Positions 1 to 32,916 of a stretch of 32,916 nt of DNA are shown here, piece by piece. Location: positions 1 to 32,916 of the forward strand of contig CAMKSY010000006.1 in NCBI GenBank assembly GCA_946415545.1, given 5' to 3'. Within the stretch, counting starts at the first letter, position 1. Every line of letters starts with the position of its first letter. The translations under genes were made by a program, and so were the position numbers. Origin of the DNA: an uncultured Pelosinus sp. Its GTDB lineage: Bacteria > Bacillota > Negativicutes > DSM-13327. The notes beneath the pieces were generated by a model that saw nothing but the letters and a program-made list of their open reading frames with translations, did not search any database and was not told the origin of the DNA.

Positions 1-478
1 CTTGCATTCGGGTAGTGCTCTTATTATCGATGTTCTTAGCGCCTTGATTCCAATTTGTTTGATAACGAATTCGAGCATCCCCAGTCATCTTAATTGTAGA
101 TCTACTCTTTTCTAATTTATCAAGACGGCTATCTACTTTACTATCACTCCCTGCGCCCATGCTTATGTTGAGCTCAGGGGCAAACTCTGCCTGTAATTTC
201 TCGATTGTAGCTTTACTAGCAGCATCTGCTTGATCAGATTTTGCCATGGCTTTAGCAACAATAGCAGCCATTTCGCAACGTGTCAAAATAGCATCTTCTT
301 GATAGGTACCACCACCAAAGCCCTTAACAATACCTGCTTGGGCCAATTCATTAACAGCACTATAAGACCAATGATGCTGAGGTATAACAGCAAATAAATT
401 CGCTGGTGAAGCAAGGACAGTGCTAGCAACACTCAAACTGAATAAGGTACTTACAGCAAAAGCAATTTTTTTATTCAT
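1..478 (-). CDS. SLH-domain outer-membrane porin (OmpM-like), N-terminal part
   Basis: The gene enters from outside the window, so only the first 159 codons are visible. It begins at ATG 476-478 with a GGGG ribosome site about 9 nt upstream. Residues 1-24 form a signal peptide ending near VLASPA. A single SLH domain follows (HWSYSAVNELAQAG ... GTYQEDAILTRCEMAAIVAKAM, about residues 33-76), then a short helical linker (IEKLQAEF) and the first strand of a beta-barrel (MTGDARIRYQTNW). This order (signal, SLH, coiled coil, porin barrel) is that of the OmpM-type porins of Negativicutes, which tether the outer membrane to peptidoglycan by the SLH domain and act as general diffusion channels. The 5' region is unusually long and carries a cobalamin riboswitch and terminator, so B12 may control this porin. 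The family call is firm; the substrate is unknown. Confidence 0.88.
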   Translation of the reverse strand, partial: MNKKIAFAVSTLFSLSVASTVLASPANLFAVIPQHHWSYSAVNELAQAGIVKGFGGGTYQEDAILTRCEMAAIVAKAMAKSDQADAASKATIEKLQAEFAPELNISMGAGSDSKVDSRLDKLEKSRSTIKMTGDARIRYQTNWNQGAKNIDNKSTTRMQ

Positions 479-826
479 ATAATAATTCCCCTATCTTTTT
501 TATTAACGTATACTCGCCTTAACGCATTGATTGAAACAATTTTATCTATAGTTTGCTTAGCTGATTTTCTAAGAAAAGATGTGCACCCCTTTCCATAAGA
601 AATACTGCTATTTAATATGAGGATCATAAATCACGATTGAATCAACAATTAATAACTATTTTATCAGAGGCAACTAGTGCATCAATTATTTTAGTCCAAA
701 ATACTAATTTTCACGTAGTATTAAAGACAATAACGATAATACTCGATATCTTTAAATATTTATAAAAATAATCTAACATATTCTATCAAGATTATTTTTG
801 TTAGCAATCACCTAAAGGGCATAAAA

Positions 827-851
827 AAACTCTCGTATCAACCGAGAGTTT
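827..851 (-). terminator. Intrinsic terminator, probable riboswitch expression platform
   Basis: A 9-bp stem (827-835 with 843-851, 7-nt loop) is followed on the minus strand by a run of seven T. It lies about 115 nt downstream of the cobalamin aptamer and upstream of the SLH porin. The first arm (AAACTCTCG read on minus) can instead pair over 6 bp with CGAGAG just after the aptamer (942-947), a plausible antiterminator. A second 9-bp hairpin (874-882 with 891-899) lies between the two. Confidence 0.75.
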
Positions 852-965
852 GCAAGAAGGTATAATAAATAAATTCTAGCTAAATAACAATAGCTAGAAC
901 GAAATATGCACAATAATAACTTGTACGAATCTCCTTCCCATCTCTCGCAGGTCAATCGGTGATTG

Positions 966-1126
966 ATATATAGGCAGTTCTCCTGACTCTAGATCATTAC
1001 TCTCCCATACCTTCCCAAGATCTTATCTTAGTGACACAAACATGGGTTCGCTCCTTATTACAGTGGCGGGACCGCGCTGGAATTAAACCAGACTTTTCTA
1101 TTAAGCCTTTAAAGGCACCTATACCA
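966..1126 (-). promoter_or_regulatory. Cobalamin (AdoCbl) riboswitch
   Basis: On the minus strand the conserved parts of the cobalamin aptamer appear in order: GGTGCC at 1119-1114, the core GCGGTCCCGCCACTGT ending near 1060, a GTCACTAAG stretch, GGGAAGGTATGGG, and the B12 box AGTCAGGAGAACTGCC at 988-973. P1 can form between 1118-1125 and 967-974. This class binds adenosylcobalamin or other corrinoids and usually switches off B12 transport or B12-replaced genes. The next gene in the direction of transcription is the SLH porin at 478-1, beyond a terminator. No other open reading frame of credible size lies between. Confidence 0.92.
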
Positions 1127-1165
1127 TTCATATTAAATTTTAGTAACATAACATAAGCTTTTTAT

Positions 1166-1194
1166 ACTATATTATGGAATCATAAGTTTGTCAA
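1166..1194 (-). promoter_or_regulatory. Sigma-A promoter of the riboswitch transcript
   Basis: Minus-strand TTGACA (1189-1194), 17-nt spacer, TATAGT (1166-1171). Transcription would start near 1159, about 35 nt before the aptamer, as expected for a riboswitch leader. Confidence 0.7.
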
Positions 1195-1220
1195 TATTAT
1201 TTCTTGTCTCTCTACATGAT

Positions 1221-1242
1221 GTAAGATTAAATTTAATCTTAC
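1221..1242. repeat. 22-bp perfect palindrome
   Basis: GTAAGATTAAA followed directly by its exact reverse complement, with no loop. It ends 27 bp upstream of the -35 box of the riboswitch promoter. A loop-free dyad of this kind is more typical of a protein operator than of a terminator. No regulator is identified. The remaining 1243-1523 stretch holds only an isolated Fur-like site and no gene that I can support. Confidence 0.5.
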
Positions 1243-1312
1243 TATATTAAGTAGATTCTGCTCAAAATTAACAAGCCTTCAAAGAGCATAAGTAAAGGAA
1301 TTTCTTCAAGAA

Positions 1313-1327
1313 TAAAAATAATTATCA
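1313..1327. promoter_or_regulatory. Orphan Fur-like site
   Basis: Read on minus, TGATAATTATTTTTA matches the 7-1-7 Fur consensus TGATAATNATTATCA at 13 of 15 positions. It is not next to any visible start codon: the tonB-like gene ends at 1524 and the riboswitch promoter lies about 120 bp further along. It may be a remnant or may act on the riboswitch promoter at a distance. Confidence 0.35.
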
Positions 1328-1523
1328 TCATTGAAGAGTTGTCACACTCTTATGGCACTATTCAATACTTCGATTATTATTCATTAGCTTCCTCTGAAAA
1401 ATTTGGCATATACGATAATTGCCCTTTTCTTTTCAATTAATAGCCATTTTACAAAATTTTACTGCTGTCGGACAACTCTTTGCAGTTCAATGATTTTTAT
1501 CGTAGTAGTACAGTACAGAAAAA

Positions 1524-1940
1524 CTATTTCGTAATTGGCTGTACTTCGTTATTTACCTGTTCTTCCAGTATGTTTTTTTCTACCTTAACATGCAAGGGAA
1601 GAATAATCGAAGAGGCAATTGCCGTAGTGTCACTATAAGCAGGACTGAACACTGACTTTTGGATCGATTCAATCACTGCATTATCAAAGGCAGCATCTCC
1701 AGAACTAGTAACAATCTTCACCTCACCATCTATCGTTCCATACACAGATATCGTTGCCTTAACCTTTACGGCCACTGTTTGCTCAGCGTATTTCTCCTTT
1801 ACATCCTGAGGCAAAGAAATCTCGGCTAACGTAATAATCTGAGGTGGAGTCACTTGAGCTTTTTCTTTAGCTAATGCAGTTACAGACATTCCTGCTATCA
1901 ATAATACCATCATTACTACAATACATTGCATTTTTTTCAC
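1524..1940 (-). CDS. TonB C-terminal-domain protein (TonB family)
   Basis: 138 residues. The start is GTG 1938-1940, chosen because AGAGGGAG lies 7 nt upstream; the ATG three codons later would be 16 nt away. Residues 1-24 form one hydrophobic segment that could be a signal peptide or a membrane anchor (VVMMVLLIAGMSVTALA). Residues about 50-122 look like a TonB_C fold: KVKATISVYGTIDGEVKIVTSS, then an AFDNAVIESI helix and a LPLHVKVEK strand. TonB proteins pass proton-motive force from the inner membrane to outer-membrane receptors. This one is short and lacks the long proline-rich periplasmic linker, and no exbB/exbD is in the window, so it may be a partner or a specialised TonB. A Fur box inside its promoter fits the iron-uptake receptors nearby. 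Confidence 0.72.
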   Translation of the reverse strand: MKKMQCIVVMMVLLIAGMSVTALAKEKAQVTPPQIITLAEISLPQDVKEKYAEQTVAVKVKATISVYGTIDGEVKIVTSSGDAAFDNAVIESIQKSVFSPAYSDTTAIASSIILPLHVKVEKNILEEQVNNEVQPITK

Positions 1941-2056
1941 GCAAATACTCCCTCTTTCCTTTTTATCTAGTTACAATCAGAGCAATTCTGCTCTATGCCA
2001 GTCCAAAATCGCATCAGCCTATCTGGCTAAATCGATTTTATTCAGTCTTCTTTATT

Positions 2057-2085
2057 ATTATAGAGACAATGAAAATCATTGTCAA
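2057..2085 (-). promoter_or_regulatory. Promoter with embedded Fur box for the tonB-like gene
   Basis: Minus-strand TTGACA (2080-2085), 17-nt spacer and TATAAT (2057-2062) form a perfect sigma-A promoter. A Fur box, GACAATGAAAATCATTGTC (2065-2083), fills the spacer and matches the 19-bp consensus at 16 of 19 positions. Iron-bound Fur there would block RNA polymerase. Confidence 0.85.
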
Positions 2086-2168
2086 TTAAAGACTTTGAAT
2101 CTCTTGCTACTTTTCCCCCCAATAGGGTGTGCCTTCTTATCTTTTAGGAGGACCTTTCGGATGGTCTG

Positions 2169-3152
2169 CTATATCCCCAGAGATTTTCGGAAGTGACTGG
2201 GAGTGACGTTGTGAATCCTTTGAAAAGCAGCAGTAAATTGACTGGCGCTTTTATAGCCCAGGGTTGTTGCAATGTTATTAATGCTCATATCATCATTGCC
2301 TAATAACTGCAGGGCATATTTCATTTTTTCCCGCCGTATATATTCAGCAATGGTCACTCGATACAAGCCTTTAAACCGCTGACGCAGTCTGGTAGTACCC
2401 ATTTCAGCAATGACTGCCAGTTGCTCTATCGTCGGCGGATTTAAAATATTCTCATCTAAAGCTGCTTTAACCTGCCAAATATACTTTTTATTTTGATAGG
2501 TCAGTCTTATTCGCATTTGCTTCTCGGTGTGTTTTTTACAGTATTCTTCATGGCAAGCATTACACCTAATCAATCCTAAAATTTCTAATATCTTGCCCTC
2601 AAAATACATTGGCGGGGCACTTGCCCACCTAATGCCATATTTCAGTTGTTCAAAGGCCATTGCCAGCTCAGGGGTATTATACTGCGTACTGTGCCAACGC
2701 AAAGCATCGGCTGCAGCAAACGGCTCCTCTCCTAATCGATTCTGAAAATACCTGGCAATATAATCAGCAGTGACCAAAATACTGGTATACAAAATCCGCT
2801 CAGTATGGTTAAAGACCATTTTAAACGGACGTCCTTGACTGACAAAGACATAAATTCTACCTGGCTGCAGTCTTTTATTGGCCTTCCCTTTTTCAATAAT
2901 GGTGGCATCACCACTCTCAAAGAAGCATAACCACATAAAATGCTGCTGCGTATTGTATTGAAAAGTAATTGGATAAGGCAGCGTAACATATGCGTTGCTA
3001 ACCACTACATCCGGATCAGGGTGCAAATCAATAATCCAGCTGTTACCCTGACCTGGGGGCAGAATAATATATCGGTTGCCATTGCGATGATCCGTTTTTT
3101 CTCCACCCGCCTGAAAGGCTAATTCACCATGTCCTAATGCCAATAATTCCAC
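2169..3152 (-). CDS. AraC-family transcriptional regulator (AraC1), siderophore type
   Basis: 327 residues. A poorly conserved N-terminal sensor region (about 1-220) is followed by a C-terminal double helix-turn-helix of about 100 residues (IEQLAVIAEMGTTRLRQRFKG ... SINNIATTLGYKSASQFTAAFQRIHNVTPSHFRK). Length and layout resemble PchR-type activators that sense a ferric siderophore and switch on the adjacent receptor. It is divergent from receptor 1, and a paralog (AraC2) is divergent from receptor 2. Unlike AraC2 it has a cysteine-rich stretch, CNACHEEYC, near residue 200. An in-frame TGA lies just upstream, so GTG 3150-3152 is the earliest start; GGAAG lies very close to it, leaving the exact start uncertain. 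Activation of receptor 1 is inferred from context. Confidence 0.85.
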   Translation of the reverse strand: MELLALGHGELAFQAGGEKTDHRNGNRYIILPPGQGNSWIIDLHPDPDVVVSNAYVTLPYPITFQYNTQQHFMWLCFFESGDATIIEKGKANKRLQPGRIYVFVSQGRPFKMVFNHTERILYTSILVTADYIARYFQNRLGEEPFAAADALRWHSTQYNTPELAMAFEQLKYGIRWASAPPMYFEGKILEILGLIRCNACHEEYCKKHTEKQMRIRLTYQNKKYIWQVKAALDENILNPPTIEQLAVIAEMGTTRLRQRFKGLYRVTIAEYIRREKMKYALQLLGNDDMSINNIATTLGYKSASQFTAAFQRIHNVTPSHFRKSLGI

Positions 3153-3367
3153 GTCTTCCGCTCATTCCTCTCATACCTATGCTATCTTTTAACTACCTAC
3201 CATTATCATACCACAATGCTACTGATAACGAATATCTTTTGTTGACAGAATCCTGCCGATTTTCCTCACCAAAAACAATTCATTTATAGCGGATGAAACG
3301 ATAATACTTCTAAAAAAATTCAATTGAAAGCAATTTATAAACATCAATTTAGCGGGGTTTAACCTGC

Positions 3368-3396
3368 TTGTTCCACTGATACCGCCTTGTTATAAT
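3368..3396 (+). promoter_or_regulatory. Promoter of receptor 1 with possible AraC operator half-sites
   Basis: TTGTTC (3368-3373), 17-nt spacer, TATAAT (3391-3396). The -35 is weak, as in activator-dependent promoters. The element CCACTGATA overlaps the end of the -35 (3373-3381) and recurs at 3420-3428, where together with ATCAGTGG it makes a perfect 16-bp palindrome (3412-3427). These repeated elements are candidate binding sites for AraC1. Confidence 0.5.
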
Positions 3397-3446
3397 AGCT
3401 TCAAGCTAACCATCAGTGGCCACTGATAGCAACTCATACGTATGCA

Positions 3447-3465
3447 GATAATGAATATCATTCTT
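3447..3465 (+). promoter_or_regulatory. Fur box of receptor 1
   Basis: GATAATGAATATCATTCTT matches the Fur consensus at 15 of 19 positions. It lies about 45 nt downstream of the predicted transcription start and 75 nt before the receptor start codon, so Fur would act as a roadblock or on a second promoter. Confidence 0.6.
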
Positions 3466-3539
3466 ACTAGTTAGCTGTTAACAATCCTACCGAACTACTA
3501 CATATAGTTTGAACTAAGACAAGGGAGTCGATGGCTTGC

Positions 3540-5732
3540 ATGAAGATAAAGATTTCTCGTACCAGAAAAAAACTGCTTTATGCCTTGATCGGCAGCAGCC
3601 TCTTCTGGAACGCACCACTCATTTGCCAAGCAGCGGAACAAGCGGAAGAACCGCCTGCCACTGTGGAAACCCCCTCTGCTAAGCAACAGGAATTTTCCTT
3701 AGAAGGCGTTGAGGTAACGAGTAACAGAATAAAGGACATTCCACTGGATAGGGGCTATGTTGCTAAGCGCAGCAGTATAGGTACGAAAACCGATACCCCG
3801 CTCAGTGAAACAGCCCAGTCCATCAGTGTAATCACCAGGGAGCAGTTAGATGCCCGGGGAGCGACCGACCTGTTCGACGCCTTAAGCTACACGCCTGGTA
3901 TCAGCGATGTGACCTATAACCGGGACAGCCGATACTTTAGCGCAAATATCCGTGGTTTTGCCGTCAGCAATACGACTTATGTCGACGGATTAAATATGGT
4001 CGACACCGGGTGGGCAAGTACCAATACTGACCAATACAGTTTTGACCGCATCGAAGTGCTGCGCGGCCCTGCCTCTATTCTTTACGGCGCCGCCACCCCT
4101 GGAGGGATGATCAATCAGGTGTCCAAGCGTCCAACCAGTACTGAATTGCGGGAAATTCAGTTACAGATTGGCAATAGCAATCAATTCAGTACCGCTGTAG
4201 ACATAGGCGGTCCCTTGCAGAAAGACGGCAAATTGCTATACAGACTGACAGGACGCACCACCAAAGAAGATTTGTATGTTGACAACAGCAATAGCAAAAA
4301 CTATTTTATCGCACCGGCACTAACCTGGCTTCCTAATGATAATACAAGTTTTACCTTGCTGACGCATTTTCAGAAAGATGATATCAAAGGCAATTATGAT
4401 TATACTCGAAATATTTATCTTCCGGGATATCCCTTGTACGGATTTTCCAACAAGCTCTTTATTGGTGAATCCGATTATGACAAATATACCCGCGACGCGA
4501 AGCAGATTGGCTACATTCTCGAACATCGCTTTAACGATACTTGGACCGTAACCCAAACCGCCCGTCATCTAGACTTATCGTATCTCTTTAGAACAGCGGA
4601 TGAGGTTGCATTAGCAGCTGATGGACGTACCCTGACTCGTGTAGGACGTTATGCAACTGGTGACTTAAACACAAACGCGATTGATACCCACTTCCAGGCA
4701 AACTGGTCTACTGGCCGAGTTTCTCATGTTACACTGCTGGGATTTGATTTCTTGCACAAAAACATCCAATCTCGCTGGGGTAAAGGTCCCTTACCTTCTC
4801 TTGATTTAATCAGCCTGAACTACGGGCAAGCAATTACTCTTCCGGCATTTTCAAGAATTACTGATGAAACGATCAGCCAAAATGGCTTATACGTACAAGA
4901 TCAGATCAAATTCGGTGGTCGCTGGACTGCACTAGCTGGGGGACGATACGATCGATATAAAAATGATTCACTTAATCTTAAAACCGGCCTTCATACACGA
5001 CTTAATCAAGATGCCTTTACTGGCCGTCTGGGTTTAGTCTACGACGCAGGTAACGGAGTGATGCCCTACGTCAGCTATAACGAGTCCTTTGAAGCCCAAT
5101 CCGGTACCAGTCGACTCGGTGATTCTTTCGATCCTACCACTGGTCGTCAATATGAGCTAGGCTTTCAATATCAGCCAGCCGATAGCAATGCCCGCTTTAC
5201 TGCTGCCATTTTTGATTTGCGAAAACAAAATGTGCTGGTTACCGATCCTGTAGACGATACTTTTAGCATTCAAACCGGCGAGGTGACTTCCAAAGGCCTG
5301 GAACTGGAAGCTAATATCGCCGCTTTCAGAGGCACGAATCTAACCGCTTCTTACACCTTACTCAATCATAAGATTACTAAGGACACTGATCCAACGCGAA
5401 TCGGTCTGCGCTCTGAAGGTGTCCCCCGTCACAGTGCCTCCATCTGGCTGGATACCACCTCTCCTGCCGAAGAGAAAAAACAAGGCTGGAGCTTTGGCAC
5501 CGGACTGCGCTATATCGGTTCCCGCCATAATTATGATAACCTCCATAAAGTGGGGGGAGTATGGCTGACCGATGCCCTTGTTCGCTATGATACCGGCAAT
5601 TGGCGCTACTCTCTTAATGTTCATAACGTTTTTGACAAGCACTATATCATTGGCGATTTTGCTTCTACCAACTATTACAATACCGTCGATGAAGGCCGCA
5701 CGATCCAACTTACAGCCACCTGCCGCTGGTAG
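3540..5732 (+). CDS. TonB-dependent siderophore receptor 1
   Basis: About 730 residues, the usual size of ferric-siderophore receptors (FhuA/FhuE/FpvA class). A signal peptide ([20 protein letters not shown]) is followed by a TonB-box-like stretch ([10 protein letters not shown]), then the plug ([22 protein letters not shown] ... [28 protein letters not shown]) and a 22-strand barrel ending in a terminal aromatic (LTATCRW). There is no N-terminal STN signalling domain. I chose ATG 3540: alignment with receptor 2 puts both starts exactly 11 residues before LLYALIGSS, although an in-frame ATG at 3531 also exists 3 nt behind GGGAG. It is divergent from AraC1 and close to receptor 2 in sequence, so the two probably arose by duplication. 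The ligand is unknown. Confidence 0.93.
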
Positions 5733-5749
5733 ATATTTCTCCAATAAGA

Positions 5750-5797
5750 AAGAACCATTACCGCATCCTTTTATCTTAAGGTGCAGTAATGGTTCTT
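5750..5797. terminator. Bidirectional terminator between receptor 1 and the PepSY gene
   Basis: A 16-bp stem with one mismatch (5750-5765 with 5782-5797, containing AAGAACCATTAC) lies between two convergent stop codons, with T-rich sequence following on plus. It would serve both genes. Confidence 0.75.
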
Positions 5798-5815
5798 CTT
5801 CCTTTTCGTTCGTAA

Positions 5816-7108
5816 TTAGCTGCGCAGCCAGTAATATCCGGTGAGCACAAGGGGGATTGCCAGCGCAACAGCGGATATGGTACTCCATTCCTTGCCAGCC
5901 AGAGGTGCGATCATTCCGAACAATGTAATCACTATAATCATCACTGGCAGCAGCCAAATTTGCCTGAGCGACTGCCGTACCGGCGGGATTGTTGTAGTCG
6001 GTTGCCTACTCACTCCATTGCTTTTGTTCGGCCTGCATTTGACAAACCAAGCGTAAATGCCAGTGATGATCATAATGCAGGTCAATGCATCCGTTATAAA
6101 CCATAAAATTTTCAGCGGCAGGGTGTCATGATTACTGAAATGAACCGGAGTAGCCATAGAAAGTGTCTGGATATACCAAGGCTGCTGAATGACGGCGGTA
6201 ACCTGTCCCGTAGACGCATCAACCCAGACAGGCTTATTAAAATGTGCAGCCAAGCCTTGCCCCTGTGTACGAACTGTATAATGCCAGCGCATTTTTCCAT
6301 CTTCCTGTGGCACTTCAATCCCCGTTATTCTGCGATCGGTCACAGCAGCTTGGGCTGCTTCTAATGCTTCATCAATAGAAATACGCTGAACAGGAAAAGG
6401 CTTGCCTTGATACGCAGTTAAGAATTCTTTATGTATGCCTTCGTTCCAAGCATTATGAATCGGATCAGAAAATATAAAAATAAAACCACTTAGACTTAAT
6501 AATACTGCCCAGGAAAGTGTAGTAATCCCCAATAATTTATGCCAGTCCATCCAATAGATACGTCGGTGGGAAGAACGGATCGTCCCAAAAGAGATGTTTT
6601 TCATGAAGGGTGCATACAGCCAGATTCCTGAGATCAAAGCGATAACACTCAATCCGCACATGGTTCCGAACAAGTACCTGCCGAATGACCCGAGGTACAT
6701 ATCGACATGCATCCTGTAGGCAAATTCGATAAACTTTGGGATTATTTCATACCGTACTTGCTCATTAGACCGCTCTATAAATTGACCTGTGCTCAAATCT
6801 AGACGTGCATACTCATAGCCCTTATCTTGAGACCGCAAGGAAAAGATATTCCTATGCCTTTCATGATCCAGATAGACAACACGCAGGTTATAGCCAGGGT
6901 AACGTTCCAGCACCGCTTCCGCCTGCTTGCCCACAGACAGTTTAGTCAAATCTACTAAGGATACTTCTGAAGGCGTAGGCACGCTAACCTGATTAAATGC
7001 CGCCATTTCCCTGCCAAAGATTAAGGGCAAGGCGCTTGCACACATACTCAACAGAAAAATTGCACAAATCAAACTTGTCCATTTGTGGATTTTATACCAG
7101 TATTTCAT
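5816..7108 (-). CDS. PepSY-domain membrane protein (putative siderophore-iron reductase, PiuB-like)
   Basis: 430 residues with a PepSY_TM layout: a first membrane helix at about 10-32, a long extracytoplasmic region, helices near 145-170 and 190-215, a second soluble PepSY region (DEALEAAQAAVTDRRITGIEVPQ), a helix near 340-360 and two more at the C-terminus. Histidines that could bind haem sit at helix edges (KIHKW, RMHVDMY, DWHKLLG). Members of this family lie beside TonB-dependent receptors and are thought to reduce ferric siderophores in the periplasm. The gene converges on receptor 1, and a Fur-like site lies upstream, which supports that role. ATG 7106-7108 is preceded by GGGGGAG at 12 nt. 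The family call is firm; the reductase activity is inferred. Confidence 0.82.
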   Translation of the reverse strand: MKYWYKIHKWTSLICAIFLLSMCASALPLIFGREMAAFNQVSVPTPSEVSLVDLTKLSVGKQAEAVLERYPGYNLRVVYLDHERHRNIFSLRSQDKGYEYARLDLSTGQFIERSNEQVRYEIIPKFIEFAYRMHVDMYLGSFGRYLFGTMCGLSVIALISGIWLYAPFMKNISFGTIRSSHRRIYWMDWHKLLGITTLSWAVLLSLSGFIFIFSDPIHNAWNEGIHKEFLTAYQGKPFPVQRISIDEALEAAQAAVTDRRITGIEVPQEDGKMRWHYTVRTQGQGLAAHFNKPVWVDASTGQVTAVIQQPWYIQTLSMATPVHFSNHDTLPLKILWFITDALTCIMIITGIYAWFVKCRPNKSNGVSRQPTTTIPPVRQSLRQIWLLPVMIIVITLFGMIAPLAGKEWSTISAVALAIPLVLTGYYWLRS

Positions 7109-7243
7109 TGTTTTAAAGAACTCCCCCTGCCTGCATTACCAGAACAATCCTATGTAAATGGTTCAACGTATTGCGGCGTAAATTTTGTAGCGGCATGGGT
7201 AACTATTATTTCAAGCATTGTCATACCAAAATTATATAATAAT

Positions 7244-7262
7244 AATTATCGTTATCATTATA
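7244..7262 (-). promoter_or_regulatory. Fur box and -10 element of the PepSY gene
   Basis: Read on minus, TATAATGATAACGATAATT matches the Fur consensus at 14 of 19 positions. Its first six bases (7257-7262) are a perfect -10 hexamer, but no good -35 is visible. The rest of the 7109-7521 gap is AT-rich and shows no other gene. Confidence 0.55.
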
Positions 7263-7521
7263 TAATTAAAAATTTTTTCTACTCCATAGCCAATTATATA
7301 GTATACTAATCAACTGAATGTTGATGACTTTCATTAGTATAACAACCCATACTTTCATTCGTCAAGAATTCTAGCTCGTTATAAGCGGCTCTAATCAAAC
7401 CTGCCTCCCCTGTAGAGAGACAACAAAACCAGTATTATTACTATGATAACACAAATGATGTCGTGATATAAAAGAGCATAAATATATCATTTCAGAGTAT
7501 TTATAATCACCTTTTCCAAAA

Positions 7522-8529
7522 TTAAAATAAGGATTTCTTAAACTCCCGAGGCGTAACCCCATATGTCTTTTTGAACGCCACCGCAAATTTGCCGGGGCTT
7601 TCGTAGCCCACCGCAGCAGCAATTTCTTGTATGGTCATGCAGTGCGACATTAACCGAGCAGCCTGTTTCATCTTTTCCTGATGCACATAGCCGCCAATCG
7701 AAACCCCCAAATAAGCCTTAAAACATTTACGCAGCTTGGTAACGCCCATTTTCCCGATGATGGCAAGCTGATCAATCGAAGGCGGATGGTGAAAGCTTTG
7801 GTCCAGCACGTCTTTTACCAATACAATATTTCTCCCTTCCTGCCAGGCCGCAAAGCGATTACTAATCCCTTCTGTTGAGAAATTTTTCTGGTACTGCACA
7901 TTGCGCAAGATTATCGCCAGTATCTCCAGCATTTTCCCTTCATAATACAGATGGGATATCCGCGCCTCACCCCGCAGGGCGTACTTTAGCTGCTCAAATG
8001 CCACCACCAGATCCGGTGTATTATAATGTTGGCTTTGCCACTCCAAAGCCCCCGCAAGCTGAAAAGGCCCATCAATAAAATTACTCTGTACATGAGTTGC
8101 AATAAATTCATCACAGACCAGCACACTTGTCCACCAAATCGGTTCGTCTGCGCCAATAATCAGCTTTACCGTCTGTCTCCGGTGAACTAGTATATGGATA
8201 CCCCGCCTCAGCCGCCTGGCTTTTTTTCCTGGCTCAATCACGATAATATTACCCCGTTCCACGGAACAAACCCACACGCCCATTGGCACAACCCTATAAC
8301 TGTACGTTACTGCTTCCTTCACCATAAAACGGGCATAACTGGCCACTAATCCTGGTGATGGATGAGTATCCAAAAGGTAACCTCCACTGCGATCATTTGT
8401 ATAATAGTCGTTATATTCCGGCGGCAGGCAATAGATATGTGCATCGCCGTCACGGGTCTCTTTGCATCCCAAATACTTTGCCAGTCCACTACTGCCAAGC
8501 TTGTATTCATTGGTTTCCACAATCATCAT
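7522..8529 (-). CDS. AraC-family transcriptional regulator (AraC2)
   Basis: 335 residues and a clear paralog of AraC1: shared stretches include the YNTPxLxxAFEQLKY block, the YxEGKxLEIL block and the C-terminal double helix-turn-helix (IDQLAIIGKMGVTKLRKCFKA ... IQEIAAAVGYESPGKFAVAFKKTYGVTPREFKK). It is divergent from receptor 2, which it probably activates when the cognate ferric siderophore is present. Two tandem ATG codons (8527-8529 and 8524-8526) follow GGAAGG at 0 and 3 nt, so the true start could also be a few codons downstream. The cysteine cluster of AraC1 is missing, suggesting that the two regulators sense different signals or that the cluster is dispensable. Confidence 0.85.
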   Translation of the reverse strand: MMIVETNEYKLGSSGLAKYLGCKETRDGDAHIYCLPPEYNDYYTNDRSGGYLLDTHPSPGLVASYARFMVKEAVTYSYRVVPMGVWVCSVERGNIIVIEPGKKARRLRRGIHILVHRRQTVKLIIGADEPIWWTSVLVCDEFIATHVQSNFIDGPFQLAGALEWQSQHYNTPDLVVAFEQLKYALRGEARISHLYYEGKMLEILAIILRNVQYQKNFSTEGISNRFAAWQEGRNIVLVKDVLDQSFHHPPSIDQLAIIGKMGVTKLRKCFKAYLGVSIGGYVHQEKMKQAARLMSHCMTIQEIAAAVGYESPGKFAVAFKKTYGVTPREFKKSLF

Positions 8530-8750
8530 CCTTCCACAAGAGGCGCAAACTGCCTATTGATCCGCCAATTATTTTTTTAATTATAACATGATAAAATCGT
8601 CAACTGTCCCACTAACTTGCCCAAAACAACTCGTTTTTTTTCCTTAACGACAAGGAAATTTTTATATTTGCATCCAAAAATCCAGCATTACCACACACAA
8701 TTCCAATCAAATCCTGCCTCTTACCTATATACTGCCACTCTTTTCAACAG

Positions 8751-8800
8751 TTGACGCCGGTAAATTGGCCTTGTTATACTGAGACAATCCGGATTGAGAA
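8751..8800 (+). promoter_or_regulatory. Promoter and dyad upstream of receptor 2
   Basis: TTGACG (8751-8756), 18-nt spacer, TATACT (8775-8780), then a perfect 12-bp palindrome CAATCCGGATTG (8785-8796) at the predicted start point. The layout (promoter, then dyad) mirrors receptor 1, but the dyad sequence differs, consistent with a different operator. Only a poor Fur-like sequence follows (near 8797-8816). The rest of 8530-8905 shows no gene. Confidence 0.45.
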
Positions 8801-8905
8801 CAATTATTATTATTAACGGGAGACAGCTTCTTTGTATTATAGCCGTTCTCACCATAATCCCAAAAGTTGCCTTCCATGCAAGCACAAAGGAGTCGATGAA
8901 CAACC

Positions 8906-11077
8906 ATGCAACGAAAATTTCCCCGTACAGGGAAAAGCCTTCTCTATGCTCTGATTGGGAGCAGTCTGCTCTATCATATGCCACTTGCCTATGGTGCAGA
9001 AGAAACGGCAGATTCAACCATCCCAGCAAGCGCTCAGAAGCAAAATGAATTCACCTTGGAAGGAGTGGAAATAACAGCAGCAAAGGACCAGCTGGACAAA
9101 GGCTATGTCGCCAAACGCAGTAGCGCCGCCACCAAGACCGATACGCCACTGGAAGAAACGGCCCGTTCCATCAGCATCATTACCCGAGAGCAGATGGACG
9201 CCCGTGGCGTCACCGATATGTTTGATATTCTTAGCTATACGCCGGGCTTTAGCGATGCTGGCTATAATAATCGCGGTAACCGTTATGAATCTTACACTCT
9301 CCGCGGCTTTAGCGGCACTTCTTTCATCGACGGATTACGCATGGCAAGCGGTGGTTTTGCCATTTCGAATTATGATCCCTATAGCTTTGAACGTGTTGAA
9401 GTTCTGCGTGGTCCTGCGGGAATTCTTTATGGTACCACAAGCCCTGGCGGCGTCACAAATAAAGTATCCAAGCGGCCTACTGCCGAACCACTGCGGGAAA
9501 TCCGGCTGCAAACTGGTATTGATCATGAACTAAGCGGTGCGGTAGATATCAGTGGGCCAGTCAATGATGACGGCAGACTGCTGTTTCGCCTGACTGCTCT
9601 TTCCAGTGAAGAAGACCTGCCAGTCGACTATAGCAGCGCTGAACGTCAAATGATTGCTCCTGCCCTCACCTGGCGGCCGAATGAAAATACAAGTCTAACC
9701 TTATTAGCACATTATCAGAAAGATGACATCAAAGGCGACTCTTATAGTTCGATTTCACAATATCAACCTGGAAATGTGCTATACGGATATTCCGGAACGA
9801 GATTTTTCGGCGAACCCGATTATGATCGTTTTATACGAGAAGATAAGCAAATCGGTTATATTCTGGAACATCAGTTTAACGATATCTGGTCGGTCACACA
9901 GAGTGCCCATCATTCTAATATTTTCACTGGCATGAAAGAGCTGAACGTCAACAGTATCGCTGATGGTATTGCCAGCCGTACGGCTGAATACTATAAAAGC
10001 GATCTGAGCGCCAATCTCATGGATACGCATTTCACCGCCAAATGGTACGGCGGTGCAGTTGATCATACTACATTACTGGGCTTTGATTATTATAATTATA
10101 ACTATGACTACTACTGGCTCAGCGGTCCAGCTCCCTCATTAAACCTTAATACGCTAAATTATGGTCAGACAGTTACCACACCAACAACGATTTCATATCT
10201 GACAGATACCGATGTGAAGCAGACTGGCTGGTATCTCCAGGATCAGCTCAAATTTAGCAAACGCTGGACGGCAACTGCCGGCGGACGCTATGACCGCTAC
10301 AACAGCTGCACAACAAACCGTTTGAGCGGAGCACGTACCATTATCGATCAGAATGCCTTCACCGGACGCCTTGGATTAGTCTATGACGCTGGCAACGGAC
10401 TATTCCCCTATGTGTCCTATGACGAATCCTTTGAGGGCCTAGCCGGATCAGACCGCTACGGCAATTCCTTTGACCCAACAACAGGCCGGCAATACGAACT
10501 GGGGATACAATATGTTCCGGAGAACAGCAATGTTCGTTTTACAGCCGCAATCTTTGATCTTCGCCAGCACAATATTCTGACCACTGACCCTTTAAATGAA
10601 AGCTTAGGCGGCAGCTTTAGCGTACAAACTGGCGAGATTGCCGCTAAAGGCTTGGAACTGGAGGCCACAGTAGCCGCCTTTAAGAATCTAAATGTTACTG
10701 CAGCCTATACCTATATGCCAGATCATGAAATTACCAAAGACAATAATCCCGCTAAAGTTGGTCGTCGCACATCAAATGTTCCACGCCACAGTGCTTCCCT
10801 ATGGATTGACACTGCCGCTCCTGGCAAAGAGCAACAGGGCTGGGGATTTGGCGGAGGACTGCGTTATATTGGCTCACGATATAACAGCGCCAATACGAGA
10901 AAAGCCAGTGATGTCATCGTAGCCGATGCCATGATTCGATATGACCAAGGCGAATGGCGCTACGCCCTTAACGCTCATAATTTATTTGACAAGCACTATG
11001 TCATGTCACCCGGCAATACTGCAGATGGTCTCGACCCAGGCAGAATTATCCGCCTGACCGCTACCCGCCACTGGTAA
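8906..11077 (+). CDS. TonB-dependent siderophore receptor 2
   Basis: 723 residues, a close paralog of receptor 1 over its whole length. Signal peptide ([20 protein letters not shown]), TonB-box region (FTLEGVEITA), plug (TPLEETARSISIITREQMDARG ... VEVLRGPAGILYGTTSPGGVTNKVSKRP), barrel and terminal aromatic residue (LTATRHW). An in-frame TGA just upstream makes ATG 8906 the only good start, yet AAAGGAG is 13 nt away and an out-of-frame ATG at 8896 sits 3 nt behind it. The same GGAGTCGATG leader precedes receptor 1. Transport of a ferric siderophore across the outer membrane is inferred from the family; the ligand is unknown. Confidence 0.93.
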   Translation: MQRKFPRTGKSLLYALIGSSLLYHMPLAYGAEETADSTIPASAQKQNEFTLEGVEITAAKDQLDKGYVAKRSSAATKTDTPLEETARSISIITREQMDARGVTDMFDILSYTPGFSDAGYNNRGNRYESYTLRGFSGTSFIDGLRMASGGFAISNYDPYSFERVEVLRGPAGILYGTTSPGGVTNKVSKRPTAEPLREIRLQTGIDHELSGAVDISGPVNDDGRLLFRLTALSSEEDLPVDYSSAERQMIAPALTWRPNENTSLTLLAHYQKDDIKGDSYSSISQYQPGNVLYGYSGTRFFGEPDYDRFIREDKQIGYILEHQFNDIWSVTQSAHHSNIFTGMKELNVNSIADGIASRTAEYYKSDLSANLMDTHFTAKWYGGAVDHTTLLGFDYYNYNYDYYWLSGPAPSLNLNTLNYGQTVTTPTTISYLTDTDVKQTGWYLQDQLKFSKRWTATAGGRYDRYNSCTTNRLSGARTIIDQNAFTGRLGLVYDAGNGLFPYVSYDESFEGLAGSDRYGNSFDPTTGRQYELGIQYVPENSNVRFTAAIFDLRQHNILTTDPLNESLGGSFSVQTGEIAAKGLELEATVAAFKNLNVTAAYTYMPDHEITKDNNPAKVGRRTSNVPRHSASLWIDTAAPGKEQQGWGFGGGLRYIGSRYNSANTRKASDVIVADAMIRYDQGEWRYALNAHNLFDKHYVMSPGNTADGLDPGRIIRLTATRHW

Positions 11078-11198
11078 CAACAAATAAAAGCGCGGTCTCA
11101 TTAAACATAGTGTGACAGCCTTTTTCATTCCCTTTCTTATCATCAGCACCCTAACGAATGATCCCTAAATGATTTAATCATACTCTAAGTTAACAAGA

Positions 11199-11238
11199 AA
11201 AAGTTGTCAAGCAGACCGGAATCCATTTGACAACTTTT
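11199..11238. terminator. Hairpin, possible bidirectional terminator
   Basis: A perfect 12-bp stem, AAAAGTTGTCAA (11199-11210) with its complement at 11227-11238 and a 16-nt loop. It is T-rich on the 3' side in both directions, so it could stop receptor 2 transcripts (plus) and the ABC gene (minus). Its right arm also lies inside the receptor remnant at 11220-11321, so it may instead mark a rearrangement point. Confidence 0.5.
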
Positions 11239-11321
11239 ATGAATCATCTGTTTATGGCAATACCAAGACCTTCCGTGACGAGGAGCGAACCGTCATCCTG
11301 ACAGCGACAAGGCGCTGGTAA
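11220..11321 (+). pseudogene. Remnant: C-terminus of a third TonB-dependent receptor
   Basis: Thirty-three codons ending in a stop read as NPFDNFYESSVYG, then NTKTFRDEERTVILTATRRW. This matches the last residues of receptor 1 (NVFDKHY ... [13 protein letters not shown]) and receptor 2 (NLFDKHY ... PGRIIRLTATRHW), including the N-x-FD-x-x-Y turn and the terminal aromatic strand. No start or upstream barrel is present; the frame closes at a stop at 11175. The fragment lies just downstream of receptor 2 and most likely remains from a deleted tandem copy. Confidence 0.8.
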
Positions 11322-11354
11322 GACAAATACGAGCGATTGCTTTACTGTTCCTGG

Positions 11355-13067
11355 TCAGGCGACTAAATCCCAGCAGCCTTTTCCTTTAATGGTAAGGATT
11401 TTCTGATGATAAGCATATAAGTCCTTACGATGACCAACGCTCATGACTCCAGTGCCCTTTAACTCACTGCGGAGCAGACTATATAATTTTTTCTCCGTAG
11501 CTTCATCCAATCCGGATGTAGCCTCATCCAAAAATAGCCACTGAGGCCGCTCAAAAATGCCACGAGCAAAGGCAATGCGCTGCTGTTCGCCCAGAGAAAG
11601 AACATGAGACCAATTCTCCTGCTCATCCAAACGTTCCAATAAATGCTCCAAACAACATTTCTTTAGAATCCCCTGGATTGCTTCCTCTGCATATTCCTGG
11701 CGGGAGCATGGATAAAGCAGGGCTTCCCGCAAGCTCCCGACAGGTAAATAGGGCGACTGGGGTAAAAACAAGCACTGCTGATTCTGGGGAATATGAATAT
11801 GCCCCTCACCAAAAGGCCAAATCCCGGCAATTGCCTTGATCAATGTACTTTTGCCACAGCCAGATGATCCGGTAATCAGCAACGATTCACCGGGCTGCAG
11901 CCTCATGGCAAAGTTGTCCAGCAATAGCTCCCCATTTGGCAGCTTGAGATTCAAATTCTCTACTGAAAAAGCCGCATCAGATGCATCCATAATCCGAATT
12001 GACTGTTTCAGATCCAATTGCTTAAATTCTTCCATCGTATCCATCAAAATAACCAATCGTTTTACAATGGCTTTTAGCTCTATGATCTCTTTATACCAAC
12101 TAGAAAAAAACAAAAGTGACTGCTGTACCTTTTCAAAAGCTCCTGTGACCTGCATCAGTCCTCCCAGCTGAAGGTCTCCGCTAAAAAAGCGCGGTACTGC
12201 AACAATATAGGGGAGAGGCTCTGCCCCCTTGCATAAGAAAAAAAACAAACTATCTACGATTTTTTGGCGTTTTATCGATTGATGAAAATTATCATACACT
12301 TTTTTAAAATAATTCCTAAGCAAATAACGTTCCCGCTTTTCTCCAGAATACAATGCAATCTCCTCTGCGTACTCTCGTAGACGTACTAAGGCAAAACGAA
12401 AATTTGCTTCATAACGCTGCTGCAAAAAATTGAGTTGTACCAGAGGGTGCCCCATTTTACCCATAACACGATCTACCATCAAAGCATATCCCACGGCTAT
12501 CCAAACCATATCACCGGGAATTGTGATACTCGACTCTCCCCAAGACAAAGAAAAACTAGCTGATAAATCCCATAGAATTACGGTAAAACTGCATAGGATT
12601 CCAAGATTGTACAAGAACCACAAAAAAATTGTCAAAAGAGAATCGATGAATAATTTTACATCTTCACAAATCATCTGATCCGGATTATCAATGCCATTAT
12701 CCTGAAGCTGCAGACAATAATACTTTTTTGACTGCAAATATTCCTCCAACAGCCGATCAGTCAGCCAATTGCGCCAGCTTACCGCCAACAGCTGACGAAG
12801 ATAGTTCTGGTAGACACTTACCGCCCAAGCCGCCAGTATCAGGCCTCCCCAAAGACATAAGGAATCTAAAAATGCCACCATATCCCTGTTCTGTAATGTA
12901 TTGAAAAACATATTGCGCCATTGATTCAACCACACCTGAATATAAACGCTGGTAATATTCAGCCCAATAATAACCAGCAATAGTATTATGGCATAATTTT
13001 TTGCCTTCGACCGCCAATAATGGTTACCAACCCTCCAGATTCCTTGTAATAGGCCAAAATCCTCCAC
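11355..13067 (-). CDS. ABC transporter, fused permease and ATPase (SbmA/YddA/ABCD type)
   Basis: 570 residues. An N-terminal membrane domain of the ABC_membrane_2/SbmA kind (about 1-340, with KNYAIILLLVIIGLNITSVY and the WRNMFFNTLQNRDMVAFLD segment) is fused to a nucleotide-binding domain. Walker A is GSSGCGKST, the signature is LSLGEQQR and Walker B is WLFLDEATSGLD. Relatives include YddA of E. coli, which lies beside a TonB receptor gene, SbmA/BacA peptide importers and Rv1819c, which imports cobalamin. Start is GTG 13065-13067 with AAAGGTGAG 7 nt upstream. A promoter with an embedded Fur box precedes it, so it belongs to the iron-starvation set. Substrate and direction of transport are unknown. 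Confidence 0.85.
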   Translation of the reverse strand: MEDFGLLQGIWRVGNHYWRSKAKNYAIILLLVIIGLNITSVYIQVWLNQWRNMFFNTLQNRDMVAFLDSLCLWGGLILAAWAVSVYQNYLRQLLAVSWRNWLTDRLLEEYLQSKKYYCLQLQDNGIDNPDQMICEDVKLFIDSLLTIFLWFLYNLGILCSFTVILWDLSASFSLSWGESSITIPGDMVWIAVGYALMVDRVMGKMGHPLVQLNFLQQRYEANFRFALVRLREYAEEIALYSGEKRERYLLRNYFKKVYDNFHQSIKRQKIVDSLFFFLCKGAEPLPYIVAVPRFFSGDLQLGGLMQVTGAFEKVQQSLLFFSSWYKEIIELKAIVKRLVILMDTMEEFKQLDLKQSIRIMDASDAAFSVENLNLKLPNGELLLDNFAMRLQPGESLLITGSSGCGKSTLIKAIAGIWPFGEGHIHIPQNQQCLFLPQSPYLPVGSLREALLYPCSRQEYAEEAIQGILKKCCLEHLLERLDEQENWSHVLSLGEQQRIAFARGIFERPQWLFLDEATSGLDEATEKKLYSLLRSELKGTGVMSVGHRKDLYAYHQKILTIKGKGCWDLVA

Positions 13068-13119
13068 CTCTGCTCACCTTTCAAACGTATCCTTTTTGAT
13101 ACAGTCAATTATGCCCCTA

Positions 13120-13149
13120 ATTATATTAGATAACGATAATCACTGTCAA
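13120..13149 (-). promoter_or_regulatory. Promoter with embedded Fur box for the ABC transporter
   Basis: Minus-strand TTGACA (13144-13149), 18-nt spacer, TATAAT (13120-13125). GATAACGATAATCACTGTC (13129-13147), overlapping the spacer and -35, matches the Fur consensus at 16 of 19 positions. Confidence 0.82.
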
Positions 13150-13197
13150 TTACACTCTGGCTTTATTTCTATGTAAATTAGCGATTTACCAAAAAAA

Positions 13198-13236
13198 ATA
13201 TCACTGCCGCCTTTTTGCCAAAGGCGGCAGTGATAT
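13198..13236 (-). terminator. Intrinsic terminator of the receptor/hydrogenase-like operon
   Basis: A perfect 17-bp stem (13198-13214 with 13220-13236, 5-nt loop) is followed on minus by a T tract of eight after one A. It ends the operon that starts with the receptor at 17413 and separates it from the ABC gene. Confidence 0.92.
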
Positions 13237-13243
13237 TTTGCAA

Positions 13244-13792
13244 TCATGAATTGAACAGCTTCGTCCGGCAATAGTCAAATACGTCTTCTGGCTTTTGCAT
13301 GAGAAGAAATTGAGCAATTTCTTCTTTCAGATGCTGCAAACGCAATTGTTCCCCATCGGTTATCGTCCCATCATGCGTCTTATAAGCAAGGCGAATAAAT
13401 TCATCCGGCAGTAAGCCCGGCTTTAGGGTAATAACGAGTGTATCCTTGTCATAAGCAATTTCAAAATAATATTTGCCTCCCTGCCCGTCAGCCGCATCAG
13501 GTGCCAATTTATCAGCAGCCAGCTGAGGATTAACCCGTAACGCATTTCTTCTCATGACTCTGGTGACCATTTCAATACCATCGATAATGCCCGGCCCATA
13601 TACCCCCAGGGTTACCGTAATCTTGTCCCGCACCGGAACTTCAACTGGTACTAACTCACGAAAAGCCAATTCCAGCAGTTTATACGCCAGAGCCACACCG
13701 CCAATAAATTGTCGTCCGTGGTATTTAAGCATATCCTCATAGGTTATCACCAATACATCATTGCCATCTTGAATCCTAAGAGCCTGTTGCAC
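13244..13792 (-). CDS. FmdE-like protein lacking the metal-binding cysteines
   Basis: 182 residues. The segment YHGRQFIGGVALAYKLLELAF near residues 24-44 resembles the (F/C)HGHxCPGLAxGxR motif of FmdE-family proteins, and GPGIIDGIEMVT resembles their second motif (the cysteine-containing DAVQxLTGC region). The characteristic cysteines are absent: the only cysteine is near the C-terminus (DYCRTKLF). FmdE proteins are small zinc/iron-sulfur proteins of uncertain role encoded with molybdenum enzymes or metal transporters. Start is GTG 13790-13792, overlapping the upstream stop by one base (TAGTG) with AGGAGGAGG 5 nt before, so translation is coupled. It is the last gene of the receptor operon. 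The family assignment is moderate. Confidence 0.55.
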   Translation of the reverse strand: MQQALRIQDGNDVLVITYEDMLKYHGRQFIGGVALAYKLLELAFRELVPVEVPVRDKITVTLGVYGPGIIDGIEMVTRVMRRNALRVNPQLAADKLAPDAADGQGGKYYFEIAYDKDTLVITLKPGLLPDEFIRLAYKTHDGTITDGEQLRLQHLKEEIAQFLLMQKPEDVFDYCRTKLFNS

Positions 13793-14889
13793 TATATCCT
13801 CCTCCTGTCTTTTCCATGTGTATCATAGCATTTTATCTCCGGCCAAATATAATCAGCTATCGTAAGAGTGCGGTTAAAGGAAGCAAAGGCTGCTGCAACC
13901 TCCTGCCGTAAGTCGACATTACCAACTGCTGACGTTTGCGGGAGGACTCCCGGCAGCATTTTGCCTGTACCGGTACCACTGTCACAGCCTGCCTCACAAT
14001 TATAGATTTCCAGCAAATCGGGCAGCGAGTCACCAGCCATAAGAGCAGCTTCATATTCTGCTAAATAAGAATAAACTCCGCTGCCGCTGACTTTTTTAAA
14101 CCTCCTGTCCGGAAGCTGCTGATTCAGACTTGTGCACCCGCTGCCGTTTGCTCCTAAGGTGATTCCCTGCCCTTCCTTGCTATCAGCAAAATCTACTGCC
14201 TCATACCGACTCAGATCAATACCCCGCTCTACGATATACTGCTTTAACTTACCGATCGTAACACTATATTGAATCTTACTGCCGCTTCGCCGCAGTTCCC
14301 CGCGTTTGGCAATACAGGGTGACAGGAATGCCAGATCATCATCAAGCTGCCGATATTTTTTTAAAAACACAGCACTGCACACCAGGGGACTATACACAGG
14401 CATCAAATGAGAGCGCAACGCCGGCATATGGTTCATGATATAGTCAGTTACAGCTGCACAAGGCGATGAGATAAAAGGCTTGCCGTAATTGCTGCTCAAT
14501 ATCTGAGCATAAGCCCACAGAGTAATATCCGCACGCAATACAACATTATAAAATTTTCTTACACCTAAGGATTGCAGAAAACCAAATACCTGCCGATAAT
14601 CCTTAAAGTGACGTCGAACTGCCGGAGCAACCAACAAGGAAATTTGCCTCCCCTTTGCCAAATCCTGCAGAAACAGCTCGATATCATCCTGGTAGTCGAT
14701 GGCTTTTTGCGGGCATCTGCCCAGACAAAGACCGCAATGAATACACCCCTGGGGCAGAGCCATTTTCATTGTCACTCCTGCACCCTTTCCTTTATGTAAA
14801 GGACATTGCTGTAAACAGATCCGGCACTGTCGGCAGCCGGACAAAAGCAGCATTTGCCTGCCTTTGTCCTTATTGCATAGGGTAGACAT
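13792..14889 (-). CDS. [FeFe]-hydrogenase-like iron-sulfur protein
   Basis: About 365 residues. Two [4Fe-4S] ferredoxin motifs come first (CRQCRICLQQCP and CIHCGLCLGRCP), then a hydrogenase large-subunit-like domain. The three H-cluster motifs are recognisable but altered: L1 is SSPCAAV instead of TSCCPxW, L2 is LSPCIAKRGE, and L3 is NCEAGCDSGTG. The four cysteines that hold the H-cluster appear kept, but the proton-transfer cysteine of L1 is a proline, so hydrogen catalysis is doubtful and a sensory or redox role is more likely. I chose ATG 14887-14889: it overlaps the preceding stop (TAATG) and has GGAGGGAG 10 nt upstream, whereas the longer reading would run into the ECF-like gene. It is small for a true hydrogenase. 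Confidence 0.75.
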   Translation of the reverse strand: MSTLCNKDKGRQMLLLSGCRQCRICLQQCPLHKGKGAGVTMKMALPQGCIHCGLCLGRCPQKAIDYQDDIELFLQDLAKGRQISLLVAPAVRRHFKDYRQVFGFLQSLGVRKFYNVVLRADITLWAYAQILSSNYGKPFISSPCAAVTDYIMNHMPALRSHLMPVYSPLVCSAVFLKKYRQLDDDLAFLSPCIAKRGELRRSGSKIQYSVTIGKLKQYIVERGIDLSRYEAVDFADSKEGQGITLGANGSGCTSLNQQLPDRRFKKVSGSGVYSYLAEYEAALMAGDSLPDLLEIYNCEAGCDSGTGTGKMLPGVLPQTSAVGNVDLRQEVAAAFASFNRTLTIADYIWPEIKCYDTHGKDRRRI

Positions 14890-15395
14890 TATGACTTGGC
14901 TCCCTCCAGTCTTTTCATTATCATATAGCATAGTACTCCTCCAATTGCTCCCGTAATCAACTGAGGGTAACCAAACATCATTTTCAGACCAGCCGATAAT
15001 TTCTCAGATACATTCATCAGTTCTACCAAAATTGAAATTGCCATATACATTCCCACCATCTTTAAGCTGGCAGCTGCACCTACTGCCAGCCAGCGACTGA
15101 CGGGCAGCAGCATCCGATAGCTGGCAACATACATGATATTGGCAGCCGCTATGGGAAAGATAAATAATGGGCTTGGTAAAAACTGCTGCATCGCGGCAAC
15201 CGTCGGCGCAGCTACAGCCAGTACAATTGCAGGCTTCCAGCCGCTTTGCTCCACTGCCAGCAGCAAGCAGGCATTCACCGCACTGCCGATAACAAACATC
15301 GAGATAAAAAATGGAATAGGGACAAGCAGCCTGATGGACTGCAGTGCAATCATCAGTGCTAGCAAAAGCGCGGCTCTGGTTAGTCTACGATACAT
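14889..15395 (-). CDS. Small polytopic membrane protein, ECF transporter S-component-like
   Basis: 168 residues, almost entirely hydrophobic, with five or six predicted membrane helices (for example ALLLALMIALQSIRLLVP, FFISMFVIGSAVNACLLLA, LITGAIGGVLCYMIM). The size, the LALMIALQSIRLLVPIPF beginning and the short loops resemble the substrate-binding S components of energy-coupling-factor vitamin and metal transporters. No ECF A or T component is in the window, so it would have to use a shared module elsewhere. GGAGG lies 8 nt before ATG 15393-15395. It follows the receptor by 56 nt in the same operon and overlaps the next gene by one base. It might carry across the inner membrane whatever the receptor brings in; that is inference. 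Confidence 0.55.
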   Translation of the reverse strand: MYRRLTRAALLLALMIALQSIRLLVPIPFFISMFVIGSAVNACLLLAVEQSGWKPAIVLAVAAPTVAAMQQFLPSPLFIFPIAAANIMYVASYRMLLPVSRWLAVGAAASLKMVGMYMAISILVELMNVSEKLSAGLKMMFGYPQLITGAIGGVLCYMIMKRLEGAKS

Positions 15396-15451
15396 TGGTT
15401 ACGCCTCCGTTTTTCAAGTATAGGCTGTCATACAGCCAGTTCACTGCAACG

Positions 15452-17413
15452 TTATAGTTTGATTTTGTAGCTGGTGTGGATATATGCGCCTTGGATTGAT
15501 AAATCGTCATCCTGTTTATTAAATAGGTTATCTACTCCTACAATGATCGCACTGTTGCTGCTGATTGCTTTCTCCAGATTCACATTCCATAAGGTATAGG
15601 ACTTGTTCTTGCCGACGCCCGCCGAAGCCTCATATAGATAATTGCTGTAGGTCTCAGACCATAAATTAGCCCGTAAGCCTGCCGACGATTCCACATAGGA
15701 TAAGCGGGAGGCTATTTTATGCCTGGCTCGATTAAAAAGCCTGCTTCCCTCTGTATCATTTACCGCATCTAGATAAGTATAACTGGTCGTCCAATGCATT
15801 TTTTCCGACAACGGATAAACAACTTCTGCTTCCATGCCTTGAATGGTAGCTTTATCGATGTTTTTATATTGAATCGTACTGCCGTTTATCATATCCTCTT
15901 CAATCATGTTGCTGACCTTATTAGTGAAATAGGTAATTTTACCGGTAGTCCGCCCCCAGTCCCGTTCTAAGGAAAGCTCATAGGAATTGGAATCTTCCGA
16001 ATCGAGATTGGGATTTCCAAGTAACGTCATTGCCTTACCGTTGCGTACTACCTGGGAATTAATATACAACTGATTCGGAGTAGGGCTGCGAAATCCTTTA
16101 CTGATATTCAGCTTAACACGAAGATCATCAGCCGCCTGATAGGTAAGTCCCAGCTTTGGGCTTACATTGCTGCCAAATTTATTGCTGTCGTCATACCGCA
16201 GTGAGGTAACTGCAAGCAGCTTAGAGGATGCCTGCCATTCATCCTGAACGTACAAGGCTGAATAATCAATATCAACTTTGGAGCCGGGCAGGGTTTTTAT
16301 TTCTCCGGAAACCGGGTCTTTATAGGTTTCTGTATAAATCCCCTCGCCGGTTCTTACCCCTGTTCCGCGAAATTTTTCCGGCCGGTATTCACCCCCAAAG
16401 GTGAGCAAATGATCGGCTCCATACTTCTTACTTAGGCGTGCTTCAAAGCCGGGAACCGTACGATGGGATTTACCAAAGTTCATAAATTTATGATTAGCAA
16501 GATTATGTACATCTACATTCTTATAATAATTTGATAAATAGGTTCGGAAGAATAACGATGCATCGTCCTGCTGCTTGCTGTAGCTCAGTGCATATTCGGT
16601 TCGTTCATTATCATCATGAACCTCTGTTTTCACTTTGCCGGCGGGAGTCTGTTTAAAAACTTGCTCTCGTGTATCTTGATCCATATAAGATGCTGTAAAT
16701 GTAAAAACTTCATTTTCATTAATATGATAATCCATCTTGGTATTGAAGTTATTGATTTTGCCAAAGGGCGCATAGGTTGTCCCATCCTCCTTAAAAGAAG
16801 CATCATTCTTTAATTGGGCTCCTGAGATGGTAATACCGTATTTGCCGATTCTGCCGGAGTCATAGGCAACATGATAATTATCTCTTGCTCCCTCATTCCC
16901 CCTATAGGCTCCATGATCCAATTGCAAAGTAAAGGCTTGATCGACAGGACTCTTGGTAATAATATTGACGACCCCTCCCAAAGCATCTGTACCATAGAGT
17001 GAATTGGCAGGTCCGCGAACGATCTCAATACGCTCGACATTGTCCAGATCAATGCGTTCCAGTTCATAGTTTTGGTCGATCTCCGAAGCAATCCGCTTAC
17101 CGTCAATTAAAATCATTGAAAATCTGGAATCGAAACCGCGAATGGAAATCGCATTTTTACCATCTGCTCGCATCACACTGACTCCTGTGGCTGTACTAAT
17201 GATATCTTTTAACGTCTGCGCCCCCCGCGCTTCGATATCGGCTTTGGTTATAACCTGAACCGCCGTAGGAACACTTTTTACATCCCTGCTGGTTCTAGTA
17301 GCGGTTACAACTACCTCCGACAGAGAAAATACTTCCTCTTCCCTTTCCTGAGCCTGAACAACAGGAACAGTCAGCAGTAGTGACAAGAACGCACATATGG
17401 TTTTCTTCTTCAT
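15452..17413 (-). CDS. TonB-dependent receptor 3 (FepA/CirA/BtuB-like)
   Basis: 653 residues. Signal peptide (MKKKTICAFLSLLLTVPVVQA), TonB box in SEVVVTATRTSR, plug with SVPTAVQVITKADIEARGAQTLKDI and IEIVRGPANSLYGTDALGGVVNIITK, then a barrel with typical landmarks (SKGFRSPTPNQLY, GNPNLDSEDSNSYELSLE, NLFNKQDD). It is not closely related to receptors 1 and 2: it is shorter, lacks their LEGVEV leader and ends in YKIKL instead of an aromatic residue. It resembles colicin I/enterobactin/B12 receptors, whose ligands cannot be separated by eye. AGGAGG lies 6 nt before the ATG. It heads a Fur-boxed operon with the ECF-like, hydrogenase-like and FmdE-like genes. Confidence 0.9.
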   Translation of the reverse strand: MKKKTICAFLSLLLTVPVVQAQEREEEVFSLSEVVVTATRTSRDVKSVPTAVQVITKADIEARGAQTLKDIISTATGVSVMRADGKNAISIRGFDSRFSMILIDGKRIASEIDQNYELERIDLDNVERIEIVRGPANSLYGTDALGGVVNIITKSPVDQAFTLQLDHGAYRGNEGARDNYHVAYDSGRIGKYGITISGAQLKNDASFKEDGTTYAPFGKINNFNTKMDYHINENEVFTFTASYMDQDTREQVFKQTPAGKVKTEVHDDNERTEYALSYSKQQDDASLFFRTYLSNYYKNVDVHNLANHKFMNFGKSHRTVPGFEARLSKKYGADHLLTFGGEYRPEKFRGTGVRTGEGIYTETYKDPVSGEIKTLPGSKVDIDYSALYVQDEWQASSKLLAVTSLRYDDSNKFGSNVSPKLGLTYQAADDLRVKLNISKGFRSPTPNQLYINSQVVRNGKAMTLLGNPNLDSEDSNSYELSLERDWGRTTGKITYFTNKVSNMIEEDMINGSTIQYKNIDKATIQGMEAEVVYPLSEKMHWTTSYTYLDAVNDTEGSRLFNRARHKIASRLSYVESSAGLRANLWSETYSNYLYEASAGVGKNKSYTLWNVNLEKAISSNSAIIVGVDNLFNKQDDDLSIQGAYIHTSYKIKL

Positions 17414-17454
17414 CTTTTTCCTCCTAGCTTAACATCTTTACTAACGATTTTGCT

Positions 17455-17503
17455 GATAATGAAATTCTTTATCATTTACATCTGTTCATCATTATACTAG
17501 AAT
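17455..17503. promoter_or_regulatory. Fur box and divergent promoters (receptor 3 operon / Crp gene)
   Basis: GATAATGAAATTCTTTATC (17455-17473) matches the Fur consensus at 16 of 19 positions. On minus, a perfect TATAAT (17491-17496) points to receptor 3 but has no good -35. On plus, TTTACA (17475-17480), 17 nt, TAGAAT (17498-17503) could drive the Crp/Fnr gene, so one Fur dimer site may touch both. Confidence 0.68.
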
Positions 17504-17558
17504 AAATGTATACTTTTCGTAGCCCATGTTACATTATTTTGACAAGCTGGTGATAACA

Positions 17559-18242
17559 ATGTCTGATATTCTTAAAATTATTACTCACTGCCCGTTGTTT
17601 AAAAATTACTCTCTCCTGCAAATTCGGGAGTTTTTCGCCGACACAAACTACAGTATAAAACGCTATAAGAAAAACCAGTTAATTTTTCGAATGGATCAGC
17701 CCATTACTCATGTCGGCATTGTTCTCACCGGCAGTGTAGAAGTTCAAAAAGTCATTCAATCAGGCCGAATGATCAATCTGATTTATAAGGAACGAGGCGA
17801 TATTATTGCGGAAGGTACTGTCTTCTCTACCATACCTACGTATCCCTGCCAGGTAACCTCCCGGGAAACAACGGATATTCTGCTGCTGCCCAAGGAGTAC
17901 ATGGTCCAGGCTCTAGGCTGCAATCCCAACCTTTTGACCAACCTTTTGCAGTTGATGTCTGATAAGCTTATCATGTTGAATACTAAAATAGAATTGTTAT
18001 CCTATTGCTCGATCCAAAGTAAAATTGCTTTTTCTTTATTGCATTGTATAAACCAAAATCCAATGGCAGAAGAGATTGAGCTTCCTTATTCCAAAACAGC
18101 CTGGGCCGAGCATCTCAACGTACCCCGCCCCTCACTGTGCCGGGAATTGAGAAATCTCTGCAAGACCAATATTATTACCTTACATAAGCGAAGGATTACC
18201 ATTGTGGACAGGATGCAGCTGGAAGCGATGCTGAATGAATAA
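17559..18242 (+). CDS. Crp/Fnr-family transcriptional regulator
   Basis: 227 residues. A cyclic-nucleotide-binding-like beta-roll (about 10-130: NQLIFRMDQPITHVGIVLTGSVEVQK ... GDIIAEGTVFS) is followed by a dimer helix and a C-terminal HTH_Crp (SKTAWAEHLNVPRPSLCRELRNL). There is no N-terminal cysteine cluster, so it is not a classical iron-sulfur FNR. ATG 17559 is preferred because GGTGA lies 6 nt upstream; an in-frame ATG at 17526 has no ribosome site. It is divergent from the receptor 3 operon and is a candidate regulator of it. The effector is unknown. Confidence 0.85.
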   Translation: MSDILKIITHCPLFKNYSLLQIREFFADTNYSIKRYKKNQLIFRMDQPITHVGIVLTGSVEVQKVIQSGRMINLIYKERGDIIAEGTVFSTIPTYPCQVTSRETTDILLLPKEYMVQALGCNPNLLTNLLQLMSDKLIMLNTKIELLSYCSIQSKIAFSLLHCINQNPMAEEIELPYSKTAWAEHLNVPRPSLCRELRNLCKTNIITLHKRRITIVDRMQLEAMLNE

Positions 18243-18278
18243 GCTGCCTTCTGCTGTGGGAATCAGCAGTTGAAATGT

Positions 18279-18311
18279 AAAAGAGGCAAGGGATCACCCC
18301 TTGCTTCTTTT
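18279..18311. terminator. Bidirectional terminator
   Basis: A strong stem centred on GCAAGGG/CCCTTGC (18286-18292 with 18298-18304), extended outward by AAAAGAG/TTCTTTT, lies between the convergent Crp gene and the small gene at 18317-18610. T runs follow on both strands. Confidence 0.85.
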
Positions 18312-18316
18312 GCATT

Positions 18317-18610
18317 CTACCTTCGAACCGGCTCCCATACGAAGGACTGCATGATCAGCTTTATCGCATCACAAAATCCTTGATTATAATAGATTTCTCC
18401 TGCAATGGTTTCTTTCTCCGTAAAGTTCTCCTGCATTTTGTCCACAATTTCAATGCCCTCTTTTGATAGGATCTCCAATAACCTTTTTTTCAATTGATCA
18501 TTTGCCTGCTCTGCCTGATAATACCCTTCAGAAACGTTTTCTAAGCATATTAGTTCTTCTGCATCATGCACGTGTCTTAACCCTCGCGTAGCCGTTTCAA
18601 AAATCCTCAT
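18317..18610 (-). CDS. Small hypothetical protein
   Basis: 97 residues, mostly helical and acidic (LENVSEGYYQAEQANDQLKKRLLEIL ... YYNQGFCDAIKLIMQSF). I do not recognise a named family with certainty; small proteins ending in a YxxGFxDAIxLI helix are common uncharacterised genes in Firmicutes. ATG 18608-18610 has AAAGGAG 8 nt upstream and is clearly better than a reading that begins 12 codons earlier. It is a single gene, convergent with the Crp gene, and its function is unknown. Confidence 0.68.
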   Translation of the reverse strand: MRIFETATRGLRHVHDAEELICLENVSEGYYQAEQANDQLKKRLLEILSKEGIEIVDKMQENFTEKETIAGEIYYNQGFCDAIKLIMQSFVWEPVRR

Positions 18611-18713
18611 CGCAGAAACTCCTTTGCAGTAAGGTACAACTTGCAATGATTGAATATCATTTATATTCCCCCATTTTGGCTGTATGAAGATACAACAGCT
18701 TTTTTAATGGGGA

Positions 18714-18756
18714 AATTAAAAAGCGCATGCCAGGTTTATTAACCTACACATGCGCT
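18714..18756 (-). terminator. Intrinsic terminator of the minus-strand small RNA
   Basis: An 8-bp stem AGCGCATG/CATGCGCT (18722-18729 with 18749-18756) with an inner 5-bp stem AGGTT/AACCT (18732-18736 with 18741-18745), followed on minus by TTTTTAATTT. No protein gene lies directly upstream on that strand, which implies a non-coding transcript. Confidence 0.78.
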
Positions 18757-18922
18757 ATTGTTTCGTCGTTTGCATCCAAATCCGATAACCCGCTGACTTA
18801 GATGCCACAAAGACACTGCAAGAAAACCCCTTTATAAACAAGGGTTACTGCGCCTAAATTACAGCCTGTTACTGGATAGGACAAATCGAGTACTCAATGC
18901 AGCCGCCAGCCTCTGCCAACAC
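18757..18922 (-). ncRNA. Candidate structured RNA, long irregular hairpin (6S-like?)
   Basis: On minus, this stretch folds back on itself: CGATTTGTCC near 18888-18879 pairs with segments near 18764-18780, CCAGTAACAGGCTG near 18876-18863 with CAGCGGGTTATCGG near 18795-18782, and a terminal hairpin forms around AACCC/GGGTT (18825-18848). Bulges interrupt it throughout, as in 6S RNA. A possible promoter (TTACAA 18953-18958, 18 nt, TATCAT 18929-18934) and the terminator at 18714-18756 would give an RNA of about 200 nt, the size of 6S. No conserved 6S sequence was confirmed by search, so the identity is a guess; that a structured RNA exists is better supported. Confidence 0.42.
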
Positions 18923-18952
18923 ATCTCTATGATACCCCGAACATACCTTTGC

Positions 18953-18981
18953 TTGTAATCAAGAAATGTTCACGGTATAAT
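18953..18981 (+). promoter_or_regulatory. Promoter of the plus-strand small RNA
   Basis: TTGTAA (18953-18958), 17-nt spacer, TATAAT (18976-18981). The start would be near 18988, exactly at the base of the folded RNA. The -35 bases read on the other strand (TTACAA) could serve as -35 of the minus-strand RNA. Confidence 0.62.
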
Positions 18982-18987
18982 AAATCT

Positions 18988-19083
18988 GTCGTCGTGGACA
19001 GTTTAGCTGTTACGTGTAGGTGCCCATACACCTGCTCGTGCCTAGGAGTGGTGAGACACTCTTAGGACACGGCGACTTTTTAA
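18988..19083 (+). ncRNA. Candidate small RNA or orphan riboswitch, multi-branched, with terminator
   Basis: A closing 9-bp helix GTCGTCGTG/CACGGCGAC (18988-18996 with 19069-19077, one G-U pair) encloses three hairpins: ACAG/CTGT, GTAGGTG/CACCTGC and CCTAGGAGTG/CACTCTTAGG. It ends in TTTTT, so the whole about 95-nt element has its own promoter and terminator. It does not match the cobalamin, lysine, c-di-GMP, NiCo or guanidine aptamer consensus as I recall them. The next gene (19316) is 230 nt away behind its own promoter, so an independent small RNA is more likely than a riboswitch. Confidence 0.55.
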
Positions 19084-19255
19084 TTTCCACCTATTACTAA
19101 TTATAGTACTTTTTATTGGGATTGCAAGAAAAATAGTACGCAGGCTTGTGATGGCACCTGCTCCTTCGTTTGTACTGATTGGCACCGGAAATTTTTAAGT
19201 TTTCATAGGATATTCATTTCTCCGACTTTCCAGCAATTTGTGTGAAATATCCTCA

Positions 19256-19285
19256 TTGTATAAGCATAATTCCCTATGATACAAT
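19256..19285 (+). promoter_or_regulatory. Promoter of the small coiled-coil gene
   Basis: TTGTAT (19256-19261), 18-nt spacer, TACAAT (19280-19285), about 30 nt before the start codon. The region 19084-19255 shows no gene. Confidence 0.5.
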
Positions 19286-19315
19286 GAATTAACGATAGGA
19301 ACGGGAGGTACAGCC

Positions 19316-19540
19316 ATGGAAAAGATCTTGCAGCAACTACTGGAAGGGCAAAATAAACTATTTGAGAATCAGGATGAGATTAGTAAAAGACTTGATCTGA
19401 TCGAACAAACGATACTAGCTAACAATGATCGTTTCAATAATATCAATAGCAAACTCGCAGAAAATACAAGGTTTATCTCTGCCCTATCTCAAGATGTCGC
19501 AAGAACAGCAGCAAAGGATTCGATAGCTGGGCTTCACTAA
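19316..19540 (+). CDS. Small coiled-coil protein
   Basis: 74 residues, rich in Q, N, L and E with heptad-like spacing (ILQQLLEGQNKLFENQDEISKRLDLIEQTIL), predicted to be one long coiled coil with a polar tail. There are no membrane segments, cysteines or catalytic motif. GGGAGGT lies 6 nt before the ATG, and a promoter and terminator bracket it, so it is an independent real gene. Similar short coiled-coil proteins are common in Firmicutes, often near mobile or defence loci; the function is unknown. It lies between the small-RNA region and the distal end of the CRISPR array. Confidence 0.7.
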   Translation: MEKILQQLLEGQNKLFENQDEISKRLDLIEQTILANNDRFNNINSKLAENTRFISALSQDVARTAAKDSIAGLH

Positions 19541-19628
19541 AATGGATTTGATAAATAATACGCTTTTTCAAACTGAAACACATATTGCACTATTAAAAAT
19601 AGTAAATTAAACGTTAATAAGACACCTC

Positions 19629-19656
19629 AACCTGCTGAGAATATCAGCAGGTTTTA
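19629..19656 (+). terminator. Intrinsic terminator
   Basis: A perfect 10-bp stem AACCTGCTGA/TCAGCAGGTT (19629-19638 with 19644-19653), 5-nt loop and T-rich tail, 90 nt after the coiled-coil gene. It also shields the CRISPR trailer side. Confidence 0.85.
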
Positions 19657-19811
19657 TTTATCCTAAAAACTAAGCTGCACCACCAGCGCCCTATCTCTGC
19701 TGGGCAATGGAATCCTTAATGTAGATTGAGCGTAACAAGCGCAGAAGCAACATGGTTTCAACACTCAATACATACGTTACAGGGCTTAACGGCTGCAGGG
19801 GCGTTGGCTGA

Positions 19812-22652
19812 ATTTCAATACATCTAATGTGTTAGTTACTCGTACCAATATAGCCTTTGTACCAGACGCTACTAAATTTCAATACATCTAATGTGTTAGT
19901 CACTCTGTCAGAGCCATCCGGCAAACTGCCATCTTGCACTTATTTCAATACATCTAATGTGTTAGTTACTCGCTACAGCCGGAGGCAACCCAATTCAAAG
20001 AAACAGATTTCAATACATCTAATGTGTTAGTTACTCAAAACCATACTTACGTAGACGAGCTGCCACACTCTCATTTCAATACATCTAATGTGTTAGTTAC
20101 TCTAAATCTCTTCTGCATGTTCCTTGCTGGCATTCTAATTTCAATACATCTAATGTGTTAGTTACTCTTCTCTCTTGGTAACCTCTTGGTGCGGAGCGAT
20201 ACATTTCAATACATCTAATGTGTTAGTTACTCCCTGTCTCATTGCTTCTTCAATATCAGTGATCATTATTTAAATACATCTAATGTGTTAGTTACTCAGT
20301 TGCGATATTGAGCCATGTAGTGGTGGTCATCCATTTCAATACATCTAATGTGTTAGTTACTCTATTTTTAACGCCTCTTATATTGTTCCAACTGGCAAAT
20401 TTCAATACATCTAATGTGTTAGTTACTCAACGGATAAAGTATTTTCCAGTTTTTATGGATTTAATTTCAATACATCTAATGTGTTAGTTACTCGAAAGTA
20501 AAGATGATTTACAAAGAAACCTGACGTTATTTCAATACATCTAATGTGTTAGTTACTCAGCACGACATTGCAACGAAACAGAGAATTGATGCCGATTTCA
20601 ATACATCTAATGTATTAGTTACTCGACAGGCGTATAGAAGAACATCGTCTGGAATATGGATTTCAATACATCTAATGTGTTAGTTACTCACAATTAGATT
20701 CTATAGGCCTACATATGTTGCTATATTTCAATACATCTAATGTGTTAGTTACTCGTAGTATCTACGTTTCTACCAGACCATAATAGCCAATTTCAATACA
20801 TCTAATGTGTTAGTTACTCGTATGATCCTTGGCGTGTAAACTGTGGTATGTCTCATTTCAATACATCTAATGTGTTAGTTACTCCACGCCACCTATGTTA
20901 CCGATTATGTATAGTTATAGATTTCAATACATCTAATGTGTTAGTTACTCGAACGTTTAAATGCTTTGCTTGCTGCCAACTTCCTATTTCAATACATCTA
21001 ATGTGTTAGTTACTCAGTGCTTCCTCGCAAAATTCTTCATCTAGATAATCTATTTCAATACATCTAATGTGTTAGTTACTCAATTCATCATGATCGATTG
21101 GGTAGCAGGTTGCGGTATTTCAATACATCTAATGTGTTAGTTACTCCTAAATTATCAACCTTAGACTGGCAAGGTGTGCATATTTCAATACATCTAATGT
21201 GTTAGTTACTCTTGCCTACCGTTGTACCGTGTGGCATACCATCATATATTTCAATACATCTAATGTGTTAGTTACTCGCGACATTCTAATCGTTATATCG
21301 AGCATTTTAATATCATTTCAATACATCTAATGTGTTAGTTACTCTTTGGAAGCCGTAGCAACAGTTAAAGAGTGTATCAAATTTCAATACATCTAATGTG
21401 TTAGTTACTCTGAACCATGATATTAGGCTTTTCTATCTCAAACAAAATTTCAATACATCTAATGTGTTAGTTACTCGCAAGTCTTGCCGGAAGTGTGGAC
21501 AAGAGATCGTATTTCAATACATCTAATGTGTTAGTTACTCATAAATTTCCTCCATCCTAGAACATCGTTAATCTGTATTTCAATACATCTAATGTGTTAG
21601 TTACTCGCTGGAAATTTAAGACGTTGGGCTGATGCCCTAGCAAATTTCAATACATCTAATGTGTTAGTTACTCGAAAAAGTATAACCTTTATTGTAGGTG
21701 ATAAATCAATTTCAATACATCTAATGTGTTAGTTACTCGAGCGGTACAGATAGAATGGCAGCTTATGCGAATGAATTTCAATACATCTAATGTGTTAGTT
21801 ACTCCAAGATCTACCACCGCAAATTCACAGAATTAGCAAATTTCAATACATCTAATGTGTTAGTTACTCTAGAACGAATGGGTAAGATCCTCGGACTGTT
21901 TAAATTTCAATACATCTAATGTGTTAGTTACTCAGGAATGGCCTTCGCTGGCACATTGAAAGTAGCTGAATTTCAATACATCTAATGTGTTAGTTACTCC
22001 AGGATCCGGCGGTAGTTCTGGCAATGTAATATAGATTTCAATACATCTAATGTGTTAGTTACTCCATGTATATCCCCCAACGATATAAGGAGGTGACATA
22101 ATTTCAATACATCTAATGTGTTAGTTACTCGTGCTAGCTTCATAATACTCGCACTACCGAAATTAATTTCAATACATCTAATGTGTTAGTTACTCGCGAA
22201 ATCTCTCCTTGGAGACTTTGGCGGGACATAATTTCAATACATCTAATGTGTTAGTTACTCTCTACTCCTTTACCTTTGTCTTGGTTTTTATCTAATTTCA
22301 ATACATCTAATGTGTTAGTTACTCGCAGACGCATTGAGGGCAACTGGTAGGCTATCCGAATTTCAATACATCTAATGTGTTAGTTACTCAAAATATTAAA
22401 ACCAACACCTTACCGCAAAGGATAATTTCAATACATCTAATGTGTTAGTTACTCCATGTTATCCAGCGACATTAAACAGCTTGTAAGCCGATTTCAATAC
22501 ATCTAATGTGTTAGTTACTCCCAATCAGCGCATTGAATTAATTGGCAGAATGTTTAAATTTCAATACATCTAATGTGTTAGTTACTCAATAAAACAGTAT
22601 CTGACTGGCTTCTAAATTACCAATTTCAATACATCTAATGTGTTAGTTACTC
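19812..22652 (-). CRISPR. CRISPR array 1, 44 repeats, type I-B
   Basis: Forty-four 30-bp repeats and 43 spacers of about 34-37 nt. In crRNA orientation (minus strand) the repeat begins GAGTAACTAAC and ends GATGTATTGAAAT; the ATTGAAAT end is the usual 8-nt 5' handle of type I-B crRNAs. The array therefore runs from the cas2 side (22652) towards 19812. Most repeats are identical; single-base variants are at 19876 (C for T), 20268 (A for C) and 20595 (A for G). Beyond the last repeat, 19757-19782 contains a fragment like a decayed repeat (CAATACAT ... GTTAC). The internal ACAT-TAG-ATGT dyad gives the weak hairpin expected for Cas6 processing. Confidence 0.98.
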
Positions 22653-22830
22653 CAAGGAAAATACTGCATTTGTCACAAGTCTATTTGCCTATAAATCCAG
22701 CATCTACAAGGGTTTCCCCAGTATTTTTCCAAGCTAAGCAGAGTTATATTACAGTTTATAATTAATGTCTCGCGACCTCTTTATTTATATGGCTTTCGCC
22801 ATCCTTATCCGCAAAACCTGCTTGGAAAAA
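22653..22830 (-). promoter_or_regulatory. CRISPR leader of array 1
   Basis: About 180 AT-rich bases between the first repeat (leader end, 22652) and the end of cas2. It should hold the pre-crRNA promoter and the integration signals for Cas1-Cas2, though no convincing promoter pair was found. Visible structure: an inverted repeat ATTTTTCCAAGC (22723-22734) with GCTTGGAAAAAT (22820-22831), an imperfect inverted pair GGAAAATACTG (22656-22666) with CAGTATTTTTCC (22719-22730), and a short hairpin with a GAAA tetraloop (22789-22802, read on minus). Confidence 0.65.
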
Positions 22831-23115
22831 TTAAAGGATAAGCGACTCGGTTTGTTTATGATCGGTTCCGAGAACCTCTTCGCTAAAGTCGGCCTTGCTC
22901 TTTAACTTTACGAGAGTAATAAAATCTTCATCCTTTACAATAATTTTGGCAAGTTCATTTTTTAATGCAATCAAATTAGCAGGAGTGATATGTCCTCGGA
23001 ATACTGACTTCTGATGATGCTTAAAATACTTTTTGCAAACCTTAAAAACTTTCTGTACCCTCTTTTCACCTATATCATAAAAAATGAATGCATAATTATA
23101 GTTAACATTACTCAT
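22831..23115 (-). CDS. cas2: CRISPR-associated endonuclease Cas2
   Basis: 94 residues, standard Cas2 size. The ferredoxin-like fold begins with the strand YNYAFIFYDI, whose aspartate (about residue 14) is the conserved one at the end of the first strand, followed by KRVQKVFKVCKKYFKHHQKSVFRGHI, the usual second region. Cas2 dimers bridge two Cas1 dimers in the spacer-integration complex. The ATG overlaps the cas1 stop (ATGA), with GGAGG 7 nt upstream, so it is translationally coupled. It is the last gene of the operon and abuts the CRISPR leader. Confidence 0.95.
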   Translation of the reverse strand: MSNVNYNYAFIFYDIGEKRVQKVFKVCKKYFKHHQKSVFRGHITPANLIALKNELAKIIVKDEDFITLVKLKSKADFSEEVLGTDHKQTESLIL

Positions 23116-24119
23116 CCTTTGTCCTCCATATTAAAAAAAGCAATCGGTTTTTCTTCCATTAGATATTTGATCAACTTATAACCATCTAGTCTTATGGTTT
23201 GTTTATATGAAACCTTTCGCCTAAGTTTACTATGTTCGAACACCCCGTTAATCCGTTCCTCGAATTCTGTAATAAACACTTTTCGTCCAGCATCATTAAG
23301 CAATGCATAATTTAATTTTTTGTCAAAATGTTTTGCTACACTTATTTTTCTATTGTTTACACAATCAAAAATAGTTTTGTATACCAAAATTGGCTTAAAT
23401 GCCTCTGATAAGTCTAAACTTAAAGAATAGCGCCGTTCCATTGGCTCATGTAGATACGAGATCGTTTGATTCAAATGAGTATGGTAAAGTTGTGTCAGCG
23501 TTTTTGTATACAATAGCGTATTACCAAAAGACACCAACGCATTCATTGGATTGTCAGGAGGACGCCTTACTCTTTTATTCATCGCAAATTCTTCCGGCAA
23601 GATGAGCTTAAAAGTTGCATAAAACCTGGCCCAAATTTCGCCTTCCAAGCTTAGCAAATTCTTGATAGCGCTGATGCGCAGTAATACATCAGGGACATCC
23701 TTCTTTAACCAATCCAGGAACGGTTTTAGCTCGCTCTTACCATGCCTGTAATAATGATATAGAACAGAATGAATGTTTAAGGAAATTGCTTTTACAATAG
23801 CTTTCGCAATGGTCAAACGTTTTTCCTGATTATCATAGGCTAATGCTTGTGAAACGGTCAGCCTGCCGCTAAGCAGATAATCTTTGGGATAGAACGTTCC
23901 CACATAGTTTTCATAGTAGCCAAAAAAATGCACTACAATTCCAGATTTTGATAATATTTCTAATAATTTTGTACTTAACGTGATGTCATTAAAGCAATAT
24001 AATTCTTTTGTATCTTTAATCGGTAGATAAATATTGCCACGCTCACCACGAAAACAAATTGAAAAATCTTTGCGGCTTAAATCACCCTTAGAAAAAATAT
24101 AGCGTGTCTCTTCTTTCAT
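23112..24119 (-). CDS. cas1: CRISPR-associated endonuclease/integrase Cas1 (type I-B)
   Basis: 335 residues. The N-terminal beta domain contains LVVHF-type strands (SGIVVHFFGYYENYVG), and the helical catalytic domain carries the metal ligands: E159 in SLEGEIWARFY, H224 in SYLHEP, and D236/E239 in SLSLDLSEAFKP. Together with Cas2 it cuts and inserts new spacers at the leader end of the array. Length and motifs are those of an active type I-B Cas1. It lies between cas4 and cas2 in the operon. Confidence 0.97.
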   Translation of the reverse strand: MKEETRYIFSKGDLSRKDFSICFRGERGNIYLPIKDTKELYCFNDITLSTKLLEILSKSGIVVHFFGYYENYVGTFYPKDYLLSGRLTVSQALAYDNQEKRLTIAKAIVKAISLNIHSVLYHYYRHGKSELKPFLDWLKKDVPDVLLRISAIKNLLSLEGEIWARFYATFKLILPEEFAMNKRVRRPPDNPMNALVSFGNTLLYTKTLTQLYHTHLNQTISYLHEPMERRYSLSLDLSEAFKPILVYKTIFDCVNNRKISVAKHFDKKLNYALLNDAGRKVFITEFEERINGVFEHSKLRRKVSYKQTIRLDGYKLIKYLMEEKPIAFFNMEDKG

Positions 24120-24141
24120 TCCATAATCTCCCTATCTATTT

Positions 24142-24630
24142 CTAAATATAGCAATATTCGTAATAAGCACAACGCTTACAGCCTGTTTTTAAATTTGCTG
24201 CAGGAGGAATCGGGCTAAGTAAAAACTCTTCTATTTCCGCATATTGTTTATTAAGCTGTTGAACCAATTCTTCATTAAGCTCTGTATAATGAACTTTCTT
24301 ACCTTGCTTGTTTTTTTCCCATACTTCCAACCGCCCTTTGCGATTAATTCCCTTTTGGGCCAGCCGCAGCAGATAAAACTGGATTTGTGCCATAGCCGCA
24401 TTAAGATCAGCATCAGATTTCTTTAGCTCCACCACATATTCATCAGTAATCTTGTCCAGTTTGATATTATCAATAGCTAATTCTCCGTCCTTCTCCGAGT
24501 TGAGTGCATGCAATACTCTGCCGATTCGCACATCTTCAGAATTATCTTCCAGATTCAGCTTGTGATAGAACAGCCAGCATTGCCGGGGACAATGTACATA
24601 ATAATTAACAAGTGTACCAGTTAGCATCAT
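24142..24630 (-). CDS. cas4: CRISPR-associated exonuclease Cas4
   Basis: 162 residues, a compact Cas4. An N-terminal cysteine (C14 in VHCPRQCWLFYH) and three C-terminal cysteines (GCKRCAYYEYC) can hold the [4Fe-4S] cluster. The RecB-type nuclease core is present: GRVLH, a central acidic stretch, EYVVELKKS and the QIQFYLL helix (QxxxY). Cas4 trims prespacers and selects those with a correct PAM and orientation, with Cas1-Cas2. Two tandem ATG codons overlap the end of cas3, so the start may be one codon later; either way translation is coupled. Confidence 0.95.
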   Translation of the reverse strand: MMLTGTLVNYYVHCPRQCWLFYHKLNLEDNSEDVRIGRVLHALNSEKDGELAIDNIKLDKITDEYVVELKKSDADLNAAMAQIQFYLLRLAQKGINRKGRLEVWEKNKQGKKVHYTELNEELVQQLNKQYAEIEEFLLSPIPPAANLKTGCKRCAYYEYCYI

Positions 24631-27035
24631 AGAAACAGTCCTTTCCCTTGATTCATGAAAGCTTTCCGATTAAATTTGCCATTTTCGATAAACTGCTCAC
24701 CGTTTTCGATATAATAATATCCGCCAAATTCCTCATCACACCCCAGGGTTTGCTGATCATAACTATATACACTATAGGTAAAATACGACATCTGCTCAGC
24801 CAGCCTAGACAATTCGACTTTTCGATGACCATACCCCATATTCTTAGCCTGGCAAATTTCTTTGTAACGCTGCCAGATATCCCTTCCAGAAATAAGCTGA
24901 TTTTCGCTTAGAAGGTCATAAGCCAAAAATATCTGATAGGTTGGCGGAATCAGACGCATGTCCTGTTCTATTTCCTGATATTTTAGTTCCAGACATTTTG
25001 CGTAGGTATAGTGGATATTCCGGCTCGTTCTGGACTGGCTTATGGCCCTAACCTCTTGCAAAATTCCTTCATAGATCCCTTTAAAATCCTTTTGTCTCAG
25101 CAATTCTGCCACTGGCTGCTTGGTTATGGGATAATTAAGCCGCTCATCAGTACCATATATTTTTTTCGCGTCATCATAATTGAAAAAATAAGCTTTGCCA
25201 CGCCGCAGGCAGGAACGGTTAATTCGCCCTAAGAACTGTTCTTCGGCATCTGGCAGGGATGTATCTTTAAATCCAACGTCCATATCGATATCCACACCAG
25301 CCTCAATCACCTGGGTTGCAACAACAATAATGCTTATCCTGTTTTTTATTTGTTCAATGATGGCTTTTCGATTACGGGAATTATCATCACCTGTTACTTC
25401 TACACAATAAATATCCGTCTCTTGACACAACAGATTAAAGAACTCCCGGGCAGTATTTTTATTAATAAACTCTACGAGTACCTTCCGTTCTCTATACTCC
25501 AGCACCATATCCTTTAATACGTTTAAGTCAATCTTTTTGTAAGATAGCAGTGAAAGATCCAGTTTTACTCGATCTCGAAAAAACTTATTTTGATAGTAGA
25601 TCTGGGGCTCTTTAATTAAATCAACAATATCATATTGATGGTCATCCAGCAGCAGATCTAATTTCGGCAGCGTCGCGGACATCATAATAATTTTGATATT
25701 TAACAAACTGGCATATTGCAGTAAAAATAAGATAATTTGTTGCCAAATCGCATTACGATAGCTTTGAATTTCGTCAATAATTACTACGCTGTTACATAGT
25801 TTAAGGAGCGGAAAACACTGCTCCCTCCCTGTACTAAACAGGGCATTGAAAAAATTGACATGAGAAGTGACAACCAGCGGGTAATTATTGAAAATTTTAT
25901 GAAGTGCCGCTTTTTCATAATCAAGATCTTGTTCTTTTTCCTGATTTCCGGCTGTTGGTTCAACATAAATAGGCGTAAGTGAATTAACGACCGCCATATC
26001 TTTCCCATACTCAAAATATTCGCCGAGAACTGCTGCCGTCTGTTCTACAAGCGTATTAAATGGGAAAATGTAAAACACATTGGATAATTGTCTCTGCTCA
26101 TCGAGCAATGTTAGGAATAAATTAATCGACATATTGGTTTTCCCCGATCCGGTGGGAGCTTCTAAATAGTACAAGCTGGCTGTTGGGTGTTTCCGCAAGT
26201 TCTGCTCGGCTTCTAAAAAGATCTTACAGCGCTGTTCATTGATAGATTCGGCAAAAATACGGTTATCCTGCTGATACTGTTTAATACCAGTGTATACTTT
26301 ACCAGCGTGGTATTTATTCTTCAATTCCTCTATGTTGTCTATGGTGCAAAGATCCACAGGCACCCCATTCATATACTCCGAAGTGGCACAATAGTCACAA
26401 GCCGTAATTACACTAAATAGCAGCTTATTTAGAATATAAAAAGCGGTTTCATTGGTAACCACCTTTTTAAGCTGATCATATCCCTTATCCGTCGTGAAAA
26501 TACTATTCTTCGTTAGATCGAGTTTCTTCTCATAGCAGCCGTCTTTTTCCATACATTCCTGTATTCTTTCTTTAAAACCTCCAATATCTTTAAGAAACCC
26601 ATGATGACGGGCAATGCAGTAGCTAAAAGAAAATAGAAAATAGGAAAACTTTTTCATATCATTTTTTGCGATGATTTCCAAATGTTCACACAGATAAATA
26701 TAGGCGGATAATGTGGCATGATTACTACTGTTATAGGTAACAGGAAAGTTAGGGTTTTTTAATATTTTTCGCTGATAGACGGGATTGATTTTCCCAATGT
26801 CATGCTGGTATACAGCATCTACAAAGAATTGATAGATTGCCGTTGTTTCTCGTACATCACAGCCACATTGCTTAATGATTTTTTTGATGATGGCCGACAA
26901 ACCCTTTTTCTCACAAAACAAGTGATAATAGGCAAGGCATAGTTCACTATGCTCTGCCAACGTTTCTGGGCTTTTCGCCTCGTCTGTATGAGCCCAGTAC
27001 CGCGGATCACTCAGGGAATCTTCTATAACGCTCAA
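24627..27035 (-). CDS. cas3: CRISPR-associated helicase/nuclease Cas3 (type I-B)
   Basis: 802 residues. An N-terminal HD nuclease domain (H29 in LAEHS; H78-D79 in YQHDIGKINPVYQ; YCIARHHGFLKDIGG) is followed by an SF2 helicase with Walker A PTGSGKT, a DEIQ box (VVIIDEIQSY), SATLP, and motifs V/VI (VATQVIEAGVDIDMDVGF ... LGRINRSCLRRG). Recruited by Cascade after R-loop formation, it unwinds and shreds the target strand. Start is TTG 27033-27035 with GGAGG 10 nt upstream; no better start exists nearby. It overlaps cas4. All catalytic motifs look intact. Confidence 0.97.
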   Translation of the reverse strand: MSVIEDSLSDPRYWAHTDEAKSPETLAEHSELCLAYYHLFCEKKGLSAIIKKIIKQCGCDVRETTAIYQFFVDAVYQHDIGKINPVYQRKILKNPNFPVTYNSSNHATLSAYIYLCEHLEIIAKNDMKKFSYFLFSFSYCIARHHGFLKDIGGFKERIQECMEKDGCYEKKLDLTKNSIFTTDKGYDQLKKVVTNETAFYILNKLLFSVITACDYCATSEYMNGVPVDLCTIDNIEELKNKYHAGKVYTGIKQYQQDNRIFAESINEQRCKIFLEAEQNLRKHPTASLYYLEAPTGSGKTNMSINLFLTLLDEQRQLSNVFYIFPFNTLVEQTAAVLGEYFEYGKDMAVVNSLTPIYVEPTAGNQEKEQDLDYEKAALHKIFNNYPLVVTSHVNFFNALFSTGREQCFPLLKLCNSVVIIDEIQSYRNAIWQQIILFLLQYASLLNIKIIMMSATLPKLDLLLDDHQYDIVDLIKEPQIYYQNKFFRDRVKLDLSLLSYKKIDLNVLKDMVLEYRERKVLVEFINKNTAREFFNLLCQETDIYCVEVTGDDNSRNRKAIIEQIKNRISIIVVATQVIEAGVDIDMDVGFKDTSLPDAEEQFLGRINRSCLRRGKAYFFNYDDAKKIYGTDERLNYPITKQPVAELLRQKDFKGIYEGILQEVRAISQSRTSRNIHYTYAKCLELKYQEIEQDMRLIPPTYQIFLAYDLLSENQLISGRDIWQRYKEICQAKNMGYGHRKVELSRLAEQMSYFTYSVYSYDQQTLGCDEEFGGYYYIENGEQFIENGKFNRKAFMNQGKGLFL

Positions 27036-27128
27036 TACAAAATCGCCTCCATTCCAAAGCTTACAGTATCTGTATACTTCAATAAGTTAAACATAGTAAG
27101 AAAATAGGGCGGAATCAATCCGCCCCTG

Positions 27129-27887
27129 CTAAAAAAAGCATAATACCTTATTACCATCCTGTAATAACTTGCCTTTCACTTGTTTTACTGCACAATTGGT
27201 ATAAAGCAGTTGCTGAAATACATAAAAGTTATGCTCTGGTTGCAATGCTATCGGTGCGCGTTCAGAAAATATATAAGCCGCTTGATCCTCAAAAGTCTCC
27301 GAATCGTCAATAACGTCCAAATCACCAGCAAACAATGAATTGACGAATATCACTCCATCTTGTTCGACGAAATCTAGATCACAAGACTCCACATTCTCAA
27401 TGATGGCAGGAAAATCATTTTTTCCGAGATAAGGAATATACGTACATTTTTGTTTTGTTAGATATTCCACAAGTTTGTTCCAGTTCTCCACTGTCACAGT
27501 CCCCCTGATAAGATATACTGTCCAGATGGGTTTCTCCAGCCATTGCTCAAATACCATAAGATTTCCACCTGCCTCTTTTGAGGCATAGCCTACGCTGTTA
27601 TTAAAGTATTGAACTTTTTTCGTAAAATAACCTCGCTTGGCTTCCGGTATTAGAGCCACCTTAAGACCTGCCAGTTTTTTATAAAATTCCGGAAAGTCAT
27701 TTTTTTCTTCACCAAATAAACGATGATTCCGATACCCTTTTAAACCAAGGATTGCCCCCAGTAAACCTAGCAAAGCTACCCGATGAATATTATTGTAAGT
27801 AAAATATACCTGCTCATTGACATCTGGCTTGCGAAAGCAGGCCGCCTCTCCCGACAAACGAAATTTGACAGCTTGGATTTTCATCAT
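27129..27887 (-). CDS. cas5: Cascade subunit Cas5 (type I-B)
   Basis: 252 residues. The N-terminal RAMP fold has the type I-B pattern: KFRLSGEAACFRKPDVNEQVYFTYNNIHRVALLGLLGAILGL. Cas5 caps the 5' handle of the crRNA in Cascade. The second of two tandem ATG codons (27884) is a better match to the GAGG ribosome site than the first. It follows cas7 by 17 nt, and 93 nt separate it from cas3, the largest gap in the operon. No missing domain is seen. Confidence 0.93.
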   Translation of the reverse strand: MMKIQAVKFRLSGEAACFRKPDVNEQVYFTYNNIHRVALLGLLGAILGLKGYRNHRLFGEEKNDFPEFYKKLAGLKVALIPEAKRGYFTKKVQYFNNSVGYASKEAGGNLMVFEQWLEKPIWTVYLIRGTVTVENWNKLVEYLTKQKCTYIPYLGKNDFPAIIENVESCDLDFVEQDGVIFVNSLFAGDLDVIDDSETFEDQAAYIFSERAPIALQPEHNFYVFQQLLYTNCAVKQVKGKLLQDGNKVLCFF

Positions 27888-27904
27888 ATGCCTCTTTCAG
27901 CCAT

Positions 27905-28870
27905 TTAGCTTATAGCCCGGCCAAATAAATCATATGCAGTGCAAGCCAGACCACCAAAATCAACATCCGTATCGATTGGATTATAATAGACTTCAACGCT
28001 GTCAATCTCTTGTTCATGTCCCTTGAGCAGTTCTGCCAATCTAGTCAGAGTTATCGTATCGCGACCGCTATTCTTGCTGAAATCAACATACCGATCCAGA
28101 TTCGGCAAATACAAGTCGCTGTTTTCCTTACAATGTACAAAAAGGGCAAACTCGTTTTCGCTACCGCTTTTACTGTTAGTATGAAATGCCGTTGCTGCCA
28201 CCAAACAAGCTTTTTTTAACTTAGCAAAGGCGTCTTGGGTGTAGCCTTGAAACCCTTCAATTCCTAAATCTAGATATTCCAGATAATTACCTGGATTCAC
28301 GGCAATTGAATAAAAATAATGCGCTTCATCGGTTACGATCTTGCTGCCCAGCGTTGAGGCTGTAGCATCCTCTTTCTTGTCGCTGGAATTGCGGTACGGT
28401 GAAAGAATCTCCTGATTTTCGATCTGTGTATCTGCATATTTGTTAAAGCCTTGACCAATTTGTACAGCTCCGGTGATGCTGATATTTTGTTTTTTCTCAG
28501 CAAATGTGACACCGAAATTCATGACATCAATCGCTGAAAATAGATTTTTCAAGACTTCTCTAGAAGGAGTTTTTTCATTGATAGACGTTTTATATAGTTG
28601 TTCATAGCGCTCCTGCAGATCCCGGGGTTGCAGCTTTCCCCCTTCTTCCTCACTGCTTTTGCCTTTTGTTTCAATTTTATAGGACTTGATCGCCAGCACT
28701 TTTTCCCCAGCCGCCTGCCACATTCTTTTGATTGGATATTTCAAAGCCTTGTCACTGCCAAAAATGGTACCATTGGAAATAGTCTTCGGTCTGGCGCTAA
28801 AGTCAGCATTCCAATTAGCCATAATGCTGCGAATGGCCACAACTCCATAAACCCGATTATTCATCTGCAT
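27905..28870 (-). CDS. cas7: Cascade backbone subunit Cas7 (type I-B, Csh2-like)
   Basis: 321 residues. The beginning (RVYGVVAIRSIMANWNADFSARPKTISNGTIFGSDKALKYPIKRMW) and the central VMNFGVTFAEKKQNISITGAVQIGQ segment are typical of Cas7 of the Csh2/Cst2 group. Several copies line the crRNA spacer and form the backbone of Cascade. The ATG lies inside the end of cas8b (14-bp overlap), so it is translationally coupled. Confidence 0.94.
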   Translation of the reverse strand: MQMNNRVYGVVAIRSIMANWNADFSARPKTISNGTIFGSDKALKYPIKRMWQAAGEKVLAIKSYKIETKGKSSEEEGGKLQPRDLQERYEQLYKTSINEKTPSREVLKNLFSAIDVMNFGVTFAEKKQNISITGAVQIGQGFNKYADTQIENQEILSPYRNSSDKKEDATASTLGSKIVTDEAHYFYSIAVNPGNYLEYLDLGIEGFQGYTQDAFAKLKKACLVAATAFHTNSKSGSENEFALFVHCKENSDLYLPNLDRYVDFSKNSGRDTITLTRLAELLKGHEQEIDSVEVYYNPIDTDVDFGGLACTAYDLFGRAIS

Positions 28871-30611
28871 TGTTATTTTCCCCCTCTGCTTCTTTGAAAT
28901 AGTTTATATTTGAAGATGCAGCCCCAGCCAAAAACAGATCAAATCCAGACACTTTTTCAGTCAAGCACTCATAGCCCATAACCGCAGCAAGCAGTCTATT
29001 ATACCGGATATTATTCCAACCTAATGCATGGCTATATTTTTTGTGCAATTTTATGATTTCCTGTTTAAATTTGCTGACATCCTTAGCATCGACTACATGA
29101 TCAATGATCGCATAGGTAGGTTTATACGCCTGGCTTTTGGAAATCAGATAACGAACCAGTTGTCCTGCATAATAATAGAATTCCTTATCGTTTTCGCAAC
29201 TAATTACCTCATCTGTTTTGCCAGTAATCAGCTTTTCCTTGAGACCTTGTGCTAAATTTACCAATTGATTACCCAATTCTACCTTCTCCTTTATTTTGAA
29301 ATATGCAAGCAATGATAATCGCAGATTCAGCCCCTTGGCAATCTTGGTGTCCTCCAGCTTCGAATACGATTCTCTAAGCAGCATTTCTTTCAGCATAGCC
29401 TGGGATAACCGATCAATGCAGCTTACTACATCTCGTTCATCGTCTTTACGAAAATAATTGCGCAGTGCCTCCTTATAGCGAATCACTAGTCCAACCTGGA
29501 AGCTAGAAAACCAGTCGTTTGGTTTAGGAGATTTGTTAAAATAATTTCTGATTAAGTTTTTATTAAACAACCAGTCATCTATAATAATTTCCAATTCTGC
29601 TTTACTGTGAATCTTTCTCGGAGCAAAATCATCCAGCAGTAGAAAATTCTCCAATGTTAACACTGGCATTAATTGATCCGACAACCCTGGCAAAAAATCA
29701 TATTCATCAATAACCGCCTGGGCACCCCGCTCCAAATGCAAATAATGAGCATCCCGCGGCTTAGAATCCGACTTAACCAGCGTAAAAACATTAGATGCCC
29801 CAATTGGCAAATACCCTTCGGTTAGTGCCTTACCTGCACCATCCTGCTGATTGTCTAACCAGGTAAACATCTTTCTTGTTTCTAAAGCTTCGGTTGTACT
29901 AATCCGAAAAGGCACTTTAAAAGCTGTCGTTTTATGCTCTAAAAAAGGCTTTTTCCCATTCATCCCCATGTTGCTGTTAGACAATCCATAGGTCATATTA
30001 TTAATGGTCACGTTATAATCATTCCTATTGAAGATTTTGGGAATCAAGTAACGCTTACTTTCCTGCATATAAGTTGCAAGTTCAACAGCAAAATAAAGCT
30101 TGACATAGAAAGTCCCTTTGATTTTATATTCAGTAATCTGCTGCTGTAGATACGGTATAAGGCTTACTACATATTCCTGGTTATGCTTAATTACTTGCTC
30201 GTCCAATGGAGGAAATTGATATTTTTTTAAAATCTTGGCATCTTCTTTTTTTGGTGAACACAAAGCTTGATAATATCTAGCGATACTGGTCTTAAACGTT
30301 TCTACTGCATCAGTACCTTCTATCAATGCAGCCGCTTTAAAAGCCAGGGCATGGATATTATTGCTATGAATTTGCTTTTTAGGATCAACAGGCTTATTCA
30401 TATCTACCAGTTGACTGTAAAAATCAGCAGCTTTTATATAATTCCATAGTTCTCCCCTGTTGTAGCCCTTTTTTTCCACATGCAAAATCTCAGGTTCTTT
30501 ATGCTGTCCATACAGCTTGAAATACAATCCTTCTTTAAGCTGGTAATTATCAATGACCAAGGTATCCCCATCTGCATTTTTACGGTAAACTTCCAGCAAA
30601 TCAAGAATCAT
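28857..30611 (-). CDS. cas8b: Cascade large subunit Cas8b (type I-B, TM1802-like)
   Basis: 584 residues. The N-terminal region (LVIDNYQLKEGLYFKL) and the DPKKQIHSNNIHALAF block are typical of the TM1802-type Cas8b. As the large subunit it should recognise the PAM and recruit Cas3. GAGGAGGTGAAAAG precedes the ATG, one of the best ribosome sites in the window. It lies between cas6 and cas7. Cas8 sequences diverge quickly, so the assignment rests on both sequence and position. Confidence 0.92.
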   Translation of the reverse strand: MILDLLEVYRKNADGDTLVIDNYQLKEGLYFKLYGQHKEPEILHVEKKGYNRGELWNYIKAADFYSQLVDMNKPVDPKKQIHSNNIHALAFKAAALIEGTDAVETFKTSIARYYQALCSPKKEDAKILKKYQFPPLDEQVIKHNQEYVVSLIPYLQQQITEYKIKGTFYVKLYFAVELATYMQESKRYLIPKIFNRNDYNVTINNMTYGLSNSNMGMNGKKPFLEHKTTAFKVPFRISTTEALETRKMFTWLDNQQDGAGKALTEGYLPIGASNVFTLVKSDSKPRDAHYLHLERGAQAVIDEYDFLPGLSDQLMPVLTLENFLLLDDFAPRKIHSKAELEIIIDDWLFNKNLIRNYFNKSPKPNDWFSSFQVGLVIRYKEALRNYFRKDDERDVVSCIDRLSQAMLKEMLLRESYSKLEDTKIAKGLNLRLSLLAYFKIKEKVELGNQLVNLAQGLKEKLITGKTDEVISCENDKEFYYYAGQLVRYLISKSQAYKPTYAIIDHVVDAKDVSKFKQEIIKLHKKYSHALGWNNIRYNRLLAAVMGYECLTEKVSGFDLFLAGAASSNINYFKEAEGENNNADE

Positions 30612-30623
30612 CTTTTCACCTCC

Positions 30624-31310
30624 TCACTCGCATAGACAATATCCCATGCCAATTGAATTTTTCTCTAGCAAACCCGCACCAATGGCAGCAAACGCCAACT
30701 GCTGGGATACGGGATCGCTTTGTACACTGATGAGCAGCTTGTGTCCTAAAAATGAGTTAGATTTATAGGGAATTTTGATCGGCTTTTCATTCATAATTTG
30801 AATTCCCTCAATGAAGTTCTGTTCTGGCTCGTCCATTTCTCCGACAAAGGCACGATACTTCTTCAAAGCGTTAATATGTATTCTTTCCATCAGCAGCTTT
30901 AGCCCATTGTCTTTAGTCCAAGACCGATTGTTGACTGTAGCCACTAATGGGGTGAGACTCTTTAGCTGTGTTATATAGCGATATTCAAAGTTTCTAATTT
31001 CAGCAGCCATAACACCTGCCTTCAATTGCGGCAAAAGGTATTTTAACTTTAATAACAGATCCAATTCAAAAGAGCGGATGTGAAAGATATATACACGACC
31101 TTTTTTATAAACCTTATCTTCCTCCCGGGGATATAGATTACAGAAAGAATACCCCTTCAAAGACCTTTGCCCGTGCAATTCTTTAAGCTGTGGATCATGA
31201 AGCATTGCATTTGAGATGATTTTCGACAAATATTCGTATCCCCTTGATGCTTCAATATCCGTTTGCAGTAAGATTGTGACTATTAGTTCATGGTAAAGCA
31301 AAGCAGCCAT
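30624..31310 (-). CDS. cas6: crRNA-processing endoribonuclease Cas6
   Basis: 228 residues with the two RAMP-like halves of Cas6 and the C-terminal glycine-rich motif GAGLLEKNSIGMGYCLC. Cas6 cuts the repeat to leave the 8-nt handle AUUGAAAU; it should therefore act on the repeats of both arrays and perhaps on the two degenerate repeats just upstream. A GTG (31313) immediately precedes the ATG (31310); AAAGGG is very close to both, so the start is uncertain by one codon or a little more. It is the first gene of the cas operon, and the promoter lies 60-100 nt upstream. Confidence 0.93.
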   Translation of the reverse strand: MAALLYHELIVTILLQTDIEASRGYEYLSKIISNAMLHDPQLKELHGQRSLKGYSFCNLYPREEDKVYKKGRVYIFHIRSFELDLLLKLKYLLPQLKAGVMAAEIRNFEYRYITQLKSLTPLVATVNNRSWTKDNGLKLLMERIHINALKKYRAFVGEMDEPEQNFIEGIQIMNEKPIKIPYKSNSFLGHKLLISVQSDPVSQQLAFAAIGAGLLEKNSIGMGYCLCE

Positions 31311-31378
31311 CACCCTTTCTAATTTTATATGTTACTTTATTTATTATGTACTATCATTTAATAGGATGTAATAATTGA

Positions 31379-31407
31379 ATATTAAAATAATTATACAAAA
31401 ATGTCAA
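31379..31407 (-). promoter_or_regulatory. Promoter of the cas operon
   Basis: Minus-strand TTGACA (31402-31407), 17-nt spacer, TAATAT (31379-31384). Start predicted near 31372. A perfect TATAAT at 31390-31395 is an alternative -10 but has a poor -35. The segment 31366-31376, at or just after the start point, matches the start of the nearby pseudo-spacer. Confidence 0.58.
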
Positions 31408-31417
31408 TACTTGTAAT

Positions 31418-31447
31418 TTGTTTTCATAAATTTCTTTATGCTATAAT
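31418..31447 (+). promoter_or_regulatory. Promoter of the crRNA-like RNA / fic transcript
   Basis: TTGTTT (31418-31423), 18-nt spacer, TATAAT (31442-31447). Start near 31454, two bases before the first degenerate repeat, the spacing expected if the transcript exists to make the crRNA-like RNA. Confidence 0.55.
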
Positions 31448-31455
31448 TAAATCTA

Positions 31456-31541
31456 TGACAACCTCTACTTAGGGAGTATTGAAATTATTACATGATTGTA
31501 CACTTGGCAATTTTACAACCTATACATTAGATGTATTAAAT
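31456..31541 (+). ncRNA. Candidate crRNA-like regulator (CreR/CreA type): two degenerate repeats around a pseudo-spacer
   Basis: Repeat-like element 1 (31456-31485) ends GTATTGAAAT, identical to the last 10 nt of the CRISPR repeat, and has a small TACT/AGTA stem directly before the 8-nt handle, as in the true repeat. Element 2 (31512-31541) contains ACATTAGATGTATT followed by AAAT, 18 nt of the repeat with one deletion; its hairpin is even longer (ATACAT/ATGTAT). Between them is a 26-nt pseudo-spacer (31486-31511). Orientation is opposite to both arrays. The first 8 nt, TATTACAT, match the cas promoter start region (minus, 31373-31366), extending to 11 nt if the last AAT of the repeat is counted. 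Self-regulation of cas by Cascade is inferred. Confidence 0.55.
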
Positions 31542-31583
31542 AATAAACGAAAAGGTATATTGGCTATCAAGCAAATTGATAAT

Positions 31584-31691
31584 ATGAGGACGGATGAGTA
31601 TATGTTAATAAAACTCAAGGATCTATTAGCACAAATCAATCATACTCGTCAAAAAATTGATGTCCATCAACCTTTTGCTGACCTATGTTAA
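31584..31691 (+). pseudogene. N-terminal fragment of the Fic protein, separated by a frameshift
   Basis: From ATG 31584 or 31602 the frame reads LIKLKDLLAQINHTRQKIDVHQPFADLC and stops. This is the helical start normally fused to Fic domains (a LKxLLxxIDxxKxxLDxxRPL-type helix before the YxxxSNAIEGN segment). The main Fic frame opens at 31685, inside this stop (ATGTTAA), and has no ribosome site of its own. Adding one base near 31683 would join the two into a normal-length protein of about 247 residues. The longer frame upstream of 31584 runs through the degenerate repeats and is not a gene. Confidence 0.62.
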
Positions 31692-32344
31692 GCCAGTTAA
31701 AGACCTACTATCGTGTCGGCCTGACATATAGCAGTAATGCTCTTGAGTCAAATTCACTCACGGAAACAGAGACCAAAGTCGTGTTGGAAGATGGATTAAC
31801 CGTTGGCGGCAAGCCGCTCCGGGATCATTTGGAAGCTGTGGGACATAGTGAGGCATACGATTTTATTTTTTCACTCCTGTCCGACAATTTATTTACCGAA
31901 CAGGACATTCTAACCCTGCACCGAATGTTTTATACCAAAATTGATGAGGGGCAGGCAGGACGATATCGCCGGCAGCGGGTATTTATCAGCGGTTCACAGC
32001 ATGCTGTTCCTAACTGGCCCGATGTTCCTCTTTTAATGGGAAAATGGCTCAAGGAGTTACCTGAGCAAAAGAAAAAACTGCATCCAGTGGATTTGGCTGC
32101 TCAGGTGCACAAAGATTTTGTTTTTATTCACCCTTTTGTGGATGGCAATGGCAGGGTTGCAAGACTCTTGGCCAACCTAGTATTAATCCAAACTGGACAC
32201 TTACTTGTCATTATTCCGCCGATCCTTCGTGCAGAATATATCAATAGTCTGGAAAAAGCACATATAGATGATACCGATTTTCAGCAATTTATCGCAGAAA
32301 GAGTATTAGAAACACAACGCGATTATCTCAGACTCTTGAAGTAA
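31685..32344 (+). CDS. Fic-domain protein (putative AMP-transferase, toxin-like), probably frameshifted at its start
   Basis: 219 residues in this frame. The complete Fic catalytic motif HPFVDGNGRVARLLAN is present, so the active site looks intact. An N-terminal inhibitory-type motif reads SSNALESNSLT, the family's SxxxE(G/N) helix with S instead of G, typical of class II Fic proteins that inhibit themselves; the following ETETKVVLEDGLTVGGKPLRDHLEA block is characteristic. Fic enzymes transfer AMP to hydroxyl side chains of target proteins, and some are toxins. ATG 31685 has no ribosome site and overlaps the stop of the N-terminal fragment, so the gene is either frameshifted or translated by coupling. 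It lies between the cas promoter and CRISPR array 2, downstream of the crRNA-like unit on the same strand. Confidence 0.85.
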   Translation: MLSQLKTYYRVGLTYSSNALESNSLTETETKVVLEDGLTVGGKPLRDHLEAVGHSEAYDFIFSLLSDNLFTEQDILTLHRMFYTKIDEGQAGRYRRQRVFISGSQHAVPNWPDVPLLMGKWLKELPEQKKKLHPVDLAAQVHKDFVFIHPFVDGNGRVARLLANLVLIQTGHLLVIIPPILRAEYINSLEKAHIDDTDFQQFIAERVLETQRDYLRLLK

Positions 32345-32419
32345 ATTAGCTACTTAAGAAGGATTGATTTGAAAATTAAGAAAGAACATCCCTCTGGAAT
32401 AAAGAATAGTATTTAGTAC

Positions 32420-32465
32420 AAAAGCATCACCAAATTCTCCTGTGAAGGATTTTGGTGATGCTTTT
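32420..32465 (+). terminator. Intrinsic terminator after fic
   Basis: A perfect 15-bp stem AAAAGCATCACCAAA (32420-32434) with its complement at 32451-32465, 16-nt loop, T-rich continuation. It ends directly at the decayed end of CRISPR array 2. Confidence 0.88.
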
Positions 32466-32467
32466 AA

Positions 32468-32916
32468 ATTTTAATACAATCTAATGTTATAGTTATTCGA
32501 ACCATTTGAATATAAACTGTTCAAATGGTTATATTATTTTCAGTACATCTAATGTGTTAGTTACTCGGATCGAGTGATTGTGGCTAGGCATTTCTGCTAT
32601 GGATTTCAATACATCTAATGTGTTAGTTACTCTTTAGGTGAATCGTTAGCACTTGCTTTGGAAACCGATTTCAATACATCTAATGTGTTAGTTACTCATA
32701 AGAGCCTGTAAAAGCTCCTGTACCACCTATGCCTATTTCAATACATCTAATGTGTTAGTTACTCCCTATAGCGGTTTAGCCTATGTAGCAGGTTATATAT
32801 TTCAATACATCTAATGTGTTAGTTACTCTTTTCGACCAACTTGCCAGTAGAATTTCGTAAATCTAATTTCAATACATCTAATGTGTTAGTTACTCGGAAG
32901 AACAGGAACTTAAATC
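32468..32916 (-). CRISPR. CRISPR array 2, trailer end (continues past the window)
   Basis: Same repeat and orientation as array 1. Five intact repeats begin at 32603, 32668, 32735, 32799 and 32866. The repeat at 32537 has two substitutions, and the outermost unit at 32468-32498 is decayed, with several changes and an inserted base. Decay at this side marks the trailer end, so the leader lies to the right beyond 32916. The first interval (32499-32536) is not an ordinary spacer: it holds a perfect 11-bp inverted repeat AACCATTTGAA/TTCAAATGGTT (32500-32510 with 32520-32530). Confidence 0.95.

Follow-up and report, generated by a model that had tools for sequence, protein, structure and literature searches.

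Among the described systems nearest to the locus considered here is an operon of C. difficile, in which the 'iron hydrogenase-like' gene CD630_29920 is combined with ssuC2B2A2 and which is annotated as a system for sulfonate uptake (PMC6311696). This operon is induced under low iron (log2 2.6-3.5) and raised in a fur mutant (4.4-6.1; 5.8 for the hydrogenase-like protein), and hydA, the gene of the true hydrogenase, falls where it rises (PMC6311696). Sensory [FeFe]-hydrogenases of the group C/D type, such as TmHydS and TamHydS, contain the same domain as the hydrogenase-like protein of our locus and have likewise replaced the proton-transfer cysteine; in low-activity sensory hydrogenases, the same residues are replaced as in our protein (PMC11803613). 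For ECF transporters, a single precedent connected with iron is available, the iron-controlled haem transporter LhaSTA of S. lugdunensis (PMC7299338). The literature searched contained no description of a TonB receptor gene combined with genes for an S component, a hydrogenase-like protein and an FmdE-like protein, and a search for FmdE together with ECF and Negativicutes returned nothing. The statement of the first-pass annotation that no characterised example is known holds for the combination as a whole, but has to be qualified by the partial precedent in C. difficile (PMC6311696).

In this work, a window of 32,916 nucleotides from an uncultured Pelosinus sp. (the window being the whole stretch of DNA analysed) was found to contain a minus-strand operon that runs from 17413 to 13244 and, according to the list of open reading frames, comprises these four genes in the order receptor, S component, hydrogenase-like and FmdE-like. 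The operon is preceded by a Fur box (GATAATGAAATTCTTTATC, 17455..17473, three mismatches to the 19-nucleotide consensus), which lies between it and a divergent Crp/Fnr-family regulator gene (17526..18242, plus strand; PF00027 and PF13545), and is followed by an intrinsic terminator (13195..13239, minus strand) with a 20-pair stem, a 5-nt loop and a T tail (TTTT). The four-gene operon, the 16/19 Fur box ahead of it and the strong terminator at its end, all proposed earlier, were confirmed. Of the one-base overlaps that had been placed at two junctions, the one between the hydrogenase-like and FmdE-like genes is real (TAGTG), whereas the one between the S component and hydrogenase-like genes is not. 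Because the conserved start of the hydrogenase-like gene is the ATG at 14931 and not that at 14889, this overlap spans 43 nt and the encoded protein is 379 amino acids long; ATG 14931 has a perfect Shine-Dalgarno motif, GGAGGAG, 4 nt upstream and is conserved among relatives, whose genes have no start codon at the position of ATG 14889. Downstream of the operon, an SbmA/BacA-like ABC transporter gene (11355..13067, minus strand; PF06472/PF05992 and ABC_tran) has a Fur box of its own (13129-13147). It adjoins the operon in four other Pelosinus genomes, was not seen adjacent to it outside the genus, and is probably not part of the unit. On the other side, the window holds at 19811-31313 a CRISPR array (44 listed copies of a ~30-nt repeat with a spacing of 65-66 nt) with a type I-B cas set (Cas1, 4, 3, 5, 7, 8b, 6), adjoined by a gene for a Fic/DOC-family protein (31685-32344, plus strand).

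Five Fur boxes of the class with at most three mismatches, among them that at 17455-17473, are present in the window against 0.03 expected. The box of the operon has kept its position in relatives whose proteins are as little as ~46% identical, and the operon boxes resemble the Fur consensus of C. difficile, TGATAATVAWHWTCA (PMC6311696). Scans showed that each of the 11 loci with a TonB receptor and an S component has a Fur box directly before its first gene, with at most three mismatches in ten and four in one. Among the operons associated instead with NMT1-type ABC genes, a box is present in four of the five that could be assessed (L044, L068, L072 and L074); L069 is the sole assessable locus where it is absent. 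Altogether, 15 of the 16 operons that could be assessed, covering both importer types, have a Fur box ahead of them, compared with approximately none in shuffled sequence, which assigns the gene set to iron starvation. On the strength of this conserved promoter site, the operon is predicted to belong to the Fur regulon. Elsewhere in the window, an iron-receptor island (1524-11077) encodes a TonB protein and two TonB-dependent receptors, each paired with its own AraC-type regulator, as well as a PepSY_TM protein (5816-7108), and contains Fur boxes at 2065, 3447 and 7238. Proteins of the PepSY_TM type are linked to siderophore reduction.

The outer-membrane receptor (653 aa, 15452..17413, minus strand) possesses both the plug and the barrel domains (PF07715 and PF00593), and its closest solved structure is CirA (E 8e-48), a catecholate-siderophore receptor. 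It falls below the cut-off of every ligand-specific NCBIfam model and scores about equally against those for TonB-hemin (212 bits), TonB-B12 (205) and CirA (192), so the class of cargo is not fixed by the receptor. In P. propionicus, the operon receptor gene is split into two frames of 523 and 151 aa (L029, 1587-3610).

The small membrane protein encoded next (168 aa, 14889..15395, minus strand) matched no Pfam family. Its AlphaFold2 model (pLDDT 85) consists of six helices and is closest to TmRibU (Z 16.2 over 153 residues); the first 20 structural matches are all ECF S components or related cobalt/nickel proteins, and the next has a Z of 6.3. Helix 1 carries the AxxxA motif (A9xxxA13; serine replaces A9 in L031). 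The predicted fold confirms the assignment to ECF-type S components and bears out the first-pass proposal of an S-like inner-membrane component that would act with the outer-membrane receptor in an iron-controlled uptake operon. Near rpoA and truA, the same genome encodes a canonical ecfA1-ecfA2-ecfT cluster, which was identified from gene order, motifs and sequence start; with such a shared module, a lone S component can work. LhaSTA is alike in placing an ECF route under iron control, but has its own T and A subunits, occurs in a monoderm, and is not reported to include a hydrogenase-like or an FmdE-like protein (PMC7299338). A second TonB receptor adjoins an ECF S component in the genome of the window (L111, 791-7380); in contrast to the operon, this Trep_Strep-type cluster has an S component of another family (PF09605), its own EcfT and a double ATPase, and an ABC exporter.

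The third protein (13792..14931, minus strand) matches PF02906 (Fe_hyd_lg_C) with an E-value of 2e-25 and 90 bits against a cut-off of 22, but lies far under the hydrogenase cut-offs of NCBIfam (114.6 of 450 and 68.9 of 406). A ferredoxin-like N-terminus with eight cysteines is followed by the H-cluster domain, whose cysteine equivalents C144, C192, C298 and C302 (numbered from the 14889 start, not from 14931) are invariant in all 14 operon members. In an alignment to a Desulfovibrio hydrogenase the four cubane cysteines are kept, and the proton-transfer cysteine (C299 in CpI) is a proline, being alanine or arginine in other operon members; the alignment and the residue table agree here with what had been noted from the sequence at first. 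In the 14 members compared, the proton-path glutamate (E279 equivalent) is replaced by alanine and the active-site methionines (M353 and M497 equivalents) by serine and tyrosine. The AP motif and the lysine and glutamate of PCxxKxxE are kept in the long forms; the latter two residues are gone in the forms of 221-223 aa. An invariant cubane site combined with a replaced proton path suggests that selection has preserved the former and not hydrogen chemistry. The eight ferredoxin cysteines are decaying in the TonB/S members L045-L047 and absent in Treponema and in the short forms, which weakens the case for a simple electron-relay role. When the phylum sample was searched again, only one true case of the short form was recovered, and this form had no relative on plasmids; plasmid relatives of the full-length protein are distant only, mostly annotated as ordinary hydrogenases or unannotated, and no relative was found in the viral contigs searched.

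The fourth protein (182 aa, 13244..13792, minus strand) itself gave no profile match at E<=1. Seven of 14 FmdE-like relatives matched PF02663 (best 6e-5), comparison with the FmdE profile yielded an hhalign probability of 88%, and an FmdE with a signal peptide, from the same bacterial family, could be aligned to the protein (23%, E 2e-7). The predicted structure (pLDDT 89) has an FmdE fold: its best match is 2glz (Foldseek E 2e-6, Z 12.8), and the three FmdE structures 2glz, 2gvi and 3d00 reach Z 10.7-12.8, compared with 6.6 for the next, unrelated structure. By the modelled fold and the matches of relatives, the FmdE relationship is confirmed; the first-pass caution that the last two genes might belong to unrelated families was not borne out, as the relations to PF02906 and to FmdE both hold. 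The fold and the HG and D positions are shared with FmdE, whereas the metal cysteines (HGHxC, CxVD) are absent in 14 of 14 members, in line with the loss first noticed in the window. Instead, the family has a conserved set of its own (K23, H25, K38, R55, D71, E74, R78 and YYF). A profile search of the family against PDB returned chance matches only, and no catalytic site could be recognised in the protein. Since the two cytoplasmic proteins fail the defining features of their families, they should be classed neither as a hydrogenase nor as a canonical FmdE.

Gene neighbourhoods were compared in genome samples that are subsets of the class (380 genomes) and of the phylum (398), many of the genomes being incomplete. 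FmdE-like genes were found in 12 of the 380 and 3 of the 398 genomes, and additionally at L044. All 17 loci adjoin importer genes, 11 of them a TonB receptor with an S component and six an NMT1/SsuA-type ABC system. The four genes are conserved together, so that a lack of linkage elsewhere, which the first-pass annotation had named as a refutation, was not observed: the divergent Crp-family regulator, receptor, S component, hydrogenase-like and FmdE-like genes are present in five Pelosinus genomes including that of the window, and the same set occurs in other Negativicutes with as little as 46-50% identity, with the receptor placed after the FmdE-like gene instead of leading at three loci. The operon is also present in P. 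fermentans. The Crp-family gene stands divergent from all 11 operons of this type and from L044. In Propionispora-type loci, a possible regulator palindrome, GTATC-N4-GATAC, lies in the intergenic region near this gene (L032, 7042-7181; L071, 7197-7340); it was not seen in the Pelosinus loci. Within the ABC group, L044 and L069 combine the hydrogenase-like gene with genes for a binding protein of the NMT1 type and an ATP-dependent activase of the BadF type, and four loci have an NMT1-type ABC importer, two of them led by a short hydrogenase-like gene (L068 and L072), one on a truncated contig and one without a hydrogenase-like gene. One genome (G699) carries both versions, which indicates that different importers are used with a constant FmdE-like protein, itself usually accompanied by a hydrogenase-like partner. 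Two further associations were rejected: a flavin reductase at L074, considered as a stand-in for the hydrogenase-like protein, is separated from the importer genes by a Fur box and so is probably outside the operon, and at L051 of Treponema the hydrogenase-like gene and a FecCD-type importer are convergent, which makes their link weak.

The C. difficile operon is similar to L068 and L072 in that a hydrogenase-like gene accompanies NMT1/SsuA-type ABC genes in the same order, its homology to the hydrogenase-like genes of these loci resting on the annotation ('iron hydrogenase-like') and not on sequence comparison. It differs from the operon of the window in having no FmdE-like gene reported, no TonB/ECF route and no Fur box found (PMC6311696).

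The families and folds of the four proteins, the Fur-type promoter sites, the linkage to two kinds of importer and the residue losses form the observed basis for a model of import of an iron complex followed by a dedicated cytoplasmic redox and binding step that frees the iron, a reading that we prefer at somewhat less than even confidence. In this model, the TonB receptor would carry a small iron complex that resembles a siderophore, or possibly haem, over the outer membrane, and the S component would bind it at the inner membrane, where the housekeeping EcfA1-EcfA2-EcfT module would drive its intact entry. The hydrogenase-like protein may use its H-cluster scaffold for Fe-S electron transfer at low potential rather than for hydrogenase activity, and the FmdE-like protein may hold the ligand or the complex, so that Fe(III) would be reduced and released; the NMT1/SsuA-type ABC importers with the same module would serve other complexes. 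We infer the nature of the cargo, its intact entry, and its reduction and binding by the two cytoplasmic proteins. In an anaerobe, a low-potential Fe-S protein is naturally suited to reductive release, and its synthesis in iron famine would be repaid if iron is gained by it. Beside the hydrogenase-like gene, L044 (4860-8951) and L069 (1269-5264) encode BadF/DUF2229 activase-like proteins of ~1350 aa that are 40% identical. The BadF-type activase family drives ATP-dependent reductions; its occurrence beside two members suggests ATP-driven reduction in that version of the operon and points toward reductive release as well. Earlier, the locus had been interpreted as an uptake system with a dedicated redox or sensing step. 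Overall this is partly supported, the iron-controlled uptake operon and the additional step carried by the hydrogenase-like and FmdE-like proteins being the parts that stand.

The phylogeny of the hydrogenase-like protein runs counter to a reductase, as its closest relatives are sensory proteins. A tree of 46 rows unites the long operon proteins in a single clade (100/99), whose sister group is made up of hydrogenase-like proteins with fused MCP or GGDEF-EAL domains. These share the proline at the position of the proton-transfer cysteine, so this substitution, noted at first in the window, is not confined to the operon; TamHydS has alanine there. The tree makes it a serious, if unlikely, alternative that the protein senses redox state, H2, CO or cluster status in the cytoplasm and adjusts the uptake genes in response, perhaps together with the Crp-family regulator and with the FmdE-like protein as a partner. 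The constant presence of the divergent regulator gene at the TonB/S operons and L044 would suit such a role, as would the residues lost in common with low-activity sensory hydrogenases (PMC11803613). The sensory hydrogenases, however, have signalling domains, whereas a profile search detected no signal output domain in the protein of the window and the operon members, of 221-379 aa, lack one; the short forms retain only the four cysteines. Moreover, no Crp-family gene was seen to adjoin the operons with short forms, and expression within an uptake operon would be unusual for a regulator of that operon.

Still less probably, the operon may import a metal-free nutrient, such as a vitamin, sulfonate or thiol, that is needed when iron is short and is converted by the cytoplasmic pair. 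The usual cargo of ECF S components and NMT1/SsuA importers, mostly vitamins or sulfonates, is in favour of this, together with the annotation of the C. difficile operon as sulfonate uptake (PMC6311696). Fur-box control in almost every lineage argues against it, as does a receptor family made up mostly of siderophore, haem and B12 carriers. No riboswitch that could serve as a clue to the substrate, and in particular none for a vitamin or sulfur, was found at the operon. A cobalamin riboswitch is present at 956-1137 on the minus strand of the window (Rfam, 100 bits).

Maturation of the hydrogenase-like protein to a full H-cluster, with H2 oxidation providing electrons for iron reduction, appears quite improbable. 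The four cubane ligands and, in the long members, the AP motif and the PCxxKxxE lysine and glutamate would permit it, and 17 of the 18 genomes examined have a gene for HydG. Against it, the proton-path cysteine and glutamate and both active-site methionines are replaced, and the short members are also without the lysine and glutamate. As a sign of H-cluster assembly, HydG was discarded, being accounted for by true hydrogenases in the genomes checked; the lone genome without it is uninformative, since its contig breaks off at the operon locus. That the genes are chance neighbours or a decaying remnant with no joint function can practically be dismissed: the operon is rare (12 of 380 class genomes), absent from three Pelosinus genomes and has a broken receptor gene in one relative, but its order, overlaps and Fur box are kept to 46-50% protein identity and the cysteines are invariant.

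Returning to the import and release of an iron complex, each part of the operon comes from a known superfamily, and it is a real possibility that the cytoplasmic step is novel in kind. More tentatively, an Fe-S protein derived from a hydrogenase and an FmdE-derived ligand-binding partner might constitute a new anaerobic machine for iron release that evolution has paired with at least two unrelated importers (TonB with ECF, and NMT1-type ABC), a proposal that we regard as possible but rather doubtful. The release of iron from imported complexes in strict anaerobes is poorly known because the oxygen-dependent haem oxygenases are unusable there, and a Fur-controlled module of a hydrogenase fold and an FmdE fold that recurs with different importers is a testable candidate for this step. 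If the proposal is true, it would provide a physiological role for the non-hydrogenase branch of the [FeFe]-hydrogenase superfamily and for an FmdE branch without the metal site, and it would help to account for the rise of a hydrogenase-like protein in C. difficile under iron scarcity.

Follow-up and report, generated by a model that had tools for sequence, protein, structure and literature searches.

The window analysed here, meaning the whole stretch of 32,916 nucleotides from an uncultured Pelosinus sp. (contig CAMKSY010000006.1), carries a structured small RNA on the plus strand at 18988..19083 and, reading in the opposite direction across the same DNA, a predicted promoter, a long leader and a small gene (18317..18610; 97 aa) on the minus strand. 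A first-pass annotation, made from the sequence alone, had described the RNA as a compact multi-branched element of unknown class; it mentioned neither the minus-strand promoter, leader and gene that are paired with the RNA nor the presence of multiple copies of the element. Downstream of the small RNA lies a 74-aa ORF (19316-19540); its control by the RNA was considered and rejected, as this ORF or a homolog follows 3 of 75 copies (L001, which is the window copy, L158, and L175). Further along, a CRISPR-like array was observed at about 19857-24119, with repeats resembling ATTTCAATACATCTAATGTGTTAGTTACTC; after it, the minus strand carries ORFs of 94 and 335 aa that resemble cas2 and cas1, respectively.

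Fold, promoter, and terminator of the small RNA

The 96 nt at 18988-19083 form three hairpins inside a 9-bp closing helix, which contains one G-U pair. When a 131-nt stretch around the small RNA was folded, the minimum free energy (MFE) was -52 kcal/mol and the centroid structure equalled the MFE structure. The fold had a z of -6.96, and none of 200 shuffled sequences folded equally well. Hairpin 2 (19012..19040) has the conserved arms ACGTGTAGGTG and CACCTGCTCGTG, which enclose a variable loop (loop A), and hairpin 3 (19040..19068) has a covarying stem enclosing a second variable loop (loop B; GTGAGA in the window copy). A sigma-70-type promoter (TTGTAA, 17 nt, TATAAT; 18953..18981) ends at 18981, 7 nt 5' of the RNA, with a predicted start at about 18988. 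At the other end, the closing helix leads straight into TTTTT; a simple terminator scan with a loop limit of 8 nt missed this terminator. No ORF of at least 50 aa in the window's ORF list overlapped the element. Thus, the closing helix with three hairpins, the promoter, the intrinsic terminator, and the lack of a protein frame described in the first-pass annotation were all borne out. The three CGTG copies and the one CACG to which it drew attention are also present, but one fold dominates, and the alternative folds that it considered possible are not supported as important, since the centroid equals the MFE structure.

The annotation had found no fit to known riboswitches and had named a known Rfam family as the outcome that would speak against its reading. 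Rfam 15 gave no match to the small RNA at gathering score, in agreement with the annotation, and the reading of the element as a riboswitch or another known RNA was rejected on this ground. The only gathering-score match in the window was a cobalamin riboswitch elsewhere (RF00174 at 956-1137 on the minus strand, 100 bits). A relaxed search (E up to 10) gave four chance-level matches with E of 2.3-9.4, two of which overlap the element.

Distribution and conservation of the element

When 60 genomes, the window's own included, were searched with blastn, strong copies (best E ≤1e-12) were found in 20, including all 7 other genomes of the window's genus; 30 genomes were tallied, and the other 10 had chance-level matches only (E ≥0.05). 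Of 78 blast matches taken as a first set of copies, three short opposite-strand ones were left out and 75 were kept. A covariance model built from 65 of these 75 copies matched 30 of 300 genomes of the class, where at most 12 candidates were scored per genome and some matches were the same place on the other strand; among the matches listed, there were up to about a dozen copies per genome. Across the phylum, 3 of 398 sampled genomes matched, namely the window's own and two that belong to a single other genus. Named genomes, scanned with a sequence pattern, yielded 90 stretches, with Pelosinus, Sporomusa, Propionispira, Propionispora, Massilibacillus, Anaerospora, and some unnamed MAGs represented, and stretches were found outside the class in Desulfosporosinus. 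The window's own genome, a draft that is about 85% complete, has one copy.

Altogether, 163 copies of the cassette (hereafter, modules) were collected from Pelosinus, Sporomusa, Propionispira, and other Negativicutes, plus Desulfosporosinus. For this purpose, 195 raw elements were reduced to 140 by collapsing identical context; 23 were then added and 18 collapsed as duplicates. Partial blastn matches were taken into the set only in part, and L352 (~6910) stands outside the counts though its loops differ from the other G074 loops. No match to the element was found in 72,556 plasmid records or in a phage collection, and a phage or plasmid origin was rejected accordingly. A 14-base pattern scan of a viral collection gave 120 stretches, and blastn of those collected showed the element in none; L348, the only 21-base pattern match in that collection, is a contig with the same SymE-type module as L218.

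In the aligned copies of the small RNA, 97.5% of 2201 base-pair cells form standard pairs. Double changes were observed in 7 pairs, 6 of them in hairpin 3, versus 3.9 in shuffled alignments; this count was reached by 4 of 500 shuffles, and the covariation score by none of 500. Hairpins 1 and 2 and the closing helix are almost constant between copies, so the compensatory changes in homologs that the annotation had asked about were seen in one helix, that of hairpin 3. Read on the plus strand, G-U cells numbered 270 and A-C cells 37; three nearly invariant columns account for 192 of the 270 and one column for 27 of the 37, leaving 78 versus 10. As judged from the aligned sequences, the structured RNA is the plus strand. 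The small RNA is confirmed as a real structured element, and the RNA family, which Rfam lacks, is real and common within a few genera.

Promoter, leader, and gene on the opposite strand

Conservation extends about 40 nt beyond the element, which is explained by a second promoter in that stretch, encoded on the minus strand (TTGCAA, 16 nt, TATAAT; 19100..19127). Its predicted start, at about 19093, lies about 10 nt beyond the 3' end of the small RNA. Promoter positions were counted in 151 of the 163 modules, the flank being too short in 12. With at least 9 of 12 matches, the small-RNA promoter was present at its place in 93% of these modules and the minus-strand promoter at its position in 81%; every other 20-nt bin of the minus strand held a promoter in at most 8%, and no recurrent alternative minus-strand promoter was found between the small RNA and the gene in the 151 modules. 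Many Sporomusa copies, in which TAATAT or a similar sequence replaces TATAAT, were missed by a stricter search. In nearly all modules the small-RNA and minus-strand promoters are convergent, at a distance of about 120 bp, and we infer that both direct transcription.

The minus-strand promoter site is lost to unrelated DNA in L163, L166, L243, L287, and L305. In the last three, the same foreign sequence replaces the -35 of this promoter, as if an insertion had silenced the modules; L163 and L166 (G004) both have one and the same unrelated sequence in its place.

In the predicted mRNA, a stretch exactly complementary to the small RNA is followed by an intrinsic terminator, then by a hairpin over the ribosome-binding site, and finally by the small gene. 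Within the complement, the segment CACCUACACGUAACAG (19007..19022, minus strand) is a candidate antiterminator. The terminator, GCGCAUGUGUAGGUUAAUAAACCUGGCAUGCGC-UUUUUAAUUUCCCC, also GCGCAUGUGUAGGU...ACCUnGCAUGCGC-UUUUUAAUUUCC (18709..18755, minus strand), lies between the antisense target and the gene; its 5' arm, AUGUGUAGGU (18751-18742, minus strand), matches the candidate antiterminator, and the arm is present in 155 of 163 modules. The hairpin AUUUCCCCAUU/AAUGGGGGAAU over the ribosome-binding site (18668..18716, minus strand) has 11 bp in the window, with -19.3 kcal/mol for the stretch folded. A short leader reading frame (ATG...TGA; 18607..18660, minus strand), read from the sequence, has a stop that overlaps the ATG of the gene, and translational coupling of the two is possible.

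By this layout, with convergent predicted promoters at fixed positions, an antisense RNA is encoded opposite the mRNA leader. Because the RNA opposes the leader of the small gene, and because promoter, terminator, and hidden ribosome-binding site follow in the same order in nearly all copies, we assigned it as a cis-antisense RNA. The RNA still stands outside Rfam; the annotation's "unknown class" gives way to the cis-antisense RNA of a putative control cassette of the attenuation type.

The sequence AATTTCC was seen by eye to be common to the stretches after both U-runs (19084-19092 on the plus strand and 18716-18709 on the minus strand). An antisense RNA extended beyond the U-run could therefore base-pair, through its tail, with the gene's GGGGGAAU ribosome-binding site.

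Cargo genes

The gene behind the leader (hereafter, the cargo) was recognised in 141 of the 151 modules with enough flank and not in 10; in 12 of the 163 the flank was too short. About nine groups, with labels coined here from the sequences, were distinguished: DUF6809-like (34), SymE (24), LNQ-type (22), MYRTYRTT-type (21), NIRYLD-type (18), and the smaller IVTGQW-type (8), VYTPGKK-type (6), YFQLAAKV-type (6), and WYVCDG-type (2). The SymE alignment comprised 20 of the 24 members, leaving out L211 (Ns) and L212, L214, and L215 (long read-through into the leader), and 19 of the 20 scanned cargos matched PF08845 at E 0.01 or better, which makes this assignment firm. A further cargo alignment comprised 26 of 27 sequences. 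One NIRYLD-type cargo had no ORF reference.

The window cargo had no match to the SymE profile (PF08845), and SymE occurs only in other copies. It is a distant relative of DUF6809 (PF20648; 16.1 bits, E 0.021, below the Pfam cut-off of 27) and aligns with the DUF6809-like group, with which it has the C-terminal motif Y-x-x-G-F-x-D in common. The corresponding alignment of 35 relatives consisted of 30 of the 34 DUF6809-like and 5 of the 22 LNQ-type proteins (the C-termini of L157 and L158 were cut short), and 25 of the 35 matched DUF6809 at E 0.01 or better. LNQ-type proteins have most of the motif, and the two groups may belong to the same superfamily. The window cargo was modelled as a mostly helical protein (structure prediction all-helical, mean pLDDT 83, pTM 0.56), and a fold search with this model gave 4 matches, none of them a convincing PDB match (best E 5.8). 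PADLOC gave no match for six cargo proteins, and PHROGs matches to the cargo were weak and without function. In Pfam no cargo family matched Rep, and all cargos are small proteins.

The 24 of 163 modules with SymE homology hint at growth-inhibiting cargo, and our confidence that the cargo as a whole would be toxic is low to moderate. If the common control is true, uncharacterised small-protein families (DUF6809 and others) would be tied to SymE by it, which would make them candidate toxins or stress effectors. No paper on DUF6809 was found in the open-access literature.

Predicted competing pairing in the leader and proposed mechanism

The 5' arm of the leader terminator repeats 8 nt of hairpin 2 of the small RNA (GUGUAGGU); hence, the leader's complement of hairpin 2 (CACCUACACGU), which lies exactly where the small RNA would cover it, can pair with the arm. 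This duplex had a mean energy of -14.2 kcal/mol, versus -9.3 with a shuffled complement and -8.0 with the intervening leader, and in 139 of 155 modules no more than 2 of 50 shuffled versions matched the real duplex. In transcripts ending before the 3' arm of the terminator, the 5' arm was predicted to pair with the complement region (P >0.5) in 67 of 75 modules. The effect was modest in the larger set, where truncated transcripts gave a P of 0.73 (121 of 155 above 0.5) versus 0.56 (99 of 155) when the complement was block-shuffled. Equilibrium switching was looked for in the 75 modules and none was seen, as the completed leader always prefers the terminator: the probability of arm-terminator pairing was 0.78-1.00 in 75 of 75, with a mean of 0.89 with or without masking of the antisense target. 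Since the terminator wins at equilibrium, the switch would have to be kinetic, which is plausible from these folding models. The arm and its complement are nearly invariant among modules, and therefore covariation cannot test their pairing.

From these findings, we consider it likely that the small RNA is a cis-antisense RNA with its own promoter that represses its gene through transcription attenuation. That the RNA is antisense to the leader of the neighbouring small gene is stated with high confidence, and that it acts by attenuation with moderate confidence. The antisense RNA would target the 5' leader of the minus-strand small gene. Without bound antisense RNA, the CACCUACACGU segment would capture the 5' arm of the terminator (AUGUGUAGGU) as it emerges, RNA polymerase would read on, and the gene could be expressed. 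Antisense binding, which would probably start at the variable hairpin loops, would sequester the CACCUACACGU segment, so that the terminator would form and the gene would be off. The parts keep one and the same order throughout the copies collected, which speaks for this reading.

The RNA could also act on the same leader through translation or mRNA stability, either by recruiting a nuclease or by keeping the hairpin over the ribosome-binding site closed. In the accessible part of PMC1891008, SymR of E. coli is described as acting on the stability and translation of symE mRNA; SymE is a cargo here, and pairing of the ribosome-binding site above 0.5 was predicted in 126 of 143 testable modules. 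However, about 315 nt lie between the end of the antisense target and the ribosome-binding site in the window, and the conserved intrinsic terminator in between would be needless for a pure translation mechanism; we therefore regard this explanation as rather unlikely. It is far less probable that RNA polymerases starting from the facing promoters, about 120 bp apart in nearly all modules, collide over the element while the small RNA itself does little, since collision requires no conserved, covarying structure in the RNA of one strand and no terminator arm in which, across nearly all modules, 8 nt of that RNA recur. Equally improbable is a trans-acting small RNA that uses its hypervariable, exposed loops as seeds for other genes and overlaps the leader incidentally, given that nearly all copies of the RNA come with the opposite promoter, the leader terminator, and a small gene, whichever cargo family is present.

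Relation to known antisense systems

Plasmid copy control is the main setting in which antisense transcription attenuation is known, and in pIP501, which has the same layout as pT181, it acts on a plasmid replication gene. As far as the accessible part of PMC3753616 describes pT181, the present cassette resembles it in the antisense RNA opposite the leader, the terminator before the gene, the candidate arm-capturing segment, and the putative recognition through hairpin loops. It differs from pT181 and pIP501 in its many chromosomal copies, the lack of a plasmid match, and its cargo of small proteins, none of which is a recognised Rep; the controlled gene is not a plasmid replication initiator.

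The collected modules also have the layout of type I toxin-antitoxin systems, in which a small-protein mRNA is opposed by an antisense RNA. As in SymE/SymR of E. coli, a SymE-family protein stands under an opposite-strand antisense RNA in 24 of 163 modules, whereas here a long, terminator-bearing leader separates target and gene and unrelated proteins are fronted as well. According to the accessible part of PMC3919570, Ibs/Sib and Zor/Orz are duplicated toxin loci whose antisense RNAs discriminate their targets by short variable regions, and thus provide a precedent for such paralogous RNAs; the antitoxin is reported there to pair with or overlap the mRNA of a single toxin family, whereas the present cassettes exchange their cargo and contain a putative attenuator. 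Neither the pT181-type nor the type I toxin-antitoxin label fits fully, because the target is not a Rep gene and because SymR, in the part of its report cited above, acts on stability and translation. A description of the family was not found in the open-access literature on SymE, antisense RNA, attenuation, small RNAs of Sporomusa and Pelosinus, and Ibs/Sib, which was accessible in part and leaves subscription papers mostly outside.

Cassette borders and loop variation

The repeated cassette is about 0.85 kb long. Between recent copies in the same genome, homology mostly runs from the far end of the cargo to about 10-155 nt past the element and then stops, with aligned lengths of about 520-920 bp; L301/L310 are an exception, with a further common stretch elsewhere. 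L163 and L166 (G004) have 2.85 kb in common at 98%, yet differ in cargo and loops, which is an apparent cargo exchange.

Loops A and B, of hairpins 2 and 3, are highly variable, whereas the stems are not. When both loops were taken together, cognate loop duplexes had a mean of -22.0 kcal/mol and non-cognate ones -5.8; since copies have different loops, each antisense RNA would act mostly on its own cassette. Paralogs differed by 32% in the loops versus 7.0% elsewhere (14 independent pairs, none with identical loops), and syntenic orthologs by 20% versus 5.2% (9 pairs, 2 identical). The expectation that loops would be stable in orthologs and variable only in paralogs thus had a mixed outcome, and because the loops also change fast between syntenic orthologs, selection for specificity and lack of constraint are not separable. 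Lack of constraint, and not selection for specificity, may underlie the variation; orthogonality would follow in either case. A count of YUNR (U-turn) motifs in the loops gave no consistent pattern.

The closest design analogue is the set of engineered orthogonal pT181 attenuators (PMC3753616, accessible part), in which recognition hairpins were varied on one chassis against cross-talk; those are synthetic, whereas the family described here occurs in nature and is putatively orthogonal. In that part of the report, loop changes alone do not set orthogonality in the synthetic variants, which counts against the simplest form of a loop-specificity claim. We judge the chances to be evenly balanced that the modules form a chromosomal family of mutually orthogonal antisense attenuators, in which one conserved chassis of promoter, leader, and antisense RNA spreads as a discrete unit, the loops are re-diversified after duplication and cross-silencing between copies is thereby avoided, and the cargo is swapped among unrelated small, perhaps toxic proteins. 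If so, up to about a dozen copies per genome with loops all different would provide a natural data set on antisense RNA specificity, which in the accessible literature has so far been approached with synthetic pT181 variants.

Among 391 same-genome pairs, both loops were identical in one, L293/L318; since both lie at contig ends, this pair is probably one locus seen twice. L167 and L169, by comparison, have identical stems and 99% identical leaders and differ in their loops.

What the first reader, a model, noticed from the sequence alone, without database searches (positions are those of the whole stretch)
31366..31541. Crypt crRNA-like RNA beside the cas promoter, with a seed matching the cas start region
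Seen: two degenerate CRISPR repeats (31456-31485, 31512-31541), opposite in orientation to both arrays, flank a 26-nt pseudo-spacer and start two bases after a predicted transcription start. Element 1 keeps the exact 10-nt 3' end of the repeat; element 2 keeps 18 nt and has a stronger hairpin. The pseudo-spacer begins TATTACAT, which occurs in the cas promoter region on the minus strand at 31373-31366, at or just after the predicted cas start; counting the repeat's last AAT the identity is 11 nt. Known: CreR/CreA RNAs of type I systems have this repeat-spacer-repeat form and use short seed matches to guide Cascade, without cleavage, to a cas or toxin promoter. Inference: this unit autorepresses the cas operon. 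Caveats: the three bases before the 8-nt match are AAT, the same as the repeat end, and TTC (a known I-B PAM) lies three bases further out, so the register is unclear. A 7-nt match to the same seed also occurs in the array 1 leader, so chance cannot be excluded.
Basis: partly seen in the sequence, partly recalled or inferred. Interest (0 to 1): 0.92.

Follow-up and report, generated by a model that had tools for sequence, protein, structure and literature searches.

The report
CRISPR-like RNA that represses cas genes
Next to its CRISPR genes this bacterium carries a decayed mini-CRISPR whose RNA very probably steers the CRISPR complex to the start of its own cas operon and dims it; in two relatives the same unit points instead at a tiny membrane-peptide gene that may encode a toxin.

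Summary
The degenerate repeat–spacer–repeat unit is real: ψR1 31456-31485, ψ-spacer 31486-31512, ψR2 31513-31542. It recurs in two relatives (same genus; another family of the class) and in no other of 380 class genomes scanned. ψR1 keeps the 8-nt 5' handle exactly and ψR2 keeps the 3'-handle part, as in CreA/CreR genes. The 8-nt match at 31373-31366 has flank AAT, the repeat's own end, seen at no protospacer. The real target lies next to it: minus strand 31363-31347, 5'-TCC PAM, pairing at 1-5, 7-11 and 13-17, with mismatches only at 6 and 12, the positions type I guides leave unpaired. It is the only such site in the 3.9-Mb genome. It sits just downstream of the TTGACA-17-TAATAT cas promoter, in the cas6 leader. 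Array spacers give a mostly TCA PAM (5 of 8; TCC once). The relatives' ψ-spacers differ but match their own sites, both with TCA, each upstream of a 22-23-aa hydrophobic ORF (one Hol_Tox-like, sub-threshold). In the same-genus relative that ORF precedes cas6; in the window it is gone. Best reading: a CreR that autorepresses the type I-B cas operon, probably converted from a CreTA-like toxin guard. No expression data exist.

The parts
31442..31447 (+). extended -10 (TGC-TATAAT) of the creR-like gene; predicted start about 31454
   Evidence: similar extended -10 (TGNTATAMT) 32-36 nt before the handle in all three loci
31456..31485 (+). ψR1: degenerate repeat; last 10 nt GTATTGAAAT identical to the array repeat (8-nt 5' handle ATTGAAAT)
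   Evidence: GTATTGAAAT and the following TATT invariant in three loci
31486..31512 (+). ψ-spacer, 27 nt: TATTACATGATTGTACACTTGGCAATT
   Evidence: arrays have 34-37 nt
31513..31542 (+). ψR2: keeps ACAACCTATACATTAGATGT (3'-handle part); the 8 nt after the expected Cas6 cut are degenerate
31347..31363 (-). target protospacer TATTAAATGATAGTACA in the cas6 leader; pairs at 1-5, 7-11, 13-17, mismatches at 6 and 12
   Evidence: unique in the genome
31364..31366 (-). PAM 5'-TCC-3'
   Evidence: PAM inferred from array spacers: TCA x5, TCC, GCA, TTC
31379..31407 (-). predicted cas promoter TTGACA-17-TAATAT
   Evidence: a same-strand TTGACA-17 promoter is found in both relatives
30624..31313 (-). cas6b, first gene of the cas operon
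   Evidence: PADLOC Cas6b 1.5e-74
28857..30611 (-). cas8b (type I-B effector large subunit)
   Evidence: 2.6e-132
22831..28870 (-). cas7, cas5, cas3, cas4, cas1, cas2
19812..22652 (-). CRISPR array 1, crRNA sense on the minus strand
32469..32916 (-). CRISPR array 2 (distal end inside the window)

Best explanation
The unit is a creR-type gene: a mini-CRISPR with two degenerate repeats that makes a crRNA-like guide. Cas6 would cut ψR1 and ψR2 to leave an 8-nt 5' handle and a 3' handle, and Cascade (Cas8b-Cas5-Cas7) would load it. Guided by 15 base pairs (positions 1-5, 7-11, 13-17) next to a TCC PAM, it would bind the cas6 leader about 10-25 nt after the predicted start of the cas mRNA and block transcription; the short spacer and partial pairing would keep Cas3 from cutting. 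When Cascade is scarce, occupied by other crRNAs or inhibited, repression would ease. Shown: the unit, its conservation, target, PAM and uniqueness. Inferred: transcription, processing, binding, repression. Also inferred, from two relatives: the unit descends from a guard of a small hydrophobic-peptide gene and was retargeted to cas when that gene was lost here.
For: Target match and PAM, uniqueness in the genome, significance. PAM from array spacers. Conservation of ψR1 and ψR2 in two relatives and absence from the other class genomes scanned. Covariation: each ψ-spacer matches its own locus (scores 15, 12, 12) and, with one exception, not the others' (5-6.5; one at 10, flank ATT); all three best sites have TCN PAMs. 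ψR1 conserves the handle and ψR2 the 3'-handle part, as described for creA genes in PMC8501985 and PMC9458426. The protospacer has the sense of the mRNA, so RNA-RNA pairing is excluded. Complete I-B cas operon. CreR is an established mechanism (PMC12737573).
Against: No transcript or expression data. PAM TCC is supported by one imperfect array protospacer only (the main PAM is TCA). The unit lacks a terminator and would read into fic. Only three loci, and the window is from an incomplete genome (85%). The G041 match has a mismatch at seed position 3. The fourth genome with a closely related cas6 (G026) has no detectable unit, so the unit is dispensable.
Confidence: 0.8

Rival explanations
1. 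One reading: the guide uses the 8-nt (or 11-nt counting the repeat end) match at 31373-31366 at the cas start site.
For: Exact 8-nt identity at the predicted start site.
Against: Flank AAT equals the repeat's own end and occurs at no array protospacer; the adjacent 17-nt site is far stronger and has a TCN flank; the relatives' targets also have TCA.
Confidence: 0.05
2. A dead relic of a toxin-guarding unit: the toxin gene was lost, the unit decays and regulates nothing.
For: Both relatives have a small hydrophobic ORF next to the target and the window has none. The window's ψR1 stem is weaker than in G005 and G041.
Against: A 15-of-15 match at all paired positions with a TCN PAM at a new site, the cas6 leader, is not what decay produces; the handle is still exact.
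Confidence: 0.1
3. The unit acts on the downstream fic gene as a Cas6-cleavable 5' leader, coupling Fic to Cas6.
For: In the window and in G005 fic lies about 60-100 nt downstream on the same strand with no terminator between.
Against: G041 has the unit without fic; in the window the fic start region is shifted out of frame; it does not explain the spacer-target match.
Confidence: 0.08
4. An ordinary remnant of an immune array whose spacer once matched a phage.
For: It has the repeat-spacer-repeat form.
Against: Opposite orientation to both arrays, 27-29-nt spacers, handle/3'-handle asymmetry, and in three loci the best match lies in the adjacent control region.
Confidence: 0.02

Closest known systems
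CreR (cas-regulating crRNA-like RNAs of type I and V-A; Liu et al. 2023, Cell Host Microbe, known here through the reviews PMC12737573 and PMC12948488)
   Same: Mini-CRISPR beside the cas operon; partial match with PAM to the cas control region; no toxin gene in the window.
   Different: Homologous units in relatives point at a small hydrophobic ORF; the original CreR paper could not be read here.
CreTA (creA of Haloarcula and of Acinetobacter; PMC8501985, PMC9458426, PMC10097628)
   Same: Two diverged ψRs with the same split of conserved parts (8-nt handle in ψR1, 3' handle in ψR2), position-6/12 mismatches, PAM-flanked target nearby.
   Different: Known CreT toxins are small RNAs; here the relatives' targets precede 22-23-aa hydrophobic ORFs, and the window has none.
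CrePA (protein toxin under CreA; review PMC12737573)
   Same: A protein-coding gene would be repressed by a crRNA-like RNA (relatives only).
   Different: CreP is described as a KilA-N protein; the relatives' ORFs are single hydrophobic stretches, one weakly Hol_Tox-like.
Hol_Tox / type I toxin-antitoxin
   Same: G005 ORF matches Pfam PF16935 at E = 0.0012.
   Different: Below the Pfam cut-off; the guide has the same sense as the mRNA, so it cannot act as an antisense antitoxin.

Membership tests
CreR | mini-CRISPR (ψR-ψS-ψR) outside the arrays, near the cas operon | tested here: met
CreR | ψR1 keeps the 8-nt 5' handle; ψR2 keeps the 3'-handle part | tested here: met
   feature described for creA in PMC8501985 and PMC9458426
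CreR | partial complementarity to the cognate cas promoter region next to a working PAM | tested here: met
   PAM TCC is a minority PAM
CreR | within the matched stretch, mismatches only at positions 6 and 12 | tested here: met
   rule from PMC8501985
CreR | RNA is transcribed, Cas6-processed and bound by Cascade | not testable with these tools
   needs small-RNA sequencing
CreR | cas expression rises when the unit or Cascade is removed | not testable with these tools
   needs reporter or RNA-seq
CreTA | a toxin gene under the targeted promoter (window) | tested here: not met
   no hydrophobic mini-ORF next to the unit in the window; cas6 follows directly
CreTA | a toxin gene under the targeted promoter (relatives G005, G041) | tested here: inconclusive
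   22- and 23-aa hydrophobic ORFs with ribosome sites just after the target; Hol_Tox E = 0.0012, sub-threshold, for one only
CrePA | KilA-N protein toxin under a CreA-repressed promoter | tested here: not met
   no such gene beside the unit; neighbours are cas6 and fic
type I toxin-antitoxin (antisense RNA) | antitoxin RNA complementary to the toxin mRNA | tested here: not met
   protospacers have the mRNA sense in all three loci

The most novel reading that the evidence does not exclude
One family of crRNA-like guides switches between guarding a small hydrophobic (Hol_Tox-like) peptide toxin and repressing cas. In G005 the peptide gene sits as the first gene ahead of the cas operon, so one guide may control toxin and cas together; in the window the peptide gene was lost and the guide was retargeted to the cas6 leader. 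That would give CreTA a membrane-peptide toxin and show a CreTA-to-CreR conversion.
Probability: 0.4. Interest if true: 0.75.

Novelty: new member of a known kind. Interest (0 to 1): 0.6.

Why it matters
It adds a type I-B example of RNA-guided cas autorepression in the class to which the Pelosinus genome G005 belongs, with an exact target, PAM and pairing pattern that can be tested by point mutation. The three homologous units suggest how an addiction module and a cas regulator may turn into one another, and point to a peptide-toxin candidate not linked to CRISPR in the papers searched here.

Tried and rejected
Solo repeats in G316 are leader-plus-first-repeat scars and those in G026 a small array, not crypts. 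G059 and G001 hits to ψR2 are isolated partial matches. The divergent cas6 loci L023, L024 and L028-L037 gave no convincing mini-ORF. Array spacers had no match in the phage collection. A sequence-only model of the unit found no fourth member: the other hits are arrays or weak partial matches. PADLOC hits of the Fic protein (PDC-S04, SoFic) did not tie it to the unit. No paper in the library holds both CreTA and holin-like. RNA hairpins of the ψRs are weak or variable and were not used as evidence.

Full report
OBSERVATION. The array repeat, read on the crRNA strand, is GAGTAACTAACACATTAGATGTATTGAAAT; both arrays are on the minus strand. On the + strand, between cas6 and a fic gene, lie ψR1 (31456-31485, TGACAACCTCTACTTAGGGAGTATTGAAAT), a 27-nt ψ-spacer (31486-31512) and ψR2 (31513-31542, TTACAACCTATACATTAGATGTATTAAATA). 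ψR1 keeps the exact last 10 nt of the repeat; ψR2 keeps the middle and loses the last 8. That split is what sequencing and alignment showed for creA genes, where ψR1 gives the 8-nt 5' handle and ψR2 the 22-nt 3' handle (PMC8501985; PMC9458426). The ψ-spacer is shorter than the array spacers (34-37 nt). In the Haloarcula I-B system shortened spacers lose interference but still repress; 24 nt was called safe and 28 nt still showed some cutting (PMC10989794), so partial pairing probably matters here as well.

RELATIVES. A pattern search and a sequence model over 380 genomes of the class found no fourth. A cas6 of at least 75% identity occurs in four of the 380 genomes (window, G005, G041, G026), and three of them carry the unit. 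In all three units GTATTGAAATTATT and ACAACCTATACATTRGATGTATT are kept while the spacer varies, and an extended -10 lies 32-36 nt before the handle.

TARGET. Scoring matches from spacer position 1 with positions 6, 12, 18 and 24 ignored, the best site other than the spacer itself in the window is minus 31363-31347, TATTAAATGATAGTACA against spacer TATTACATGATTGTACA: identical at 1-5, 7-11 and 13-17, different only at 6 and 12, 5' flank TCC. Positions 6 and 12 do not pair in type I guides, and creA mutants there are silent (PMC8501985); in the Acinetobacter I-F creA the essential positions were 2-5, 7-9 and 13-17 (PMC10097628). The pattern occurs in the 3.9-Mb genome only at the spacer and at this site, with no one-mismatch site. 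In 990,112 positions of other loci none reaches 14 of the 15. Against dinucleotide shuffles of the region 2 of 3000 reach the score, and 0 of 212 array spacers do. The site lies 16-32 nt after the -10 end of the predicted cas promoter TTGACA-17-TAATAT (31407-31379), in the leader of cas6.

PAM. Spacers of the window and G005 were matched to relatives' genomes. Eight distinct protospacers have 5' flanks TCA (five), TCC, GCA and TTC (one each). G041's spacers gave only imperfect hits: TCA, TCG, TTG, CCG.

COVARIATION. G005's ψ-spacer TATTGTGTTACTG matches TATTGTGTTACAG at L025 15478 minus (11 nt, then 13-14; PAM TCA). G041's TATTAATTTGCCGTTGATTTGAG matches TAATATTTTGCTTTTGATTTAAC at L026 17710 minus (mismatches 3, 6, 12, 13, 21; PAM TCA; weaker). 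Own-locus scores are 15, 12 and 12, each reached by at most 1 in 1500 shuffles; cross-locus scores are 5-6.5 apart from one of 10 with flank ATT. Spacer and target have thus changed together. Each site is the best in its locus and has a TCN flank.

WHAT IS TARGETED. In G005 and G041 the target lies about 20-40 nt before a mini-ORF with a ribosome site: MTVFQALYVAIAFATLMVLVVK (L025 15443 minus) and MTNFEILYLLIALATLGVLIVKK (L026 17672 minus). A mechanical search of the cas6-bearing loci found only these two beside a unit. The first matches Pfam Hol_Tox at E = 0.0012, below the cut-off; the second does not. Hol_Tox-like frames occur elsewhere in these genomes too, so the toxin label is a lead only. 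In G005 the mini-ORF lies between the TTGACA-17-TATTAT promoter and cas6 on the same strand with no terminator found, so the site could control peptide and cas together. In G041 cas6 is about 3.5 kb away from the mini-ORF. In the window the mini-ORF is absent and the cas6 leader, homologous to that of G005, carries the target. Two of three units, in two families, have the mini-ORF, so its loss in the window is the simpler history (inference).

MECHANISM. The guide has the same sense as the target mRNA in all three loci, so it can pair with the template DNA strand but not with the mRNA; this speaks for Cascade and against an antisense RNA. The cas operon is complete and type I-B (Cas8b 2.6e-132, Cas6b 1.5e-74). 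The most likely function is autorepression of cas as described for CreR (PMC12737573): more free Cascade, more repression. Transcription, processing and repression are not shown.

VERDICT. As a CreR it is a new member of a known kind; the switch of target between a peptide gene and cas within one homologous family is the new element and rests on three loci.

Noticed in passing
window 31602-32344: The fic gene downstream of the unit appears frameshifted near its start compared with G005: one base fewer before ATG 31685. The residue after the E of the stretch resembling the Fic inhibitory motif is S instead of G. It may be a real change or a MAG error.
   Followed up: partly
L025 15520-15790: In G005 the stretch holding the unit's promoter region is present twice in near-identical tandem form (GTGCTATAAT boxes about 150 nt apart).
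   Followed up: no
window 2064-2088, 13128-13152, 17454-17478: Three related GATAATGAAAATCATTGTC-like repeats near receptor and transporter genes, resembling Fur boxes.
   Followed up: no
L088 about 5050 and 6400 (G316): Two isolated leader-plus-first-repeat scars with no array behind them, in a genome that also has a different repeat family.
   Followed up: partly
L078 (G005:C76:50468-50506): A G005 spacer matches G005's own genome with one mismatch (flank TTC): possible self-targeting or a prophage; a poorer match lies in the window's own genome (G000:C172:6011).
   Followed up: no
L027 9500-10050 (G026): G026 has a cas6 75% identical to the window's but no detectable unit upstream of it.
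   Followed up: partly
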